This document shows positions 1 through 64,000 of a stretch of DNA of 64,000 nt, one piece after another. Position 1 is the stretch's first letter; every line of letters starts with the position of its first letter. The position numbers were made by a program, and so were the translations under genes. Below the pieces are notes generated by a model. It had not been told where the DNA came from. It did not search any database and saw only the letters and a program-made list of their open reading frames with translations. This DNA is from Bacteroidota bacterium (GTDB taxonomy: Bacteria; Bacteroidota; Bacteroidia; Chitinophagales; Chitinophagaceae): contig VGGR01000002.1 of assembly GCA_016868585.1 (NCBI GenBank), forward strand, positions 1-64,000, written 5' to 3'.

Positions 1-486
1 ATCCGGAGCCAGCGGATTGCTGTCAAATGCTGAAATGAAAATAGATTTTGGATTTTCTCCGGGATTGGCGATAATGCCAAATGGCCTCTGGCGGATAAAT
101 GGCCAAATGCCGCTGTTCAGCAATAATGCTGTTATTTCCTGCCTTGTTAAATTTTCGGGATTCGCTTTTTGAAATGAAATGTATTTTATTTCCTTGTCTG
201 CAAGAATTTTAATCTCCAGTATTTTTCTTTTTTCTCCCCGCTTTATTTCCGCTACCTCGCCACTAACAGGTGAACAGAATTTTATCGCCTCATTATTCTT
301 ATCATAAAACAAATTCGTTCCCGCCAGAACTTCATCTCCTTCTTTCACCAATAATCTGGGGATCAGGCCGGGAAAGTCTGGTGGCTTTACTGAAACTATT
401 TCCGGTGTGGGTATATTCAAAAGTTTCTTAGCGGCTTCGCCGGGCAGGTTGATGTTTAATCCTTTTTTAATTTTTAAATCTGCCAT
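1..486 (-). CDS. nqrA: Na+-translocating NADH:quinone reductase subunit A, N-terminal part (cut by window edge)
   Basis: The minus-strand frame is open from an ATG at 486 to base 1, giving the first 162 residues. The start reads MADLKIKKGLNINLPGEA, and further in are PGLIPRLLVKEGDEVLAG and SPVSGEVAEIKRGEKRK, the biotinyl-lipoyl-like fold found at the N-terminus of NqrA. NqrA is the peripheral quinone-reducing-side subunit of the sodium-pumping NADH dehydrogenase; the rest of the operon would lie to the left of the window. A -7 box at 512-519 lies about 25 bases upstream, which supports this start. Recognition rests on the N-terminal third only. Confidence 0.85.
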   Translation of the reverse strand, partial: MADLKIKKGLNINLPGEAAKKLLNIPTPEIVSVKPPDFPGLIPRLLVKEGDEVLAGTNLFYDKNNEAIKFCSPVSGEVAEIKRGEKRKILEIKILADKEIKYISFQKANPENLTRQEITALLLNSGIWPFIRQRPFGIIANPGENPKSIFISAFDSNPLAPD

Positions 487-511
487 AGCAAACAAGTCGA
501 TTTCGTGGCCG

Positions 512-519
512 CAAAGGTA
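512..519 (-). promoter_or_regulatory. -7 promoter box for nqrA
   Basis: Reading the minus strand, TACCTTTG matches the Bacteroidota -7 consensus TAnnTTTG exactly. A T-rich stretch lies about 20 bases further upstream where the -33 element would be. It predicts a leader of about 20-25 bases for nqrA. Confidence 0.55.
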
Positions 520-736
520 AGGGGGAAACATTTAAAAAAACCCCGTATTGTTACGATTTTTTAACTTTTAAATAGTCCGCCATTGTAAACAAGCATTTCG
601 TTTGGTTTTGATAGTAGTTTCCGGCAGAGATAAATTTTTTCCAGTGTATTTCGCTTCATATGCGGGCAGTAGTTGCATACACAACTGTTAGCAGGAGGGG
701 TAGCGCTAATACAGTATAATCTGCATGACCTTTTCT

Positions 737-744
737 TACATTTG
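737..744 (+). promoter_or_regulatory. -7 promoter box for mazG; decides the start codon
   Basis: TACATTTG matches TAnnTTTG. It lies downstream of the first in-frame ATG (725), so that ATG would not be in the transcript. Transcription should begin near 748-751, leaving ATG 782, or a GTG at 749, as the start of mazG. Confidence 0.5.
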
Positions 745-781
745 GTCTGTGAAATCCACCCCATCAAGTGCTGATCTGGCT

Positions 782-1552
782 ATGAGCCGCTTGTTATCAA
801 TAATGGACGATCTGCGCGAGAACTGTCCTTGGGACCGCAAACAAACGCTTTCCTCCTTACGTCAACTTACCATTGAGGAAACCTACGAATTGGCGGATGC
901 AATTACCAACCAAGATCTGCCAGCCATTAAAGAGGAGTTAGGCGATCTGCTATTACACCTGGTTTTCTATGCAAAAATTGCTTCAGAGCAAAATGCTTTC
1001 ACCTTCAATGAAGTAGTGGAAGGGATTTGTAAAAAATTAATAGATCGTCATCCGCACATTTACGGGGAGGTAAAAGTAAAGGACGAACTGGAGGTGAAAA
1101 TGAATTGGGAAAAACTAAAGATGAAGGAAGGGAAAAGCTCCGTGTTAAGTGGGGTCCCCGTGAGTTTACCTGCCTTGGTGAAGGCTATGCGACTGCAAGA
1201 AAAGTCAAAACAAGTAGGATTTGAGTGGGAGCATGCAGGTCAGGTATGGGATAAGGTGAAGGAAGAAATGATGGAATTAGAGCAAGAAGTTACAATCGCT
1301 TCCGCTCAGGAGCTTAAACGGCAAGAGCGTATCGAGGAGGAATTTGGTGATCTATTATTCTCCTTGGTTAATTATGCTCGATTTTTACATGTGGATCCGG
1401 AAATTGCATTAGAATTAACCAATAAAAAGTTTGTTAGACGATTCCAATTAATGGAAGCTGAGGCTCATCAGGGCGATAAGGCCCTCAGTGAAATGACGCT
1501 GGAGGAGATGGACGCAATTTGGAATAAGATCAAACATCTTTCCTCTAAATGA
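782..1552 (+). CDS. mazG: Nucleoside triphosphate pyrophosphohydrolase MazG
   Basis: MazG hydrolyses (d)NTPs to the monophosphate and pyrophosphate, cleaning the nucleotide pool. The 256-residue product holds two MazG domains. The first has ENCPWDRKQT followed by the metal-binding pattern EETYELADAI...EELGDLLLHL; the second has WDKVKEEMMELEQEV...EEFGDLLFSLVNYA. This tandem layout and length are typical of the full-size enzyme. I chose ATG 782 because a promoter box at 737-744 lies after the upstream ATG 725; a GTG at 749 would add 11 residues and cannot be excluded. The gene is followed by lepA after 48 bases, with its own promoter between them. Confidence 0.9.
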   Translation: MSRLLSIMDDLRENCPWDRKQTLSSLRQLTIEETYELADAITNQDLPAIKEELGDLLLHLVFYAKIASEQNAFTFNEVVEGICKKLIDRHPHIYGEVKVKDELEVKMNWEKLKMKEGKSSVLSGVPVSLPALVKAMRLQEKSKQVGFEWEHAGQVWDKVKEEMMELEQEVTIASAQELKRQERIEEEFGDLLFSLVNYARFLHVDPEIALELTNKKFVRRFQLMEAEAHQGDKALSEMTLEEMDAIWNKIKHLSSK

Positions 1553-1567
1553 TCTTCTGAAAAGGGC

Positions 1568-1575
1568 TACCTTTG
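1568..1575 (+). promoter_or_regulatory. -7 promoter box for lepA
   Basis: TACCTTTG is an exact TAnnTTTG match 25 bases before the lepA ATG. A small hairpin (CCGCT-AAA-AGCGG, 1578-1590) would sit at the very 5' end of the message. Confidence 0.5.
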
Positions 1576-1600
1576 CACCGCTAAAAGCGGCCTTAGATTC

Positions 1601-3394
1601 ATGAAGCATATCCGGAATTTTTGCATTATCGCACATATTGACCACGGTAAATCAACCCTGGCTGATCGTCTCTTGCAGGTTACCAATACTATTGCTGAGC
1701 GGGATATGATGGACCAGGTACTGGATGACATGGATTTGGAGCGGGAGAAGGGTATCACCATTAAAAGCCATGCCATTCAAATTAATTATAAGCATACCGA
1801 TGGGCAGGAGTATATCCTAAACTTGATAGACACACCTGGTCACGTGGACTTCAGTTATGAGGTGAGCAGGGCCTTGGCCGCCTGTGAGGGTTGTTTGCTT
1901 TTAGTAGATGCAACTCAAGGCATTCAAGCGCAGACAATCAGTAACTTATATCTTGCTATTGAAAATAATCTTGAGATCATCCCTGTGGTCAATAAGATCG
2001 ACATGGAAGGGGCAATGATCGAAGAAGTAGAGGATCAGATAGTTGATTTGATTGGGTGCAAAAGAGAAGAAATTTTGCATGCCAGTGGACGAACTGGTCT
2101 TGGGGTTGAAAATGTATTGGCTTCAATTGTCGAGAAAATTCCCGCGCCAAAGGGTAAGCCTGAGGCCCCATTACAAGCCTTGATCTTTGACTCCGTATTC
2201 AATTCATTCAGGGGTATTATTGTTTACTATAGGATTTTGAACGGTGCTCTAAAAAAAGGTGATCGTGTCAAATTTGTTTCTACCGATCAAGAATACGAGG
2301 CCGACGAAGTGGGCATTCTTAAGCTTAAGATGACTGAGAAGAAAGAAGTTTGCACGGGAGATGTTGGCTATATCATCACTGGAATCAAGAATGCAAAGGA
2401 GGTAAAAGTAGGAGATACGATCACCCTGGCTTCCAATCCAACTCCAGAGCAGATAAAGGGTTTTGAAGAAGTAAAACCGATGGTATTTGCTGGGATTTTC
2501 CCGGTCAACACGGATGAGTTTGAAGCACTCAGGGATTGCATGGATAAACTCCATCTCAATGATGCTTCCCTCACGTTTGAACTAGAAACCTCTCAAGCAC
2601 TAGGTTTTGGATTTCGCTGCGGTTTTTTGGGGATGCTTCACATGGAGATTATCCAGGAGCGCTTGGAGCGGGAGTTCAACCAAACAGTGATCACCACCGT
2701 TCCTAACGTAGGCTTTATTGCAACCACCACTAAGGGCGAAACTGTTATAGTGAATAATCCTACCGAGTTTCCTGATCCGGTAAAAACGGAACATATTGAC
2801 GAACCCTTTATTAAAGCGCAAATCATTACCAAGCCGGAGTATATTGGAAACATCATGACGCTTTGTTTGGGAAAGCGAGGAATGCTGATTAATCAGAGTT
2901 ACCTGACGCCTACCCGTGCAGAGTTAATTTTTGAAATGCCGCTCACAGAGATTGTATTTGATTTTTATGATAAACTCAAATCACAAACCAGAGGATACGC
3001 CTCGTTTGATTACCATCCTATTGGTTATCGCGAAAGTGATATTTGCAAAATGGACATTCTGCTAAATGGGGACAAGGTCGATGCCTTGTCGGCATTGATT
3101 CACCGAAGCAGAGCACAGGAGTTTGGGCGTAAACTTTGTGAGAAATTAAAAGAATTATTGCCGCGTCAGCAATTTCAAATCGCCATACAAGCCGCAATTG
3201 GTGCTAAAGTGGTGGCACGTGAAAACATCTCTGCTATGCGAAAGGATGTGACGGCCAAGTGCTATGGGGGTGATATCAGTCGCAAACGTAAGCTATTGGA
3301 AAAGCAGAAGGAAGGTAAAAAACGTATGCGACAAATTGGAAACGTCGAAGTTCCGCAGGAAGCGTTTCTTGCCGTACTCAAGCTTGATGAATAG
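1601..3394 (+). CDS. lepA: Elongation factor 4 (LepA), ribosome back-translocating GTPase
   Basis: The 597-residue product matches LepA in length and order of domains. GTPase motifs are AHIDHGKST (G1), DTPGH (G3) and NKID (G4) in the first 135 residues, followed by EF-G-like domains II, III and V. The LepA-specific C-terminal domain contains [20 protein letters not shown] and [15 protein letters not shown]. LepA acts on stalled or mistranslocated ribosomes and influences initiation and assembly. It starts 48 bases after mazG and ends close to a convergent gene at 3399. Confidence 0.97.
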
Positions 3395-3398
3395 TTAT

Positions 3399-4349
3399 TT
3401 AATCTCCTTTTTTTACAGCCGGTAATTTTTGTTGGCTGGGAATTTCAAAAATGGGTAATTCCCGAGGCGCTTTTCCGTCTTTCAATTTATGGTTGAATAC
3501 TTTGTTGATGTGCAACCATTTCCCCTTTTTCCAGTTGAAACCTTCCTGGTCACCATCGGGAACAAAGGTCCAAGGACTTTCCGCATCGTCATTTTCTGAG
3601 ATAAGGCGATCCATCAGGATCATGTCTAATTCGGGGATGTAGTCCATGAGTACGCGGGCATTTTTTTTATACTCAAGACTAACACGCATCTGGGTTTCTT
3701 TAGGAATACTATCCCTTTCATAACTGAAAAAGGGTCCACCAAATAGGGGTTCTCCCTGGTGAGAAAAATGAAGAACTTCCATCCACTTGACTGTGCTTTT
3801 TGCATTATTTGGATCAAGTCCAAAGAGTGTATAAAAGGCTTTCCCTTGTTCTTCTTTTTTGATGATATTATAATAAAGAGCGCCTATCCAATTTTTTGCT
3901 GATCGCACTGAATCTGCTGGCCGATCTGTGAATTCTGAGGCATCTCGTAATGGAAAAAGTTTGAGCTTGCCATCTTTTGTGTTGATTTGAATGGCGCCTC
4001 GCTGACGATTATAGTAGTCATTGTATTGGAGATTCCAGGTTATAATTCTAAAGCTGGAATCGGGGGCATACATTTTTGAAATTCCTAAAACGGAATCGAA
4101 GGGATAATAGAATGAAAATGGTATCTGCAAAGCACGAACCAGGGTCCGAGTAAAAACACTGTCTGCGACCATTCTTTCTTCCGGCAAACTGTCCGTAAGT
4201 AGATAGAACGCAAAATCTTTTAAGGTATCTTCTTTGTATTGTAACTGTTTTACGGCGTTAGGAGAAATAAGAGTAGGAAGTGCTTGCGCAGCAATTCTGT
4301 AAATTCCGCTTACAGCGAAAACAAGAAAAAGAGGTAGAAAGCGGTACAT
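3399..4349 (-). CDS. Secreted protein of unknown function, conserved type in Bacteroidota
   Basis: The 316-residue protein starts with a probable signal peptide (FLPLFLVFAVSGIYRIAAQ) and has no further membrane segment, so it is probably periplasmic or outer-membrane associated. Recognisable stretches include ITWNLQYNDYYNRQRGAIQ and DRPADSVRSAKNWIGALYYN, but I cannot assign a domain or reaction. It is the last gene of the minus-strand run from 8170, 8 bases after the glycosyltransferase, so a role in the envelope is possible but is only inference from position. Confidence 0.7.
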   Translation of the reverse strand: MYRFLPLFLVFAVSGIYRIAAQALPTLISPNAVKQLQYKEDTLKDFAFYLLTDSLPEERMVADSVFTRTLVRALQIPFSFYYPFDSVLGISKMYAPDSSFRIITWNLQYNDYYNRQRGAIQINTKDGKLKLFPLRDASEFTDRPADSVRSAKNWIGALYYNIIKKEEQGKAFYTLFGLDPNNAKSTVKWMEVLHFSHQGEPLFGGPFFSYERDSIPKETQMRVSLEYKKNARVLMDYIPELDMILMDRLISENDDAESPWTFVPDGDQEGFNWKKGKWLHINKVFNHKLKDGKAPRELPIFEIPSQQKLPAVKKGD

Positions 4350-4357
4350 GCTATAGA

Positions 4358-5491
4358 TTAGTTGATCTCTTTATGTAACGTAAACAGCGTTTCAATCATT
4401 GTGGACCATTCATATTTCTTTCTCTCATTACTAATACCTGCCGCAAAATAAGCGGCTCCCTTTTTGTAAAAGGACTCAATGCTATTGGCAATTGCTTCCG
4501 GATTTGGCTCACACACTAAACCTGCTTTTTCATGCGGAACCATTTCTGGAAGCCCTCCCACATTGGTAACGATCATTGGTTTTTCAAAATAATAAGCAAG
4601 CGGGGTTACACCACTTTGCGTAGCTGTTTTATACGGCTGTACAATCACATCGGCTGCGGATAAGTACAAACCAACCTGTTCGTCAGGAATAAAATGCGTA
4701 TGCAGTATAACTTGGTTTTGTAATTGGTATTCTTGAATCAATTGTTGATAACGAACTTCGTTCTCATAAAACTCTCCTGCAATAAGCAATTTAATATTCA
4801 GCGATCGGATTCGCTGCACTTGCATGGCTGCAAGCAAGAGATCTAGTCCTTTATAGGGTCTGATAATTCCAAAAAATAAAATGATCTTATCCAGGCTATT
4901 CAATCCTAATTGCTCACGTGCTAAATCTTGCGAATGCTGAGGACCAAATTGATCATAAAGCGGGTGAACGGTGAGCTTTGCAGGTTGAGTGGGTGCAATT
5001 AGTTGTAAGTCCTTCAACACTGATTTACTCATGGTCACAAACCCATCACAACTTTTTACAAAATAGTTGGTAAAAAGTCGATCACCTGGTCTTTTTTCGT
5101 GCGGGATCACATTATCGGCAATGCAAATCACCTTGGTCTTCTTTTTATTAATCAAGCGTAATATTGTGCCTAGGCAAGGTCCCATGAAGGGAATCCAAAA
5201 TCTTACTATGACCAGTTCCGGATTTTTTTTTCTAAGCTGCCAACCCACTTTTAGCCAGTTCAAGGGATTGATGGAATTGATCAACGTACGGATTGTTAAC
5301 CCTGCAGGAGGGGGAGTATTTACAAACTGTGATTTTCCGGGGAACAGAAAGCCAGGATATTGTAGTGAAAAAGACCAAATTTCACAGGTATGCCCAGCTT
5401 CCTGAAAGGCAAAGGCGAGGCGTTGGTTAAAACTCACAATACCACCACCCCGAAGCGGATGCGCCGGACCTATGATTACAATACCAGGCAT
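4358..5491 (-). CDS. Glycosyltransferase, GT4-type (GT-B fold)
   Basis: 377 residues with the two-domain layout of family 4 glycosyltransferases. The N-terminal domain opens with IIGPAHPLRGGGIVSFNQRLA. The C-terminal nucleotide-sugar domain has FFGIIRPYKGLDLLL, then SAADVIVQPYKTATQSGVTPLAYY and PMIVTNVGGLPEMV. Donor and acceptor cannot be deduced. The ATG overlaps the stop of the preceding GT2 gene by one base, so the two are translationally coupled and probably work on the same glycan or glycolipid. Confidence 0.88.
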   Translation of the reverse strand: MPGIVIIGPAHPLRGGGIVSFNQRLAFAFQEAGHTCEIWSFSLQYPGFLFPGKSQFVNTPPPAGLTIRTLINSINPLNWLKVGWQLRKKNPELVIVRFWIPFMGPCLGTILRLINKKKTKVICIADNVIPHEKRPGDRLFTNYFVKSCDGFVTMSKSVLKDLQLIAPTQPAKLTVHPLYDQFGPQHSQDLAREQLGLNSLDKIILFFGIIRPYKGLDLLLAAMQVQRIRSLNIKLLIAGEFYENEVRYQQLIQEYQLQNQVILHTHFIPDEQVGLYLSAADVIVQPYKTATQSGVTPLAYYFEKPMIVTNVGGLPEMVPHEKAGLVCEPNPEAIANSIESFYKKGAAYFAAGISNERKKYEWSTMIETLFTLHKEIN

Positions 5492-6432
5492 TAAAAACCA
5501 ATTTGAGTTTCTACCAGGTATTGATTACGGGTGGGGGAGTTTCGGGCAATGAGTTCGCCCAAATAACCGGCTAAAAACAATTGTATGCCGATAATCAATA
5601 AAGTGAGTGCAATATAGAAGCCTGGTTTGTTAGTTAGTGCAAAATTTGTATCTGCTATTTTAGAAAGGATCAAGAATCCTGTCACAAAAGATCCTGCCAG
5701 GAAACATAACGACCCCCACAGTCCAAAAAAATGCATAGGGCGTTTGGCAAATTTCCCAACAAAGGAGATCGATAAAAGATCTAAAAATCCATTGATGAAG
5801 CGATCCCATCCAAATTTGGAAACCCCATGTTTCCGCTTTCGATGTTCAACTGCTTTTTCTCCCATTTTTTTAAATCCTGACCATTTTGCCAAAACGGGTA
5901 TATAACGATGCATTTCACCATACACTTCAATGCTCTTCACTACCTTTCTTCGATAAGCCTTTAATCCGCAGTTAAAATCATGCAATTGAATACCCGACAT
6001 GCTTCGCGTTACTGCATTAAAGAAGCGAGAGGGGATGTTTTTGGTTAAGGTATTGTCATAACGCACCTTTTTCCATCCGCTTACCAGATCATAATCTTTT
6101 TCCAGGATCATGTTGCGAAGGCCAGGTATTTCGGCTGGGGAATCCTGCAAATCAGCATCCATGGTAACTACTATGTCGCCTGATGCGGCATGGAATCCCA
6201 CTTGCAAAGCAGCTGACTTTCCGTAGTTACGCTGAAACTTAATGCCTTTAACATTTGAATTGTTCCTTTGCAGCGTTTGAATCACTTGCCAGGAATTGTC
6301 CTCACTTCCATCGTCAATATAGATAACCTCATAAGAATACCCATGTTCGTTCATCACTTCTTCAATCCAACGGGTAAGTTCGGGGAGTGACTCAGCTTCA
6401 TTCAATAAGGGTATGACTAAAGATAAATCCAT
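5491..6432 (-). CDS. Glycosyltransferase family 2 with C-terminal membrane anchor (DPM1/GtrB-like)
   Basis: 313 residues. The catalytic GT-A domain shows LSLVIPLLNEAESLPEL, the nucleotide-sugar site YIDDGSEDNSW and the metal-binding MDADLQDSP. Two hydrophobic segments near residues 230-300 (FFGLWGSLCFLAGSFVTGF and FYIALTLLIIGIQLFLAGY) anchor it in the membrane. Proteins of this layout usually transfer a sugar to undecaprenyl phosphate or a related lipid. It overlaps both neighbours by one base in the operon 8170-3399. Confidence 0.88.
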   Translation of the reverse strand: MDLSLVIPLLNEAESLPELTRWIEEVMNEHGYSYEVIYIDDGSEDNSWQVIQTLQRNNSNVKGIKFQRNYGKSAALQVGFHAASGDIVVTMDADLQDSPAEIPGLRNMILEKDYDLVSGWKKVRYDNTLTKNIPSRFFNAVTRSMSGIQLHDFNCGLKAYRRKVVKSIEVYGEMHRYIPVLAKWSGFKKMGEKAVEHRKRKHGVSKFGWDRFINGFLDLLSISFVGKFAKRPMHFFGLWGSLCFLAGSFVTGFLILSKIADTNFALTNKPGFYIALTLLIIGIQLFLAGYLGELIARNSPTRNQYLVETQIGF

Positions 6433-6908
6433 TAATTCTTTTGTAACGTAAGCAGGAAGGAGCTAATGGCTGTCACCAAACTCCCCACGATCAAATATCC
6501 GAAAATTGTTCGGGAAACCAGCATAGTGGGATATCCTTCTGTGTATAGCTTAACCTCTCTTTCGATTTCGGTTGGTGTTCGGCTATTGGTTTGTTGAAGT
6601 GCAGAGCTGAACTGCATTGCTGAAGCTTCGATCAGATCGGGGTGTAGCTGGATAAAAACATAACTGAACAAGGTCATTAATAGGGTAACTACAATAGAAT
6701 GCTTGAATCCTATCTGAAAAAAATCGCTGAATGGCTGTAATCCTTTTCTATTAAAAAAAAGTAAGAACCCAGTACTCAGTCCGTAGAAACCATAGATAAT
6801 TAGTTGAGTGATGGTTGGGTCTTCCAGGTAGTTCAACAAGCCCAGCCAACTTATTGCCATCATCAACAAGGCGGTAAGGATACTCCAGGTTAGACGGTTC
6901 AGATTCAT
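6432..6908 (-). CDS. DUF4199 family membrane protein
   Basis: 158 residues with four hydrophobic segments (about residues 10-30, 34-52, 70-90 and 128-153). The opening LTWSILTALLMMAISWLGL and the loop between the second and third segments resemble DUF4199 proteins of Bacteroidota, whose function is unknown. The gene overlaps the dihydroorotase-like gene by four bases (ATGA) and the GT2 gene by one, so all are co-translated. Family assignment is by resemblance only. Confidence 0.72.
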   Translation of the reverse strand: MNLNRLTWSILTALLMMAISWLGLLNYLEDPTITQLIIYGFYGLSTGFLLFFNRKGLQPFSDFFQIGFKHSIVVTLLMTLFSYVFIQLHPDLIEASAMQFSSALQQTNSRTPTEIEREVKLYTEGYPTMLVSRTIFGYLIVGSLVTAISSFLLTLQKN

Positions 6909-8170
6909 ACAAAAAGACTAATAGCATTGGAATGAAGTGTTCCAATAACTTTTCCTAGAAGTGTCTTTCCAATGAATGGGGTATTGGAAGAACGAGACTT
7001 TAATTCTTCTGTGGTTGGTGTCCATTCTATGGTTGGATCAAATAGCGTGAAGCGACATTGTTGATTAATAGCGATGGTGGGCGTTTTTAATCCAAATATC
7101 TTTCGAGGGCTGAGTGAAAAGATTTCCACTGTTCGTAAGGGGGTCAAGCCTTGTACAGCAGTGTTAGTTACTGCATAGGCTGTTTCAAGGCCAACCATTC
7201 CATATTGTGCGTGTTCGAACTCTACCATTTTGCTATCAGTTTCATGGGGAAAATGATGACTGGCAATACAATCTACTTGTCCCTCTTTCACGGCAATTCT
7301 CAAGGCATCTCTGTCCGCTTTGCTTCGTAGGGGTGGGTTTACTTTGAGATTGGTATTGTAGTTGGCAAGGTCTTCGTCTGAGAAAAAGAGATGATATGGA
7401 GTAACTGAACAGCTTACCGCTACTGATTCTTTTTTTGCATGCTGTATCAGTTGTATAGAGTTAGCGGTGCTAATACCTGTAAGATGTAGTGTTGACTCTG
7501 CATAACCACAAAGTGCAAGGTCACGGGCTACCATTAACTCCTCTGCGATTGCGGGCTTTCCAGGTAAACCCAATTGCGTGGAGGTGATGCCTTCGTTTAT
7601 AAGGCCACTTGGATTGATACTGTAATCATCAGGTACTTGAATAATTACCGCATCGATCGCTTTCACATACTGTAGTGCTTTGATAAGTAAGCCCCCTGAC
7701 TGAATGCAGTGCTGTCCATCAGAGAATGCAACAGCTCCATTTTCAAACATATCATACATTTCAGCAAGTTCTTTGCCCTCTGCTTGCCAAGTTATAGCTC
7801 CAATTGGATGAATTGTGATTGGTAGAGATTGACTTTTATGTAATATGTATTCAACCCCTGCTTTGTTGTGCAATACCGGATTTGTATTGGGAACAATTAA
7901 TACGTCCGTAAATCCTCCCCGTGCAGCTGCAGCAGCACCAGAATCCAGGGTCTCTTTATGCTCAAACCCGGGATCTGCAAAATGTGAAAAAGAGTCAACC
8001 CATCCTGGAGAAATGCAAAGGCCTGGACTGGTGACTGTTTTATCAACGTCAGACTTGTCTATTTTCCCAATCTTTGTAAGGATACCATTTTCGATAAGGA
8101 GATCAACCTTTTTGTTGTTGAAAGAAGAGGAGGGGTCAACAACAAGGGCTTGCTTAATGAGGAGCTTCAT
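6905..8170 (-). CDS. Dihydroorotase homologue with lost catalytic residues (probable pseudo-enzyme)
   Basis: 421 residues with the overall sequence of type I dihydroorotase (class PyrC/PyrX): EHKETLDSGAAAAARGGFTD, PNTNP, ENGAVAFSDG and NLKVNPPLRS are conserved. The metal and substrate residues are mostly gone. The HxH after strand 1 is F61-S-H63, the following Arg is A65, the middle ligand His positions are Q178 and G232 (TGIST where HVST is usual), and the catalytic Asp is H305 (IASHHFPHE where ATDHAPH is usual). D151 and H63 remain. It resembles the non-catalytic dihydroorotase subunits that support aspartate transcarbamoylase, but no pyrB is nearby. It leads the operon into DUF4199 and glycosyltransferases. 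Confidence 0.85.
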   Translation of the reverse strand: MKLLIKQALVVDPSSSFNNKKVDLLIENGILTKIGKIDKSDVDKTVTSPGLCISPGWVDSFSHFADPGFEHKETLDSGAAAAARGGFTDVLIVPNTNPVLHNKAGVEYILHKSQSLPITIHPIGAITWQAEGKELAEMYDMFENGAVAFSDGQHCIQSGGLLIKALQYVKAIDAVIIQVPDDYSINPSGLINEGITSTQLGLPGKPAIAEELMVARDLALCGYAESTLHLTGISTANSIQLIQHAKKESVAVSCSVTPYHLFFSDEDLANYNTNLKVNPPLRSKADRDALRIAVKEGQVDCIASHHFPHETDSKMVEFEHAQYGMVGLETAYAVTNTAVQGLTPLRTVEIFSLSPRKIFGLKTPTIAINQQCRFTLFDPTIEWTPTTEELKSRSSNTPFIGKTLLGKVIGTLHSNAISLFV

Positions 8171-8177
8171 TAAGGAT

Positions 8178-8185
8178 CAAAGGTA
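8178..8185 (-). promoter_or_regulatory. -7 promoter box for the dihydroorotase-like operon
   Basis: On the minus strand TACCTTTG fits TAnnTTTG. Only seven bases separate it from the ATG at 8170, so the message should be leaderless or nearly so. Confidence 0.5.
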
Positions 8186-8224
8186 AAGCTTAGTCTCCGT
8201 TCCAAAAAATCCGAAAAATAGCGC

Positions 8225-8232
8225 TAATTTTG
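8225..8232 (+). promoter_or_regulatory. -7 promoter box for tRNA-Pro
   Basis: TAATTTTG is an exact TAnnTTTG match 28 bases before the mature 5' end of tRNA-Pro. It is divergent from the promoter at 8178-8185; the two share about 40 bases. Confidence 0.5.
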
Positions 8233-8260
8233 CCTCCCCCGGAGAAATTCTCCATTGGAA

Positions 8261-8337
8261 CGGGACGTAGCGCAGCCCGGTAGCGCACTTGCATGGGGTG
8301 CAAGGGGTCGCTAGTTCGAATCTAGTCGTCCCGACCA
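8261..8337 (+). tRNA. tRNA-Pro (anticodon GGG), CCA encoded
   Basis: The seven-base acceptor stem CGGGACG pairs with CGTCCCG (8327-8333). The anticodon arm is CTTGC-ATGGGGT-GCAAG, with anticodon GGG at the centre, and the T arm is GCTAG-TTCGAAT-CTAGT. Discriminator A8334 is followed by a genome-encoded CCA (8335-8337). A terminator hairpin follows at once. Part of this gene recurs in decayed form at 10216-10245. Confidence 0.96.
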
Positions 8338-8342
8338 AGCAA

Positions 8343-8371
8343 AGAGCATCGAGAAATCGGTGCTCTTTTTT
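8343..8371 (+). terminator. Rho-independent terminator after tRNA-Pro
   Basis: AGAGCATCGA and TCGGTGCTCT form a ten-base-pair stem (one G-T pair) with a GAAA loop, followed by a run of T. It lies six bases after the CCA end. Confidence 0.88.
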
Positions 8372-9353
8372 CTGAGTAAGCAGCAGCATATCAGAGTTGT
8401 AAAAGCATTACATGTTGATTTTAAGCGGATGTTAGATTTAAATCCCCTAAATATTGCAACTGTGCCGCTGCTGAGTTTTATATTTTTAAAACAGCTTATT
8501 ACGCTCTTTGACTTAAAGTTTACCTCAATAAAAACTTCATTTTCAAATTAAAGTCTTTCTCATTTATTTCTCCATTAACTTTTCTATCTAAAAGAAGTTG
8601 TATTTTTTTTTGTAAGTTTTTCATACTCTTCGTTGGAGAGCTCTCTTAAGGAATTATCATTCCATTGTTTTGCATCTTATTCAGGCTGTTTTATTTCACT
8701 CCTACATATCTCGCAAACACTCTCTTTAATAAAAGCCCCGTCACTTTTATTATCTGGTCTGCATCACCAATAATCTTCATAGCTCTCGTCGCGTATGTTC
8801 TTCAAGCAGTGTAAAAACATAGGACCTCCGAAATTGCTTTCTTTTCGTATGTCGTCAAAGCAAGTGGACGGTTTAGTTGTAGCGGGTTTCGTTGTTTAGC
8901 TGTGGGATTAATACTCAAGTGTTAAACCGTCTGCTTTTTACGGATACTTATCCTCTGTTTATTTGTGAAGAACTTTAATGATAGAAATATGCCTGTATTT
9001 GTGCTAAAATTAATTCAAAAGACTTTCAATTTTAGATTGATCATATGCTAGCCACTTTTCAACAATTTTACCATCTTGCTGACTCATTTAGTCTGTAATT
9101 GTCTGATATTAACTGGGCTAAGGCACGCACCTTATTGAAAATCAAAGGAGTAAAAATAAATATTATTTATCCACATTTTGCTACTCGTGCAACTTTTTGA
9201 TTTACACGCATTAAGGATAATTCGCCTCCCTTATTAAGTTGAAAACCAGGGAACTAACATGGCAGAATAAATATTTTTTGTGTTTTTGTACTATCCTAAC
9301 TTTCACGAAGGTTTACGAAATAAATTCTGCATTAAACTAAAACCGTACAAACT
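8372..9353. other. Gene-free stretch of about 1 kb
   Basis: No convincing reading frame is present: the longest is about 60 codons, low in complexity and without recognisable similarity. The stretch is AT-rich. The only structure I see is an inverted repeat at 8867-8931. It is flanked by tRNA-Pro on the left and an orphan membrane protein on the right, as expected of a decayed insertion. Confidence 0.6.
8867..8931. repeat. Inverted repeat, possible REP-like or mobile hairpin element
   Basis: GACGGTTTA (8867-8875) and its exact reverse complement TAAACCGTC (8923-8931) are separated by 47 bases. CAAGTG occurs just outside the left arm and again just inside the right arm. Its position in an otherwise empty stretch and its GGGTTTCG core resemble short dispersed intergenic repeats of Bacteroidota genomes, from memory. 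Only one copy is present here. Confidence 0.4.
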
Positions 9354-10160
9354 ATGGACGCTAAAATCCAACAATTGCTCAGCTTACCTGGTATGGTAAA
9401 CGGGATGATTAAAACAAGTTCTGTTAACAATTCTGTTAACACGTTTGACTCAAACAGTGGGGTTAGGTATTACACAAGCCTTATTTACCAATGGGCCGCA
9501 TTCCTTGGATGGGTTGCAATGGAATACGCCATTTTAAAAGCAGCTTATGATTACTTCACCGGGGGAACAGCCGGTGGCTTAGCGCTACTTGGCAGTGCCT
9601 TAACAACTGTATTATTATTAGCTTCTGCGTTTCCAATTGCTCATCAAATTCGATCCAGAGGGGAATCCCTTGGTACCGGTCATCAGGGGATGACTAGTTT
9701 CATTTTTGGGGACTTTATTAAAACGAACATCCTATTAGTAGGCGAAATCGCCGCTATTACAGCACTGTTCGCGGCTTTTAATCAAACACTTTCCTTCTTG
9801 TTGGACAATTCACTTTTCACCGCTACAAGTACAGGTGCGCTCGACACATTACGTGCTGTTTCAACAGTCCCAATTGAACTTTTAGATGGGTTATTGAATT
9901 GGTTTAATATTGATATGAATCTGGATTTCCTAAAGTCTGCAACATGGGGTTTAACAGAATCAAGTGGAATTTATAACAATGATTTTAAATGGAATATCGA
10001 GGATTTTGTTGGTGTACTTTATTCTTATGTTAATGTAATTATTGGTCTTGCACTTGTTTATGTTAGCCTTGCTATCTATGGGTTCTTATACAAAATGACA
10101 ACCAATCTATTGAATTGGATTCTTTCACCTTCTATCCCTATTTCGCTTAGAAACAGATAG
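9354..10160 (+). CDS. Integral membrane protein, unrecognised
   Basis: 268 residues with about four hydrophobic segments, among them WAAFLGWVAMEYAILKAAY, LTTVLLLASAFPIAHQI, ILLVGEIAAITALFAAF and VNVIIGLALVYVSLAIYGF. The frame is intact and codon use looks natural, so it is probably a real gene. There is no signal peptide, no recognisable motif and no family I can name. It stands alone between a gene-free stretch and a decayed tRNA-Pro copy, which suggests cargo of a small integrated element or a lineage-specific gene. The start at 9354 is the first ATG of the frame, with no clear ribosome binding site. Confidence 0.7.
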   Translation: MDAKIQQLLSLPGMVNGMIKTSSVNNSVNTFDSNSGVRYYTSLIYQWAAFLGWVAMEYAILKAAYDYFTGGTAGGLALLGSALTTVLLLASAFPIAHQIRSRGESLGTGHQGMTSFIFGDFIKTNILLVGEIAAITALFAAFNQTLSFLLDNSLFTATSTGALDTLRAVSTVPIELLDGLLNWFNIDMNLDFLKSATWGLTESSGIYNNDFKWNIEDFVGVLYSYVNVIIGLALVYVSLAIYGFLYKMTTNLLNWILSPSIPISLRNR

Positions 10161-10215
10161 AGAATAATCCAATTGTTGTTTCAGCATAGTAAATAAACTA
10201 TGCAGTGAAAGCCGC

Positions 10216-10245
10216 CTTGCGTGGGATGTAAGGGGTCGTTGGTTC
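10216..10245 (+). repeat. Decayed partial copy of tRNA-Pro (possible attachment-site remnant)
   Basis: Thirty bases here match bases 8288-8317 of tRNA-Pro, from the anticodon stem to the T loop, at 25 positions. All five differences are transitions. The acceptor stem and D arm are missing, so it is not a functional tRNA. A partial tRNA repeat at this distance is the usual trace of an element that integrated into the tRNA gene, but no integrase is present. Confidence 0.5.
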
Positions 10246-10268
10246 TCCGCTAGCTGTTTTCCGGATAA

Positions 10269-10306
10269 AACATTCAGCCCTGACTTTTTAGTCAGGGCTG
10301 AATGTT
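10269..10306. terminator. Strong hairpin, probable bidirectional terminator
   Basis: A perfect 17-base-pair stem (arms AACATTCAGCCCTGACT and its complement) encloses a TTTT loop. It lies about 110 bases after the membrane protein gene. On the minus strand a T run follows; on the plus strand the tail is TTAATA, a weaker signal. Confidence 0.65.
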
Positions 10307-10386
10307 AATATACCTTATGAGACGATCGGTCATTAAACAACCCTTTACTTCCGAGGTCTCAGTACGGGAAGCAGAACCCCTAACTA

Positions 10387-10956
10387 ATGAAACTAAGCGA
10401 TACAACAAAAATCTTATTATGGGGTGCTAATATCTGGTATTTTGGCGAGGGGATGCTGGGGCCGCTATATGCAATCTTTACGGAAAAAATTGGAGGGGAT
10501 ATTTTGGATATTACTTGGGCTTGGTCAGCTTATCTGGTTGCTACGGGCTTATTTTACATACTTGTGGGAAAGCTGGTTAATCGGAAAAAGTATAAGGCAA
10601 AATTGCTTTTCATAGGGTATCTGCTTAATGCGCTATTCACATTTTGTTACTTACTGGTTGATGCACCCTTCGAACTTTTTTTAGTGCAAATTGGGTTAGG
10701 TGTAGCAGAGGCTATTGGCACGCCGGTATGGGATGCCTTGTTTGCGTCCAGTTTACACAGGGAGCACGATACCTATGCCTGGGGCTTGTCTACAGGACAG
10801 TCGCAAATTGTTTCTGGTATTGCGTTTGCTGTGGGGGGTCTATTAGCTTACTATTATTCCTTCGATTTACTTTTTACTATAATGGGGGTTGTACAACTTG
10901 TTGCTGCAGGGGTAGTATTTCAGTTAATGAAGAATAGTTCCGAGATTTGTCGTTGA
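10387..10956 (+). CDS. Half-size MFS-like membrane protein (six segments)
   Basis: 189 residues, about half of a normal major facilitator. Six hydrophobic segments can be traced, from ILLWGANIWYFGEGMLG to FTIMGVVQLVAAGVVFQLM. The loop between segments 2 and 3 (GKLVNRKKYKAK) resembles MFS motif A. The frame ends cleanly in KNSSEICR and no continuation of MFS sequence is visible downstream, where another gene starts 25 bases later. It may act as a homodimer or be a stable short family; a truncated transporter is the alternative. Substrate unknown. Confidence 0.7.
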   Translation: MKLSDTTKILLWGANIWYFGEGMLGPLYAIFTEKIGGDILDITWAWSAYLVATGLFYILVGKLVNRKKYKAKLLFIGYLLNALFTFCYLLVDAPFELFLVQIGLGVAEAIGTPVWDALFASSLHREHDTYAWGLSTGQSQIVSGIAFAVGGLLAYYYSFDLLFTIMGVVQLVAAGVVFQLMKNSSEICR

Positions 10957-10981
10957 TTCCATAAACTTTAAAATACCATTA

Positions 10982-11449
10982 ATGAAAATCACTAAATTTC
11001 TTCTGCTGTTTGCCTTGGTTACGCTGGTTTCGGAAGCCAGCGCGCAATATGCATTTAAAATTGTTACTAGTGTTGAGTCAATAGTTCCGATGGGGCTGGG
11101 CCGTTCTCGTATCATTGAAAATAATGGTGCTGCAAATGCTGATGAGCTGACCACAGAAAGGAAAGAGGGTAATGATTCTCAACAAGGAGCTGTTAAGCGC
11201 TCTGATGTAAAAATTGATGAGCTAAACGAAACCAAACTGGTAAACTTGTTCAGTTTGGGGGGGATCAATTTTAGAAACATTGCATCCAATGATGCGGTGA
11301 TTGCCTCTAAATTGAACTGGCTTACTCAGCAGGGATGGGAGCTTGCTTATGTAACTTCTGCAGTTGAGAGCAACGCTGGTAAGGATGATGGGGAAGGTAT
11401 TTTTATTACTCGCTTTATCTTTCGCCGTCCTTTGAGCAAGTCGAAATAG
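10982..11449 (+). CDS. Secreted protein of unknown function
   Basis: 155 residues with a signal peptide (KFLLLFALVTLVSEASAQ). The mature part has FKIVTSVESIVPMGLGRSRI, then NLFSLGGINFRNIASND, LTQQGWELAYVTSAV and GIFITRFIFRR. The GWEL...ITRFIFRR pattern resembles small DUF4177-like proteins, but I cannot give a function. It lies between the half-MFS gene and nagA with short gaps (25 and 27 bases), so it may be co-transcribed. Confidence 0.75.
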   Translation: MKITKFLLLFALVTLVSEASAQYAFKIVTSVESIVPMGLGRSRIIENNGAANADELTTERKEGNDSQQGAVKRSDVKIDELNETKLVNLFSLGGINFRNIASNDAVIASKLNWLTQQGWELAYVTSAVESNAGKDDGEGIFITRFIFRRPLSKSK

Positions 11450-11476
11450 CAAGACACTTCCTTTTCTGATTAGACT

Positions 11477-12556
11477 ATGTCAGTGGAAAAAAGATTTATC
11501 GTTAAATCCTTGTTTACAGGTAAGGAGTGGCTTAGCCATCAAGAAGTAATTCTTGATGGCAATAGGCTTGTTTACCAAGGGCCAATTCAGCATGAATACC
11601 CTGAAATCGATTTGTTAATCCCTTCTTTTATTGACCTGCAGGTATATGGTGCAGCAGGGAAGCTATTCTCTGCTTTTCCATCGTGGCAAACACTTGATTT
11701 GATGCATCAAGAATTTACTAAATCAGGCACTCACTATTTTTTGCCGACAATTGCTACCAATGATTTTGTGACTATTCAAAGCGGAATTTTAGCCATAAAG
11801 GAGTATTGGAAAAACGGGGGGATGGGATGCTTAGGCCTGCATTTGGAGGGCCCCTGGATAAGCCCCGAGAAGCGAGGGGCACATGATAAGCGATATATTA
11901 GGGTTCCAGCTATTACAGAGGTTAAACAGCTGTTAGTTGAAGGGGAGGGGGTAATAAAAATGATTACTTTGGCACCAGAAGTTTGTAATAAAGAGGTCTT
12001 AGCGTATTTATCTACTTCAGGGATCTTGCTATCTGCAGGACATTCAACGGCAACATTTGAACAAGGGATTCAAGCGTTTTCAACCGGGGTATCTTTAGTC
12101 ACTCACCTTTTTAATGCCATGTCCCCTTTGCAACATAGATCGCCGGGCTTGGTTGGAGCCGCTTTCATGCACGAGCACGTAATGGCAAGTATTATTCCTG
12201 ATGGCTATCACGTTGACTGGTCAGTAATTAAACTCTCTAAACAAGTAATGAATAATCGTTTGTTTGTCATTACGGATGCAGTTACAGCTTGTGACAAGGC
12301 GCCCTACCGGCATTCACTTTACAATGATCATTATGTAGCCAATGGGGTTTTGAGTGGCTCGGCTTTAACTATGCTGGATGCATTCAACAATCTTATTTTT
12401 AAGGTCGGCCTCACTGTACAAGAATCCGTTTTACTATGCGTATCAAATCCTGCACGAGCATTTAAAATGGATCGACTTAGCTCATTTTCAGTGGGAGCTG
12501 AAAACACTTGCATACCGCTTATGCAAAAAGAGCAGCGTTTTGAAATAATAAATTAA
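11477..12556 (+). CDS. nagA: N-acetylglucosamine-6-phosphate deacetylase
   Basis: NagA removes acetate from GlcNAc-6-phosphate, the committed step toward glucosamine-6-phosphate in amino-sugar recycling. The 359-residue protein shows HLEGPWISPEKRGAH (metal-binding Glu), AGHSTATFEQG, THLFNAMSPLQHRSPGLVG, IPDGYHVDWS and the catalytic Asp in ITDAV. The early HxH pair of the amidohydrolase fold is replaced by DLQVYG, as in the single-metal E. coli enzyme (DVQLNG), so the loss is normal for that type. The GlcNAc-type kinase and murQ at 51-53 kb could feed the same pathway. It ends one base before the next ATG. Confidence 0.93.
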   Translation: MSVEKRFIVKSLFTGKEWLSHQEVILDGNRLVYQGPIQHEYPEIDLLIPSFIDLQVYGAAGKLFSAFPSWQTLDLMHQEFTKSGTHYFLPTIATNDFVTIQSGILAIKEYWKNGGMGCLGLHLEGPWISPEKRGAHDKRYIRVPAITEVKQLLVEGEGVIKMITLAPEVCNKEVLAYLSTSGILLSAGHSTATFEQGIQAFSTGVSLVTHLFNAMSPLQHRSPGLVGAAFMHEHVMASIIPDGYHVDWSVIKLSKQVMNNRLFVITDAVTACDKAPYRHSLYNDHYVANGVLSGSALTMLDAFNNLIFKVGLTVQESVLLCVSNPARAFKMDRLSSFSVGAENTCIPLMQKEQRFEIIN

Positions 12557-12557
12557 C

Positions 12558-13139
12558 ATGACGCCAGCCCGCTTTGAAAAGTTGTCAGCTGTCTTACAAC
12601 GTAGACAATTTGATTTGACCGTTGTGTTGGAGAACGTATTTGATCCACACAATATTTCCGCGGTAATGCGTACCTGTGATGCAGTTGGTGTGCAAGAACT
12701 CTATATTTTGAACACCAAGATACCGCGTCATAAAAAATGGGGGGCAAGAAGCTCTTCTAGTGCTGCCAAGTGGTTGACCATCCATCAATTTGACAATACC
12801 GATCAATGTTTTGAAAAACTTCGAAAACAAGGACTGAGTATTATAACCACACACTTGGATGCAGACGCTGTTCCCTTATATGCTATGGAGCTTACGGCCC
12901 CACTTGCCTTAGTGTTTGGCAATGAGCATAACGGAGTGAGCGAGGAAGTAAGAGCCAAAGCGGATGGTAATTTTTTAATTCCTCAAGTTGGGATTATTCA
13001 GTCTTTAAACATCAGTGTGGCTTGTGCTGTTACTTTGTACGAGGCATTTAGACAAAAAGAAAGAGCAGGGCACTATAATAGTCCTCCACAGCAAGTGGGG
13101 CCGCGGCTTCAATTATATAAAGATTGGGAGTTAGAGTAG
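12558..13139 (+). CDS. SpoU/TrmH-family RNA 2'-O-methyltransferase
   Basis: 193 residues with the three SPOUT motifs in order: VFDPHNISAVMRTCDAVG (motif 1), LALVFGNEHNGVSEE (motif 2) and IPQVGIIQSLNISVACAVTL (motif 3). These residues form the knotted S-adenosylmethionine site. The closest type is TrmH, which methylates the ribose of G18 in tRNA; a different RNA target is possible, so no symbol is given. The start follows the nagA stop by one base, so the two are translated together. The 3' end meets the convergent yihY-type gene two bases away. Confidence 0.9.
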   Translation: MTPARFEKLSAVLQRRQFDLTVVLENVFDPHNISAVMRTCDAVGVQELYILNTKIPRHKKWGARSSSSAAKWLTIHQFDNTDQCFEKLRKQGLSIITTHLDADAVPLYAMELTAPLALVFGNEHNGVSEEVRAKADGNFLIPQVGIIQSLNISVACAVTLYEAFRQKERAGHYNSPPQQVGPRLQLYKDWELE

Positions 13140-13140
13140 G

Positions 13141-14091
13141 TTAAGGCTCAGGATCTATGTTTGAGGTTGTGCCAACTGCCTGTAGCGAATAAATGCTCAC
13201 GTTCAGTTCAAATCCAATTAATAGAATTAGTGAGTTGATAAATATCAGGATCATAATAATTAGGACAATGCTAATGGACCCATATAATTGATTGTATTGA
13301 GAAAAATTGGCTATCCACCAGGAAAGTGCACCTGAAGTAACCAGCATCAAGCTAGTGGCAACGATTGAGCCGGGGTTTATTAGTTTCCATTTCTTATATA
13401 CGGAAGGGCCAAGCTTGTAGATAAATGAAATACAGGAGAAAAATAATAGAAAAATAACTACCCAACGAAGGTTGGAAAGTATAGTCCTGAGCGATTCATT
13501 TGCAATGCCAAACCAAGCCAGCACCACGTCACGCGCAATCAAGGCAACCAATGATGCCATTACAAATAAATAGAGCAAAACGGTCAATCGAAGTGCTGCT
13601 TTTCTTCGTTGCCAATTAGTTCTCTTTTTAAATCCGGCATAGTTTTTATCAAAGGATCGCATGATACCCATCATCGCATTCGAGGAGAAATACAGCGAAA
13701 GAACAAAACCTAAGGATAGTAATCCATTTCTGGGATTGTTAATGAAATCCTGTAAGAAATTGATAAGAACTGCGTGGTTTCTCTCTCCGGGTATTATGTC
13801 TTTGATCAGTTTATATAATTCTTGTTGCAGTGACAGTGTGATAGGCAGATAGGGGATGAGTGTGAATAGAAAAATAATGGCAGGGGGTATTGCCATTACA
13901 AAATTAAAAGCAATGGCGGATGCACGTTCCGTCATTCCTATTGTTTGTACTTGTCGAATAAAAAATGTAACCACATGATAGATGGGGACGCCGGCAAATC
14001 CGGGCAATGTAGTGGTTTTACTTCTTTGAACAAGCCATTTTATCAATGGTAGGGCTAGCAGGAAGTCAATTATTTTATTACTGCTGTTCAT
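13141..14091 (-). CDS. YihY/BrkB family inner-membrane protein
   Basis: 316 residues with six hydrophobic segments typical of the YihY/UPF0761 family, once mislabelled ribonuclease BN. Landmarks are ERASAIAFNFVMAIPPAIIFL, FSSNAMMGIMRSFDKNYAGF and WKLINPGSIVATSLML. The molecular function is not settled. Its start overlaps the stop of mltG by four bases (ATGA), so it is coupled to the cell-wall gene upstream. Confidence 0.9.
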   Translation of the reverse strand: MNSSNKIIDFLLALPLIKWLVQRSKTTTLPGFAGVPIYHVVTFFIRQVQTIGMTERASAIAFNFVMAIPPAIIFLFTLIPYLPITLSLQQELYKLIKDIIPGERNHAVLINFLQDFINNPRNGLLSLGFVLSLYFSSNAMMGIMRSFDKNYAGFKKRTNWQRRKAALRLTVLLYLFVMASLVALIARDVVLAWFGIANESLRTILSNLRWVVIFLLFFSCISFIYKLGPSVYKKWKLINPGSIVATSLMLVTSGALSWWIANFSQYNQLYGSISIVLIIMILIFINSLILLIGFELNVSIYSLQAVGTTSNIDPEP

Positions 14092-15101
14092 TCGAGTCTT
14101 TTACGTTGTGCTGCATGGAATAAGTTGACATAAGTTTGGTGCTCTTTATAGGTAGAAGAGAATAATGTTTTCCCATCAAATTTCCAGCTGGCCACAAAGA
14201 AAAGGTAATTAGTGGTTGGGGCATCTAGCACTGCGTCTATTGCCTGTAAAGAAGGTGTACAAATGGGGCCGGGAGGAAGACCTGTATGTAGGTAAGTGTT
14301 ATATGGCGAATTGACCGCTAAATGCTGATAAAGAATTCGATTAAGCGTATAATCACGACTGGCATATTTTGCAGTTGGATCCGCTTGAAGCTTCATGCCT
14401 ATTCGAAGTCGGTTTAAATAGGTGCTTGCAATTAAAAAGCGATCTTCCTTGTTGTTTGTCTCTTCTTCTACTATGGAGGCCAATATAGAAACTTCAAGGG
14501 GTGTGAGGCCCTTCTCCCTGGCCTGCTGAATTTTCTCGGCAACCCAATATTGTTTCCAACGTTTGTAGAATCGCCCGGTTATTGTTGCCGGGTCATCTGC
14601 CCATCCTATTTCATAGGTGTAGGGTAATGCCAGTGCCAATAGCGTCTGGGTATTTACTCCAAATAGTTGGATGGAGTCATTACTTTTAAAGTAATGCAGC
14701 AATTGTAAAGAGTCAGTTTTTGAGTCAATTCCATTTCCTATTCGGCCTGCTAACTCCTCCAGGGTACGTATTTTATTGATACTGAGTTTTACATACGACT
14801 GGTTTCCATTTTTAAGATTTCTGGCTAATTGAAAGACGCTCGTGCTGGCAGACAGTCTGTACCGTCCTGCCCGAATAGTATCTACATGCCACCATTTTAA
14901 AAGATGATTTAGCCAGAAAGTTGTTTGCAATTCATCATTCTTTTGGGCCAGCGCCAGCAATGGCAAACGAGGAGTTGGCGCGGCTACATAAAGAAACTTT
15001 TTATGGTTTGAAAGGGTGGGGCCAAAAAGTCCCCAACCAACCCAGGCCAATAGGATACTGCTGCTTCCAAGCAGCAGTAATAAAAAAAGTTTGATTCGCA
15101 C
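14088..15101 (-). CDS. mltG: Endolytic peptidoglycan transglycosylase MltG
   Basis: MltG cuts nascent glycan strands and is thought to set their length. The 337-residue protein has an N-terminal membrane anchor (FLLLLLGSSSILLAWVGWGLF), a LysM-like region, and the YceG catalytic domain with SILASIVEEETNNKEDR; E212 corresponds to the catalytic Glu of the SIVEKET motif. The C-terminal part has LQADPTAKYA, NSPYNTYLHTGLPPGPICTP and FVASWKFDGKTLFSSTYKEH, all family hallmarks. It follows secG across a terminator hairpin, so it may have its own promoter or depend on read-through. Confidence 0.95.
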   Translation of the reverse strand: MRIKLFLLLLLGSSSILLAWVGWGLFGPTLSNHKKFLYVAAPTPRLPLLALAQKNDELQTTFWLNHLLKWWHVDTIRAGRYRLSASTSVFQLARNLKNGNQSYVKLSINKIRTLEELAGRIGNGIDSKTDSLQLLHYFKSNDSIQLFGVNTQTLLALALPYTYEIGWADDPATITGRFYKRWKQYWVAEKIQQAREKGLTPLEVSILASIVEEETNNKEDRFLIASTYLNRLRIGMKLQADPTAKYASRDYTLNRILYQHLAVNSPYNTYLHTGLPPGPICTPSLQAIDAVLDAPTTNYLFFVASWKFDGKTLFSSTYKEHQTYVNLFHAAQRKRLE

Positions 15102-15115
15102 AAATTCAAATTAAG

Positions 15116-15145
15116 AAAAAAAAACCCCACGCTAGCGTGGGGTTT
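15116..15145 (-). terminator. Terminator after secG
   Basis: A perfect palindrome (AAACCCCACGCT and its complement, 15122-15145) forms a stem of ten pairs. On the minus strand it is followed by an uninterrupted T run (A run 15116-15124 on the plus strand). It ends the secG transcript and partly separates it from mltG. Confidence 0.85.
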
Positions 15146-15160
15146 GCTAAAAATGTTTTT

Positions 15161-15505
15161 TTACTTAATAGGTTGAGCAGGTGCCGATACCGGCAATGTT
15201 GGGGGGGGTGTAGGAGAAGCCTGTGCAGGAACAGCTAATCCACTTGCTTCTTTAGCTCTATCATTTTGATTGTTTCCACCTCCTTGTATAAAGAGGACGG
15301 AGAACAAACATAATAAGGCAACCACAGTGCCAAAGATCCAGGTTCCTCTTTCTAATACATCAGTAGTCTGCTTTACGCCCATGAATTGCGTACTGAATCC
15401 TGCGATATTGCCGGAAAGACCACCACCTTTTGGATTCTGCACCAAAACAAAGAAGCCAAGGAATAAGGCGGCAACTACAATTAAGATTACAAATAATATC
15501 ATCAT
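15161..15505 (-). CDS. secG: Preprotein translocase subunit SecG
   Basis: 114 residues. Two membrane segments (LFVILIVVAALFLGFFVLV and GTWIFGTVVALLCLFSVLF) flank the conserved QNPKGGGLSGN...FMGVKQTTDVLERGTW. SecG assists SecYE in protein export. A Pro/Ala-rich cytoplasmic tail ends the protein. Its ATG overlaps the stop of the upstream gene by four bases, so it is the distal gene of the run miaB - sigma-54 activator - lptE - unknown - secG. Confidence 0.95.
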   Translation of the reverse strand: MMILFVILIVVAALFLGFFVLVQNPKGGGLSGNIAGFSTQFMGVKQTTDVLERGTWIFGTVVALLCLFSVLFIQGGGNNQNDRAKEASGLAVPAQASPTPPPTLPVSAPAQPIK

Positions 15506-16170
15506 AACGTTGTGTTTAATTGATTGATGCGGCTTGCAAAGTAAGCGCTTTTTGAGGGCTCCAGCAAACTTAATTTACCATAAACTTCTCTGGCTTTTGC
15601 GGTGTTGCCCTGCTTGATCCATATTTCTGCCATGGCTTCGGTGATTACTTGGTTTTGCTGTAGTGAGTTACCCGCCAACAGCTCTATTTTTTTCTCCTCC
15701 ATGGGGTCAATTGTTTTCCCCACATCTGTCAAAGGGAGTCGCTTCATGGCTTTTATCCATTCGGTGAAGCTTTTGAGTTGTTGTCCAAATTTGTCTTCGG
15801 GAAACTCTTCCGGTTTGTATTGAATTCCTTGTGAAGCAAAATAGTCGATAGTGTGATAGGGTTCAAAGGCTGGCAATTCCTGTGTGGTATTGTTTGCAAT
15901 GGGGGTGGCCGGTTTTGATATTGTATTTTGCGAGCCAGATTCAAGCAATAAATTCAGCCAATTTATCATGGGGAAAAACAGCTGCGCTTGTTCATAGGCG
16001 CTTACCCATGCTGGGTCTTGAGCAGTCTTTAACTTATGCACTAGCAATAAACGGGCTGTTGACAGCCAGGGATAGTCGGCACATAGTTTTTTTATCTCAG
16101 CCAGTGAACACTCTTCGATGGAGGATTTACCCAGAAGAACCGTAGCTATGTTAGCGAGTGGTTGTTGCAT
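15502..16170 (-). CDS. Conserved hypothetical protein with TPR-like C-terminus
   Basis: 222 residues with no signal peptide. The C-terminal part (ITEAMAEIWIKQGNTAKAREVYGKLSLLEPSKSAYFASRIN) reads like one tetratricopeptide repeat. The middle contains a conserved-looking FTEWIKAMKRLP. The rest is helical with no motif that I can name. Genes of this type often stand between lptE and secG in Bacteroidota, from memory, which hints at a link with envelope assembly or secretion, but no function can be stated. Confidence 0.75.
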   Translation of the reverse strand: MQQPLANIATVLLGKSSIEECSLAEIKKLCADYPWLSTARLLLVHKLKTAQDPAWVSAYEQAQLFFPMINWLNLLLESGSQNTISKPATPIANNTTQELPAFEPYHTIDYFASQGIQYKPEEFPEDKFGQQLKSFTEWIKAMKRLPLTDVGKTIDPMEEKKIELLAGNSLQQNQVITEAMAEIWIKQGNTAKAREVYGKLSLLEPSKSAYFASRINQLNTTL

Positions 16171-16173
16171 GCG

Positions 16174-16704
16174 TTACCAATTCGAAAATACTTTATTGAA
16201 AATATCATCTGCCAAGGTCCTGATCATCTCTTCTCCCAACGCGTCTTCAGCGGCTTGTACAGACAAACTCCCTTTGAATTCAAAACTTCTGCTCACATCC
16301 ACTTTGCGGGTTTCATTTGCTTTACGATCGTAAACGCTTAACTGTAAGCTTACACTTAAACGATTGTTGGCTGATTGCTGTCCTGCAATTGCCGAAGTGG
16401 AAAAGCTGTATTGCGTAATGGCGCCACTGATTTCCCAATCTGCCTCATTATTGGTTTGTGTCAGTCTTGTTTGGGCTAAGATTTTTTGACGTACTTTATC
16501 CGTTAGCCGGGGGCTTAATTGGGGATTAATATATGACGCTTTATTTTCTATGAAATTAACCTTGACCGTTTTTATGCTATCCGGAACAGCGGCATCTGTA
16601 AATCGATAAATGCCACAACCGCTTAATCCCAGCTGCGCTACACTACTAATTGCCGCCAGGAGTATCACAAAAAGAGGAGCGCTTTTAATGTTATTGTTCT
16701 TCAA
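16174..16704 (-). CDS. lptE: LptE-family LPS-assembly lipoprotein
   Basis: 176 residues with a lipoprotein signal ending in LSGC (lipid-modified C30). The mature part starts GIYRFTDAAVPDSIKTVKV and contains NPQLSPRLTDKVRQKIL, the pattern of LptE-like proteins of Bacteroidota. LptE plugs the LptD barrel and helps place lipopolysaccharide in the outer membrane. Its start overlaps the end of the sigma-54 activator gene by 14 bases, so the two are tightly linked. Confidence 0.87.
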   Translation of the reverse strand: MKNNNIKSAPLFVILLAAISSVAQLGLSGCGIYRFTDAAVPDSIKTVKVNFIENKASYINPQLSPRLTDKVRQKILAQTRLTQTNNEADWEISGAITQYSFSTSAIAGQQSANNRLSVSLQLSVYDRKANETRKVDVSRSFEFKGSLSVQAAEDALGEEMIRTLADDIFNKVFSNW

Positions 16705-17974
16705 TGTCGTATTCTTTGAGTTTTCGATATAAAGTTCTTTCGCTTATTCCCAGATCAAGGGCAGCGTCTTTTCGTTTGCCTTTATGTTTTTTAAGGGCTT
16801 TCATAATTAACTCTTTTTCCTTTTCCATAATGTTTAGACTCTCATCTACTTCTACATGTTCTTGTATGGTTGTGGCAGTATGCGAGAATCCAGCTGGTAA
16901 AAGTGGAACGGAAAGGGGATGAACAGCGGTAGTGATAGGAGTGGAGTCAGCCCGGGAAAGGGGGGGTGCTAAGTCGGCAGCATTTACATTTAATTCATGC
17001 AACTTGCCTGCTAATTGAGGGTAGGATTTGGCAATATCCGGATTGCTTACTAACTCAACGAACATTCTCTTCAGCTCATTGACATCTTTTTTCATGTCAA
17101 AAAATAGTTTGTACAGGATTTCTCTTTCATTGGCAAACTCCGGTTGATTACCGCTTTTCCCAGACCAGATCGGCAATCGATTAGCCGAAAATGGTTGCAA
17201 GTATTTTTTTAAATGTTCAGCGGTGATTAATTTTTCTTGCGCAAGCACTGATATTTGTTCGGCAATATTTTTTAATTCACGAACATTGCCAGGCCAGGGG
17301 TAATTCAACAGCACTTGTTTGGCCTCCTGGTCCAACTGTACAGAAGCTGTTTTATATTTAGTGGCAAAATCTGCAGCGAATTTTCTAAACAATAAATGAA
17401 TATCCTCTGGCCGATCATGCAATGAAGGCACCCGAATCGGCACAGTGCTCAATCGATAATAAAGATCTTCTCTAAATTTTCCATTTTGAACCAATTGTAA
17501 CAGTTCTCTGTTCGTGGCAGCTACCACACGCACATCAGTCTTTTGAACTTTCGAAGAACCCACTCGTATATATTCGCCCGTTTCCAATACCCTCAACAGC
17601 CTAGCCTGTGTACCTAATGGCAATTCGCCAATTTCGTCAAGGAAAATAGTTCCTCCATTGACCGTTTCAAAATAGCCTTTACGGGCTTCTGTGGCACCTG
17701 TGAAAGAGCCCTTTTCATGACCAAATAGTTCTGAGTCAATGGTGCCTTCTGGAATGGCGCCACAGTTAACTGCGATAAAAGCATTGTGTTTTCTGGCAGA
17801 AAGGGAATGTATGATCTGAGAAAATACTTCTTTACCTACGCCACTTTCTCCATTGATCAAAACCGTTAAATCTGTAGCCGCTACCTGCCCGGCCACTTCA
17901 ATCGCATAATTCAATGCAGGAGCGTTACCTATGATCCCAAATCGATTTTTAATACTTTGTATTTCCATTATCAA
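16691..17974 (-). CDS. Sigma-54-dependent activator without receiver domain
   Basis: 427 residues. The AAA+ domain starts almost at the N-terminus: Walker A NGESGVGKE (41-49), the sigma-54-contacting loop GSFTGA (89-94, where GAFTGA is most common), Walker B GGTIFLDEIGE (107-117) and the arginine-finger region. A Fis-type helix-turn-helix closes the protein (KDAALDLGISERTLYRKLKEY). There is no receiver or sensor domain, so activity may be set by a partner or by amount. It lies between miaB (11 bases upstream) and lptE in an envelope-related operon. An enzyme-like alternative is unlikely. Confidence 0.92.
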   Translation of the reverse strand: MIMEIQSIKNRFGIIGNAPALNYAIEVAGQVAATDLTVLINGESGVGKEVFSQIIHSLSARKHNAFIAVNCGAIPEGTIDSELFGHEKGSFTGATEARKGYFETVNGGTIFLDEIGELPLGTQARLLRVLETGEYIRVGSSKVQKTDVRVVAATNRELLQLVQNGKFREDLYYRLSTVPIRVPSLHDRPEDIHLLFRKFAADFATKYKTASVQLDQEAKQVLLNYPWPGNVRELKNIAEQISVLAQEKLITAEHLKKYLQPFSANRLPIWSGKSGNQPEFANEREILYKLFFDMKKDVNELKRMFVELVSNPDIAKSYPQLAGKLHELNVNAADLAPPLSRADSTPITTAVHPLSVPLLPAGFSHTATTIQEHVEVDESLNIMEKEKELIMKALKKHKGKRKDAALDLGISERTLYRKLKEYDIEEQ

Positions 17975-17985
17975 GGCTGAATGAG

Positions 17986-19413
17986 TTAGTGAACAATGAT
18001 CTTTCCTTTCAAGGTTCCTTGGGTGCAGTCCATAATTGTCACATTTGCAAAATCTCCTTTTTTGTACGCATGATTTTCCTTTGGAAACACCACTACCTTA
18101 TTTTGTGAGTTTCTTGCCTTCCATGCCGCTGAATCTTTTTTACTATCCCCTTCGATCAGCACCTTGAAAGTTTTTCCAATGTCTCGTTTATTGCTTTCCA
18201 GCGACAACCTGTTTTGTAAGGAAACAATTTCTTCCAGTCTTCTTTTTTTGATGCCTTCAGGCACATCGTCTGTGTAACGTCTAGCGGCCAAAGTGCCAGG
18301 ACGCTCACTATAGAAGAACATATAGGAAAAGTCATATTTGCAATTTTCCATAATGGAGAGCGTGTCCTGGTGGTCTATTTCTTCCTCTGTACAAAATCCA
18401 GCAATGATGTCAGCGCTAATTCCGCAATCGGGTAAAAGGGCACGTATACGATCAACTTTGGCCATATACCATTCGCGGGTGTATGTTCTGTTCATCAACT
18501 GTAGAATCCGGCTGGAACCACTCTGTACAGGAAGATGGATGTATTTGCAAATATTCTCATAGCTGGCCATCGTAAAAAGTACCTCATCCGTGATATCCTT
18601 AGGATGTGAGGTGGAAAACCGTACGAGTAAATCTGGAGCAATTTTTGCAACCTGTTCTAATAAACCTGCAAACGTAAAGGAAGTAGAAGTTTCCTGTGAG
18701 GTTGCAAAATAATAGGAGTCTACATTTTGTCCCAGCAAAGTGATTTCCCTGTATCCATTTTCATACAGCTCCCTGCATTCTTGAAGAATGCTGAAGGGGT
18801 CTCTGCTTCTTTCTCGTCCACGAGTAAAAGGTACTACGCAAAACGAACACATATTGTTGCAACCTCTCATGATACTTACAAAAGCGCTTATGCCATTACT
18901 ATCCAACCGAACGGGAGCGATATCTGCGTAAGTTTCCTCTCGGCTTAATAAAACATTCACTGCTTTTTGACCTCCTGCCGCTTCTTCAATCAATGAAGGA
19001 AGTGAACGGTAAGCGTCAGGCCCTACAACAAGATCCACCAACTTTTCCTCTTCCAGGAATTTTAATTTCAATCGTTCGGCCATACATCCCAACACGCCTA
19101 TTAAAAGAGACTTTTTTCTTCGTTTTAGGCTTTTAAAAGTGGTGAGCCTTTTTCGAACAGTTTGTTCGGCTTTTTCGCGGATTGAACAAGTGTTGATCAA
19201 AATAAGATCGGCTTCTTCTTGATTAATGGTTGGACCAAATCCAGCTCCTTGTAAAATGGAGGCTACTACCTCACTGTCCGCAAAATTCATCTGGCAGCCG
19301 TAGCTTTCTATATAAAAATGCTGCTTGAATATTTTTTTTGATTGTTCAGCTGGTGCATATATCTCCCCCTGTTGGTCCTCTACCAGCGTATTATTTAGTC
19401 TCAGCTCTTCCAT
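17986..19413 (-). CDS. miaB: tRNA-2-methylthio-N6-dimethylallyladenosine synthase
   Basis: MiaB adds a methylthio group to i6A37 in tRNAs that read UNN codons. The 475-residue protein has the UPF0004 domain with three cluster Cys ([36 protein letters not shown]), the radical SAM motif [22 protein letters not shown] (CxxxCxxC), and a C-terminal TRAM domain ([12 protein letters not shown]...GKIIVH). The length and the [10 protein letters not shown] signature favour MiaB over RimO or MtaB. A promoter box at 19432-19439 fits this start. Confidence 0.95.
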
Positions 19414-19431
19414 TTACAAATTTTGGTGCTG

Positions 19432-19439
19432 CAAATATA
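19432..19439 (-). promoter_or_regulatory. -7 promoter box for miaB operon
   Basis: Minus-strand TATATTTG fits TAnnTTTG and lies 18 bases before the miaB ATG. It probably drives miaB through secG. Confidence 0.55.
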
Positions 19440-19671
19440 CCAAGTGCTACTTGAATCTGACAGGTTGTCACTATTCTTTAACGTTTTCAGCTAATGAAAA
19501 AGTGGAGTGTTTGATGTCTAAGACATTGGTTTGAAACGATTTTTGAAAAAAAATCTTATTTAGTCCCCCCTTTTTAGTTGAATAAATCCTGGAATGGGTA
19601 TCCTGTTGCTAATAGTGGAAACTAAACAACAGTGTCAGCTTCATTTGTATGAAAAATAGCTTCAATGATAG

Positions 19672-20178
19672 TTAGACGTTGACTATTTTTTGTTGTAGCC
19701 AGCTTTTCTCAATAGGAATGATCCAGTTTGTTTTCAGCTCCTCCAGCGTGTGTACCATGTTGTTGAAATAGAGGGTGTCTTTTGTGAGAAATTTTTTTTC
19801 AAGCGCATCATTGATTTGTGCCAGGGGCACTAATTCAATTTTATCTTTTATATAAAAGGCTAGCTGGGTTCTGTCAAAAAGACCCACCCTGAATTCTTTT
19901 TCTATGTTCTTTATTTCTCGGACTGATGCATCAGTGCTGCAGCCACTTACCACAACCTTACTTTCGTCAGCGATAAAAATAATAAACCGTCCGAAGAGCA
20001 ATAATCCGGTGGCTTGTACAGGATCGCCATGCGATTCCCAATTGCCTGCAAATTGGTCTAATCGGGACTCGATTTCCAGCGCTTCTTGTATGGAAAAGAT
20101 TCTAGCTGCCTGGTAAACCCAAACGCGGGCAAATTTTGAATACTGTTGTGGCAGCAGTGTCTGGTAGTGTAGTTCCAT
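19672..20178 (-). CDS. Conserved hypothetical protein (no transporter motifs)
   Basis: 168 residues, no signal or membrane segment. It has a conserved-looking core: FARVWVYQAARIFSIQEAL, FAGNWESHGDPVQATGLLLF and DESKVVVSGCSTDASVREIK. Proteins like it are often labelled ABC transporter ATPase in Bacteroidota databases, from memory, but no Walker A, signature or Walker B motif is present, so that label should not be used. It follows the CCG-domain Fe-S gene by seven bases and is presumably in its operon. The 258 bases between it and miaB hold nothing recognisable. Confidence 0.78.
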   Translation of the reverse strand: MELHYQTLLPQQYSKFARVWVYQAARIFSIQEALEIESRLDQFAGNWESHGDPVQATGLLLFGRFIIFIADESKVVVSGCSTDASVREIKNIEKEFRVGLFDRTQLAFYIKDKIELVPLAQINDALEKKFLTKDTLYFNNMVHTLEELKTNWIIPIEKSWLQQKIVNV

Positions 20179-20185
20179 AAACGTG

Positions 20186-20971
20186 TTACTCCGTGATCAT
20201 TTCTTTTTCAATTATCTCCGCAATATCGAGCACTTTTACTGAATCCCCCTTTTCGGCTTCTTTAATCCCATCAGTTAGCATGGTATTACAAAAAGGACAA
20301 GCGGACACAACAACGGAGGCAGAAGTTGCTAAGGCTTCATCGGTTCTTGCTTTGTTTATGCGTAAGTTTCCTTTTTCCTCCTCTTTGAACATTTGAGCAC
20401 CGCCGGCACCACAACATAGCCCGGCAGATCGACATCGTTGCATCTCCACCAATTCACTGTCTAACAATTCAAGTACTTTTCTGGGAGCTTCGTATATGCC
20501 ATTGGCCCTTCCTAAATAGCAGCTATCATGGTATACAATTCGTTTCCCTTTGAAAACTCCGCCCTCTTTTATCCTGATTTTTCCTTGATCAATCAGTTGT
20601 TGTAGTAGAATTGTATGGTGTATCACCTCGTAGTTACCGCCTAATTCTGGATATTCATTTTTCAACGTATTGAAGCAATGCGGACAAGTAGTCACAATTT
20701 TTTTGACACCATAGCCATTCAGCGTTTGAATGTTCTGGTAAGCCATCATTTGAAAAAGAAATTCATTCCCCGCTCTTCTGGCAGGATCGCCCGTGCAGCA
20801 TTCTTCTTTTCCCAAAATGGCAAAATCAATTCCCGCCTTCTGCAGAATGAATGCAAATGCTTTACTGATGCGCTGTGCGCGTTGATCCAAACTACCTGCA
20901 CAGCCTACCCAGAATAATACTTCGGGGAATTTTCCTGCGGCAACACAAGAAGCGAGGGTGGGGATATTCAT
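20186..20971 (-). CDS. Fe-S redox protein with two CCG domains (HdrB/GlpC-C-terminal type)
   Basis: 261 residues with two cysteine-rich CCG modules: ECCTGDPARRAGN...TTCPHCFNTLKNEYP in the first half, and HDSCYLGRANGIYEAPRK...CCGAGGAQMF and SACPFCNTML in the second. This domain binds an unusual 4Fe-4S cluster in heterodisulfide reductases and related oxidoreductases. I use ATG 20971 because a promoter box (20990-20997) overlaps the upstream ATG 20992. Its natural partner is the membrane Fe-S protein at 22847-24175. The two genes lie on the same strand but are separated by an oppositely oriented pair. Confidence 0.88.
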   Translation of the reverse strand: MNIPTLASCVAAGKFPEVLFWVGCAGSLDQRAQRISKAFAFILQKAGIDFAILGKEECCTGDPARRAGNEFLFQMMAYQNIQTLNGYGVKKIVTTCPHCFNTLKNEYPELGGNYEVIHHTILLQQLIDQGKIRIKEGGVFKGKRIVYHDSCYLGRANGIYEAPRKVLELLDSELVEMQRCRSAGLCCGAGGAQMFKEEEKGNLRINKARTDEALATSASVVVSACPFCNTMLTDGIKEAEKGDSVKVLDIAEIIEKEMITE

Positions 20972-20989
20972 GTAGTGGAAATTGTTCGG

Positions 20990-20997
20990 CAAAAGTA
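20990..20997 (-). promoter_or_regulatory. -7 promoter box for the CCG-domain gene; decides the start
   Basis: Minus-strand TACTTTTG fits TAnnTTTG and overlaps an in-frame ATG at 20992, ruling that codon out as the start. The next ATG (20971) is about 13 bases after the expected transcription start. Confidence 0.5.
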
Positions 20998-21041
20998 CAG
21001 AATTTGTGCAGTTGCAACGAAAGGGGGTGGACTGTTTGCTG

Positions 21042-21049
21042 TATTTTTG
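21042..21049 (+). promoter_or_regulatory. -7 promoter box for the ATP-grasp gene
   Basis: TATTTTTG fits TAnnTTTG and ends 11 bases before the ATG at 21061. It is divergent from the promoter at 20990-20997. Confidence 0.45.
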
Positions 21050-21060
21050 AACACTGATTT

Positions 21061-22107
21061 ATGCGCAATTTTGTCAACCGTTTCTATCGATGGGAGGAAT
21101 GGAATTTTTTTATTCTTTACCTGCCTCTATTTCCTTGTTGGCTTTGGTATTGTTTACGTAGCGGTTCATTTTGGTTTTTTAGTTCCTCCAATCCAACCCT
21201 TACTTTTGGAGGATTCGAAGGGGAGGGGAAATGCGAAATGTACCAACAGCTCCCATCGCATCTATACCCTAAAACCATATGCATTGACCCTGCGCTGTCA
21301 GTTGCTGAAGCAGCGCAGCAGATCAGGGATGCTGGATTTACATTGCCCTTTACTGCCAAGCCAGATGTGGGGATGAAGGGAATATTGTTTCGTCGTATTG
21401 AATCTTGGGAACAATGGGAGCGTTACCATCAAACCATTCCGATCCACTACATTGTTCAGGACTGGATAAAGTATCCAAAAGAATATAGTATTTTCTATTA
21501 TAGGCACCCTGCAGAAAGGAAGGGGGTGATCAGTGGGTTTATTCAAAAAGAGTTATTACAGGTGGTGGGAAATGGTGCTGCTACCCTTGCGGAATTAATC
21601 CAATTACATCCAAAGGCTGTTTCCCGTGTCATGGAACTAAAAGCAAAACATGCTGCCAATTGGCAAACCGTCATAGAAAAAAATCGGCCTTATTACCTTT
21701 CTTATGCAGGGAACCATAACAGAGGGGCCCAGTTCATTAATCTGGCTGATGAAATAGACGAACAATTACTTGAAAAATTTGATGCGCTTAGTGCCGCTAC
21801 TAATTTTTACTATGGTCGATATGATCTTAAGGCCAATTCAGTCATGGATTTGAAAGCAGGCCATTCTTTCTCTATAATAGAATTCAACGGATGTGGCGCA
21901 GAACCAAATCATATTTATGATTGTGGATTATCGCTCCTGCAGGCTTATCGAGCACTTTTGCAACATTGGCGTGCGCTATTTACGATCAGTGCTTACAATC
22001 ATCGGCATGGAGTTAGGTATTGGTCCTTTATGCGTGGGTGGAACTTTTTGAAACAGGCACAAAGCCATTTTAAAAAACTCGAACAACTTGATGTTTCCGG
22101 TTTATAA
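21061..22107 (+). CDS. ATP-grasp-like protein, D-Ala-D-Ala ligase-like fold (function unknown)
   Basis: 348 residues. The N-terminus has aromatic, hydrophobic stretches (FFILYLPLFPCWLWYCL) that may touch the membrane. The central part resembles ATP-grasp enzymes: LPFTAKPDVGMKGILFRRI (ATP-binding Lys), IVQDWIKYPKEYSIFYYR, and the C-terminal metal-binding type stretch YYGRYDLKAN...FSIIEFNGCGAEPNHIYD. The product presumably joins a carboxylate to an amine or thiol with ATP, but the substrate cannot be read from sequence. It is followed after 14 bases by a LysE-type exporter, a plausible functional pair. Confidence 0.78.
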   Translation: MRNFVNRFYRWEEWNFFILYLPLFPCWLWYCLRSGSFWFFSSSNPTLTFGGFEGEGKCEMYQQLPSHLYPKTICIDPALSVAEAAQQIRDAGFTLPFTAKPDVGMKGILFRRIESWEQWERYHQTIPIHYIVQDWIKYPKEYSIFYYRHPAERKGVISGFIQKELLQVVGNGAATLAELIQLHPKAVSRVMELKAKHAANWQTVIEKNRPYYLSYAGNHNRGAQFINLADEIDEQLLEKFDALSAATNFYYGRYDLKANSVMDLKAGHSFSIIEFNGCGAEPNHIYDCGLSLLQAYRALLQHWRALFTISAYNHRHGVRYWSFMRGWNFLKQAQSHFKKLEQLDVSGL

Positions 22108-22121
22108 ACTATTTTGCCACT

Positions 22122-22844
22122 ATGATTAAATTGATGCAGGTTCTATTGATTGGGCTCCTGGTGAGTTTTGTTGGTTCCTTGCCGCTTGGCACCTTAAATG
22201 TAGCTGCCATGCAAATTTCAATTATCAGTGGTGTCCAGGCGGCACTTTTATTTTCCTTGGGCGCTCTACTTGCCGAGATGATCTATGTACGATTATCCCT
22301 TGTTGCCATAGATTGGTTTCGAAAGCGAACCAACCTATTGCGTGTTTTCGATTTTCTTACTATTATATTATTGATCGTGTTGGCGATTGCTAATTTTCAG
22401 ATGGCATTTGCTGAAAATAGTCAACATAGAAATCCAATTATAGACAATGCGCTTCCTAAAATACTATTGGGATTTCTGATGAGTGCCATTAATCCTGTTC
22501 AAATTCCATTTTGGTTTGGTTGGAGTACTGTTCTATTTTCCAGGGGATTATTAGTGGCAAAGCCTGCTCAATATAATGCTTACATTATCGGAATAGGCCT
22601 GGGAACTTTATTGGGCAACAGTATATTTATTTTTGGTGGGCAATTAGTGGCTACCACCATCAATAATAATCAATCAATTGTTAGTGCGGTGATAGGGTCA
22701 ATATTTTTAATAACGGCTGGCTTACAGTTGTATAAGTTATTTCGAAATAAGGACGCTGCACACCGCATCAATCAGCTGGATATAGAAGCAGATCAGGCAG
22801 GGCAACAATTAGACCGCTGGGCGGTTGATGTTAAAAAAAAATAG
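22122..22844 (+). CDS. LysE-family transporter
   Basis: 240 residues with about six hydrophobic segments. The N-terminus VGSLPLGTLNVAAMQISIISG carries the conserved glycine/proline pattern of LysE exporters (usually GPGP or PLGP plus N), and SAINPVQIPFWFGWSTV matches the second half of the family. LysE proteins export amino acids or related compounds. It lies 14 bases after the ATP-grasp gene, so it may export that enzyme's product; this is inference from position. Its end meets the convergent Fe-S gene. Confidence 0.82.
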   Translation: MIKLMQVLLIGLLVSFVGSLPLGTLNVAAMQISIISGVQAALLFSLGALLAEMIYVRLSLVAIDWFRKRTNLLRVFDFLTIILLIVLAIANFQMAFAENSQHRNPIIDNALPKILLGFLMSAINPVQIPFWFGWSTVLFSRGLLVAKPAQYNAYIIGIGLGTLLGNSIFIFGGQLVATTINNNQSIVSAVIGSIFLITAGLQLYKLFRNKDAAHRINQLDIEADQAGQQLDRWAVDVKKK

Positions 22845-22846
22845 CA

Positions 22847-24175
22847 TCAGGTGGGTTGAATCCATTTCTCCCTATCCTCAGGATTAAATTTCCAAGGTGC
22901 AAAGTTGTTCTCTATGTTCCCGAAAAGAGTTGCCCACTCGGCTGGCGTGTTACTCTCTTCCATCACTAAGTTCCTGCGCAGCTGAAGAATAATATCAAGA
23001 GGATTGAGGCTAATCGGGCACTCTTGTACACAAGCATTGCAAGTAGTACAGGCATTGATTTCTTCCACACAAATAAAGTCGTGTAATAAGGAACGGCCAT
23101 CATCCTGCCAAGTTCTATTAGCCGCAACAGCTCTTCCAACTTCTTCCAGCCTGTCTCTGGTGGCCATCATTATTTTACGAGGCGAGAGTAGCTTTCCGGT
23201 TTGATTGGCTGGGCAGGCACTGCTGCATCTGCCACATTCTGTACAACTGTAAGCGTCTAATAGATTTTTCCAACTTAGATCCATTACATCGCGCGCACCA
23301 AAACGGGGGGCATGTATATTACCATCGGGGGGGGCTAATTCGGGTTGCATGGCATAGATCACCTCTTGCTGTATCGCAGGCATATTTTCCATTTTCCCTG
23401 ATGGTTCCAACTTTGCAAAATACGCATTGGGGAAGGCAAGGATTATGTGTAGATGCTTGGAATAAGGGAGATAATTCAAAAAGGCATAAATACCTACTAT
23501 ATGAAACCACCAAGTAGTTCTTTCTAAAACCGATAGTGCTTCATTGCTCCAGGTGGAAAATAGCGGATGAAGCATAGAGGAGATCCAGAAATTTCCAGTA
23601 ATATGCTGGCTATAGGCAAGCTGACCTCGTTCTTGTAACAGCGTATCGCTGGCGTTCATGACCAGGAAAAGAGACATCAATAGGAGCTCAGCTCCTAAAA
23701 TAATGAATGCGTCTTTTCTAGGCCAACCATCCAAGTCTGTGCTTTGTAAGCGTGTGATGGCCCTTAGATTTCGACGAATTATAAAAACAAGACAAGCCAA
23801 CAAGACTAAAACGGCCAGCGATTCAAAAGCATTAATTAATATGGGATAAACCGATCCAAGTACTGGCACAAACAAGCGGTGCTGTCCGAGTATTCCGTCA
23901 AGGATTATTTCAATGATTTCAATATTGATAATGATAAATCCAGCATAAACAATCAAATGCAATAATGCTACTCCTGGCTTTCTGAACATTTTCCGTTGTC
24001 CAAGTGCCAGTAGTAATACATTTTTCCATCGCTCAATTTTTTGGCCATTTAGTTTTTCGTTTCGTCCAAGTTTGATTGTTTTGAGGATAAGCTTTCCTCG
24101 TTTAGCCACTAAACTTACAGCCAGAATAGTGAGGGCCGTGAAAAGCAGTGGTTCTACCAATGAAAGAATTGTCAT
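22847..24175 (-). CDS. Membrane Fe-S oxidoreductase with dicluster ferredoxin domain
   Basis: 442 residues. The N-terminal half has four or more membrane segments (LLFTALTILAVSLVAK, LLHLIVYAGFIIINIEIIEI, LAVLVLLACLVFIIR, FIILGAELLLMSLFLV), resembling a nitrate-reductase-gamma-like domain. The C-terminal half has two 4Fe-4S motifs, CTECGRCSSACP and CTTCNACVQECP. With the CCG protein at 20186-20971 it would form a quinone-linked electron-transfer module of the GlpC/HdrDE type. The electron donor is unknown. Confidence 0.88.
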   Translation of the reverse strand: MTILSLVEPLLFTALTILAVSLVAKRGKLILKTIKLGRNEKLNGQKIERWKNVLLLALGQRKMFRKPGVALLHLIVYAGFIIINIEIIEIILDGILGQHRLFVPVLGSVYPILINAFESLAVLVLLACLVFIIRRNLRAITRLQSTDLDGWPRKDAFIILGAELLLMSLFLVMNASDTLLQERGQLAYSQHITGNFWISSMLHPLFSTWSNEALSVLERTTWWFHIVGIYAFLNYLPYSKHLHIILAFPNAYFAKLEPSGKMENMPAIQQEVIYAMQPELAPPDGNIHAPRFGARDVMDLSWKNLLDAYSCTECGRCSSACPANQTGKLLSPRKIMMATRDRLEEVGRAVAANRTWQDDGRSLLHDFICVEEINACTTCNACVQECPISLNPLDIILQLRRNLVMEESNTPAEWATLFGNIENNFAPWKFNPEDREKWIQPT

Positions 24176-24202
24176 AGGCCCGCTAAATTAGCATAAAACA
24201 TT

Positions 24203-25198
24203 TCAGAAATAAAATGGATGAAGGAAAACCTTACCATTGGACAACTCAAGTGTAGGTGCAGGAAATTTAAATGCATTTAAGAACGTAAATAGCAAACGTA
24301 TGCCCGCTCGATTGGTGGGGATTTTTTTCCAGTCAATATCAGGGGAAAGATACCACTGTCTAAATCGGGGTATATCTCTTCTGTTAAACACAATACCATT
24401 GCCAGGTGTACTGGCAAAATTATCGTGGCCGCCAAAAAGACCATCAGCTCCATATCCAATTGCCATGTTTAGCCATTTTGGCCAGTTGCCTTTTTTGATG
24501 AATGGGGCTATAGCTATGCTGGCCCAGTAGGTTTGGCCATTATAATCTTTAAGAAACCGACTTGATTGATTGCGGCCAAACAACTGATTGCTTCTCTCTT
24601 GTAGGATTGGGTCTTGGTAGTGCCGGGGATGATAGGAAAATTTAATTTGTAACCGCTGTTCGCCCCAAGCTAATTCTTGTCCGATCAGCAAACCACTTCC
24701 AATCATATTGGCGGCAATATCGCCCCAGCTCCATCCCCAGTCCTTGCTAAATCCATCTAAAACCTCAATGACCGTTTGATAGGCGGCTCCACTCATTCCA
24801 CCAATCCAAATTCTTTTTTTCCTTTCCATACCGGCCCATTTCCAAAGCTCCATACTCCCTACACTTTCAATATATGCTCCATATAAATGGCCGACTTTAT
24901 CCATTTGCTTCCACTCTCTCCAATCATTTATGGTATGAAATTTACTTTGGGGGTAATTACGGTACCAGGCAGAGTAAAGCCCAGCCATGGTTCCTCCATA
25001 ACCACTTAGGTTTGCAGCTGCCACCCACTTTATTCTATCCTTATTGAGTTGTTTCTGCTGGAATGGGGCTAGCGTGTCTATCGATGTGCTTTGACCATTT
25101 ACAATAGTTGAAATAATAAAAGAAAAGAAGATCAACCGCGTTTTAAAAGAAACAGTTATATGATCTGGTGTATGCAGTGTTGACAGTTTAGAAATCAA
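24203..25198 (-). CDS. DUF2279 family protein, exported
   Basis: 331 residues with an N-terminal hydrophobic signal (LIFFSFIISTIVNGQS). The core matches DUF2279 proteins of Bacteroidota: DKVGHLYGAYIESVGSMELW, WIGGMSGAAYQTVIEVLDGFS and WGWSWGDIAANMIGSGLL. The family is thought to be periplasmic or outer-membrane associated and has no known reaction. It is transcribed divergently from the phosphoglucomutase gene, 34 bases away. Confidence 0.85.
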   Translation of the reverse strand: MISKLSTLHTPDHITVSFKTRLIFFSFIISTIVNGQSTSIDTLAPFQQKQLNKDRIKWVAAANLSGYGGTMAGLYSAWYRNYPQSKFHTINDWREWKQMDKVGHLYGAYIESVGSMELWKWAGMERKKRIWIGGMSGAAYQTVIEVLDGFSKDWGWSWGDIAANMIGSGLLIGQELAWGEQRLQIKFSYHPRHYQDPILQERSNQLFGRNQSSRFLKDYNGQTYWASIAIAPFIKKGNWPKWLNMAIGYGADGLFGGHDNFASTPGNGIVFNRRDIPRFRQWYLSPDIDWKKIPTNRAGIRLLFTFLNAFKFPAPTLELSNGKVFLHPFYF

Positions 25199-25232
25199 AT
25201 TTCGGTAACTTTATCCTTTCAAAATCAAGGCT

Positions 25233-26954
25233 ATGGATCCGATTGCACAGGAAAAGGTCAATCAGTGGTTACAGGGAGAATACGATCAAGCAACTAAAGA
25301 CACCATTAGTCAGCTGTCTCTTGATCATCCTAAGGAATTGGAAGATTCATTTTATCGAAATTTAGCATTTGGCACGGGTGGATTGAGAGGGTTAATGGGC
25401 GTGGGGACAAACCGAATGAATAAGTATACAGTAGGCATAGCCACTCAGGGTTTTGCCAATTACCTGAAGCAAATATTTAATGAAACTATTCGCGTTGCCA
25501 TAGCATACGATAGCCGAAATAATAGTCGTTTTTTTGCTGAAACAACTGCTCAGGTTTTTGCGGCTAATGGAATCCATGTTTTCTTGTTTGAGGATTTACG
25601 CCCTACGGCTGAGTTGTCATTTACTATCCGGGAACTGGGATGTCAGGGAGGGGTAGTTTGCACGGCCTCCCATAATCCAAAAGAATACAATGGCTACAAA
25701 GCCTATTGGGATGATGGTGCTCAATTGGTGGCTCCGCACGATAAAAATGTGATAAAAGAGATTGAGAAAATTGAGGAAATTGGACAGGTTAAGTGGTCGG
25801 GAGGAGAACAGCTCATCACTTCAATTGGAAAAGAAATGGATCAGCGATATATCGAAATGGTTAAATCGTTGAGTGTTTATCCAGAAATAGTAGTTCGTTT
25901 CAAGGATCTAAACATTGTATATACTCCTATTCATGGATCTGGAATTCGGTTAGTTCCCTTAGTACTTAAGGCATTGGGGTTTAACAATGTTAATCTTGTA
26001 AAAGAGCAAGAGGAGCCCAATGGTAACTTTCCAACAGTGGTCTACCCAAATCCTGAAGAGAGTGAAGCTATGCAACTGGGACTGAACTTAGCCCAACAAT
26101 TAGATGCAGATATCCTTTGTGGCACAGACCCTGATGCAGATCGATTAGCCATTGGAGTAAAGGATTTAACCGGGAACTGGGTATTGCTGAATGGAAACCA
26201 GACAGCTGCGCTGGCCTTTAACTATATGTTAGAAGCACGAAAGGAAAAAGGAATTGCCAAGCCGAATGATATGGTTATTACTACCATTGTAACAACACCT
26301 TTAATTGATGCCATAGCTAAAGCAAATGAAGTATCCTGCTACCGGGTGTTAACAGGCTTCAAGTGGATTGCCGATTTGATAAGGGAAAAAGAAGCCACTG
26401 AAAATTACATAATTGGGGGAGAGGAGAGTTTTGGTTTAATGATCGGCAATAAAATTCGTGACAAAGATGGAGTTAGCGCTGTTGCGCTTCTTTGCGAAAT
26501 GGCAGCTTATGAAAAGTCTAAAGGCAGGAGTTTATATGAAAAGTTAATTGATTTATCAGTTCAACACGGCCTCTATCTTGAGGAGTTGCTCTCTATTACA
26601 CGAAAAGGAAAAGAGGGGCAACAAGAAATTGCTGCAATGATGAATGGATTCAGAAACGATCCACCTGCCTCCCTCGCCGGCTGTTCCGTAGTCCAATTAC
26701 TGGATTACGAAGCACAAACCGGGAAGGATCTTAGCCGTGGTCAAACCTGGACATTAACCTTACCTCGTTCAAACGTGTTACAATTTATTTTGGCGGACGG
26801 TTCAGTTATCTCGGCAAGACCAAGTGGCACGGAGCCTAAAATAAAGTTTTACTTCAGCGTTCAGGGAAAGATAAGTGGGGCTGGAACTTATGAAGAAGTA
26901 AAAAAGCAATTGCAACTTCGCATCAATAGTTTTAGAACAGCAATGAACCTATGA
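25233..26954 (+). CDS. Phosphoglucomutase/phosphomannomutase family (alpha-D-phosphohexomutase)
   Basis: 573 residues, the size of the PgmB2-like/PGM2 branch. It has the phosphoserine loop TASHNPKEYNGYKAYW, the metal-binding GTDPDADRLAIG, the sugar-binding GGEESFGLMIG and the phosphate-binding RPSGTEPKIKFY. The enzyme interconverts hexose 1- and 6-phosphates, supplying nucleotide sugars. A near-match promoter box (TAACTTTA, 25206-25213) lies just upstream. The stop overlaps the pcm start by four bases, so both genes are co-translated. Confidence 0.93.
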   Translation: MDPIAQEKVNQWLQGEYDQATKDTISQLSLDHPKELEDSFYRNLAFGTGGLRGLMGVGTNRMNKYTVGIATQGFANYLKQIFNETIRVAIAYDSRNNSRFFAETTAQVFAANGIHVFLFEDLRPTAELSFTIRELGCQGGVVCTASHNPKEYNGYKAYWDDGAQLVAPHDKNVIKEIEKIEEIGQVKWSGGEQLITSIGKEMDQRYIEMVKSLSVYPEIVVRFKDLNIVYTPIHGSGIRLVPLVLKALGFNNVNLVKEQEEPNGNFPTVVYPNPEESEAMQLGLNLAQQLDADILCGTDPDADRLAIGVKDLTGNWVLLNGNQTAALAFNYMLEARKEKGIAKPNDMVITTIVTTPLIDAIAKANEVSCYRVLTGFKWIADLIREKEATENYIIGGEESFGLMIGNKIRDKDGVSAVALLCEMAAYEKSKGRSLYEKLIDLSVQHGLYLEELLSITRKGKEGQQEIAAMMNGFRNDPPASLAGCSVVQLLDYEAQTGKDLSRGQTWTLTLPRSNVLQFILADGSVISARPSGTEPKIKFYFSVQGKISGAGTYEEVKKQLQLRINSFRTAMNL

Positions 26955-27607
26955 GACCAACGGAGGACAAACACCGACACCAGGGCTTAAGAAAAAAACT
27001 GGTGGATCAGCTTCGTTCCAATGGAATTGCAAGTGAACAAGTATTGGCGGCCATTGCACAAATACCACGTCATTTTTTTCTCGACTCCGCCTTTGATGAT
27101 ATTGCTTACGAAAATCGTGCTTTTCCCATTGGGGAAGGGCAGACAATTTCACAACCTTATACGGTTGCTTACCAAACGCAACTATTAGAAGTTAAACGAT
27201 TTGACAAAGTGCTTGAGGTAGGGACGGGTAGTGCCTATCAGGCAGTTGTCCTGGCTTTATTGGGTGTGCAAGTTTACACGATTGAAAGACAGCGAAAACT
27301 CTTCGAATCAACTAAACAATTCAAATGGCTGCAATCTCAACCCGGCATTAAGTTTTTTTATGGGGATGGGTTTGAGGGCCTTCCCACTTTTGCACCTTTT
27401 GATAAAATTTTAATTACTGCGGCGACACCTCATATTCCGCCTAAGCTGGTAGCACAGTTAAAGCCCGGTGGGGTAATGGTATTGCCAGTGGGAGAGGGCG
27501 AGATGCAACAGATGTGCCGTGTTACCCACGAAGAAAAAGGCAACCTACGTATTGAGCGATTTGAGCAATTCTCTTTTGTGCCAATGCTTACAGGAAAAGA
27601 GAGCTGA
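26951..27607 (+). CDS. pcm: Protein-L-isoaspartate O-methyltransferase
   Basis: Pcm methylates isoaspartyl residues in damaged proteins so that they can revert to aspartate. The 218-residue protein has PRHFFLDSAFDDIAYENRAFPIGEGQTISQPY, the family signature, then the S-adenosylmethionine motif VLEVGTGSAYQAVVLALLG and a post-motif III stretch KLVAQLKPGGVMVLPVGEG. Its start overlaps the mutase stop (ATGA). A penicillin acylase gene follows after 33 bases. Confidence 0.94.
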   Translation: MRPTEDKHRHQGLRKKLVDQLRSNGIASEQVLAAIAQIPRHFFLDSAFDDIAYENRAFPIGEGQTISQPYTVAYQTQLLEVKRFDKVLEVGTGSAYQAVVLALLGVQVYTIERQRKLFESTKQFKWLQSQPGIKFFYGDGFEGLPTFAPFDKILITAATPHIPPKLVAQLKPGGVMVLPVGEGEMQQMCRVTHEEKGNLRIERFEQFSFVPMLTGKES

Positions 27608-27640
27608 AATATTGCTACCTTACAAATCCAAACACCTGTA

Positions 27641-30082
27641 ATGCGTTTTGTTCCCTTTTTAAGTAGTACTGCAGTTACCATAGCTTTGGTGGCTTTGTTA
27701 GATAATCCCTTAGGCAAAGTTCCACCCCCGGGTCCTTTTTTTAGCCCACAATATGGGTTTTGGCAAAACGCAGAACCAATCGATCAGGATTATAGCGGTA
27801 CGCTTACTTGTAATGGATTACAGGGTCCTGTTGAAGTTTACTTCGATGATCGCCTGGTCCCACATGTTTTTGCGTCCAACGAGGAAGATTTATATTTTGT
27901 ACAGGGCTACTTGCATGCCCGATTTCGTCTTTTTCAGATCGATTTACAAACCAGGGCTGCTGCAGGGCGCGCCAGTGAACTGGCAGGAGGCAAAGCAATC
28001 AATTTTGATAGAGAGCAGCGTCGATTAGGGATGGTTTTTGCCGCAGAAAATGCACTCAAAGCAATTAATGCTGATGTGAAGTTTCGGACATTACTGGACG
28101 CCTATACGGCTGGAGTAAATTCTTATATGGATCAACTAACGGAAGCGGCTTTGCCTATTGAATACAAGTTGTTGCAAAATAAACCAGAGAAATGGAGCAA
28201 TTTGAAAACGGCACTTTTGTTAAAGATGATGTCAAAAATGTTATCTTCTGGAACTGAAAATGATTTGGCCAACACAAATGCAAAATCCATTTTTATGCCG
28301 GATGAGTTACAGCAGTTGTATCCTCAGGTCCCAGATTCCTTGCTTCCCATTATTCCTATCGGGACTAAATTCCCTAACCCTGCTGTAGTACCAATAAAAC
28401 CAGCCCATGCCGACTCCTTCTATTTTAATAACAAGGCAACCGTGCAGGCACAATCACTTGATCCTCCGGCACCGGATAATGGAAGTAATAATTGGACAGT
28501 AGCCGGGAGTAAAACAAAAAGCGGATTTCCCATTTTGGCAAACGATCCCCATTTGGAGCTATCATTGCCTTCTATCTGGTTTGAAATTCAGTTGAAAACG
28601 CCTACCCATAATTCATATGGAGTATCGCTACCAGGCGCTCCCTTTGTAGCTATTGGTTTTAACGATAGCATTGCCTGGGGAGTGACCAACTCTCAACGAG
28701 ACGTGAAGGATTACTATGAGATCAAGTTTAAAGATCAGTCGCGTTCTTCTTATTGGTACAATAACCAATGGGTGCCTACTAAAATACGTATCGAAGAGAT
28801 AAAAGTTAAAGACAGCCTATCTGTGTTTGATACAGTGGCGTACACCATTTTTGGCCCAGTGCAGTTTGATAATAGTTTCTCCAATGCTGCTGCAACTGAT
28901 CGAAATCTTGCTGTACGTTGGGCGGCTCATGATTCCAGTAATGAGGGCTTGACCTTTTATAAATTGAATAAGGCGCATAACTATGCGGACTATGAAGATG
29001 CCATACGATCATTTACCTGCCCCGGGCAGAATTTTATTTTTGCATCCAGAACTGGGGATATTGCAATATGGCAACAGGGGCGTTTTCCTGCCCGCTGGGA
29101 GGGGCAGGGGCTATATGTAATGCCTGGCGAAGATAGTAGTTATCTATGGCAGGGGTATATCCCGCAGCAAGAAAATCCACATGCAATAAATCCGGTCCGG
29201 GGTTACTTGCAAAGTGCTAATCAACGAGCGGTTGATGGCACTTATCCATATTTTATTCCGGGAAGCTACAATACTGCTCGTGGAATCCGCATTGATAATA
29301 AATTGTCCACTATGTCCAATATAACTCCTAAAGACATGATGGAATTGCAAACTGATTATTTCAACGTATCAGCAGAGGATGTTCGTCCTGTATTGCTTTC
29401 CGCTATTCAAGTGGATCAGTTGCAAGGGAAAGAACTAGAATACTTAGAGATTTTTCGTAATTGGGATTTAATGGCCTCGCCTGATTCAAAGGGTCAAACC
29501 ATTTTCCAGTGTTTTTGGGATACCGTTCAAGCCTCAATTTGGAAAGACGAACTTTCGCGCATCAATCCAATGGCTACCTGGCCGACCGAGCAAACAACAA
29601 TTGAATGGTTGCTTCGCGATACCCTGCATACTTTTGCCGATAACATTAATACACCGCAACGGGAAACCCTGCCCATGACTGTTACCAGTGCTTTTAAAAA
29701 AGCAGCTTTGGTTTTAGCATCAAAGGAAGCGGAGGGAAAATTAGTTTGGAGCCGATACCTGAATCCCAGTATATATCACTTGTTGAAAGACGCGCTACCT
29801 GCTTTTTCCAGAAAAGGTTTAGCGGTAGGCGGCTATGGTAATATTGTAAATGCCATCAAACATAGTCACGGCCCAAGTTGGCGAATGATTGTTCATTTGG
29901 TAGATGGTATGGAAGTTTATGGGGTTTTTCCGGGGGGTCAAAGCGGTAATCCTGGTAGCCGGTTTTATGACAATAATATTGCAGTTTGGGAAAAAGGGGA
30001 ATACAACCGATGTTGGTACATGCGGGACGATGATCGTAAGCATGAACAAGTAAAGTGGGTGTTGAAGTTTAATCAATTGTAA
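27641..30082 (+). CDS. Penicillin acylase family protein (N-terminal nucleophile amidase)
   Basis: 813 residues with an N-terminal hydrophobic signal (FVPFLSSTAVTIALVALL). The alpha part has VYFDDRLVPHVFASNEEDLYFVQGY. The autocleavage site is DNGSNNWTVAG with S282 as the predicted N-terminal nucleophile of the beta chain, followed by PILANDPHLELSLPSIWFEI and AFVAIGFNDSIAWGVTN. Family members hydrolyse amides such as penicillins or acyl-homoserine lactones; the substrate here cannot be told. It is probably periplasmic. A near-match box (TACCTTAC) lies before the ATG. Confidence 0.92.
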   Translation: MRFVPFLSSTAVTIALVALLDNPLGKVPPPGPFFSPQYGFWQNAEPIDQDYSGTLTCNGLQGPVEVYFDDRLVPHVFASNEEDLYFVQGYLHARFRLFQIDLQTRAAAGRASELAGGKAINFDREQRRLGMVFAAENALKAINADVKFRTLLDAYTAGVNSYMDQLTEAALPIEYKLLQNKPEKWSNLKTALLLKMMSKMLSSGTENDLANTNAKSIFMPDELQQLYPQVPDSLLPIIPIGTKFPNPAVVPIKPAHADSFYFNNKATVQAQSLDPPAPDNGSNNWTVAGSKTKSGFPILANDPHLELSLPSIWFEIQLKTPTHNSYGVSLPGAPFVAIGFNDSIAWGVTNSQRDVKDYYEIKFKDQSRSSYWYNNQWVPTKIRIEEIKVKDSLSVFDTVAYTIFGPVQFDNSFSNAAATDRNLAVRWAAHDSSNEGLTFYKLNKAHNYADYEDAIRSFTCPGQNFIFASRTGDIAIWQQGRFPARWEGQGLYVMPGEDSSYLWQGYIPQQENPHAINPVRGYLQSANQRAVDGTYPYFIPGSYNTARGIRIDNKLSTMSNITPKDMMELQTDYFNVSAEDVRPVLLSAIQVDQLQGKELEYLEIFRNWDLMASPDSKGQTIFQCFWDTVQASIWKDELSRINPMATWPTEQTTIEWLLRDTLHTFADNINTPQRETLPMTVTSAFKKAALVLASKEAEGKLVWSRYLNPSIYHLLKDALPAFSRKGLAVGGYGNIVNAIKHSHGPSWRMIVHLVDGMEVYGVFPGGQSGNPGSRFYDNNIAVWEKGEYNRCWYMRDDDRKHEQVKWVLKFNQL

Positions 30083-30090
30083 TTATTTAT

Positions 30091-30453
30091 ATGAAGTTTT
30101 TTTTATCAGTTTTACTTACCCTGCTTGGAGGAATTGGTATCTCGCTGTGGGCTCAGTCTCCTTGGTGGGGGTTTGTACCAGTGGCATTTATATTGGCGGT
30201 AGCAATACATCAGGCACCCCCCAAGGCCTTTGCTGCCGGCTTCCTGGGGATGCTTCTTGCCTGGGGTGGGTTATCCTGGTGGATAGATTGGCAAAACACC
30301 AGCCTCTTATCTAAACAAGTAGCCGTATTGTTTCCACTACAAGGATCCTCCGCTGCCTTGATTCTACTTACAGGAATTTTGGGAGGCCTTTTGGGAGGGA
30401 TAGCTGCATTAGCAGGATGCTATCTTCGCAGTGCTAAATCTAAAGTGGAGTGA
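30091..30453 (+). CDS. Small membrane protein, unknown
   Basis: 120 residues with about four hydrophobic segments: FFLSVLLTLLGGIGISLWA, WGFVPVAFILAVAIH, AAGFLGMLLAWGGLSWWI and ALILLTGILGGLLGGIAAL. No motif is recognisable. Its stop overlaps the GTG start of the DUF5686 gene, so the two are translationally coupled, which suggests a shared role in the envelope, but no function is known to me. Confidence 0.75.
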   Translation: MKFFLSVLLTLLGGIGISLWAQSPWWGFVPVAFILAVAIHQAPPKAFAAGFLGMLLAWGGLSWWIDWQNTSLLSKQVAVLFPLQGSSAALILLTGILGGLLGGIAALAGCYLRSAKSKVE

Positions 30454-32903
30454 TTGGCCGACAACTCTTATTGCTTTTTATTTTTTTTGGTCTTACGGAG
30501 ACGTATGCTGCGCTAGTTAAGGGCAGGGTAGTAGACACGGATGGCCATCCGCTTCCATTTGCCTCTATTTGGATACAGGAAACAAAACAAGGTATTGCTG
30601 CCAATGGCGAGGGTTTATTTGAGTTAACCTTATCGCCTGGAAAATATAAAATTACATGTCAGTATGTTGGATTTGCCAAGCAGGAGAAATTTATAACGGT
30701 GACCAATACGGTGGTACAATTGGATTTTGTATTGCAGAAACAGGAGTTAATGCTCCCAGCTGTTGTTATTTCAAATAAAGAAGATCCTGCCTATCGGCTA
30801 ATTCGTGAAATGCTAAAGCAGCAAAAAGCAAACCAAGAGCGCTTGCAAGAGTTTTCATGTATGGTTTACTCTAAGGGGCAATTACGATTACGTGATTATC
30901 CAACTCGTTTTTTGTCACAGAAAGTTGACTTTGAAGATGGCGATTCCAGTAAAAAAAAGTTCATTTATTTATCTGAAACCATCTCACGTTATGCGCAAAG
31001 GAGTGGCCAAGAGAAAAAGATCGAAGTAGTATCCTCTAAAGTAAGTGGAGACAGTGATGGTTTTGGCTTGGCAGTACCTGATCAGTATTCTTTTTATGAA
31101 AACATGGTGCTCCCTGGCACACGTCTTAACCCTAGAGGGTTTATTTCACCACTATCGACTTCCACTTTTTTATATTATCGATTTAAATTGCTTGGATCTT
31201 TTGTGGAGAATAATAAGCTGTTTAGTCGAATACAAGTAATTCCAAAAAGAAAAACTGATCCTGTTTTTGCTGGCGAGATCACCCTTGTGCAAGAAGACTG
31301 GCAGCTACATTCTGTTGATCTTACATTATCTCGCTCTCAGCAACTCGAGTTTATTGATACATTACAGTTAGTTCAGTTGTATCGGGAAGAGGGAAGGGGG
31401 GAGTGGCGTATTGCCAGTCAGGTGTTGTATCCAGCTGCAAAAAAATTTGGATTTGATGCCTATGGCAGTTTTTTAAATGTGTATGCGGAGTATGCCCTGA
31501 AACCAAGCTGGACTAAAAAATACTTTGATCGTTTTCTGCTTCGGTATGCAGATAGTGCTAATCGTCGATCGGTAGCTTATTGGGATCAGGTAAGACCTGT
31601 TCCCTTAACAGCAGAGGAACTGCTTGATTACGCTAAAAAAGATAGCCTGGAACAAAAGCGTCGAGATCCGGCCTATTTGGATTCGTTAAACCGCGTGAGA
31701 AATAAATTTAACCTCGCTCGCTTGTTATTGACTGGTCAACCGCTTTATACAAAGAGAAATAAGTTCGATTTGTCAGTTAATCCCCTACTGGAGCAACTTG
31801 CATTTAATCCTGCAGAGGGGCTTGTCCTACAGCCACAATTGCGCTGGCAATACAAATGGGATAGTTCGGGTTCCAGAAAACAACTCAATGGTAATTTAGT
31901 ATTACGCACCAGTTTTGGCAATCAGCATTTCAATCCTTATGCAACTTTCTCATATGTATTAGGGACCCAATTAAGTAGTTCATTCATAGTTGGATTTGGT
32001 CGCCAAGTTTTACAGTTTAATGGACAAAGCCCTATTACTGATAGAGGGAATACCTTTTCCTCACTTCTTTATGAGGAAAATCGAATTAAATCCTACGAGG
32101 CGCGTGTGGTTAGGCTTACCCATGTTAAAGGCTTAGGTGCAGGATTATCTATGCAATGGGGTTTTCGTTTTGAAGACCGCACTCCAATCGAAAATCAAAC
32201 TGGCTATACGTGGATAGATAAACCCCATCGCGCCTATACCCCTAATTATCCAATTGAATTGGTTAATCAAAATATCACCAGACACCAGGTAGCTGATTTT
32301 ACAGTGGTAGTACGCTGGCAGCCCGGGTCACGATATATAAAGCTACCGGAGCGAATAATTAATATTGGTAGTGATAAGCCCGTATTTAGTTTTCAGCTGA
32401 GTCAAACACTTGGTAAGCTGTTGGGTAATGATGCGAATTATACAAAATGGCGTTTGGGGGTAACAGACAATTTCAATTTAAAACTCAAGGGGATACTCCG
32501 TTATCGATTTGCCATGGGGGGCTTTTTGAATACTAAAGTTGTCCCCTTGGCTGATCATATCCACTTCAATGGAAATGCCGCACAACTTGCCAATGAATAT
32601 TTGAACAGTTTTCAACTACTTTCTCTGTATAAACTAAGTCATATCAACCCCTTTTATTCACTGGTGCATGTTGAATATAACTTGAAAGGATTCTTAACTA
32701 ATAAAATTCCAATAGTGAATAAGCTCAAACCCTACCTTGTAGTAGGTGTCAATGCTTGTTATAGCAGTCCTTTGCAAAAATATGGGGAGTGGTTTGTGGG
32801 AGTAGATAATTTGTTGAAACAGATTCGTATTGACTATGTAGTGGGCTATCAGCCATCGGGTATTCAATTAACTGGTATTCGCATAGGGGTAAAGGGGTTC
32901 TAG
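30450..32903 (+). CDS. DUF5686 outer-membrane protein with carboxypeptidase-like N-terminal domain
   Basis: 817 residues, GTG start overlapping the previous stop. After a signal (LLLLFIFFGLTETYA) comes a CarboxypepD_reg-like beta-sandwich (VKGRVVDTDGHPLPFASIWI...GLFELTLSPGKYKITC). The long remainder matches DUF5686: ISNKEDPAYRLIREMLKQQK, FLSEKV-like LSQKVDFEDGD, and a C-terminal barrel region ending in QPSGIQLTGIRIGVKGF. Proteins of this type are outer-membrane beta-barrels of unknown cargo in Bacteroidota. Confidence 0.85.
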   Translation: MIGRQLLLLFIFFGLTETYAALVKGRVVDTDGHPLPFASIWIQETKQGIAANGEGLFELTLSPGKYKITCQYVGFAKQEKFITVTNTVVQLDFVLQKQELMLPAVVISNKEDPAYRLIREMLKQQKANQERLQEFSCMVYSKGQLRLRDYPTRFLSQKVDFEDGDSSKKKFIYLSETISRYAQRSGQEKKIEVVSSKVSGDSDGFGLAVPDQYSFYENMVLPGTRLNPRGFISPLSTSTFLYYRFKLLGSFVENNKLFSRIQVIPKRKTDPVFAGEITLVQEDWQLHSVDLTLSRSQQLEFIDTLQLVQLYREEGRGEWRIASQVLYPAAKKFGFDAYGSFLNVYAEYALKPSWTKKYFDRFLLRYADSANRRSVAYWDQVRPVPLTAEELLDYAKKDSLEQKRRDPAYLDSLNRVRNKFNLARLLLTGQPLYTKRNKFDLSVNPLLEQLAFNPAEGLVLQPQLRWQYKWDSSGSRKQLNGNLVLRTSFGNQHFNPYATFSYVLGTQLSSSFIVGFGRQVLQFNGQSPITDRGNTFSSLLYEENRIKSYEARVVRLTHVKGLGAGLSMQWGFRFEDRTPIENQTGYTWIDKPHRAYTPNYPIELVNQNITRHQVADFTVVVRWQPGSRYIKLPERIINIGSDKPVFSFQLSQTLGKLLGNDANYTKWRLGVTDNFNLKLKGILRYRFAMGGFLNTKVVPLADHIHFNGNAAQLANEYLNSFQLLSLYKLSHINPFYSLVHVEYNLKGFLTNKIPIVNKLKPYLVVGVNACYSSPLQKYGEWFVGVDNLLKQIRIDYVVGYQPSGIQLTGIRIGVKGF

Positions 32904-32918
32904 TTTTTATAAAGTACT

Positions 32919-32926
32919 TATCTTTG
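32919..32926 (+). promoter_or_regulatory. -7 promoter box for trhO
   Basis: TATCTTTG fits TAnnTTTG exactly. It lies 60 bases before the ATG at 32987, giving a leader of about 55 bases, longer than most in this window. Confidence 0.45.
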
Positions 32927-32986
32927 TCCTGATTTAGGATTTTGCCCAACCTGCAATTGGGGTTCTAATCGAACTAAAATTCTTTT

Positions 32987-34039
32987 ATGGCAGTATTGCA
33001 CAACCGAATATCCCGGCGAGCATTAAAAGAGAAAATTGGCAACGACCCTACGCCGCGCACGACTATTTCCTTTTACCAGTATTTTCATATTGAGCATCCT
33101 GATTCATTCAGAGATCAATTTTATCAAGCCCTACATGTAATTGGAGTCTTGGGTAGGATCTATGTTGCCTCAGAAGGGGTCAACGCGCAGATTAGCGTAC
33201 CCACGCATCAATTAGTCGCATTGCGTAATAGCTTAGACACGTATCCGCCCTTACAAGGAGTACGATTGAATGTAGCCGTACATGATGAGGGAAAATCTTT
33301 TTTTGTATTGGATATCAAAGTACGTGATAAAATTGTAGCAGATGGTATTGATGATCCCACCTTCAATATGCAGCGAAAAGGAAAGTATGCCACGCCCGAG
33401 CAGTTTAATCAACTGGCCCAGAATCCAAATACTATCATTGTGGATATGCGCAACTACTACGAGTATGAAGTGGGACACTTTAAAAATGCAATTGAAATTC
33501 CATCCAATACCTTTCGGGAGCAACTTCCCATGGCAGCTGCCCTTTTAAAGGACAAAAAAGAGGCTACTATTTTGATGTATTGTACGGGTGGTATACGTTG
33601 TGAGAAGGCTTCTGCTTATTTGGTGCATCAGGGATTTTCAAATGTTTTTCACTTAGAGGGCGGTGTAATAAATTATGCCAGACAAGTAAAAGAGAACAAA
33701 ATGTCCAGCCTGTTTATTGGTAAAAATTTTGTTTTCGATGAACGGCTGGGTGAAAGAATTACGAAGGACGTGATTGCGCATTGTCATCAATGTGGAAGCG
33801 TTGCGGATACCCATACAAACTGTAAGAACGAGGATTGTCATCTGCTTTTTATTCAATGCGCGTCTTGTGCCGCTTTAATGGAGGGTTGTTGCTCAACTAC
33901 CTGTCGAGATATGCTACAGTTATCGGAGGAAGAGAGAAAAAAAATGAGAAAAGGGAAGGATAAGGGCCAGCAAATATTTAATAAGTCAAAAGACAGATTG
34001 AAAGCAGTTCGATCAGCGAGGGGTAGTGAGCATTACTGA
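32987..34039 (+). CDS. trhO: tRNA uridine 5-hydroxylation protein, rhodanese-type
   Basis: 350 residues. The N-terminal acylphosphatase-like domain has FYQYFHIEHPDSFRDQFYQ and GRIYVASEGVNAQISVP. The rhodanese domain has VDMRNYYEYEVGHFKNA and the active loop YCTGGIRCEKASAYL, both typical of TrhO (YceA). The C-terminal tail is Cys-rich (CHQC, CKNEDC, CASC, CCSTTC), probably a zinc site. TrhO helps form 5-hydroxyuridine at the tRNA wobble position. The 3' end overlaps the convergent purC end by seven bases. Confidence 0.9.
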   Translation: MAVLHNRISRRALKEKIGNDPTPRTTISFYQYFHIEHPDSFRDQFYQALHVIGVLGRIYVASEGVNAQISVPTHQLVALRNSLDTYPPLQGVRLNVAVHDEGKSFFVLDIKVRDKIVADGIDDPTFNMQRKGKYATPEQFNQLAQNPNTIIVDMRNYYEYEVGHFKNAIEIPSNTFREQLPMAAALLKDKKEATILMYCTGGIRCEKASAYLVHQGFSNVFHLEGGVINYARQVKENKMSSLFIGKNFVFDERLGERITKDVIAHCHQCGSVADTHTNCKNEDCHLLFIQCASCAALMEGCCSTTCRDMLQLSEEERKKMRKGKDKGQQIFNKSKDRLKAVRSARGSEHY

Positions 34040-34959
34040 ATTTGCTGTAACGCTACTGCGGTTCTATTGAATAGCTCTTCTTGACTTAATGCTTCGGGTT
34101 TAAAAGTTCTACCAATTACTTTTTCGTATAGTTCTATGTATCGTTTAGAAATGGTCTCTACCCAATGATCGCTCATTGCAGGAACCCCTTGTCCCTCTTT
34201 ACCCATGTAGTTATTTTCAATTAGCCATTCGCGAACAAATTCCTTGCTGAGTTGCGGTTGTCGTTCGCCCCTCAATTGTCTTTCATTGTAACCCGCTGAA
34301 AAAAAGTAACGAGAACTGTCAGGGGTATGAACTTCATCCATGAGATAAATCTCATTTCCAATTTTTCCAAATTCATATTTAGTGTCAACCAGAATCAGTC
34401 CTCTTTCCGCTGCTATTTGTGTTCCTCTTTCAAAGAGTTGTAATGCCAGCATACAGAGCTTTGTCCACTCATCTTTTGAGGCTAATCCGCTTTCCACAAT
34501 GGTTTTGGCATCAATATCTTCGTCATGTCCTTTGGCAGCCTTGGTGGATGGAGTAATAATGGGGGTAACAAATTGATCGTTTTCATTCATTCTATCTGCC
34601 ATTTCAACACCACAAAGTATTCTTTCACCTGATTTGTAGGTTCTCCATGCATGCCCAGACAAATAGCCTCTTACCACCATCTCAATTTTAAAAGGCACAC
34701 ATTTCTTGCCAATTGATACCGTCGGGGCCGGAGTTGCTAGCAGCCAGTTTGAGCCAATGTCCCGGGTTGCCTCTAGCATATGACTGGCAATTTGGTTGAG
34801 GACCTGGCCTTTAAATGGAATGGGGCGGGGTAGAATTACATCAAAGGCGGAGATGCGGTCTGAGGCAATCATGACCAGTAAATCCTCTCCAATGCTGTAT
34901 ACATCTCTTACCTTTCCCCGATAAAAACCAGTCTGATTTTTAAATTTAAGATTGGACAT
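34033..34959 (-). CDS. purC: Phosphoribosylaminoimidazole-succinocarboxamide synthase
   Basis: PurC (SAICAR synthetase) joins aspartate to CAIR in purine synthesis. The 308-residue protein, of the longer eukaryote-like form, shows FYRGKVRDVYSIGEDLLVMIASDRISAFD at the N-terminus, then KIEMVVRGYLSGHAWRTY, LVDTKYEFG and DEVHTPDSSRYF. Another purine gene, purM, lies at 40174 but is not in the same operon. Similarity over full length and order of motifs makes the call secure. Confidence 0.96.
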   Translation of the reverse strand: MSNLKFKNQTGFYRGKVRDVYSIGEDLLVMIASDRISAFDVILPRPIPFKGQVLNQIASHMLEATRDIGSNWLLATPAPTVSIGKKCVPFKIEMVVRGYLSGHAWRTYKSGERILCGVEMADRMNENDQFVTPIITPSTKAAKGHDEDIDAKTIVESGLASKDEWTKLCMLALQLFERGTQIAAERGLILVDTKYEFGKIGNEIYLMDEVHTPDSSRYFFSAGYNERQLRGERQPQLSKEFVREWLIENNYMGKEGQGVPAMSDHWVETISKRYIELYEKVIGRTFKPEALSQEELFNRTAVALQQIQ

Positions 34960-35108
34960 AAATCGAAAGTAAGTTGGCTGCCGTAAAGTACGGAAAACCA
35001 GTGAGTTTGAAATTTCAACAACTTATCCTTAGGCCTTTAAAATTAAATTTTTGTAGTCCCCCCACAATGCGTACTTTTCCGTTATATTCTAAACCAAAAT
35101 CCCGATTT

Positions 35109-38063
35109 ATGCGAAAAAGCCTAAACTTCTTAGCTTCTTCATTTGCGGTATTATTCATTTCCTTTTCTGCTTTTGCTCAACAAGTATCAGTCAAGGGTTC
35201 GGTGATAAACCAAGCATCTAAAGAGGCTATTCCAGCTGTTTCTGTATTAGTTAAGGGTACAGCTCAAGGAACATACACGAATAGTGATGGTCGATTTACC
35301 ATAACGGTTTCCAAACTTCCCGTAACACTCGTTTTTAGTTCTATTGGATTTTCCGACCAGGAAGTGAAAGTAAGCTCTACAGCTGATTTGTCAATTTCGC
35401 TGCAAGTAAATGAATCGCTTGGGCAGGAAGTGGTGGTATCCGCTACCAGAACGCCTACCCGTTTATTGGAGTCGCCAGTTACAGTGGAGCGTTTAAGTTC
35501 AACTGCTCTGCGCAACGTTGCTGCACCAAATTATTACGAAGCAATTGGTAATCTGAAAGGTGTTGACGTACACACTGCTAGTTTAACTTTCCGTACCATT
35601 ACAACTCGAGGATTTGTGAGCAGCGGTAATACGCGTCTGAATCAACTGATGGACGGTATGGATAACCAAGCTCCCGGTTTGAACTTTTCCGCGGGTAGCT
35701 TGGTAGGACCCGCTGATTTAGATGTAGAAAGCGTAGAGGTACTCTCCGGAGCTTCTTCTGCACTGTATGGTTCGGGTGGTATGAACGGAACAGTTCTCAT
35801 CAACACTAAGAATCCATTTAAGTACCAAGGATTTAGTTATAATATCAAGCAGGGCATAATGCATGTTGATCAGAAGCAACGTGCTGCAGCACCATTCTAT
35901 GACTGGTCTTTTCGCTGGGCTAAGGCCTATAAAAATAAATTGGCCATAAAATTAGCCGCTTCAATGGTCAAAGCATCTGATTGGGAAGCAGAAGATTATC
36001 GCAATAAAACCCAGATTGGTATTTTGAGTGCCGTTGTACCCGGTAATCGCACCAGCCATCCCGACTTCAATGGCATCAACATGTATGGTGATGAGACAGC
36101 TGCCAACATGAATGCCTTTGCCAGTTTTGTCCAAGGGTCAATTCGCGGGGGTATTCTGGGAGCTACTGGTGGAGCGCTTGATGTAGTAACTCTACTCAAT
36201 GCTTACTATGGTGCTATTGGCAACCCTCGTTATCCTACGGAGTTGCAACGCCAAGGTTTTTATGCATTCCCTTTTTTCCCGCCTGCTGTTTTAGGTGCAA
36301 TTAACAGCCCTCAATTAAGGCCTTTGATTGATCAGATGTACCCTTTCTATAATGGACTGAAGAATAATTATTTTGGAGGAGCCACTGTTTCTCGTACCGG
36401 TTATGAGGAGCAAGCATTAGTAGATTACAATACTTTGAATGTTCGCTTCAATGGGGGCATTCATTATAAATTCACCGACAAACTTGAATTCTCTTTGAAT
36501 AGTTATATCGGTACTGGTACAACTGTTTACACAGGTTCTGATCGTTATTCACTGAAGAACTTCAGTATGGGCCAGCATAAATTAGAGCTGCGTCACAAAA
36601 ACTGGTTTATTCGTGGATATACTTCACAAGAGAATGCCGGCAAATCTTATAACGCAACTGCATTGGGTGCTTTCTTAAATGAGGCTGCAAGTCCAAGTAG
36701 CAGTTGGTTCCCTTTATACATTGGTACGTTCTCAGAGGGTCGTCGTTTGAATGGGGCAGTAGCAAGCGATTTTGTACTTCACCAGACTGCCAGGACGTCA
36801 GCTGACGCTAGACGTTTGATGATAGGAACAAAAGCATTCGAAGATGCAAAGAACCGTATCCTATCAACACCTATTAGCAAGGGTGGGGCTTTATTTTTAG
36901 ATAAAACAGATTACTACTCGGCAGAAACACAGTTGAATATTTCAGACATGGGCGGTTTCTCGGATAAAGTAGAGCTCATAACTGGAGCCAGCTGGAGACA
37001 GTGGGTTTTAAATTCTCAAGGAACACTTTTTGCTGATACCGCACAATTGATTCGTGTAAACGAATATGGTGGCTACTTGCAAATGAAGAAAAGCTTGCTC
37101 GATGGGGGATTAACATTAACTGCATCAGGACGCTTTGATAAGCAAACAAATTTTAAGGGTCGGTTTACCCCACGTTTTTCTGCTTTAATCAAATTGGCGA
37201 AAGAGAACTTCTTGCGCTTATCTTACCAGACTGCCTATCGTTTCCCAACCAATCAAAACCAATACATCAGTTTAGTGACCGGTTCTGGGGTTTTGATGGG
37301 TTGCTTGCCTCAGTTCCAGGATTACTATAAATTGAATTCTACCCGTCCAGGTTATACAGCTGCAAGTGTGCTCTCTTATCGATCGGGTACTTTGGGTGAT
37401 TCAAGCCGCTTGGTTCGTGGACGATTCCAGCCTGTAAAGCCTGAGACAGTTAAGTCTTATGAAGTGGGATATAAAGGTGTAATTGGCAAGAAATTGTTGA
37501 TTGATGCCTACTACTATTTTAGCCGTTACGAAGGCTTTTTAGCGGGTTTTGCGCTTGCGCAATCTCGCACTGGTGCAAATTCAGATTTATATTCTCCTTT
37601 TACAAGTACTAACCTATCCTACGTTCAAAACTCTACTGACCCGGTTACTTCTACAGGTTGGGGTGTTGGTTTTGAGTATCAGTGGGTAAGAAAATATGTG
37701 GTTTACGGAAACGTATTCTCTGACAAATTGCAGGATGTTGAAGCCGGTGTTGTTTCTTACTTCAATGCGCCTAAATACCGTGTGAACATAGGTATGCGTA
37801 ATGAGAATGTATACAAGAATGTTGGTTTCAATGTAGTCTACAAATGGCAAGATCGTAATTATTACGAAGGAACCTTTGTTACTGGTACACTTCCTGCATT
37901 TGGATGGTGGGATGCACAGTTTACCTATCGTCCTCCACAGCATCCAAAGAGCACTTTCCGTGTTGGTGGAACCAATATTGCCAACAACTATCAGCGCACT
38001 GGTTTTGGAAGCCCATATGTTGGCGGCTTGTATTATGTTAGTTATGGATATAACTTGTTCTAA
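35109..38063 (+). CDS. TonB-dependent outer-membrane receptor
   Basis: 984 residues from an ATG at 35109 that opens a clear signal peptide (LNFLASSFAVLFISFSAFAQ); in-frame starts at 35067 and 34974 would put residues before the signal and look wrong. Next come a CarboxypepD_reg-like domain (SVKGSVINQASKEAIPAVSV), a plug domain (VVVSATRTPTRLLESPVTV, VESVEVLSGASSALYGSGG) and a long beta-barrel. The last strand ends in VSYGYNLF, as expected for an outer-membrane barrel. There is no SusD partner and the ligand is unknown. A strong terminator follows. Confidence 0.92.
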   Translation: MRKSLNFLASSFAVLFISFSAFAQQVSVKGSVINQASKEAIPAVSVLVKGTAQGTYTNSDGRFTITVSKLPVTLVFSSIGFSDQEVKVSSTADLSISLQVNESLGQEVVVSATRTPTRLLESPVTVERLSSTALRNVAAPNYYEAIGNLKGVDVHTASLTFRTITTRGFVSSGNTRLNQLMDGMDNQAPGLNFSAGSLVGPADLDVESVEVLSGASSALYGSGGMNGTVLINTKNPFKYQGFSYNIKQGIMHVDQKQRAAAPFYDWSFRWAKAYKNKLAIKLAASMVKASDWEAEDYRNKTQIGILSAVVPGNRTSHPDFNGINMYGDETAANMNAFASFVQGSIRGGILGATGGALDVVTLLNAYYGAIGNPRYPTELQRQGFYAFPFFPPAVLGAINSPQLRPLIDQMYPFYNGLKNNYFGGATVSRTGYEEQALVDYNTLNVRFNGGIHYKFTDKLEFSLNSYIGTGTTVYTGSDRYSLKNFSMGQHKLELRHKNWFIRGYTSQENAGKSYNATALGAFLNEAASPSSSWFPLYIGTFSEGRRLNGAVASDFVLHQTARTSADARRLMIGTKAFEDAKNRILSTPISKGGALFLDKTDYYSAETQLNISDMGGFSDKVELITGASWRQWVLNSQGTLFADTAQLIRVNEYGGYLQMKKSLLDGGLTLTASGRFDKQTNFKGRFTPRFSALIKLAKENFLRLSYQTAYRFPTNQNQYISLVTGSGVLMGCLPQFQDYYKLNSTRPGYTAASVLSYRSGTLGDSSRLVRGRFQPVKPETVKSYEVGYKGVIGKKLLIDAYYYFSRYEGFLAGFALAQSRTGANSDLYSPFTSTNLSYVQNSTDPVTSTGWGVGFEYQWVRKYVVYGNVFSDKLQDVEAGVVSYFNAPKYRVNIGMRNENVYKNVGFNVVYKWQDRNYYEGTFVTGTLPAFGWWDAQFTYRPPQHPKSTFRVGGTNIANNYQRTGFGSPYVGGLYYVSYGYNLF

Positions 38064-38106
38064 TTGTTATAAAGCAGTTAGTTAATTACTGGGTTTATGT
38101 ATTCAG

Positions 38107-38133
38107 GTCCCGCCAAACGGCGGGACTTTTTTT
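38107..38133 (+). terminator. Rho-independent terminator after the TonB receptor gene
   Basis: GTCCCGCC-AAAC-GGCGGGAC is a perfect eight-pair GC-rich stem followed by a run of seven T. Confidence 0.92.
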
Positions 38134-38134
38134 A

Positions 38135-38163
38135 TTTGTTGCCTCACAAATCGTTTAATTTAG
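38135..38163 (+). promoter_or_regulatory. Possible promoter for holA
   Basis: TTTG (38135-38138) and TAATTTAG (38156-38163, seven of eight positions... differing from TAnnTTTG only at the third T) are separated by 17 bases. The predicted transcription start coincides with the GTG start of holA, suggesting a leaderless message. Confidence 0.4.
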
Positions 38164-38167
38164 CGCT

Positions 38168-39181
38168 GTGGATGTAGCCAGTATTTTAAAGGAATGGTCC
38201 AAGAAGCAATTCTGCCCTTTTTATTGGCTGGAAGGGGAGGAGAATTATTTTATTGATCAGCTCTGTAATGCAGCAGAAAAAAGCATCTTAACTCCAGAGG
38301 AGTCCGCTTTTAATTGTACAATATTTTATGGTCGGGACACATCCTGGGCCGAGGTCATGAATCAATGTCGGCGATATCCCATGTTTGCAGAGCGTCAGGT
38401 GGTAATGCTTAAAGAAGCACAACAGCTAAAAGACATTGAAAAATTAGAATCCTATTTTGAACAGCCTCTTTCCTCTACTATCCTGATAGTTGCGTACAAA
38501 GAAAAAAAGTTGGATAACAGGAAAAAAATGGCTCGCTTGATCAAGGAGAAGGGCAGGTATATTTCATTCAAAAAACTAAATGAAAAGGATATTGCAAGTT
38601 GGGTGGAACAACGGCTATCAAAGAACCAACTTATCATTACGCCAAGGGCCCTGCTGTTGATGGTGGACCATCTGGGGAGTGATCTTTGTAGGATTGAACA
38701 GGAAATTGATAAACTTCAATTGAATTGTAGGACGGGAGTGGTAATTGATGAAGAAGCTATTGAGCGATTTGTTGGGGTGAGCAAGGATTTCAATGTTTTT
38801 GAATTACAGCAAGCAGTGGCTCAAAAAGATTTTTCAAAGGCGTTTAGCATTATCCAGTATTTCAAACAAAACCCAAAAGCTGCCCCCCTCCAACTGGTCC
38901 TGCCGCTTCTGTATAGTTTTTTTTCCAAAGTATATATGCTATTTGGTGTTGATACTGCCGATGAGCGTTCATTAGCAGCCCAACTGGGAATACCCCCCTT
39001 TTCAATACGCAATTATAAAGAGGCGGCTCGATTATACGGATATCAAGGTACTGAGCTCACGCTTTTATTATTACATCAATATAATCTTAAAGCTGTAGGC
39101 GTAGGAGCTCCTGCAACAGAAGATGCCGCGTTGTTGAAAGAGCTGGTTTTTAAAATGACTACTAATCAGGGAATATTATAA
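38168..39181 (+). CDS. holA: DNA polymerase III delta subunit
   Basis: HolA is the clamp-loader wrench that opens the sliding clamp. The 337-residue protein starts with GTG (MDVASILKEWSKKQ); the ATG four bases later is out of frame and meets a stop at once. The family N-terminus CPFYWLEGEENYFIDQLCN, then YPMFAERQVVMLKEAQQL, and the C-terminal collar region with ELQQAVAQKDFSKAFSII and FSIRNYKEAARLYG fit. It ends overlapping the convergent ribF end by six bases. Confidence 0.9.
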   Translation: MDVASILKEWSKKQFCPFYWLEGEENYFIDQLCNAAEKSILTPEESAFNCTIFYGRDTSWAEVMNQCRRYPMFAERQVVMLKEAQQLKDIEKLESYFEQPLSSTILIVAYKEKKLDNRKKMARLIKEKGRYISFKKLNEKDIASWVEQRLSKNQLIITPRALLLMVDHLGSDLCRIEQEIDKLQLNCRTGVVIDEEAIERFVGVSKDFNVFELQQAVAQKDFSKAFSIIQYFKQNPKAAPLQLVLPLLYSFFSKVYMLFGVDTADERSLAAQLGIPPFSIRNYKEAARLYGYQGTELTLLLLHQYNLKAVGVGAPATEDAALLKELVFKMTTNQGIL

Positions 39182-40105
39182 AATTTGTAAGCTCCGTTGT
39201 TTGTCCTTGCCTAGTTGCTCAATGAGATCTGCCAATGAATTATATTTCTCTTCTTCCCGTAGGTAAGCAATCATATGTACTTCCAGAACTTGGTCATAAA
39301 TTTCTTGATCAAAATCAAAAATATTTACTTCAATAACCCTGCTTTTCCCGTCTAATGTAGGACGAAACCCTATGCTCATCATTCCTTTATAGAGGTGATC
39401 AGCACCGGTTAGTTTTGCAAATACTGCATAGATTCCATTCCCTGGGATAATTTTCTCTGGATCTTCAATCTTTAGATTTGCGGTAGGGTAACCAAGCGTT
39501 CTTCCAATTTTTTTACCGTGTACAACAGTGCCGCTAAAGAAAAAGGGGTAACCTAACAATTTATTGGCGTCTGTAATGTTGGCATGGGAAAGATGTTCGC
39601 GAATTTTCGAAGAGCTGATGGTAATATCTTCCACTAATTTTCTGGAAATTTCTTCTATGTTATAACCAAACTGCGCTGCTTTAGAACTTAGCAAGGCATA
39701 GTTGCCTTGTCTGTTTCTGCCAAATTGATGGTCATGACCAACAATAATTGTGTGGGGCTTAAAATAGGCGACTAAAAAATCCTCTATGTACTCAGTGGCA
39801 GAGAGATTGGCAAATTTTTCAGTGAATGGCACTACCACAAGATGATCAATCCCTTCCTTTTCCAGTAATTGTTTTCTCTCTTCGAGTGTATTTAATAATC
39901 GGATGCCCAGTATGGCAGAGCTGACTATTTTTCTGGGATGTGGGTCAAAGGTAATTAATACCATTTCGCCTTTTACCGATGCTGCGGTACGCTTAAGTGC
40001 ATGTAAAACCTCTTTGTGCCCATTGTGAACACCATCGAAAGTTCCAATGGTTATCACTGCCTTATTAAAAGCGGGAAGCTGATCTAATGAAGTATGTATT
40101 TGCAT
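39176..40105 (-). CDS. ribF: Bifunctional riboflavin kinase/FAD synthetase
   Basis: RibF phosphorylates riboflavin to FMN and adenylates FMN to FAD. The 309-residue protein has the nucleotidyltransferase domain first (TIGTFDGVHNGHKEVLHAL, VGHDHQFGRNRQGN, ISSSKIREHL) and the kinase domain last (GTVVHGKKIGRTLGYPTANL, GNGIYAVF). FAD made here would serve sdhA among others. A promoter box at 40114-40121 lies eight bases upstream of the ATG. Confidence 0.95.
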   Translation of the reverse strand: MQIHTSLDQLPAFNKAVITIGTFDGVHNGHKEVLHALKRTAASVKGEMVLITFDPHPRKIVSSAILGIRLLNTLEERKQLLEKEGIDHLVVVPFTEKFANLSATEYIEDFLVAYFKPHTIIVGHDHQFGRNRQGNYALLSSKAAQFGYNIEEISRKLVEDITISSSKIREHLSHANITDANKLLGYPFFFSGTVVHGKKIGRTLGYPTANLKIEDPEKIIPGNGIYAVFAKLTGADHLYKGMMSIGFRPTLDGKSRVIEVNIFDFDQEIYDQVLEVHMIAYLREEEKYNSLADLIEQLGKDKQRSLQIL

Positions 40106-40113
40106 TTGGATTG

Positions 40114-40121
40114 CAAAGATA
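40114..40121 (-). promoter_or_regulatory. -7 promoter box for ribF
   Basis: Minus-strand TATCTTTG fits TAnnTTTG and lies eight bases before the ATG, so the leader would be only a few bases. Confidence 0.5.
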
Positions 40122-40136
40122 GTGGTACCAACTCAG

Positions 40137-40167
40137 TTGACCGAACCAGAAGGAATCAGTAAGTTTG
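40137..40167 (+). promoter_or_regulatory. Promoter for purM; decides the start
   Basis: TTG (40137-40139) and an exact -7 box TAAGTTTG (40160-40167) are 20 bases apart. The box contains a TTG that could otherwise be taken as a start at 40165, so the ATG at 40174 is the real one. The leader is very short. Confidence 0.5.
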
Positions 40168-40173
40168 CGACAC

Positions 40174-41343
40174 ATGTCACGTTACGCTAAAAGAGGTGTC
40201 TCTGCTCAAAAAGAGGATGTTCATGCTGCTGTTAAACAGCTGAGCCATGGGCTATACCCGAATTCATTTTGTAAAGTATATCCGGATTTTCTGTGCAATG
40301 ATGATAAGTGGGTGTCCATTATGCACGCAGACGGGGCAGGCACAAAGTCAATTTTAGCTTATTTGTATTGGCGCGAAACGGGGGATCTCTCTGTTTGGGG
40401 GGGGGTTGCACAAGATGCCATTGTGATGAACCTGGACGACCTGCTTTGTGTGGGTGTTACTTCTTCTCTTCTTTTCTCCTCTACCATTGATCGAAATAAA
40501 AAGCTGATACCCGGCGAAGTTTTGACTGCTATCATAGACGGTACCCGTTCTTTTTTTGATCAAATGAGACTGCATGGTGTAAACATCCAATTTATGGGTG
40601 GTGAAACAGCAGATGTAGGTGATCTGGTTCGTACTATCGCTATCAATGGAACAATGGCAGCCCGATGGCCCAAAGCTAATTTGATCACCAACGAGAAAAT
40701 TCAGCCAGGAAATGTGATCGTGGGGTTAGCGGGTTTTGGTCAGGCCTCCTATGAGCGCGCCTACAATAGCGGAATTGCCAGTAATGGTCTCACCAGCGCC
40801 CGACATGATTTATTGAATAATACCTACCGGGATAATTACCCAGAATCATGGGATCCTTCATTGGAAACCGATGTAGCTTACACTGGCCCCTATACGCTTA
40901 ACAGTGAAATTGTTGACCAGGGATATCAGTATACCCTTGGGCAATTATTGTTAAGCCCCACCCGGACCTTTGCTCCCCTGCTAAAAGAGATACTTGCGCA
41001 AATTCCTGATGCGGTAAACGGGCTTATCCATTGCAGTGGTGGTGGGCAAACAAAATGTTTAAAGTACTTGCCGGGAAATTTCAAGGTCATTAAAGACAAT
41101 CTTTTCACTCCCCCGGTAATATTTAGATTGATCCAGGAATCTAGCGGGTCTGATTTACGAGAGATGATGCAAGTATTCAATATGGGGACCAGACTTGAAA
41201 TTTACGCAAACCCCCGTCATGCACAAACCATTATTGATATTGCAGCTTCCTATGGTGTTGCCGCACAAATCATTGGTCGGGTAGAAGAGGGGCTAAAAAA
41301 AGAATTGCACATCCAACATGAAAACCAGTTGCTGGTATTTTGA
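40174..41343 (+). CDS. purM: Phosphoribosylformylglycinamidine cyclo-ligase (AIR synthase)
   Basis: 389 residues starting MSRYAKRGVSAQKEDVHAAV. Motifs of the PurM/ThiL fold are present: MHADGAGTKSILAYLYW, VAQDAIVMNLDDLLCVG (metal and nucleotide), FMGGETADVGDLVRTI, and the C-terminal GLIHCSGGGQTK and FNMGTRLEIY. The enzyme closes the imidazole ring to make aminoimidazole ribonucleotide in purine synthesis. This is the longer Bacteroidota form of AIR synthase. It is divergent from ribF. Confidence 0.93.
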   Translation: MSRYAKRGVSAQKEDVHAAVKQLSHGLYPNSFCKVYPDFLCNDDKWVSIMHADGAGTKSILAYLYWRETGDLSVWGGVAQDAIVMNLDDLLCVGVTSSLLFSSTIDRNKKLIPGEVLTAIIDGTRSFFDQMRLHGVNIQFMGGETADVGDLVRTIAINGTMAARWPKANLITNEKIQPGNVIVGLAGFGQASYERAYNSGIASNGLTSARHDLLNNTYRDNYPESWDPSLETDVAYTGPYTLNSEIVDQGYQYTLGQLLLSPTRTFAPLLKEILAQIPDAVNGLIHCSGGGQTKCLKYLPGNFKVIKDNLFTPPVIFRLIQESSGSDLREMMQVFNMGTRLEIYANPRHAQTIIDIAASYGVAAQIIGRVEEGLKKELHIQHENQLLVF

Positions 41344-41383
41344 CACTCATTTTCCTTTTTAGTAATTTGTAATAAATCCAACT

Positions 41384-42070
41384 ATGGCCGATTCTATAAT
41401 AACGTTGAACAACGTGAATATCTATCAGGGTTCATCCCTTGTGTTACTGGATGTGAACTTGACAGTAAATAAAGGTGAATTTGTATACCTGGTTGGTAAA
41501 ACCGGAACTGGTAAATCTTCCCTTTTAAAAACGCTTTACGGCGAACTATCTCTGGTGGAAGGGGCGGGCACCGTGGCGGGTTTTGATCTAAAAGAATTAG
41601 ACTGGAAACGCGTCCCTTTTTTACGAAGAACACTTGGGGTGGTATTTCAGGATTTCCAACTATTGACGGATCGTAATGTCAATGAGAATTTAAAGTTTGT
41701 GCTAAAGGCTACCGGTTGGACTGATGAGCGTTTGATGAATGAAAAGATTGCCGATGTATTGGATAAAGTAGGATTGAAGTCTAAAGGGTTTAAAATGCCA
41801 TTTGAATTAAGCGGTGGTGAGCAGCAACGTATTGATATTGCAAGGGCTTTATTGAACTCTCCCAAGCTGATTTTAGCAGATGAGCCAACGGGTAATCTGG
41901 ATCCGGAAACATCAGATGAGATTATGAAACTGTTGTTTCACATCAGTCGTGATTACAATACAGCTGTTGTCATGGCCACCCATGACTATATTGTTGTTCA
42001 AAAATTCCCAGCTAGAATGATACGCACTGGACAGGGTAGAGTAGAGGAGCTAGCCTCTATTCACCTGTAA
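41384..42070 (+). CDS. ABC transporter ATP-binding protein, FtsE-like
   Basis: 228 residues. Walker [18 protein letters not shown]-loop [15 protein letters not shown], signature [16 protein letters not shown] and Walker [17 protein letters not shown] are all intact. The [10 protein letters not shown] region and size are those of FtsE, which with FtsX governs peptidoglycan hydrolases at division. No ftsX gene adjoins it, so the symbol is withheld; a LolD-type ATPase is the alternative. It is convergent with the receptor gene at 42082. Confidence 0.88.
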
Positions 42071-42081
42071 AATACCTATTC

Positions 42082-44724
42082 TTATAGGTTCATATTTTCC
42101 ATACCCTCTCCCATTAATTTGGTGCTTTTTCGTTTGAATAAATTAGGGTCAAACTTTCCAAATCGCCAATTAATATTTAGCCTGAGTAATTGTGGGTCTC
42201 TTCTTCTGAAAACATCTTGTACAAACAAGGAGGATGCTGAGTAAATCTGTTGACGTCTTGTTCGTAATACATCATTCATATTAAGCGAAATACTGGTCTG
42301 TTTATTTTTTCCTAACTCAAAGCGTATGGCGGCATCTATAAAATAGTTTGCTTTTTGATACCCTTGTGCTGCACTGGCCTGGCCCCACATGCCACCTCCC
42401 CACATGCCACCTCCGCCACCGGCCCAACGACCGCCGCCGCTACTACCGCTACCCCCTGGGGGAAGCACTGATTTGGATTGATATTCTCCGGAAAGCTGAA
42501 GCGTGATGTTTTTGGGAAGTTTATAAATATTATTGAGTTTAATCTGATAACTCACAAAAGGGTCAATCGCGTTTTCAAAATTAGAAGCCAGCCGAATAGC
42601 TGAAGTAAATAAATTAAAATTGCTGGTCAAATCCCACTGGTTATTAATTTTTGTTTTTGCTACTAATTCAGCTCCTGTTACATAGCTAGAATTTGCATTT
42701 ATAAATGTATTAATCAGCACCTCTTTTCCAGTGATGGGATTGGTTTCATTATCTTGGTAGCGAGTAATCAAATTGTCTGTATGCTTGAAATAGATTGAAC
42801 CAAGTAGATTATTTTTATTTGAATATGTTTTTTGGTAGGAGAGTTCAAATGAATTGGTGAATTCCGGAATTAAACCAGGATTCCCTCTACTAAGGTTCAG
42901 CGAATCTGCATAATCGGTGAAAGGATATAGCTGGAAAAAATTTGGACGATTTATTTTTCGGGTATAATTAAGTTGCAGTTCAGCATTCTTTTTTAGCTTG
43001 TTGCTAATAAAAAGACTGGGGAAAAGGCTTACGGGAAATGCTATTGAAAATTCTTCATTTCTGTCAGGTAAGAAACCATTGTAATCCGATCGTTCTGCGC
43101 GTAGTCCAATTTGATAGCCAAAATTGCTAACCTGTTTGGAAAGGGTGGCATACGCCGCAAATACATTATCGTCACTTGTGTAGTTCACTGACAAACTTGG
43201 AATTTGAATGGTGCCAGTTGAAGTTTTAATAAAAAAATTGTTCTTATTATCAACGGTCCTCCATTGACCACGTAACCCCGTTTCTATCTTAACCTTATCG
43301 GATAAGGGGAGGGTGTAATCAGTTTGAATTACAACAGTAGTGTTGTCACCTGATCCTGCTTGAAGTTGATCTTGAATTTTGACAAAGGAGCTTAATGGGG
43401 TGGTGTAATAAGCAGTGCGAATCTCGTTGCTATTTTCGCTCTTACTTACATATTGTGTAAAGTCGATGGACCATTCTTCACCTGCTCGTGGAAATAAATG
43501 CTTAAAACTGGCACTTGATCCTGCGAAATTAAATTCGAGGGGCGAATTAGAAAAACGGTCATTATATGATCTTATGCTAGGGGTATAGATTGAGTCTATT
43601 GTACTGTAACTATCGTTGGTGAGCGTAAATTTACCGCCTCCTTTATTTACCGCAATAGAGAATGTGTTGCGATTATCTATGAAATAGTCAAAACCTCCCC
43701 TGAAAAATCGGAAGTTGCCCTTAGAAATACTACTGTCTTCTTGTTTTAAAAAAGTGTTGGGGTTTGCAATGAGCGTAGTTCGTTCAGTGTTTCCTGCACT
43801 GATCGACTTACGCATATTATAGTTCAAGAGGCCAAAAAAATTGAGTTTATTCTGTCTAACATTAAAGTCTGCTCCGCCACCCACCCGTGCTCGGGAATCA
43901 ATATTGGTACGAATGTTGCCGCTGTAGCCTACTCGTTTATTTTTTTTGAGAATAATATTCAGGATGCCGGCGGTACCACCTGAGGCATCAAATTTCGCTG
44001 AAGGGTTGGTGATAATTTCCACGCTTTCAATCGCATCCGCTGGTATTTGGTCTAAACTTAATACGGTGGGTCGTCCATCTACAAATAATTGCGGGGCATT
44101 ATTACGCATGGTAACATTTCCATCCAGGTCAACATTAATAGAAGGAACATTACGCATCACATCAACAGCAGTTCCACCTGCGGAAACTATATTTCGGTCT
44201 ACACTAAAAACCTTTCGATCAATTCCAAGTTTTAATCCACCCGTGCTGGCACTGACGGTTACGTTTTCAAGTGTTTTTTCTGCAATATTTATTTTGATAT
44301 TACCAAGATCTTTATCAAGCGCAGCAAGCATGGCAGTAAAATCAGTATTTCCAGCTGTGGGGATTTTAAGATCAAAGCCAATGGTTTGTTCGATGGTCTT
44401 ATAACCCACCACATTGATGCGAAGCTTGAATTGCCCAAAAACAGGTATATTTTCAAGTCGGAACTCGCCGTTGGCGCGTGTTAACATGCCTGCTATAACA
44501 ACATCTTTTCGCTTTTTGGATAGGGTATCCAGCTTGTTCTGTAATAATAGAACCGATGCTAGTTCAATAGGCTTTCCGGTTGAAGATTCCAGCACCTTGC
44601 CGTAAAAGCTTCCGTTGGGGATCTGACGATTATTTGCGCCACCTCGTGCTATAGAAACAGGTGGTTGTGCATCAGCCGTTACAAAAGCAAAAAAACTTAA
44701 TAAAAGGAAAAAACGACTTAGCAT
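42082..44724 (-). CDS. TonB-dependent receptor-like outer-membrane beta-barrel protein
   Basis: 880 residues from ATG 44724, which starts a signal peptide (FFLLLSFFAFVTADAQ); an ATG at 44781 would add 19 charged residues before it. A carboxypeptidase-like domain (GSFYGKVLESSTGKPIELAS) is followed by a plug (VDVMRNVPSINVDLDGNVTM, ESVEIITNPSAKFDASGGTAG) and an OMP_b-brl_3-type barrel. Near the C-terminus (about 42370-42470) is a Gly-, Met- and Trp-rich insert with tandem GGMW units, probably an external loop. Ligand unknown; no SusD neighbour. Confidence 0.88.
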   Translation of the reverse strand: MLSRFFLLLSFFAFVTADAQPPVSIARGGANNRQIPNGSFYGKVLESSTGKPIELASVLLLQNKLDTLSKKRKDVVIAGMLTRANGEFRLENIPVFGQFKLRINVVGYKTIEQTIGFDLKIPTAGNTDFTAMLAALDKDLGNIKINIAEKTLENVTVSASTGGLKLGIDRKVFSVDRNIVSAGGTAVDVMRNVPSINVDLDGNVTMRNNAPQLFVDGRPTVLSLDQIPADAIESVEIITNPSAKFDASGGTAGILNIILKKNKRVGYSGNIRTNIDSRARVGGGADFNVRQNKLNFFGLLNYNMRKSISAGNTERTTLIANPNTFLKQEDSSISKGNFRFFRGGFDYFIDNRNTFSIAVNKGGGKFTLTNDSYSTIDSIYTPSIRSYNDRFSNSPLEFNFAGSSASFKHLFPRAGEEWSIDFTQYVSKSENSNEIRTAYYTTPLSSFVKIQDQLQAGSGDNTTVVIQTDYTLPLSDKVKIETGLRGQWRTVDNKNNFFIKTSTGTIQIPSLSVNYTSDDNVFAAYATLSKQVSNFGYQIGLRAERSDYNGFLPDRNEEFSIAFPVSLFPSLFISNKLKKNAELQLNYTRKINRPNFFQLYPFTDYADSLNLSRGNPGLIPEFTNSFELSYQKTYSNKNNLLGSIYFKHTDNLITRYQDNETNPITGKEVLINTFINANSSYVTGAELVAKTKINNQWDLTSNFNLFTSAIRLASNFENAIDPFVSYQIKLNNIYKLPKNITLQLSGEYQSKSVLPPGGSGSSGGGRWAGGGGGMWGGGMWGQASAAQGYQKANYFIDAAIRFELGKNKQTSISLNMNDVLRTRRQQIYSASSLFVQDVFRRRDPQLLRLNINWRFGKFDPNLFKRKSTKLMGEGMENMNL

Positions 44725-44855
44725 GCTACTATTTTGATTATTAAACGAGTAAGTTGTAATACGCTTGCGGATGGGTTTCATCGATTATTTAAACGGTTGA
44801 TAAGGTATATGAGAGGTGATTGTTCAACCCAAAACTTGTATTAGGGTGTTTTATT

Positions 44856-44882
44856 AAAAAAAACCTCGTGGGAAGACGAGGT
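44856..44882 (-). terminator. Rho-independent terminator after tRNA-His
   Basis: On the minus strand ACCTCGT-CTTCCC-ACGAGGT forms a seven-pair stem followed by an eight-base T run (A run 44856-44863 on the plus strand). It starts within a few bases of the tRNA 3' end. Confidence 0.9.
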
Positions 44883-44886
44883 GGTG

Positions 44887-44961
44887 GGTGGCTAACCGGG
44901 CTCGAACCGGCGACCCTCAGAACCACAATCTGATGCTCTAACCAACTGAGCTATAGCCACC
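44887..44961 (-). tRNA. tRNA-His (anticodon GTG)
   Basis: Minus-strand acceptor stem GTGGCTA pairs with TAGCCAC; the extra G-1 (base 44961) opposite C73 (44887) is the histidine identity pair. The D arm is GCTC-AGTTGGTTA-GAGC, the anticodon arm TCAGA-TTGTGGT-TCTGA with anticodon GTG, and the T arm CCGG-TTCGAGC-CCGG type. CCA is not encoded, unlike tRNA-Pro at 8261. A terminator follows directly. Confidence 0.96.
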
Positions 44962-45005
44962 ACGTGTCCTGTTAATCTTCAACTGGTGAAGAGGTTAAGG
45001 ACTTG

Positions 45006-45034
45006 CAAAATTAGGTAAAAACCAGCTTCTCAAA
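45006..45034 (-). promoter_or_regulatory. Promoter of tRNA-His
   Basis: On the minus strand TTTG (45031-45034) and TAATTTTG (45006-45013) are 17 bases apart, matching both Bacteroidota elements. The leader before the mature tRNA is about 40 bases. Confidence 0.6.
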
Positions 45035-45056
45035 AAAATAGGATCTCATTTTACGT

Positions 45057-45064
45057 TATTTTTG
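45057..45064 (+). promoter_or_regulatory. -7 promoter box for the S41 protease gene
   Basis: TATTTTTG fits TAnnTTTG. It overlaps a TTG at 45062, ruling that out as a start codon, and lies only seven bases before the ATG at 45071. Confidence 0.45.
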
Positions 45065-45100
45065 ATTTCCATGTTTTCATACTTACAATACTGGTTGACT

Positions 45101-47224
45101 ATGAAGAGAATTAGCTTGCTAGTGGTGTTGGTCTTAATTGGATCGGTGCTTACTACCCAAATATTAGGCAAAAGCAAAACAAACCTGCCTCCAGATAAGT
45201 ATGAAAAGATAATGTTCCTGATTGGTAAGATGTTGTCCGATGGGCATTATAGTCCTCAACAAATTGATAACGCTTTCTCCAAGCGCGTTTTTGATCGTTA
45301 CCTGACCGAACTCGACCCTGAGAAAAATATTTTTTTAAAGAGTGACATTGCGTCATTACGAGTCTATGAAACTAAAATTGACGACGAATTAACTGGAGCA
45401 CCCATTCTTTTTTTCAAGGCAGTTGGCCACGTTTTTACCACTCGCGTACAGGAGTCGGAGTTATTGTGTCAGAAAATATTGTCCAATGCATTTGTCTTTA
45501 CCAGTGCGGAGGGAGTAGTGTTAAATGCTGATAAGTTGGATTTTCCGTTAAATGAAGCAGAAAGAGAACAGCGCTGGAAAAATAAACTGAAGCACATGTC
45601 GCTGGAGAGATATGCGGAAGGTATAGAAGTTAATAAAAAAGCCGGCGAGAAAGATGGTAAAAACGGTAAGCATGCTGTGGAGTTGGAAAAAGAGGCCCGT
45701 GATAAAGTAGGAAAAATTATGGCACGGACTTTTGATCGATTCAGGAATAAATTCAATGAGGACGACAAGTTCAATTTGTTTGTGAACACCATTACTACCA
45801 CCATGGATCCTCATACGGAGTTTATGCCACCGGTTGACAAACGTTATTTTGATGAAGAGATGGCAGGTCAATTTTATGGCATTGGGGCAACACTCCAATA
45901 CGATGAGGGCAGCATTAAAATTACAAGTGTTGTGGCAGGAAGTCCCGCCTATAAGTCTGGTCAAATCCAATCCGGGGACATCATACTTAAAGTGGGGCAG
46001 GCTGAGGAAGAGCCAGTTGATCTATCGGGTTTTATGACTACAGATGCGGTAAAATTAATACGGGGAAAGAAGGACTCAGAGGTCAGGCTTACGTTGCGAA
46101 AAATCGATGGCACTATTAAAGTAGTTTCATTAATCAGGGACCGAATTGTCCAAGATGAGGGGTATGCGCGTAGCGCGGTAATTCAGGATAACGGGCAAAA
46201 AATCGGTTATATATATCTGCCAGATTTTTATGCTGACTTTGAAAACCCTAACCGGCCCCGCTGCTTCACTGATGTTGCGAATGAATTGGTCAAGCTCAAG
46301 GCGGAGGGAATCAGCGGGTTAGTATTTGATCTTAGAAACAATGGGGGGGGGTCCCTTTACGATGTGGTGCAAATGGCAGGTTTATTTATTGGGGAAGGCC
46401 CTATTGTTCAAGTAAAAGACAGGGATCGTCCAGCCACTATTTTAAAAGATAAGGATAGGGCAATGCAATATGATGGGCCGTTGATTGTGTTAGTGAATGA
46501 ACTCAGTGCATCTGCCTCTGAAATATTTGCTGCAGCCATGCAAGATTACGGTAGAGGTATAATAATGGGAAGTAGCTCAACCTTTGGCAAGGGAACTGTG
46601 CAGCGCAACATAGGCTTGGATCCGCAGTATGGATTTTCCTCTACCAATGCTGAACTGGGAACAGTGAAACTTACGTTACAAAAATTCTACCGGGTTAGTG
46701 GAGGTTCAACGCAATTAAAGGGTGTTATTCCGGATGTGGTTATTCCTGATAATATGGAGTATTTAAAGTTCAGGGAGAAGGATACCAAAGAATCTCTTCC
46801 CTGGGACCAGATCTCAAAAACCTCCTTTATCACCTGGACCCCTTCTTACCAAAAAGACTCTGTAGTAGCTTATGCAAGAAGAAGAATTAGCAGTGACGAC
46901 CTTTTTCAATTAATCAGTAGCACGTCCTTGTTCCTATCCAAACAAAATGAACAGACCGTAAGCCTTCAATTGGATGCTTACAAAAAAGCGCAGGAGCAAA
47001 TAAGAAATGCGGTGAAGCAGTTGGAGGCCTTGCAACAAAATAGAAATCCAATGCAAGTAAATGCATTGCAAGGGGAGGAAAACCGGTGGTCGAACGACAA
47101 ACCAAAGCAAGAGCGGTTTGAACGCTGGTTAAAATCCTTAGGCAAAGACATCTACATTGAGCAGGGGGTTAAGACAATGAAGGACATGATAAGGGAATCG
47201 CCCACTACTGCTAAGCGTGCTTAA
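45101..47224 (+). CDS. Carboxy-terminal processing peptidase (Prc/Tsp type, S41)
   Basis: 707 residues from ATG 45101, which gives a clean signal peptide (ISLLVVLVLIGSVLTTQI). ATG 45071 would add ten residues and is favoured by its closeness to the promoter, so the start is uncertain. An N-terminal Tsp domain precedes a PDZ domain (FYGIGATLQYDEGSIKITSV, SPAYKSGQIQSGD), then the S41 core with VFDLRNNGGGSLYD, the nucleophile motif LSASASEIFAAAMQDYGRG and the catalytic Lys in TFGKGTVQ. The C-terminal DUF3340-like tail completes the Tsp layout. It degrades or trims envelope proteins at their C-termini. Confidence 0.92.
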   Translation: MKRISLLVVLVLIGSVLTTQILGKSKTNLPPDKYEKIMFLIGKMLSDGHYSPQQIDNAFSKRVFDRYLTELDPEKNIFLKSDIASLRVYETKIDDELTGAPILFFKAVGHVFTTRVQESELLCQKILSNAFVFTSAEGVVLNADKLDFPLNEAEREQRWKNKLKHMSLERYAEGIEVNKKAGEKDGKNGKHAVELEKEARDKVGKIMARTFDRFRNKFNEDDKFNLFVNTITTTMDPHTEFMPPVDKRYFDEEMAGQFYGIGATLQYDEGSIKITSVVAGSPAYKSGQIQSGDIILKVGQAEEEPVDLSGFMTTDAVKLIRGKKDSEVRLTLRKIDGTIKVVSLIRDRIVQDEGYARSAVIQDNGQKIGYIYLPDFYADFENPNRPRCFTDVANELVKLKAEGISGLVFDLRNNGGGSLYDVVQMAGLFIGEGPIVQVKDRDRPATILKDKDRAMQYDGPLIVLVNELSASASEIFAAAMQDYGRGIIMGSSSTFGKGTVQRNIGLDPQYGFSSTNAELGTVKLTLQKFYRVSGGSTQLKGVIPDVVIPDNMEYLKFREKDTKESLPWDQISKTSFITWTPSYQKDSVVAYARRRISSDDLFQLISSTSLFLSKQNEQTVSLQLDAYKKAQEQIRNAVKQLEALQQNRNPMQVNALQGEENRWSNDKPKQERFERWLKSLGKDIYIEQGVKTMKDMIRESPTTAKRA

Positions 47225-47228
47225 TTAA

Positions 47229-48296
47229 TCAGGCATTTCTGTTAATACAGTTCAAATCATCAAATGCAATTTCCAGTCGTTTGATGAAGGCTTCCTCACC
47301 TTTACGTAGCCAAATTCTGGGGTCGTAGTATTTTTTATTAGGTTTATCTTCTCCCTCGGGGTTGCCTAATTGCCCTTGTAAATAGGCTTCATTCTTTTTG
47401 TAATTCATTAGGATGCCATCCCAAAAAGCCCATTGTAAGTCTGTGTCAATATTCATTTTAATCGCGCCATAAGCGATTGCTTCCCGGATCTGTTCTTGGG
47501 GAGAACCGCTGCCTCCGTGAAAAACAAAGTATACCGGTTTTGAGCTGGTTTTGAAATGTCGTTGAATGTAATCCTGGCTGTTTTTAAGAATAACAGGTCG
47601 TAATTCAACATTCCCCGGTTTATAAACGCCATGAACATTACCAAATGCAGCAGCCACGGTAAACAATGGGCTTACTTTACTCAACTCAGTGTAAGCGTAC
47701 GCAACTTCGGAAGGTTGGGTATACAGTTTTGCATTTTCAACATCTGATTTGTCTACGCCATCCTCCTCTCCTCCGGTAACACCTAATTCGATCTCTATGC
47801 TCATGCTAAGGGGTTGCATTCGCTTGAAAAAATTAACGGAAGTAGCAATATTTTCTTCAATGGGCTCCTCACTAAGGTCCAACATATGCGAGCTGAAAAG
47901 AGGCTGACCTTTTTCTTTAAAATAGGTTTCACCTGCATCTAATAATCCGCTGATCCAGGGGAGCCATTTTTTTGCAGCATGATCGGTATGTAAAACAACC
48001 GGAACACCATAATATTTAGCCACATTATGAACGTGTAGCGCTCCAGCGATCCCCCCTTGGATATTTCCCTGTAATTGATCATTGGGCATTCCTTTTCCTG
48101 CAATAAACTGGGCACCTCCATTTGAAAATTGAATAATGACGGGAGAGTTTACTTTGGCTGCAGTTTCCAATGTGGCATTAATCGAGTTTGTACCAATAGT
48201 ATTAACAGCCGGAAGTGCAAAATTGTTTTCAATAGCGTCTTGATAAAGTGCTTTTAATTCATCGCCATGCAAAACTCCGGCACGATATTTTTTCAT
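47229..48296 (-). CDS. fbaA: Class II fructose-bisphosphate aldolase
   Basis: 355 residues, length of class IIa enzymes such as E. coli FbaA. Zinc-site and catalytic stretches are visible: VVLHTDHAAKKWLPWISGLLD, MSIEIELGVTGGEEDGVD, AAFGNVHGVYKPGNVELRP and VFHGGSGSPQEQIREAIAYG, KMNIDTDLQWAFW. It splits fructose-1,6-bisphosphate in glycolysis and runs in reverse in gluconeogenesis. The start is preceded by three copies of the pentamer TATCC on the minus strand and, 28 bases out, by a -7 box. Confidence 0.95.
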   Translation of the reverse strand: MKKYRAGVLHGDELKALYQDAIENNFALPAVNTIGTNSINATLETAAKVNSPVIIQFSNGGAQFIAGKGMPNDQLQGNIQGGIAGALHVHNVAKYYGVPVVLHTDHAAKKWLPWISGLLDAGETYFKEKGQPLFSSHMLDLSEEPIEENIATSVNFFKRMQPLSMSIEIELGVTGGEEDGVDKSDVENAKLYTQPSEVAYAYTELSKVSPLFTVAAAFGNVHGVYKPGNVELRPVILKNSQDYIQRHFKTSSKPVYFVFHGGSGSPQEQIREAIAYGAIKMNIDTDLQWAFWDGILMNYKKNEAYLQGQLGNPEGEDKPNKKYYDPRIWLRKGEEAFIKRLEIAFDDLNCINRNA

Positions 48297-48313
48297 AGGA
48301 TAGGATAGGATAG
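48297..48313 (-). repeat. Pentanucleotide tandem repeat in the aldolase leader
   Basis: On the plus strand AGGAT is repeated about three times directly next to the aldolase start codon, inside the expected 5' leader. The unit length means copy-number change would alter the leader by five bases without touching the coding frame. Confidence 0.5.
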
Positions 48314-48324
48314 TTGAATTGATG

Positions 48325-48332
48325 CAAATGTA
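48325..48332 (-). promoter_or_regulatory. -7 promoter box for the aldolase gene
   Basis: Minus-strand TACATTTG fits TAnnTTTG, 28 bases before the ATG at 48296. Confidence 0.5.
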
Positions 48333-48338
48333 GTGTTT

Positions 48339-49700
48339 TTAAGGGTTGCCTAAGGCTGCAATAACATCATATTTTGTAATAATATGATACGCTCCCGCCT
48401 CATCTCGAGTTAATACAGCTCCGTTTTCCTTGCTTATATATTGTGAGAGTTTCTCTACAGGGCTATCAAAGGTTACCAGAGGAAATCCATTTTCCATTAC
48501 GGCGTGTATGGAGGCGTTTTTTAAATCTGGATCTGCAAATATTTTTTTAAAAAGTCCATGTTGACTAATGGCTCCTATGGGTTGTTCCTGGTCCATGACC
48601 GGAATTTGTTCAATATCATACTTTTTCATGAGCTCTACCGCTTCGGACACGGTGTGTTGTGGAGTAACGGTAATTAACTTTTTTGATCCTCGGCTCTGAA
48701 TTATTTCCCGAATTGTTTTTACATCCAGAAACCCACGTTCCATCATCCATTGATCATTGTATATTTTGCCTACATAACGGCTGCCATGGTCGTGTAAAAT
48801 GCAAACAACCATATCGCCTTTTTTTAATTTAATTTTTAATTGGAAAAGTCCTTGTAAACAACTTCCTGCACTATAACCGCAAAACAGGCCTTCTTCTTTG
48901 GCTAATCTCCTTGCCATTATAGCACCATCTTTATCGGTTACTTGTTCAAAATGGTCTATGAATTGCATGGCATAATTTTTAGGGACAAAATCTTCGCCGA
49001 ATCCTTCACTCACATATGGTTTTACTTCGTTCATATCAATTTGGCCAGTCCTAAAGTACTTGGTAAGTAAAGAGCCATAAACGTCAATTGCCCATATTTG
49101 AATGGCGGGATTTTTTTCTTTAAGGTATTGTGCGGTACCGGTAATGGTTCCCCCGGTTCCCGCAGTACAAACCAGGTGCGTTATTTTGCCATCTGTTTGT
49201 TCCCATATCTCGGGTCCGGTTGTTTCGTAATGGGCCTGTCTGTTAGCTAGATTGTCGTATTGATTCATGTGACAGGAATTGGGAACTTCTTTGGCTAAAC
49301 GGGCAGCAACACTATAATAACTTCGGGGATCCTCGGGGAGCACGTTGGTGGGGCAAACAATAACTTCTGCTCCCACTGCCTTTAATATATCCACTTTTTC
49401 CTTTGACTGTTTGTCCGTGGTCACAAAAATGCATTTATATCCTTTTACAACGGCAGCTAATGCTAAACCCATACCTGTATTTCCACTGGTTCCCTCTATT
49501 ATGGTGCCACCCGGCTTTAAACGTCCATCCTGTTCTGCAACCTCAACCATTTTTAAAGCTATTCTGTCTTTGATCGAATTTCCGGGATTGAAGTAATCTA
49601 CTTTTGCCAGGACTTCGCAGGGCATTTCACTGGTTATTTTATTTAGGCGGATAAGGGGCGTGTTGCCAATGGTCTCTAGAATGTTATTTTTAATATCCAT
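48339..49700 (-). CDS. Cystathionine beta-synthase (PLP domain plus CBS pair)
   Basis: 453 residues. The PLP-dependent domain has NTPLIRLNKIT, the Schiff-base Lys in FNPGNSIKDRIALKMV, the Asn loop GTSGNTGMGLALA and the phosphate loop AGTGGTITGTAQYL. The C-terminal 120 residues form two CBS domains (TVSEAVELMKKYDIEQIPVMD, SPVEKLSQYISKENGAVLT), which argues for cystathionine beta-synthase rather than plain cysteine synthase. It condenses serine and homocysteine. The start overlaps the end of the S41 gene by 11 bases. Confidence 0.9.
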   Translation of the reverse strand: MDIKNNILETIGNTPLIRLNKITSEMPCEVLAKVDYFNPGNSIKDRIALKMVEVAEQDGRLKPGGTIIEGTSGNTGMGLALAAVVKGYKCIFVTTDKQSKEKVDILKAVGAEVIVCPTNVLPEDPRSYYSVAARLAKEVPNSCHMNQYDNLANRQAHYETTGPEIWEQTDGKITHLVCTAGTGGTITGTAQYLKEKNPAIQIWAIDVYGSLLTKYFRTGQIDMNEVKPYVSEGFGEDFVPKNYAMQFIDHFEQVTDKDGAIMARRLAKEEGLFCGYSAGSCLQGLFQLKIKLKKGDMVVCILHDHGSRYVGKIYNDQWMMERGFLDVKTIREIIQSRGSKKLITVTPQHTVSEAVELMKKYDIEQIPVMDQEQPIGAISQHGLFKKIFADPDLKNASIHAVMENGFPLVTFDSPVEKLSQYISKENGAVLTRDEAGAYHIITKYDVIAALGNP

Positions 49701-51216
49701 AATTATTGATTGTTTTTAGCGCTAAACGGATAGTACTGTCCTTCGTGTTCAAAATCTGGAAATAACCATTATCTCTCCACTTGTAACGTGCAATAGTGGC
49801 TAAGATTCTTTCGGATAAAAATTTTTTCTCTTGCGCTGAATAGTTGGGTAATGCAGGCCTTGCCTCTTTCTCAACGCTAACCCATTGATTCCACATGGCA
49901 TTGATCAATGACGTATCTGTTAGCAATGACAACGGAGAGTTTTTATTGTCAATACTGGAAATATGCTCCAAATAGAATGGAAAAGAAAATTGGTTTATCG
50001 AAGCCAACCCATGCATGAGATTTATTGAGTTAAGTATCGTAGAGCCGTTATTGTTTGGAGTTTTTATTTGGGGCGTAATTCCATTTTCTTCTTGTAAGGT
50101 ATCCCCGCAGGAGTTGATGAAGTAACGATTGTTTTTTAAGGTGTCATTCCCTTGATAAGGAAGTTGTATGCATCTGCCCAAGGGGGTATAGTATCTGGCT
50201 ACAGTAAGACGTAATGCAGCGCCTGTGGCGAGAGCATATTCTTCTTGAACTAATCCCTTTCCAAATGATTTTTGTCCGATTATTTTACCTCTACCCCAAT
50301 CCTGGATGGCTCCCGCTAATACTTCACTGGCACTGGCAGAAAACTCATCGATGAGTAACACTATTTTTCCTTTTTCAAATTGCCCGGGTCTGCGAGCTCT
50401 AAATTCTTGTTTGCCTATTTTTTGCCCTTCAGTGTATACGATTAACTTATCCTGGTCAAGAAATTCATCTGCTATGTCTACCGCTTCAGTCAATAAACCA
50501 CCTCCATTGCCTCTTAAGTCTAACACAAGGTGTAGTGCTCCTTGTTTTTTTAGCGTCTCCAAAGCCTGCATGAATTCCTCGTAGCTGCTTGCTGAAAACC
50601 GTTCCAGACGTATATAACCTGTTTGGGGCTCTATCAAATAGAAAGAACTGATTGCTGGTAGTGGAATTAGATCTCGTTGAACAGGTATTTGTACTGTTTG
50701 CTGGTTTCTGTGCACGGTCAGTTCTACCCAAGAATTTCTTTTCCCTCTGACAAGAGAACGGATTGAATCTGTTGAAATGTTTTTTCCATAAAGAAGATGA
50801 CCGTTAGCACTTAACAGTTGATCTCCTAATTTTAACCCTGCATTTTCACCAGGACCGGATGGAATAACATAAGTAATGGTAGCTGTGTCACGGAATAGTC
50901 CAAACTCCACACCAATCCCTTCAAAATGGCCTTTCAGAAGTTCGGCTGATGCGGCTACTTCTGCAGGGTTTAAATAACTGGAGTGGGGGTCTAATTTATT
51001 GAGCAATACCTCTACGTTGGTCGATTTCATACCCTCCAGATCAATTGAATCAACGTATTTATTATTAACTAAAGTTAAAACCTGTTGAAAAGTAGATTGA
51101 TTGTTATCCCCAAATAATTTACATGCTGGAAATAGTAATTGACTGGCAAAAAGTAATAGGATAAGTACTAACGCAACGATTATGGGTAGAGCGAAATCCC
51201 TTTTATTATTTCCCAT
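49690..51216 (-). CDS. S41 family peptidase (CtpA type)
   Basis: 508 residues with an N-terminal membrane anchor (PIIVALVLILLLFASQLLF). The PDZ domain (FEGIGVEFGLFRDTATITYV, SGPGENAGLKLGDQLL) is followed by the S41 core with LVLDLRGNGGGLLTEAVDIAD, the nucleophile motif EFSASASEVLAGAIQDWGRG and the Lys in SFGKGLVQEEY. It lacks the long N- and C-terminal domains of the Tsp-type protease at 45101, so the two are different subfamilies. It probably faces the periplasm and trims protein C-termini. Confidence 0.92.
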   Translation of the reverse strand: MGNNKRDFALPIIVALVLILLLFASQLLFPACKLFGDNNQSTFQQVLTLVNNKYVDSIDLEGMKSTNVEVLLNKLDPHSSYLNPAEVAASAELLKGHFEGIGVEFGLFRDTATITYVIPSGPGENAGLKLGDQLLSANGHLLYGKNISTDSIRSLVRGKRNSWVELTVHRNQQTVQIPVQRDLIPLPAISSFYLIEPQTGYIRLERFSASSYEEFMQALETLKKQGALHLVLDLRGNGGGLLTEAVDIADEFLDQDKLIVYTEGQKIGKQEFRARRPGQFEKGKIVLLIDEFSASASEVLAGAIQDWGRGKIIGQKSFGKGLVQEEYALATGAALRLTVARYYTPLGRCIQLPYQGNDTLKNNRYFINSCGDTLQEENGITPQIKTPNNNGSTILNSINLMHGLASINQFSFPFYLEHISSIDNKNSPLSLLTDTSLINAMWNQWVSVEKEARPALPNYSAQEKKFLSERILATIARYKWRDNGYFQILNTKDSTIRLALKTINNYGY

Positions 51217-51234
51217 TTAGGCCTAATTTTTGCA

Positions 51235-51250
51235 TAACTTGTGCAAGTTA
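51235..51250. promoter_or_regulatory. Short palindrome between divergent genes, possible operator
   Basis: TAACTTG and CAAGTTA, separated by TG, form a perfect seven-base inverted repeat between the ctpA-type gene and the amino-sugar kinase gene. The form suits a dimeric regulator, but none is encoded nearby. Confidence 0.3.
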
Positions 51251-51288
51251 ACTTATTTGTTTTGAACCTTTTTTATATTGGTTGAACA

Positions 51289-52134
51289 ATGGCTACTGTA
51301 AAATTGGTCGCAGATAGCGGAGCTACAAAAACAGCGTGGTGTCTCTTGGAGGGGTCTAAGAAGCGGAAGATACTAACTGCGGGTATAAGCCCTTATTTTT
51401 TAAATACTGCCGAAATTGTCACTGTACTTCAGCAAGAGTTGTTGCCTAAATTGAAAAAGGTAACCATTCAGGAGATTTTTTATTATGGCACTGGGTGTGC
51501 AAACCCTGCTAATGCAAAAATTGTATATAAAGCACTTGCACTCCTTTTCCCTGCAGCAAGGATTGAGGTTAGGCATGATCTAATGGGTGCTGCACGCGCA
51601 TTATGTGGAAGTGAAAAAGGAATTGTTTGCATTTTAGGCACTGGCTCAAACTCTTGTTTTTACAATGGCAAAAAAATAACCAGGAATAGTCCTGGCTTGG
51701 GATATGTGTTGGGTGATGAAGGAAGTGGTGCATACTTGGGGAAAAGGGTGATACAGTATTATCTCTATGGAACTTTTGATGAAGAGTTAAGGGGGCGATT
51801 CGAGTTGAGATTCACTACAACACCTGCTGAAATCTTGGAAAACGTTTACAAGAAATCACTTCCTAATCGGTACTTGGCTTCTTTTACTTCTTTTCTTGCG
51901 GAGAACAGAGGACATTATATGATCGAAAATATTCTCGAGGATGGGCTCAATGATTTTTTCTTCCAACACTTATGTCGATACCCGGAAGTTTGGAAATTCC
52001 CCCTGCATTTTACAGGTGGAATTTCCTATGCCTTTAAAGATGTAATAAAACAATTATGCTACCATTATGAATTCGAATTAGGCAGCATACTTCCTAACCC
52101 GACGCAAGGGTTGATAACCTTTCATTCACCCTAA
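51289..52134 (+). CDS. N-acetylglucosamine kinase-like protein (BadF/BcrA family)
   Basis: 281 residues of the ASKHA fold. The first phosphate loop is LVADSGATKTAWCLL, the second is CILGTGSNSCFYNGK, followed by GYVLGDEGSGAYLGKRVI, and the adenosine site lies near HFTGGISYAF. These motifs are those of GlcNAc kinases that make GlcNAc-6-phosphate. murQ follows one base after the stop. Together with nagA they would feed recovered cell-wall sugars to metabolism. The exact substrate (GlcNAc, MurNAc or glucosamine) cannot be told. Confidence 0.88.
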   Translation: MATVKLVADSGATKTAWCLLEGSKKRKILTAGISPYFLNTAEIVTVLQQELLPKLKKVTIQEIFYYGTGCANPANAKIVYKALALLFPAARIEVRHDLMGAARALCGSEKGIVCILGTGSNSCFYNGKKITRNSPGLGYVLGDEGSGAYLGKRVIQYYLYGTFDEELRGRFELRFTTTPAEILENVYKKSLPNRYLASFTSFLAENRGHYMIENILEDGLNDFFFQHLCRYPEVWKFPLHFTGGISYAFKDVIKQLCYHYEFELGSILPNPTQGLITFHSP

Positions 52135-52135
52135 T

Positions 52136-52945
52136 ATGAGTTTTGAGCGAATAACTGAGAAAAGCAGTTTGTATCGGCATTTGGACAAGATGTCTGTTAA
52201 TCAATTGCTGACGCTTATTAATCAGGAAGATCAAAAAGTCCCTGCTATTATCACTTATGCTATTCCCCAAATTGAGCAGTTAGTTGAGGCGATTGTTGAT
52301 AAAATGCTGATGGGGGGTCGTTTATTTTACATTGGGGCAGGCACCAGCGGTCGGTTTGGTATTGTCGATGCTAGCGAATGTCCGCCGACCTATGGTGTTC
52401 CGCCGGGTTTAGTCATTGGCATCATAGCAGGAGGCGAACAGGCCATCACCAAAGCGGTGGAAAAAGCGGAAGACAATTGGGAGCAAGGATGGATGGATTT
52501 GAAGGCATATGAGGTAACGACTCAGGACGTTGTGATTGGCATTGCTGCAAGTGGAACAACTCCTTATGTGATTGGTGCTTTAAGGCAGTGCCGTAAAAAT
52601 GGCATTGTAACAGGTAGTATTTGTTGCAACCCTCAATCGCCACTAAGTGCGGAAGCTGATTATCCAATTGAAGTAGTGGTAGGACCTGAATTTGTAACGG
52701 GAAGTACGCGTATGAAGAGCGGAACTGCACAAAAGTTGGTACTGAACATGATCTCTACTGCTGTAATGATTCAATTAGGTAGGGTAGAAGATAACAAAAT
52801 GGTCAATATGCAACTCACGAATGATAAGTTAGTGGATCGGGGCACCAAGGTGTTAATGGAATTAGCCAAGATTGGGTCCTATGATGAAGCAAAGGAGCTT
52901 TTACTCAAAGCCGGAAGTGTTAAAAAGGCGTTAGCACTTTTATAA
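52136..52945 (+). CDS. murQ: N-acetylmuramic acid 6-phosphate etherase
   Basis: MurQ cleaves the lactyl ether of MurNAc-6-phosphate to give GlcNAc-6-phosphate. The 269-residue protein has the SIS-domain signature FYIGAGTSGRFGIVDASECPPTYG, the catalytic-region EKAEDNWEQGWMD and the family stretch GSTRMKSGTAQKLVLNMIST. It lies directly after the sugar-kinase gene, and its product is the substrate of NagA (11477). The closing helical extension is somewhat short compared with E. coli MurQ (about 300 residues). Confidence 0.95.
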   Translation: MSFERITEKSSLYRHLDKMSVNQLLTLINQEDQKVPAIITYAIPQIEQLVEAIVDKMLMGGRLFYIGAGTSGRFGIVDASECPPTYGVPPGLVIGIIAGGEQAITKAVEKAEDNWEQGWMDLKAYEVTTQDVVIGIAASGTTPYVIGALRQCRKNGIVTGSICCNPQSPLSAEADYPIEVVVGPEFVTGSTRMKSGTAQKLVLNMISTAVMIQLGRVEDNKMVNMQLTNDKLVDRGTKVLMELAKIGSYDEAKELLLKAGSVKKALALL

Positions 52946-52956
52946 TTTTTTTTCGC

Positions 52957-53529
52957 ATGCACACGGTAGAGCCGTTTTATAATTGGCAACATATCTACAG
53001 TAGCGAATTGGACCAGCTTTCTCCATTTTGCGGAAGATCTTATTCCGAGTTTGAATTTTCACAAACCGTATACAACTACTATATTCACCCGCAATGGGAT
53101 GAGTTTGGCAGCCGGACCCTTTATCTGAAGGTATTGATGGCGGATTATGAAGAGCACTACATGATAATAGAGTTGCTGGGTGAATGGAATGATGCGCTGG
53201 AAAACGACATCATGCTCCTCAAAAGGGAAGTGCTTGAAAAGTTTATGGACCAGGGAATTGTTTACTTTATCTTGATCGGAGAAAATGTTTTGAACTTTCA
53301 TTTCGACGGCGCTGACTATTATGAAGAATGGAAAGAAGAATTGGATGAAAAGGGAGGATGGGCAGTCTGTTTGAATCTTTCTATCTCCAGCTCCTTGGAA
53401 TTTCAAAAGGCCCGTCTTGATCGATTTTTACCCTTACTTGCCCTTGACGATTGGCGTATCTATAAGCCTTTTCACCTTTTTAAAAAAACAGGTCTTGTCT
53501 TAGCTTCGCTTCTTCTACATTCCGATTGA
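52957..53529 (+). CDS. Conserved hypothetical protein
   Basis: 190 residues, no signal peptide or membrane segment, rich in aromatic and acidic residues (YYIHPQWDEFGSRTLYLKVL, DGADYYEEWKEELDEKGGW). I do not recognise a domain. It follows murQ by 11 bases and may be in the same transcript, but its role is unknown. The 176 bases between it and the truncated gene at 53706 hold no recognisable feature. Confidence 0.72.
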   Translation: MHTVEPFYNWQHIYSSELDQLSPFCGRSYSEFEFSQTVYNYYIHPQWDEFGSRTLYLKVLMADYEEHYMIIELLGEWNDALENDIMLLKREVLEKFMDQGIVYFILIGENVLNFHFDGADYYEEWKEELDEKGGWAVCLNLSISSSLEFQKARLDRFLPLLALDDWRIYKPFHLFKKTGLVLASLLLHSD

Positions 53530-53705
53530 TAAGGTTCTTTTCCATTTTTTAGCTGTGGCTTGCTCATTTTGCAACCTGAAGAATAGCTTGAGTTTTCTAT
53601 TGCTAACCTTAAAATTTCTCGCCGATAAAATGGTCTGCATTGTTCAATTCCTCTGTAGGTAGGAAATGGACTATGGGTTTGACAGGAATCTTTCTGATTC
53701 TGTTC

Positions 53706-53906
53706 CTAATCGTACACGTAGGATTGAACGCCTGTATCTGGGGCCAGCAGTAACGTAACAATTGCCTTTTGATTTTCCGGATCCGCCTCCAGTATATCAA
53801 GGCAAATACTTTCAGTCGGCATAGGTTCATTCAACAGGCGGTAGCGTTCCGCTTTTTCAAGCGCCGCCGGAATGTTCTCTTTGGAGAGGGGCTTAATTTG
53901 AAACAT
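53706..53906 (-). pseudogene. Truncated TPR-like gene (N-terminal fragment)
   Basis: From ATG 53906 the frame reads MFQIKPLSKENIPAALEKAE, then RYRLLNEPMPTESICLDIL and NQKAIVTLLLA, the N-terminus of a tetratricopeptide-like protein common in Bacteroidota and, from memory, about 150 residues long (usually continuing LLLALTDQF). Here it changes at about 53742 to an unrelated tail of 11 residues (PDTGVQSYVYD) and stops. No continuation is visible in the other two frames down to 53530. It begins 39 bases after the sdhB stop on the same strand, so it travelled with, or was once part of, the sdh operon. Confidence 0.6.
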
Positions 53907-53945
53907 AGAAAATGGTTTAAACAACCTGATTACTATGGTTTGATC

Positions 53946-54701
53946 TTAGCTGTTTCGTTTCCTGGATCGAAACAGGCGAAATAATTTTTTTAACGGGTCA
54001 TAATATTTATCCGCAATTCTTTCTTTTAAAGGTATGATGGCATTGTCAGTAATGGTGATTTCCTGCGGGCAAACATTTGTGCAGCATTTTGTGATATTGC
54101 AAAAACCAATGCCATCTGTTTTCTTCAGGTCTTCTCGGCGGTCTTCCACATCCAGCGGATGCATTTCCAATGAAGCCACATGAACAAAATACCTCGGACC
54201 TGTAAAACGTTCGTGCAGATGATGTTCTCTCAATACATGGCATACATCCTGGCAGAGAAAACACTCGATGCATTTTCTGAATTCCTGCACCCGGTCAATA
54301 TCTTCCTGCGCCATTCTCCAGCTACCGTCAGCTGCATCTGGTTTGCGGGGTTTGAATTTTTTTATTTTTTTCTTGACCTCAAAATTCCAGGAAACATCTG
54401 TTACCAGGTCTTTAATTAACGGGAATGCCTTTATCGGTTGCACCAGCACAGGCTTATCAATTGGCAGCTCATTCATCCGGCACATGCACATGAGTTTTGG
54501 AATTCCATTTACTTCTGCCGAACAAGAGCCGCAATGCCCGGCTTTGCAATTCCAGCGGACCGCCAGGTCATTTGCATATTTTGCCTGTATCAGCAGGATG
54601 GCATCCAGCACAACCATGCCTTCGGAAATTTCAAGTGAATAATCCTCGAAAGTTCCGATGCTGGCATCACCACGTTGTATTTTAAATGTTGCTGTTGGCA
54701 T
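53946..54701 (-). CDS. sdhB: Succinate dehydrogenase iron-sulfur subunit, Sdh1-like type
   Basis: 251 residues. The plant-type 2Fe-2S site is C52-C57-C60-C72 (RWNCKAGHCGSCSAE...LMCMC). The second cluster region is FRKCIECFLCQDVCHVLREH (C144, C147, C150, C154), and the third is GFCNITKCCTNVCPQEITITDNAIIPLKER. The CIECFLCQ...CHV and NITKCCT stretches are those of the Sdh1 branch best known from mycobacteria, not of the usual Bacteroidota SdhB. It passes electrons from SdhA flavin to SdhC. It is the last intact gene of the operon sdhC-sdhA-sdhB. Confidence 0.9.
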   Translation of the reverse strand: MPTATFKIQRGDASIGTFEDYSLEISEGMVVLDAILLIQAKYANDLAVRWNCKAGHCGSCSAEVNGIPKLMCMCRMNELPIDKPVLVQPIKAFPLIKDLVTDVSWNFEVKKKIKKFKPRKPDAADGSWRMAQEDIDRVQEFRKCIECFLCQDVCHVLREHHLHERFTGPRYFVHVASLEMHPLDVEDRREDLKKTDGIGFCNITKCCTNVCPQEITITDNAIIPLKERIADKYYDPLKKLFRLFRSRKRNS

Positions 54702-54779
54702 ATCCCTGCCCTAAATGGGGTTCTGGTTTTTTTAAAAATTTATTTTTTTTCTCACTAAAAAAAACTTTTATAGTTCACA

Positions 54780-56591
54780 TTACTTCATTTCTTCTATGAT
54801 TTTTTTAAGGTCTTCCCGAATTTCAGGAATAGGCTCTTGCCTGATAGTCATTTCACCACTGGCATTTTGCTTTATCACTAAATTATACTTTCCGCAATTG
54901 GGATCTTTGTCAGGATAGTCTTCCCGAAAATGTGCGCCGCGGCTTTCTTTTCTTTCCAGCGCTGCCATTGTTATGGCTTCAGATGCGATCAGCATATTGC
55001 GAAGATCAAGCGCCGTATGCCAGCCCGGATTAAATTCCCTGTTGCCATTTACAAAAACGTTTGCAGATCTTTTTCTCAGCAGCCGTAAATGCTCTTTTGC
55101 CCGCAACATTTCTTCTTCATTCCGCACAATACCCACCCACTGCTGCATCATATCCTGCAGGGCAAACTGCACATCGAATGGGCTGTCTCCATTTTCCCTT
55201 TCGAAAGGCTGCAGTGCATATTTTTCAGTTTCATTAATTTGTTTTTCATCAATGGCGCCTGCTTTATTTTCTTTGGCAAATTTTGCAGCGTACTCGCCGG
55301 CTCTTTTTCCAAACACCAACAGATCAGAAAGTGAGTTACCACCAAGACGATTGGCGCCATGTAATCCTGCGCCACATTCGCCGGCAGCAAAAAGCCCCGG
55401 CAGGGTTGACATTTGTGTTTCTGCATGTACACGGATGCCCCCCATCATATAATGTGTGGTGGGCCCGATCTCCATCGGTACTTTGGTAATATCAATGTCG
55501 GCCAGTTTTTTAAACATATGAAACATGCCCGGCAATTTTTTCCTTATGTGTTCTTCCGAATTGGAAATTTTTTTCTTTATCCAGGAAATGTCCAGGTAAA
55601 CACCGCCATGCGGACTTCCTCTTCCTTCTTTTATTTCACGAACGATGCAACGGGCCACATGATCACGGGTAAGCAATTCCGGCGGACGCTTTGCATCCTT
55701 GTCCCCCTGTATATATCGCCAGCCTTCTTCTTCATTATCTGATGTTTGATTTTTATATGCATCGGGTATACTGTTGAACATGAACCGTTCTCCATTCTTG
55801 TTAAGTAAAATCCCACCCTCGCCACGAACACCCTCGGTTACCAATATGCCACGGACACTTGGCGGCCAGATCATCCCGGTCGGATGAAACTGTAAAAATT
55901 CCATGTCAATTAATTCTGCCCCGGCTTCGTATGCCAATGCATGGCCATCGCCGGTATATTCCCAGCTGTTGCTGGAAATCTTAAATGAACGGCCGACACC
56001 ACCGGTTGCCAGTATCACGGCTTTTGCATGAAATGTTTTAAATCGTCCTCTTTCTCTTTCATATCCGAATGCACCAACTACACGGTCACCATCTTTCAGT
56101 AACGTAATGATGGTGCATTCCATATGTACTTCTACCCCCTGGTAAATGCAATGGTCCTGTAATGTGCGGATCATTTCCAGCCCTGTTCTGTCGCCGACAT
56201 GTGCCAATCTTGGATATTTATGTCCACCAAAATTTCTTTGCAATATTTTTCCGTCTTCGGTGCGATCAAACAATGCACCCCATGCTTCCAGTTCTCTTAC
56301 ACAAACCGGAGCTTCCTTTGCATGGATCTCTGCCATCTGCCAGTTATTGAGATATTGGCCTCCCCGCAATGTATCTGTGAAATGTACTTTCCAGTTATCC
56401 CTGTCGTCCACATTGGCCATGGCCGCTGCAATGCCGCCTTCTGCCATTACCGTATGTGCTTTTCCCAATAATGACTTACAGATCAAACCAACAGTAACGC
56501 CTTGTGATGATGCTTCGATAGCAGCACGAAGACCGGCGCCACCGGCGCCGATGACAAGTACATCGTACTTATATGTATCGTATGATGACAA
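54780..56591 (-). CDS. sdhA: Succinate dehydrogenase flavoprotein subunit
   Basis: 603 residues. The FAD-binding motif VIGAGGAGLRAAIEAS is followed by AHTVMAEGGIAAAM (the covalent-FAD His region), the substrate region LQFHPTGMIWPPS, EGVRGEGGILLNKNGERFM, SPHGGVYLDISW, and the second FAD stretch GLFAAGECGAGLHGANRLGGNSLSDLLVF. It oxidises succinate to fumarate (or the reverse). The size and context with a five-segment SdhC point to the Sdh1 branch. It is 78 bases upstream of sdhB and 113 bases downstream of sdhC. Confidence 0.95.
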   Translation of the reverse strand: MSSYDTYKYDVLVIGAGGAGLRAAIEASSQGVTVGLICKSLLGKAHTVMAEGGIAAAMANVDDRDNWKVHFTDTLRGGQYLNNWQMAEIHAKEAPVCVRELEAWGALFDRTEDGKILQRNFGGHKYPRLAHVGDRTGLEMIRTLQDHCIYQGVEVHMECTIITLLKDGDRVVGAFGYERERGRFKTFHAKAVILATGGVGRSFKISSNSWEYTGDGHALAYEAGAELIDMEFLQFHPTGMIWPPSVRGILVTEGVRGEGGILLNKNGERFMFNSIPDAYKNQTSDNEEEGWRYIQGDKDAKRPPELLTRDHVARCIVREIKEGRGSPHGGVYLDISWIKKKISNSEEHIRKKLPGMFHMFKKLADIDITKVPMEIGPTTHYMMGGIRVHAETQMSTLPGLFAAGECGAGLHGANRLGGNSLSDLLVFGKRAGEYAAKFAKENKAGAIDEKQINETEKYALQPFERENGDSPFDVQFALQDMMQQWVGIVRNEEEMLRAKEHLRLLRKRSANVFVNGNREFNPGWHTALDLRNMLIASEAITMAALERKESRGAHFREDYPDKDPNCGKYNLVIKQNASGEMTIRQEPIPEIREDLKKIIEEMK

Positions 56592-56704
56592 TGAAAAGTT
56601 TGTGTTTATAGTTTATTGTTTTTGTTTTCAGCTTTAGCATATTTTCAATCTTAAATTCATTTTCAACAAGCTAACGATGTGCGGGAGGTTTGGAGGGGCG
56701 GCGT

Positions 56705-57517
56705 TTAAAAAATTCTCCAATCAGACCAAACCCCCATCGAACATAACCTGACATAAATATCAGTAAACCCAACCCAGAACAAACTCAACCATGCCCACAA
56801 CATATGCTTGCGGTTTAAACAACTCACACATTTATACATTTTAAAACGAACCGGTTTACCGGAAAGCCGGTCCAAAAACCCTCCAACCGCATGACGAAGC
56901 GAATGGCAGCCCAATGTATAGCCGCCCAGCAATACAACATTGACGGTTAATACCAATGTGCCCACACCTAATCCAAAAGATTTTACACCTGTATCCGGAT
57001 TGACAAACCATAATGCTTTCCATACATCAATAGAAAGAAAAACAATAAACATCAATGCGATATACATAAAGTAACGGTGAATATTCTGCATGATAAGTGG
57101 GAAAGAGTCTTCGCCGCGATAGGTTTTTCTGGGTTCTGAAACTGTGCATGAAGGAGGGTCGGCCCAGAATGCTTTATAATATGCGCCACGATAATAATAA
57201 CAGGTAAGACGAAACAATCCCGGAGCCCATAAAATCAACAATGCCGGTGACCATGGCAACCAGGTTGGCCACCAGCCAGGTATAGAGCCAAACCAGCTAT
57301 GCGAAGATTCGCCAAATAATTCAGGTGAATAAAGTGGAGAAAGATAAGGTCCATGATGATAATGATTACCCTGAAAGGCGGCCAATGTTGTGTAGATAAC
57401 AAAAGCGGAAAGGCCAAGAAAAGTAAATAACGGTTTTACCCACCACGCATCTTTGCGACTGGTGTAACCAAAACGATGGATTGTTTTTCCCAAATTCATT
57501 CCTGGCATAAAAGGCAT
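56705..57517 (-). CDS. sdhC: Succinate dehydrogenase membrane anchor subunit, Sdh1-like
   Basis: 270 residues, a single large anchor with about five membrane segments instead of the short SdhC/SdhD of other types. His and Cys residues stand out: H147 in NIHRY, GCHSLRHAVGG (C204, H205, H209) and YKCVSCLNRKH (C230, C233, H238). Mycobacterial Sdh1 has been reported to carry a Rieske-type cluster in this subunit, and the paired Cys/His here would suit that; this is inference. ATG 57508 or 57499 are alternative starts. A good promoter lies at 57586-57617. Confidence 0.85.
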   Translation of the reverse strand: MPFMPGMNLGKTIHRFGYTSRKDAWWVKPLFTFLGLSAFVIYTTLAAFQGNHYHHGPYLSPLYSPELFGESSHSWFGSIPGWWPTWLPWSPALLILWAPGLFRLTCYYYRGAYYKAFWADPPSCTVSEPRKTYRGEDSFPLIMQNIHRYFMYIALMFIVFLSIDVWKALWFVNPDTGVKSFGLGVGTLVLTVNVVLLGGYTLGCHSLRHAVGGFLDRLSGKPVRFKMYKCVSCLNRKHMLWAWLSLFWVGFTDIYVRLCSMGVWSDWRIF

Positions 57518-57585
57518 TGTTTTTATTAAGACAATCGTTCAAGCTCATTTGCTATCTTTTAAAAAAGAAGAAGATACTATCTTGG

Positions 57586-57617
57586 CAAAGATAATTCACA
57601 AAAGATAAGGAAACAAA
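57586..57617 (-). promoter_or_regulatory. Promoter of the sdhCAB operon
   Basis: On the minus strand TTTG (57614-57617) and TATCTTTG (57586-57593) are 20 bases apart, matching both Bacteroidota promoter elements. The leader before sdhC is about 65 bases. The operon therefore carries a promoter of the phylum even if its proteins are of an unusual branch. Confidence 0.6.
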
Positions 57618-57682
57618 AAGTGATGGGGTAAGACCAAAGGCTCCAATAAATTGTATTCTAATTTTTAGCGAATCATACCTAA

Positions 57683-57859
57683 GTTTCTCATTTGGTTTTG
57701 CTTCCACAAGTACACCCTGAAAAGAAAAAGCAAGCCTTAAACATGGTGGCACAAATGGATAAAGAAGGGTTTGGAGCCTGTACGAACACAGGTGCCAGTA
57801 AAGCTGTTTGTCCAAAGGGAATCTCTATCGAAAATATAGTCCGGTAGAATCGGGAGTAA
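57683..57859 (+). pseudogene. Relic of a different sdhB (C-terminal end)
   Basis: Plus-strand codons give VSHLVLLPQVHPEKKKQALN, then MVAQMDKEGFGACTNTGASK and AVCPKGISIENIVR, followed by a stop (57845-57847). This is the C-terminal end of the ordinary Bacteroidota SdhB/FrdB, whose usual text is LALLPQG...GFGxCTNTGACExxCPKGISxxNIARxNREY. The likeness continues past the stop as N-R-E and then a second stop where Tyr is usual. One cluster Cys has become Ser (TGAS). Upstream an in-frame stop precedes VSH. No start or earlier part of the gene is present. It lies on the strand opposite to the intact sdhCAB. Confidence 0.8.
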
Positions 57860-57927
57860 GGATGGCTGGCTTATCAGAAAATAAATAAAACATTGATAAC
57901 CAATTTAATTCAATGATTTATTTTATT

Positions 57928-59025
57928 TTAAACATTAAATCTGAAATGCATAACATCTCCGTCTTTTACAACATATTCCTTTCCTTCAATTCGGAGTTTG
58001 CCTGCCTCTCGACAGGCTGATTCTGAGCCATATTGGATATAATCTTGGAAGGCTATGACCTCTGCTTTGATAAAGCCTTTTTCAAAGTCAGTATGAATCA
58101 CACCGGCTGCTTGTGGAGCCTTCCAGCCTTGTTGTATGGTCCACGCTCTGACTTCTTGCACTCCCGCTGTAAAATAGGTGTAGAGGCTGAGTAATTTGTA
58201 GGCACTATGTATCAGTCGGTCCAGTGCCGGTTCTTTCATTGCATATTCCTCCATGAATAATTGCTTATCAGCAGGCTCTTCCATTTCAGTAATCTGCGCT
58301 TCAATGGAGTTATTCATAATAATCATCTCAGCATTCTCATGTAGAATGGCTTCTTGTAATGCCTTAGAAAATCGATTACCAGTATGCATCGAGGCCTCGT
58401 CCACATTTGCCACATATAAAACTGGTTTTTCAGTCAATAAAAATAGATCTGCAATAGCTGCTCTTTCTTCTTTACTGAGTTGAAGACCCCTAATATTTTT
58501 TCCTTTCTCTAATTGATCTTTACAACATAGCAGTACATCTAGTTCACCCTTAAGTTTTGGGTCAACCCGTATTAACTTTTCCCTTTTTTGAATCTTCTGC
58601 TCTACACTTTCCAGATCTTTTAATTGTAATTCTATGTCAATTATATCCTTATCACCTGCGGGGTCAATAGCTCCTTCATCTCTTAAAATATTCTCATCCT
58701 CAAAACAGCGTATTACATGTATAATGGCATCCACTTCACGAATGTTGCCTAAAAACTTATTTCCCAAACCTTCCCCTTTGCTGGCTCCGCGAACTAATCC
58801 TGCTATATCTACAATTTCAATTTGTGTTGGTATAATTTTTTGAGGTTGCACTAAGGCAGCCAATTGATTTAAACGGCTGTCAGGTACATCCACTAATCCA
58901 ACATTGGGGTCAATGGTACAGAATCGATAATTACTGGCCTGTGCTTTGGCGCTGTTGCTGACAGCGTTAAACAAAGTGCTTTTTCCAACGTTGGGTAAAC
59001 CAACAATTCCAGCCTGAAGTGCCAT
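57928..59025 (-). CDS. ychF: Redox-regulated ATPase YchF (OLA1 type)
   Basis: 365 residues from ATG 59025 (MALQAGIVGLPNVGKSTLFN), the usual YchF start and length; an upstream TTG at 59061 lies inside a promoter box and is rejected. Motifs are G1 GLPNVGKST, G3 DIAGLVRGASKGEGLGNKFL, the ATP-specifying NVDE in VLYVANVDE, and the C-terminal TGS-like domain with AWTIQQGWKAPQAAGVIHTDFEKGFI. YchF binds ribosomes and affects stress responses; its exact role is not settled. Confidence 0.96.
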   Translation of the reverse strand: MALQAGIVGLPNVGKSTLFNAVSNSAKAQASNYRFCTIDPNVGLVDVPDSRLNQLAALVQPQKIIPTQIEIVDIAGLVRGASKGEGLGNKFLGNIREVDAIIHVIRCFEDENILRDEGAIDPAGDKDIIDIELQLKDLESVEQKIQKREKLIRVDPKLKGELDVLLCCKDQLEKGKNIRGLQLSKEERAAIADLFLLTEKPVLYVANVDEASMHTGNRFSKALQEAILHENAEMIIMNNSIEAQITEMEEPADKQLFMEEYAMKEPALDRLIHSAYKLLSLYTYFTAGVQEVRAWTIQQGWKAPQAAGVIHTDFEKGFIKAEVIAFQDYIQYGSESACREAGKLRIEGKEYVVKDGDVMHFRFNV

Positions 59026-59058
59026 AAATAAGGAAGTATTACTTTTTGTAAGCGGTTG

Positions 59059-59066
59059 CAAATGTA
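59059..59066 (-). promoter_or_regulatory. -7 promoter box for ychF; decides the start
   Basis: Minus-strand TACATTTG fits TAnnTTTG and overlaps the upstream TTG, leaving ATG 59025 as the start with a leader of about 30 bases. Confidence 0.5.
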
Positions 59067-59134
59067 AAGGAATTCACTCTTCTATTTGGAACCAGCAACT
59101 TGATTTTCCTATCTTCAAGGGAACAAAATAAATT

Positions 59135-60622
59135 ATGACATTAACCAGAATTTGGGCTGCTTTTGTCCTCATAGCCTCTATAGTGGGGGGTAGCCGATTA
59201 TTGAATGGCGATGATAAGATTTTTGTAAGAATGATAACTGGCAAATCCACAGATCGGTATGATTCCACTTTTTATCTATCTGTGGGAAATCCTACACACC
59301 TGGGTTTAGCTGCGAACTATTCTACATTCCTGGCTGAATACGGGTACTTTCCTACAGTTGAACCTGCAAAAGCCAGATTGCTATTGCATGATTTTAGACA
59401 GCCGGATTCAATCGCTTATTTCACTAAACAAAATTCTACTCTTGAAGTTATTAGCTACATTGATATTCAGTCAAGACTGGTCAGAAAAGTGGATGGGGTG
59501 ATTGAAACTGCAAAGAATGCGTTCTTAGATATTATTTTACCATTAGTTGGGATTTTGGCCCTGTTCATGGGGTTTTTATCCATTGCTGAAAAGGCTGGGG
59601 GAGTCAGACTGCTTTCCAGATTGATATGGCCTTTCTTTTCCCGAATATTTCCAGAGGTACCAAAAGGACATCCTGCAACCGGGCATATGATGATGAATTT
59701 CTCTGCAAACCTTCTCAATTTGGATAACGCCGCAACACCTTTTGGCCTTAAGGCCATGGAGAGCCTGCAAGAGCTTAATCCAAATAAAAACATTGCCAGC
59801 AATGCTCAATTGATGTTTCTGGCCTTACATGCTTCTGGTTTGACCTTGATACCCGTAACGATCATGGCTTATCGTTCAGGATTAGGAGCGGCTGACCCTA
59901 CTGATATATTTATTCCCTGCATGATTGCCACTTTTGCAGCCACTATTGCAGCACTTTTCATTGTGTCATGGAGGCAAAAGATTAATTTATTTCAACCCGT
60001 TATTTTAGGATGGGTAGGGGGCATAACGGCTATAATACTCCTGCTGGTCAGTTATATAATCCGTTTGGATGCCACCGCCTCCCAACTTTTTTCCTCCCAA
60101 TTAAGTAATGGGATCATATTATTCATATTTGTTGCCATTGTACTTGGGGGATTGTACAAAAAGATAGATGTATTTGATGCATTTGTGGATGGTGCTAAAG
60201 GTGGGTTTGAAACCGCCATTCGAATTATACCCTACATTGTTGGCATGTTGGTGGCCATTAGTTTACTACGTTCCAGCGGAAGTTTTGATTATTTAATAAA
60301 TGGAATTAAGTTTTTGTTCTCAAAAACTGGAATAGATAGCCGTTTTGTAGATGGCTTACCCACTGCATTAATCAAGCCATTGAGTGGAAGCGGCGCGCGA
60401 GGAATGATGTTGGATACCATGAAAACCTTTGGCCCTGATTCGTTTGCAGGGCGCCTGGCTTCCGTTTTACAAGGTTCCTCAGATACTACCTTCTATGTGG
60501 TAGCTCTCTATTTTGGCTCAGTAAATATCCGGAATACGCGTTACGCGATTGGATCTATGCTGTTAGCTGATTTAGTTGGTGTAATCACTGCAATTATGCT
60601 TAGTTATGCATTCTTTGCCTGA
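59135..60622 (+). CDS. SpmA-SpmB fusion (nucleoside recognition domain protein)
   Basis: 495 residues with about ten hydrophobic segments. It contains two Gate/nucleoside-recognition domains: the SpmA-like first half (LDIILPLVGILALFMGFLSI, NLLNLDNAATPFGLKAMESL, MFLALHASGLTLIPVTIMAY) and the SpmB-like second half (VDGAKGGFETAIRIIPYIVGML, SGSGARGMMLDTMKTFGPDS, QGSSDTTFYVVALYFGSVNI). In spore formers these are separate genes; fused forms occur in Bacteroidota, which do not sporulate. The substrate is unknown. A shared terminator follows. Confidence 0.9.
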   Translation: MTLTRIWAAFVLIASIVGGSRLLNGDDKIFVRMITGKSTDRYDSTFYLSVGNPTHLGLAANYSTFLAEYGYFPTVEPAKARLLLHDFRQPDSIAYFTKQNSTLEVISYIDIQSRLVRKVDGVIETAKNAFLDIILPLVGILALFMGFLSIAEKAGGVRLLSRLIWPFFSRIFPEVPKGHPATGHMMMNFSANLLNLDNAATPFGLKAMESLQELNPNKNIASNAQLMFLALHASGLTLIPVTIMAYRSGLGAADPTDIFIPCMIATFAATIAALFIVSWRQKINLFQPVILGWVGGITAIILLLVSYIIRLDATASQLFSSQLSNGIILFIFVAIVLGGLYKKIDVFDAFVDGAKGGFETAIRIIPYIVGMLVAISLLRSSGSFDYLINGIKFLFSKTGIDSRFVDGLPTALIKPLSGSGARGMMLDTMKTFGPDSFAGRLASVLQGSSDTTFYVVALYFGSVNIRNTRYAIGSMLLADLVGVITAIMLSYAFFA

Positions 60623-60643
60623 CCAATAACCCATTGGGTAATT

Positions 60644-60674
60644 AAAAGAGCCGTACTACTAGTACGGCTCTTTT
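60644..60674. terminator. Bidirectional terminator between convergent genes
   Basis: A perfect 14-pair stem (AAAAGAGCCGTACT and its complement) encloses an ACT loop. Both ends carry A/T runs, so it can stop transcription from the SpmAB fusion and from the DUF4397 gene. Confidence 0.93.
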
Positions 60675-60692
60675 ATAGGTATAATCTTGGAA

Positions 60693-61442
60693 TTAATAAT
60701 TCAAGAACAAGCTTACTGTTCGGATACTTGCCCCACTAGTAGCGCGGTGAGAGCCGCGGTATACAACTGTATAGCTTCTCTTTGGTTCTAATATTGAAAT
60801 AGCTGAAGTAGCGAGTACTGTGCTGGTTCCGGCTAACCTAACCTGAAACGCTTCAGTACCAATTTTGGTAGGGTGTACAATAAATTCTGTAACGTCAGTA
60901 TACTGTAGATTTGTTGCAACAACCTCGTTTTTACCAAGGGATACAATATCAACAGCAGGGGTTACCGCCAAGCCATTATAAGCAAAGTTGGCAAAGCGCA
61001 CACGGCAAGTAGTATCTATTGGGATGTTGATGGCAGTTTCAACGGTCTTTTGCTTTACGGCTGAGATGGTGTCATAGGTGAAGATCGTATAGTTTCTTCC
61101 TCCTCTCATCACGTTGGTAAAGCTAAGTGGCACCTGGGTAGTAAGGGTCAGGGTATCCCGAATCAGGAAGTCACGTTGTCCGTCCGGGACGAAAAATCCG
61201 TAGCCCGTACTCGGAAAAACGGAACCGGAGCTAAGAGCGGATCCATTTTGAGGTTTGCTATCCACATACACGTAGTTTCTACTGGCGCCAACCGTTGCAA
61301 TATAGACTTTAGCAATGCTATTAGCACTGAGGTCGCGTTGCTGGATTATCTTTTCATCGAAGGTCTTCTCGCAGGATATCAGTACGATTCCGGCCAGCAG
61401 AAGCACTCCAAAACCGTGGATATATTTTTTATTAAGTCTCAT
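60693..61442 (-). CDS. DUF4397 lipoprotein
   Basis: 249 residues with a lipoprotein signal ending LISC (C24). The mature protein is rich in beta-strand and has the DUF4397 style: SIAKVYIATVGASRNYVYVD, VRFANFAYNGLAVTPAVDIV and EPKRSYTVVYRG. Such proteins often accompany SusC/SusD pairs, probably at the cell surface. It starts 19 bases after the SusD stop, so it belongs to that operon. Ligand unknown. Confidence 0.85.
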   Translation of the reverse strand: MRLNKKYIHGFGVLLLAGIVLISCEKTFDEKIIQQRDLSANSIAKVYIATVGASRNYVYVDSKPQNGSALSSGSVFPSTGYGFFVPDGQRDFLIRDTLTLTTQVPLSFTNVMRGGRNYTIFTYDTISAVKQKTVETAINIPIDTTCRVRFANFAYNGLAVTPAVDIVSLGKNEVVATNLQYTDVTEFIVHPTKIGTEAFQVRLAGTSTVLATSAISILEPKRSYTVVYRGSHRATSGASIRTVSLFLNY

Positions 61443-61460
61443 ACGCTTGGTTTAAATGGG

Positions 61461-63101
61461 TTATGGTAAGGAGAACCATTGTTGTTTGGTGTGATAATCG
61501 AGTGCCAATGCTCCCACGCTCAGTAAGGCGGCGATGTTGTACAAGTACTCAGAATTGTAGCGAGGGCGACAACGATAGACCAATTTACTCGCGTTATTGG
61601 TAAATAGGTCGATACCGGAGGGGGGAGTAAAACCGGCGTATACTTGCTGACCGGTAACCGGATCCAGATCCGTGTAGTGATATCGGCGCATATCGACCCA
61701 GGTTTCCTGTAAACCCCATCCATACATTGCAATGTATTTCTGCAGCATGATATGGGAGAGGGTCAGCGCGCCAACAGCCGGTACAACGGCCGGCTTGGCA
61801 AGGTAGTTTGCACGGGTAGCTGAAGTGATTTGCATGGTGGCCGGTACGCTGTTGTGATAATCCGGCGTATTCATCAGCATATCAAAGCTGGCGTTGATGC
61901 CGGCGATATAAGATTGATGAGCTTGTGCGGCATCTCCCTTACGCAGGAAGGCTTCGGCTTTCATGAAATGATTTTCCGATGCAGTAAGGATCGGGAAGGG
62001 GGAGCCGTTTCTGAAAATGTAGCGTGCATTGTTATCGGTTCCGGGAGCAGCCGTTGAAGTGAACGCACCGCCCCAATAATTCTGGGGCTGGTCGTTGGTG
62101 ACCAACCCATCCGTGCCTTTATTGGGTCGGATGCCTTGGTAAGTGCCATTGGTGTTTTCACGAAGCAAGTAGGGTGTCCGGGGGTCTGTCACAGCGGTGA
62201 ACATGGTGCTCAAGCCGGTCATAAGATTTACCACAAAGCGACCTTGACGCATAGTTCCAACGTTACTGCGGAAGGGGCCATAGAAATTGAAGGTTCCGGA
62301 CAAGCCGGAAGCCTGAAACTTGGCAGTGGCATCATCGGCTGCGCTGTTGATGCCAAGGTTCGCATACTTGATAACGGAATCCGGCCGATAGATGCTCTTG
62401 TTGGTAAGGTGATTGAAACTGCGGGCTAGTACGGAGTAAGCGAACTTTTTCCATTTCTCGCGGTTTCCCTTGTAGAAAAAAGCATCTCCCAAAGCGAGGT
62501 TAGCCTCACTAACATTATCATCCGTACGGTTGAGGTAGAACAAGGCTAAATGGGCCTGCTTACGACACTCTTCATACATTTCTTCTTGCGAGTCATAGTT
62601 GAAGACTAGCAAATTGGCATCAAAGGCTTGTTTTAGGATAGCCTCCCCGTAAGTGGTGGTCAAGGTCAGCCAACTCCAGGCCAGAATAGCATGTCCTACA
62701 CCCGTATAGTCCCATTTTTTCTCTTCCTTGCTCCAGTCTATCATGCGTTGGAGGTTCTGGCCCATGCCATAGTAATGCATGGCCCAAATGGAGCCCATTA
62801 AATCACTTGCTCCGGTTGCTCCACCCATCTGATCGAATTGGTCACCGATGGTGTTGGTGGCCCAGAACTGTACGTACCGCCCAATACGCATTCCGTCATT
62901 TGCCGTTCCATAGGCGCTTCCTTGTGCGGAGGAGCTGCCTACAAAATTGCCGATGATACCGGGCAGTAAACTTTCAACCGGTACGCGAGTGGGAGCATTG
63001 GGATTCCTGTAGGCCTCATCGATTTTTTTGCTGCAGGAAGATATACCAAGTAAGGTTAGGGCGACAAGCGGAAGGGTTAATATTTTTTTCATGTGTTTCA
63101 T
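61461..63101 (-). CDS. SusD/RagB-like outer-membrane lipoprotein (SusD-like_2 type)
   Basis: 546 residues, lipoprotein signal ending ISSC (C23; start ATG 63101, ATG 63092 possible). SusD-like features include DEAYRNPNAPTRVPVESLLP at the N-terminus, the TPR-like helices (AHLALFYLNRTDDN, YKGNREKWKKFAYSVLARSF) and near the C-terminus LQKYIAMYGWGLQETWVDMRRYHY. It binds a ligand at the surface and hands it to the SusC channel. No glycoside hydrolase or protease lies in view, so the ligand (glycan, peptide or other) cannot be told. Confidence 0.92.
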   Translation of the reverse strand: MKHMKKILTLPLVALTLLGISSCSKKIDEAYRNPNAPTRVPVESLLPGIIGNFVGSSSAQGSAYGTANDGMRIGRYVQFWATNTIGDQFDQMGGATGASDLMGSIWAMHYYGMGQNLQRMIDWSKEEKKWDYTGVGHAILAWSWLTLTTTYGEAILKQAFDANLLVFNYDSQEEMYEECRKQAHLALFYLNRTDDNVSEANLALGDAFFYKGNREKWKKFAYSVLARSFNHLTNKSIYRPDSVIKYANLGINSAADDATAKFQASGLSGTFNFYGPFRSNVGTMRQGRFVVNLMTGLSTMFTAVTDPRTPYLLRENTNGTYQGIRPNKGTDGLVTNDQPQNYWGGAFTSTAAPGTDNNARYIFRNGSPFPILTASENHFMKAEAFLRKGDAAQAHQSYIAGINASFDMLMNTPDYHNSVPATMQITSATRANYLAKPAVVPAVGALTLSHIMLQKYIAMYGWGLQETWVDMRRYHYTDLDPVTGQQVYAGFTPPSGIDLFTNNASKLVYRCRPRYNSEYLYNIAALLSVGALALDYHTKQQWFSLP

Positions 63102-63120
63102 AATATTTTTTTGTCGTTTA

Positions 63121-64000
63121 TCAGAAGGAAGCTCTCAAACCAACATTGAGTTGCAGGGGAGAGGGCAGGGTTCCATAATCAAAACCGAAAGCACCCACAC
63201 CCAAACTACCGGCGGTATTTCCGTTGACGGCAGGATCCGCACCGCTGTAGTTGGTGAGCAGGATCAGGTCGTTTCCGGTCACGAATAAGCTCATGGACTT
63301 GAAACTCTTGATAAAGCTCTTGGGCAAGGTGTAATTCAAGGTGATGTCACGCAGACGGAACCAGTTCACGTCGCGCTCAATGAAGAATTCTTCTGGCATG
63401 GTTGTGTAGTACTGCTCGTTAAAGGCAGGGATGACGGAGATGGTATTGACCGTTGGAGTAGCAGAGTTTTGCAATCCATCGTTCAATACGCCTTGGATTA
63501 CGCGGGGAACGTAGCGGTCCTCCGTCAGTCTACTCTTCCCGATACGAGTAAGATAGGCATTGGTACCATTGAAGATGTCGCCACCTACTTTCAGATCCCA
63601 AAGCATACTGAGCCTCCAATTGCCCCAACGCAAGGTATTGTTCCAACCCAGAGTAAAGTCGGGGTTGCGGTCTCCCTTAATGGTGAAAACACCGTCGCCC
63701 ACAGGCAATCCGTTGGCCGGATTGATCAGGATCTGTCCGGCGATGTTACGTGCATAACCGAACGCCGTGATGGAGGTGGTGGGTCCTCCAAAGACCAAAC
63801 CGCCCCGGGCGTTCCCATACAACCAGGTGTCTGAGATGTAGTACTCCGCAACGTTGCGGGGAAGACCAATTACTTGATTCCACATGCGGTTGAAGTTGAA
63901 GCGCATGTTCCAAACCAGTCCTTTTTTACGGATCACATCATAGTCCATGCTAATCTCTACCCCCTGGTTTTGAGTACTGGCCGCATTCTGTGTATTCAAC
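63121..64000 (-). CDS. SusC/RagA TonB-linked outer-membrane protein, C-terminal part (cut by window edge)
   Basis: The minus-strand frame is open from base 64000 to a stop at 63121, about 292 residues. It shows the C-terminal barrel of SusC proteins: NQGVEISMDYDVIRKKGLVW, FTLGWNNTLRWGNWRLSMLW, DVNWFRLRDITLNYTLPKSF, MSLFVTGNDLILLTNYSGADP and a final strand LQLNVGLRASF. The N-terminal domains lie outside the window. It imports the ligand captured by the SusD-like protein encoded 20 bases downstream. Confidence 0.93.
   Translation of the reverse strand, partial: LNTQNAASTQNQGVEISMDYDVIRKKGLVWNMRFNFNRMWNQVIGLPRNVAEYYISDTWLYGNARGGLVFGGPTTSITAFGYARNIAGQILINPANGLPVGDGVFTIKGDRNPDFTLGWNNTLRWGNWRLSMLWDLKVGGDIFNGTNAYLTRIGKSRLTEDRYVPRVIQGVLNDGLQNSATPTVNTISVIPAFNEQYYTTMPEEFFIERDVNWFRLRDITLNYTLPKSFIKSFKSMSLFVTGNDLILLTNYSGADPAVNGNTAGSLGVGAFGFDYGTLPSPLQLNVGLRASF

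Follow-up and report, generated by a model that had tools for sequence, protein, structure and literature searches.

A class F succinate dehydrogenase operon at the locus of the resident class B operon in a Chitinophagaceae genome

In the small genome of a Chitinophagaceae bacterium, an entire sdhCAB operon of class F (the mycobacterial Sdh1 type) occupies the place where congeners carry their ordinary succinate dehydrogenase genes. It lies in a block of 3938 bp at positions 53743-57680 (minus strand) of the window, by which we mean the whole 64,000-nucleotide stretch of DNA analysed here. The block is bordered on both sides by stumps of the resident class B operon, is in the opposite orientation to the operon it displaced, holds the only complex II found in the assembly and is nearly identical over 522 bp to DNA of a congener, G044. 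We conclude that a class F block from a G044-like congener very likely displaced the resident class B operon in situ.

Results

The incoming operon encodes a class F complex II

All three genes of the incoming operon are intact. The products of sdhB (53946..54701, minus strand) and sdhA (54780..56591, minus strand) match NF009052 at 391 bits and NF005866 at 972 bits, exceeding the curated NCBIfam cut-offs of 256 and 819 bits, respectively. The product of sdhC (56705..57517, minus strand), the single membrane anchor, gave no NCBIfam or Pfam match. For all three subunits the top PDB match is Mycobacterium smegmatis Sdh1 (PDB 7d6v), with E values of 1.1e-217 for SdhA against chain A, 9.7e-93 for SdhB against chain B and 1.3e-58 for SdhC against chain C; the latter, covering residues 19-269, is the sole PDB match of SdhC with E < 0.05. 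Residues C106, C124, H147, C204, H209 and H238 of SdhC are invariant in 55/55 aligned rows, a count in which one genome (G275) features twice, and 12 of the 13 cysteines of SdhB are kept in every relative aligned, the thirteenth in none. An AlphaFold2 model of SdhC, beginning at residue 2, predicts six helices of at least 15 residues, with a mean pLDDT of 72 and the last two helices almost merged. By homology, the incoming enzyme would contain a Rieske-type cluster, and it presumably works, oxidising succinate with menaquinone.

In an SdhA tree (a 'quick' tree with SH-aLRT support only), the incoming protein falls inside the Sdh1-type clade, far from ordinary Bacteroidota SdhA. The 69 rows of this tree were the window sequence, eight same-family carriers, G275, the same-order G032, 47 other loci (L103-L150), nine of 32 more distant loci (L151-L182) and two resident SdhA sequences; the partial copies L053 and L066 were omitted, as was L202 (G525). 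Long branches lead to L149 and L150, and neither an SdhC nor an SdhB of the class F kind was found for L149. The first-pass annotation had assigned the operon to the Sdh1 branch as a complete sdhCAB, and the family models, the structural matches and the phylogeny all bear this out.

The block also contains a candidate promoter (57586..57617, minus strand) of the Bacteroidota type, with the form TTTG-N20-TATCTTTG. This is the sole exact match in positions 53001-58000 and one of four across the whole window on both strands. With a GC content of 43.1%, compared to 41.8% for the window, the block is not distinct in composition.

Stumps of the resident operon border the block on both sides

Congeners G010 and G043 carry an intact ordinary sdhCAB at the same locus, with both flanks collinear with the window. 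The G010 operon scores 140 bits with TIGR02046, 1175 bits with NF005749 and 437 bits with NF005746, corresponding to a b558-type SdhC, which we take as class B, and ordinary SdhA and SdhB. Comparison with the congener operon DNA set the limits of the block, since resident homology ends at 53742 and restarts at 57681. Searched against the whole assembly of the window genome, the G010 operon DNA matched only 53535-53742 (96%), 57681-57889 (76%) and a 43-bp stretch of the upstream flank. The missing part of the resident operon, approximately 3.16 kb, runs from after sdhC codon 39 to about sdhB codon 186.

On the left, positions 53535-53742 are collinear with the upstream region and sdhC start of G010 and identical to them at 199 of 208 positions. 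The stump of the resident b558-type sdhC (53625..53742, plus strand) comprises the first 118 bp of the gene, of which 115 are identical to G010 sdhC; its start codon has changed from ATG to ATA (53625-53627) and the gene is cut at 53742. The left joint has only one or two G common to both partners. Directly beyond it lies the 5' fragment of a TPR-like gene (53743..53924, minus strand), with about 61 of 171 codons remaining before the junction. A resident origin of this broken gene was ruled out: among 42 same-genus genomes it is matched only in the window genome and in G044, where it is intact, and it belongs to class F operons, following the class F sdhB in 11/11 other same-family carriers.

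On the right, the 3' part of the resident class B sdhB (57681..57861, plus strand) persists in decayed form. Positions 57674-57859, a stretch holding one TAG and two TAA, match positions 179-240 of NF005746 (E 1.4e-17), and 57692-57844 (plus strand) match positions 186-234 (E 1.3e-14). The stump has a TAG at 57845, a TAA at 57857, one deleted base and a Cys-to-Ser change in the CTNTGAC motif. At second codon positions that are invariant in five close congeners the window genome differs at 6/60, compared to 0/60 when each of the five congeners was in turn treated as the odd one out. The sdhB stump is thus under no visible constraint.

These junctions refine the earlier picture of a block of about 3.9 kb (53742..57662) between two broken genes. 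The size and the decayed end of an ordinary Bacteroidota sdhB on the right both stood, the limits are corrected to 53743-57680, and sdhC, on the plus strand, is the resident gene broken at the left end, the TPR fragment being real but incoming. The in-place replacement itself is supported by the intact congener operons at this locus together with the resident stumps on both sides.

The class F enzyme is the only complex II found in the assembly

The assembly of the window genome comprises 20 contigs and is 99.4% complete. A search of the whole assembly revealed no second complex II, no whole class B gene, no second class F copy and no further resident remnant; the only other PF02910 protein, on contig C10, is an L-aspartate oxidase that passes TIGR00551 (nadB). 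Since the resident operon DNA matches only the stumps and flank, the class F operon encodes the assembly's only complex II, and the suggested change of complex II type therefore affects the only such enzyme found there.

Ordinary SdhB scores above the cut-off in 39 of 42 same-genus genomes and class F SdhB in one, the window genome. The two further genomes lacking an ordinary SdhB match are G020, in which a run of N stands in place of sdhB, and G009, which has no SdhB match and only a 42-residue piece of ychF, and which we read as an assembly gap; in G016, sdhB is split over two frames. With class F SdhB passing in 1/42 genomes, vertical inheritance of class F within the genus was rejected. 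Neither class F operons inherited vertically by relatives nor a placement of SdhA among the ordinary enzymes, either of which would speak against replacement, was found. Across the family, class F operons have a patchy distribution.

Near-identity to a congener points to recent transfer

G044 carries the equivalent of window positions 53743-54264 (522 bp) at 98% DNA identity, located at a contig end where its class F copy breaks off inside sdhB. G044 yielded no further match to the block, and its copy gives no donor sequence for comparison at the right-hand junction. G044 retains its own class B operon and also has the TPR gene whole. The shared part of sdhB is identical at 317/319 nucleotides between the two genomes (pS 0.015), whereas ychF of the same pair is saturated at synonymous sites (pS 0.78), which argues for recent transfer within a G044-like circle and not directly from Actinobacteria. 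The TPR fragment is identical to G044 at 176/182 nucleotides; its 6 differences, compared to 2/319 in sdhB (Fisher p 0.03), form the pattern expected after truncation.

Of the sources known, a G044-like congener is the nearest. In a composition test, the DNA next to sdhB in G044 itself appears to have been acquired, although the lengths compared (12 kb versus 17-20 kb) were unequal, which alone raises the distance; G044 may therefore be a sister recipient rather than the donor. Beyond the G044-like congener stands a same-family clade that branches among sequences of Acidobacteriota, Gemmatimonadota and Planctomycetota, and Actinobacteria lie further away. Actinobacteria were rejected as the immediate source, their SdhA being 50-58% identical and forming a separate clade.

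Discussion

We propose that a segment with a complete class F sdhCAB, its own promoter and the start of the TPR gene would have arrived from a G044-like congener and replaced approximately 3.16 kb of the resident operon, landing in the opposite orientation. The heme-b class B complex II would have been lost in the same event, leaving the class F enzyme since then as the sole succinate:menaquinone oxidoreductase of the cell. A single event, this direction of transfer and a route through DNA uptake and end-joining are what the arrangement suggests to us. On balance, we favour the reading that the sole complex II was exchanged across cofactor class, from diheme class B to Rieske-type class F, by one illegitimate recombination with congener DNA, and that the cell lives on the new enzyme alone.

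A history in two steps, in which the class B operon was already inactive, or class F already present elsewhere as a second enzyme, before the block landed, appears unlikely but deserves weight. Coexistence is usual, ordinary SdhB being above the cut-off in 10/11 other same-family class F carriers, and the sdhB stump is more altered (9/115 conserved first and second codon positions) than the TPR fragment (6/182, all positions), so that some decay may have preceded the swap. Against this, the sdhC stump, despite the loss of its start codon, has barely changed relative to G010, and neither a second class F copy nor a further resident remnant was found in the assembly. The counts of changes in stump and TPR fragment are too small to separate the times of decay and swap.

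An assembly or binning chimera, in which class F sequence of a co-occurring G044-like organism was joined into the contig, is highly improbable. The assembly is in 20 contigs and near-identical DNA is present in another genome of the genus, but the stumps at both junctions are mutated as dead genes are (lost start, stops, Cys-to-Ser), the differences from G044 cluster in the truncated TPR fragment, and none of the other contigs of the 99.4% complete genome holds the missing resident parts. Less probable still is a transposon or plasmid-like element with sdh, inserted by a dedicated recombinase, for which the patchy family distribution and the 3 of 72,556 PLSDB records (1.1 to 11.9 Mb) encoding a class F-like SdhC, all distant matches, might speak, but a simple insertion would not remove about 3.16 kb of resident DNA, the block ends have no repeat pair of at least 14 bases, the 40-base stretches at both junctions share no 5-base word, direct or inverted, and our reading of the ORF list revealed no recombinase-like gene among the block genes. 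Insertion of an IS or transposon was rejected on the same absence of repeats and common words.

In-place gene displacement is already known, and displacement of essential respiratory genes has mostly been inferred from tree conflict. With its footprint on both sides and its switch of complex II class, the displacement described here is an unusually clear case, readable in a single sequence from both stumps, the block ends, a near-identical congener piece and the linked gene that the junction truncates. It would also amount to a natural experiment of recent date: having lost its heme-containing class B complex II, the cell was left with a class F enzyme. Comparison of this species with its nearest relatives could show whether the class F enzyme saves heme or membrane potential in the reduction of menaquinone by succinate. 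If our preferred reading of a one-step exchange is correct, a single step can switch complex II class, which is normally an old trait of a lineage.

Among known systems, the incoming enzyme most resembles class F Sdh1 of M. smegmatis (PDB 7D6V), which it shares a single membrane anchor with and which is the best PDB match for 3/3 subunits, the Sdh1-type equivalog models being exceeded by SdhA and SdhB; its SdhA shares only 50-58% identity with the actinobacterial sequences retrieved. Here class F is the only complex II, unlike in M. tuberculosis, where both Sdh1 and Sdh2 are present according to PMC9426501. The class B (b558-type, diheme) complex II is the ordinary enzyme of the genus, and both stumps belong to its sdhC and sdhB; class B differs from the incoming class F in membrane anchor and cofactors, as set out in PMC10238741. 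A literature search at the level of titles and abstract beginnings found no described case of this kind. The closest parallel is in situ gene displacement (Omelchenko et al. 2003, as cited in PMC2783167), in which a distant homologue replaces a resident gene set at its own locus; here too a foreign homologue sits at the resident locus and the resident copy is lost. In the displacements treated there, however, operons keep their structure and the mechanism invoked is homologous recombination, whereas here the block is inverted, ends inside sdhC and sdhB, leaves stumps at both ends and is joined on the left through only one or two common G.

Displacement of the resident complex II operon

At the corresponding locus of two congeners, G010 and G043, synteny places an ordinary sdhC-sdhA-sdhB operon between murQ and ychF, and in G010 all three products exceed their model cut-offs (SdhC TIGR02046, the b558 type; SdhA NF005749; SdhB NF005746). 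The host would belong to the Chitinophagaceae, perhaps to Sediminibacterium. In its genome (1.77 Mb in 20 contigs, 99.4% complete, the window being contig 2), the same place is occupied by a block at 53743-57680 (3938 bp, reverse strand), inverted relative to the lost operon. The DNA through 53742 is the start of the resident sdhC (53625-53742, forward strand), identical to G010 at 115 of 118 positions within the gene and at 199 of 208 counting upstream, with its start codon ATG now ATA. From 57681 onward the sequence is the end of the resident sdhB (57681-57861, forward strand). A search of the whole host genome with the G010 operon returned nothing beyond these two stumps and 43 bp of upstream flank.

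Judged on its sequence, the resident sdhB piece is dead, because six of 60 second codon positions without variation among five congeners are altered (0/60 for each congener in turn), because it contains the stops TAG (57845) and TAA (57857), and because one cysteine of the cluster motif is lost.

The left flank (45003-53742) is nearer to G010 (88.7%) than to G043 (81.2%), and the right flank (57681-61096) nearer to G043 (86.0%) than to G010 (84.1%), a difference possibly left by earlier within-genus recombination around the locus. Between murQ and sdhC, the host genome and G043 also share a 190-codon gene (52957-53529, forward strand) that is absent from G010 and found no match in Pfam or NCBIfam.

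The incoming enzyme

The block carries intact sdhC (56705-57517), sdhA (54780-56591) and sdhB (53946-54701), all on the reverse strand. SdhA and SdhB score above the curated thresholds set for Sdh1-type models, and the top PDB match of each of the three subunits is Mycobacterium smegmatis Sdh1 (7d6v). A review places this structure in class F, which has a single anchor of six helices and a Rieske cluster in the membrane; five helices and two b hemes characterise class B (PMC10238741). The AlphaFold2 model of our SdhC, of middling confidence (mean pLDDT 72), has six helices of at least 15 residues, the last two almost continuous. Six Cys/His residues of SdhC are kept in 55 of 55 aligned rows (G275, a same-family genome, is counted twice), as are 12 of the 13 SdhB cysteines in all aligned relatives (55 or 56 per position). 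H46, H236, R256, H380 and R415 of SdhA, which we take to be FAD- and substrate-binding residues, are invariant across seven same-family sequences. The sole other SdhA-like protein of the host genome is an L-aspartate oxidase (TIGR00551, 535 against a cut-off of 453 bits). The block also brings a promoter candidate 5' of sdhC (57617-57586, reverse strand), an exact sequence match to what we assume to be the Bacteroidota-type consensus.

Distribution and source

Ordinary SdhB exceeds its cut-off in 39 of 42 genomes of the genus (host included), the exceptions being the host, G009, which yielded no match, and G020, whose sdhB consists of a run of N. Class F SdhB does so in the host alone (1/42), and the congener G044 has a piece of it at a contig end. 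In the family draw, 10 of 394 genomes, host included, pass the class F SdhA cut-off, and G185 and G099 add two partial copies; ordinary SdhB is over cut-off in 10 of the 11 other same-family carriers, all except G099 (83% complete). Within the order, class F is the sole type found in G032 (94% complete), and G027 (80% complete) has a 46-residue class F piece at 78% and no match to ordinary SdhB. Only the host and G525 pass in the phylum draw (2/395). Class F is therefore rare in the phylum and, in this family, usually a second enzyme.

In a quick SdhA tree (69 rows, SH-aLRT supports only), the host protein groups with that of G275, the closest from outside the genus (support 100), and next with G094 (95), within a clade formed by 10 sequences of the family (98). 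This clade is nested among Acidobacteriota, Gemmatimonadota and Planctomycetota with supports of 85-90 and some open forks; its nearest neighbour is a Myxococcota record (90), and the actinobacterial rows sit elsewhere.

G044 is closer than these relatives: its contig 27 ends in a stretch matching 53743-54264 at 98% (sdhB 317/319, spacer 19/21, TPR-like gene 176/182), and a search of that genome yielded no further part of the block. Synonymous differences between the two genomes are saturated in ychF (pS 0.78); the sdhB piece has a pS of 0.015 (1/66 sites). G044 retains its ordinary operon, on contig 6. The direction of transfer, from a G044-like lineage to that of the host, would follow from the TPR-like gene being whole in G044 (contig 27, L189:11260-11775, reverse strand, about 171 codons) and cut in the host (53743-53924, reverse strand, about 61 codons left).

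Over its first 18 kb, contig 27 resembles 11 other G044 pieces in composition. Its last 12 kb are less like them, although they make up a shorter piece, and the photolyase encoded there shares only 56-61% identity with those of nine congeners, themselves 65-96% alike; G044 thus probably acquired this region too, possibly as an island. Formate genes, interpreted as encoding formate dehydrogenase and formate-tetrahydrofolate ligase, lie there alongside the photolyase gene and the partial class F operon.

A putative partner gene

All 11 other same-family carriers have the TPR-like gene, so labelled in the first-pass annotation and without a match in NCBIfam, after sdhB, and 14 of the 47 further loci L103-L150 have a homologue close to sdhB. 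This makes its product a candidate to assist class F complex II, as a partner or in assembly. A search of the host genome found no second copy; if the gene serves the enzyme, the host enzyme manages without a whole one.

Mechanism and comparison with known displacements

A route in which a DNA fragment was taken up and then joined by end joining would suit the inverted block, the lack of any shared 5-base word between 40-base stretches at the two junctions, and the fact that none of the repeat pairs found (3 direct, 7 inverted) marks the block ends. It would also suit the left junction, the one that can be compared with a donor, where donor-like and resident sequence have only G or GG in common. 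The block would then have been selected since it supplied succinate oxidation. One step is favoured over two, if not proven; changes affect 9 of 115 conserved first and second codon positions in the sdhB stump and 6 of 182 positions in the TPR fragment.

Our literature searches brought up no in situ displacement involving complex II in this bacterial group, and within the literature searched we know of no case that combines remnants of the former operon on either side with a switch of complex II class. Gene displacement in situ as such has already been described (PMC2783167).
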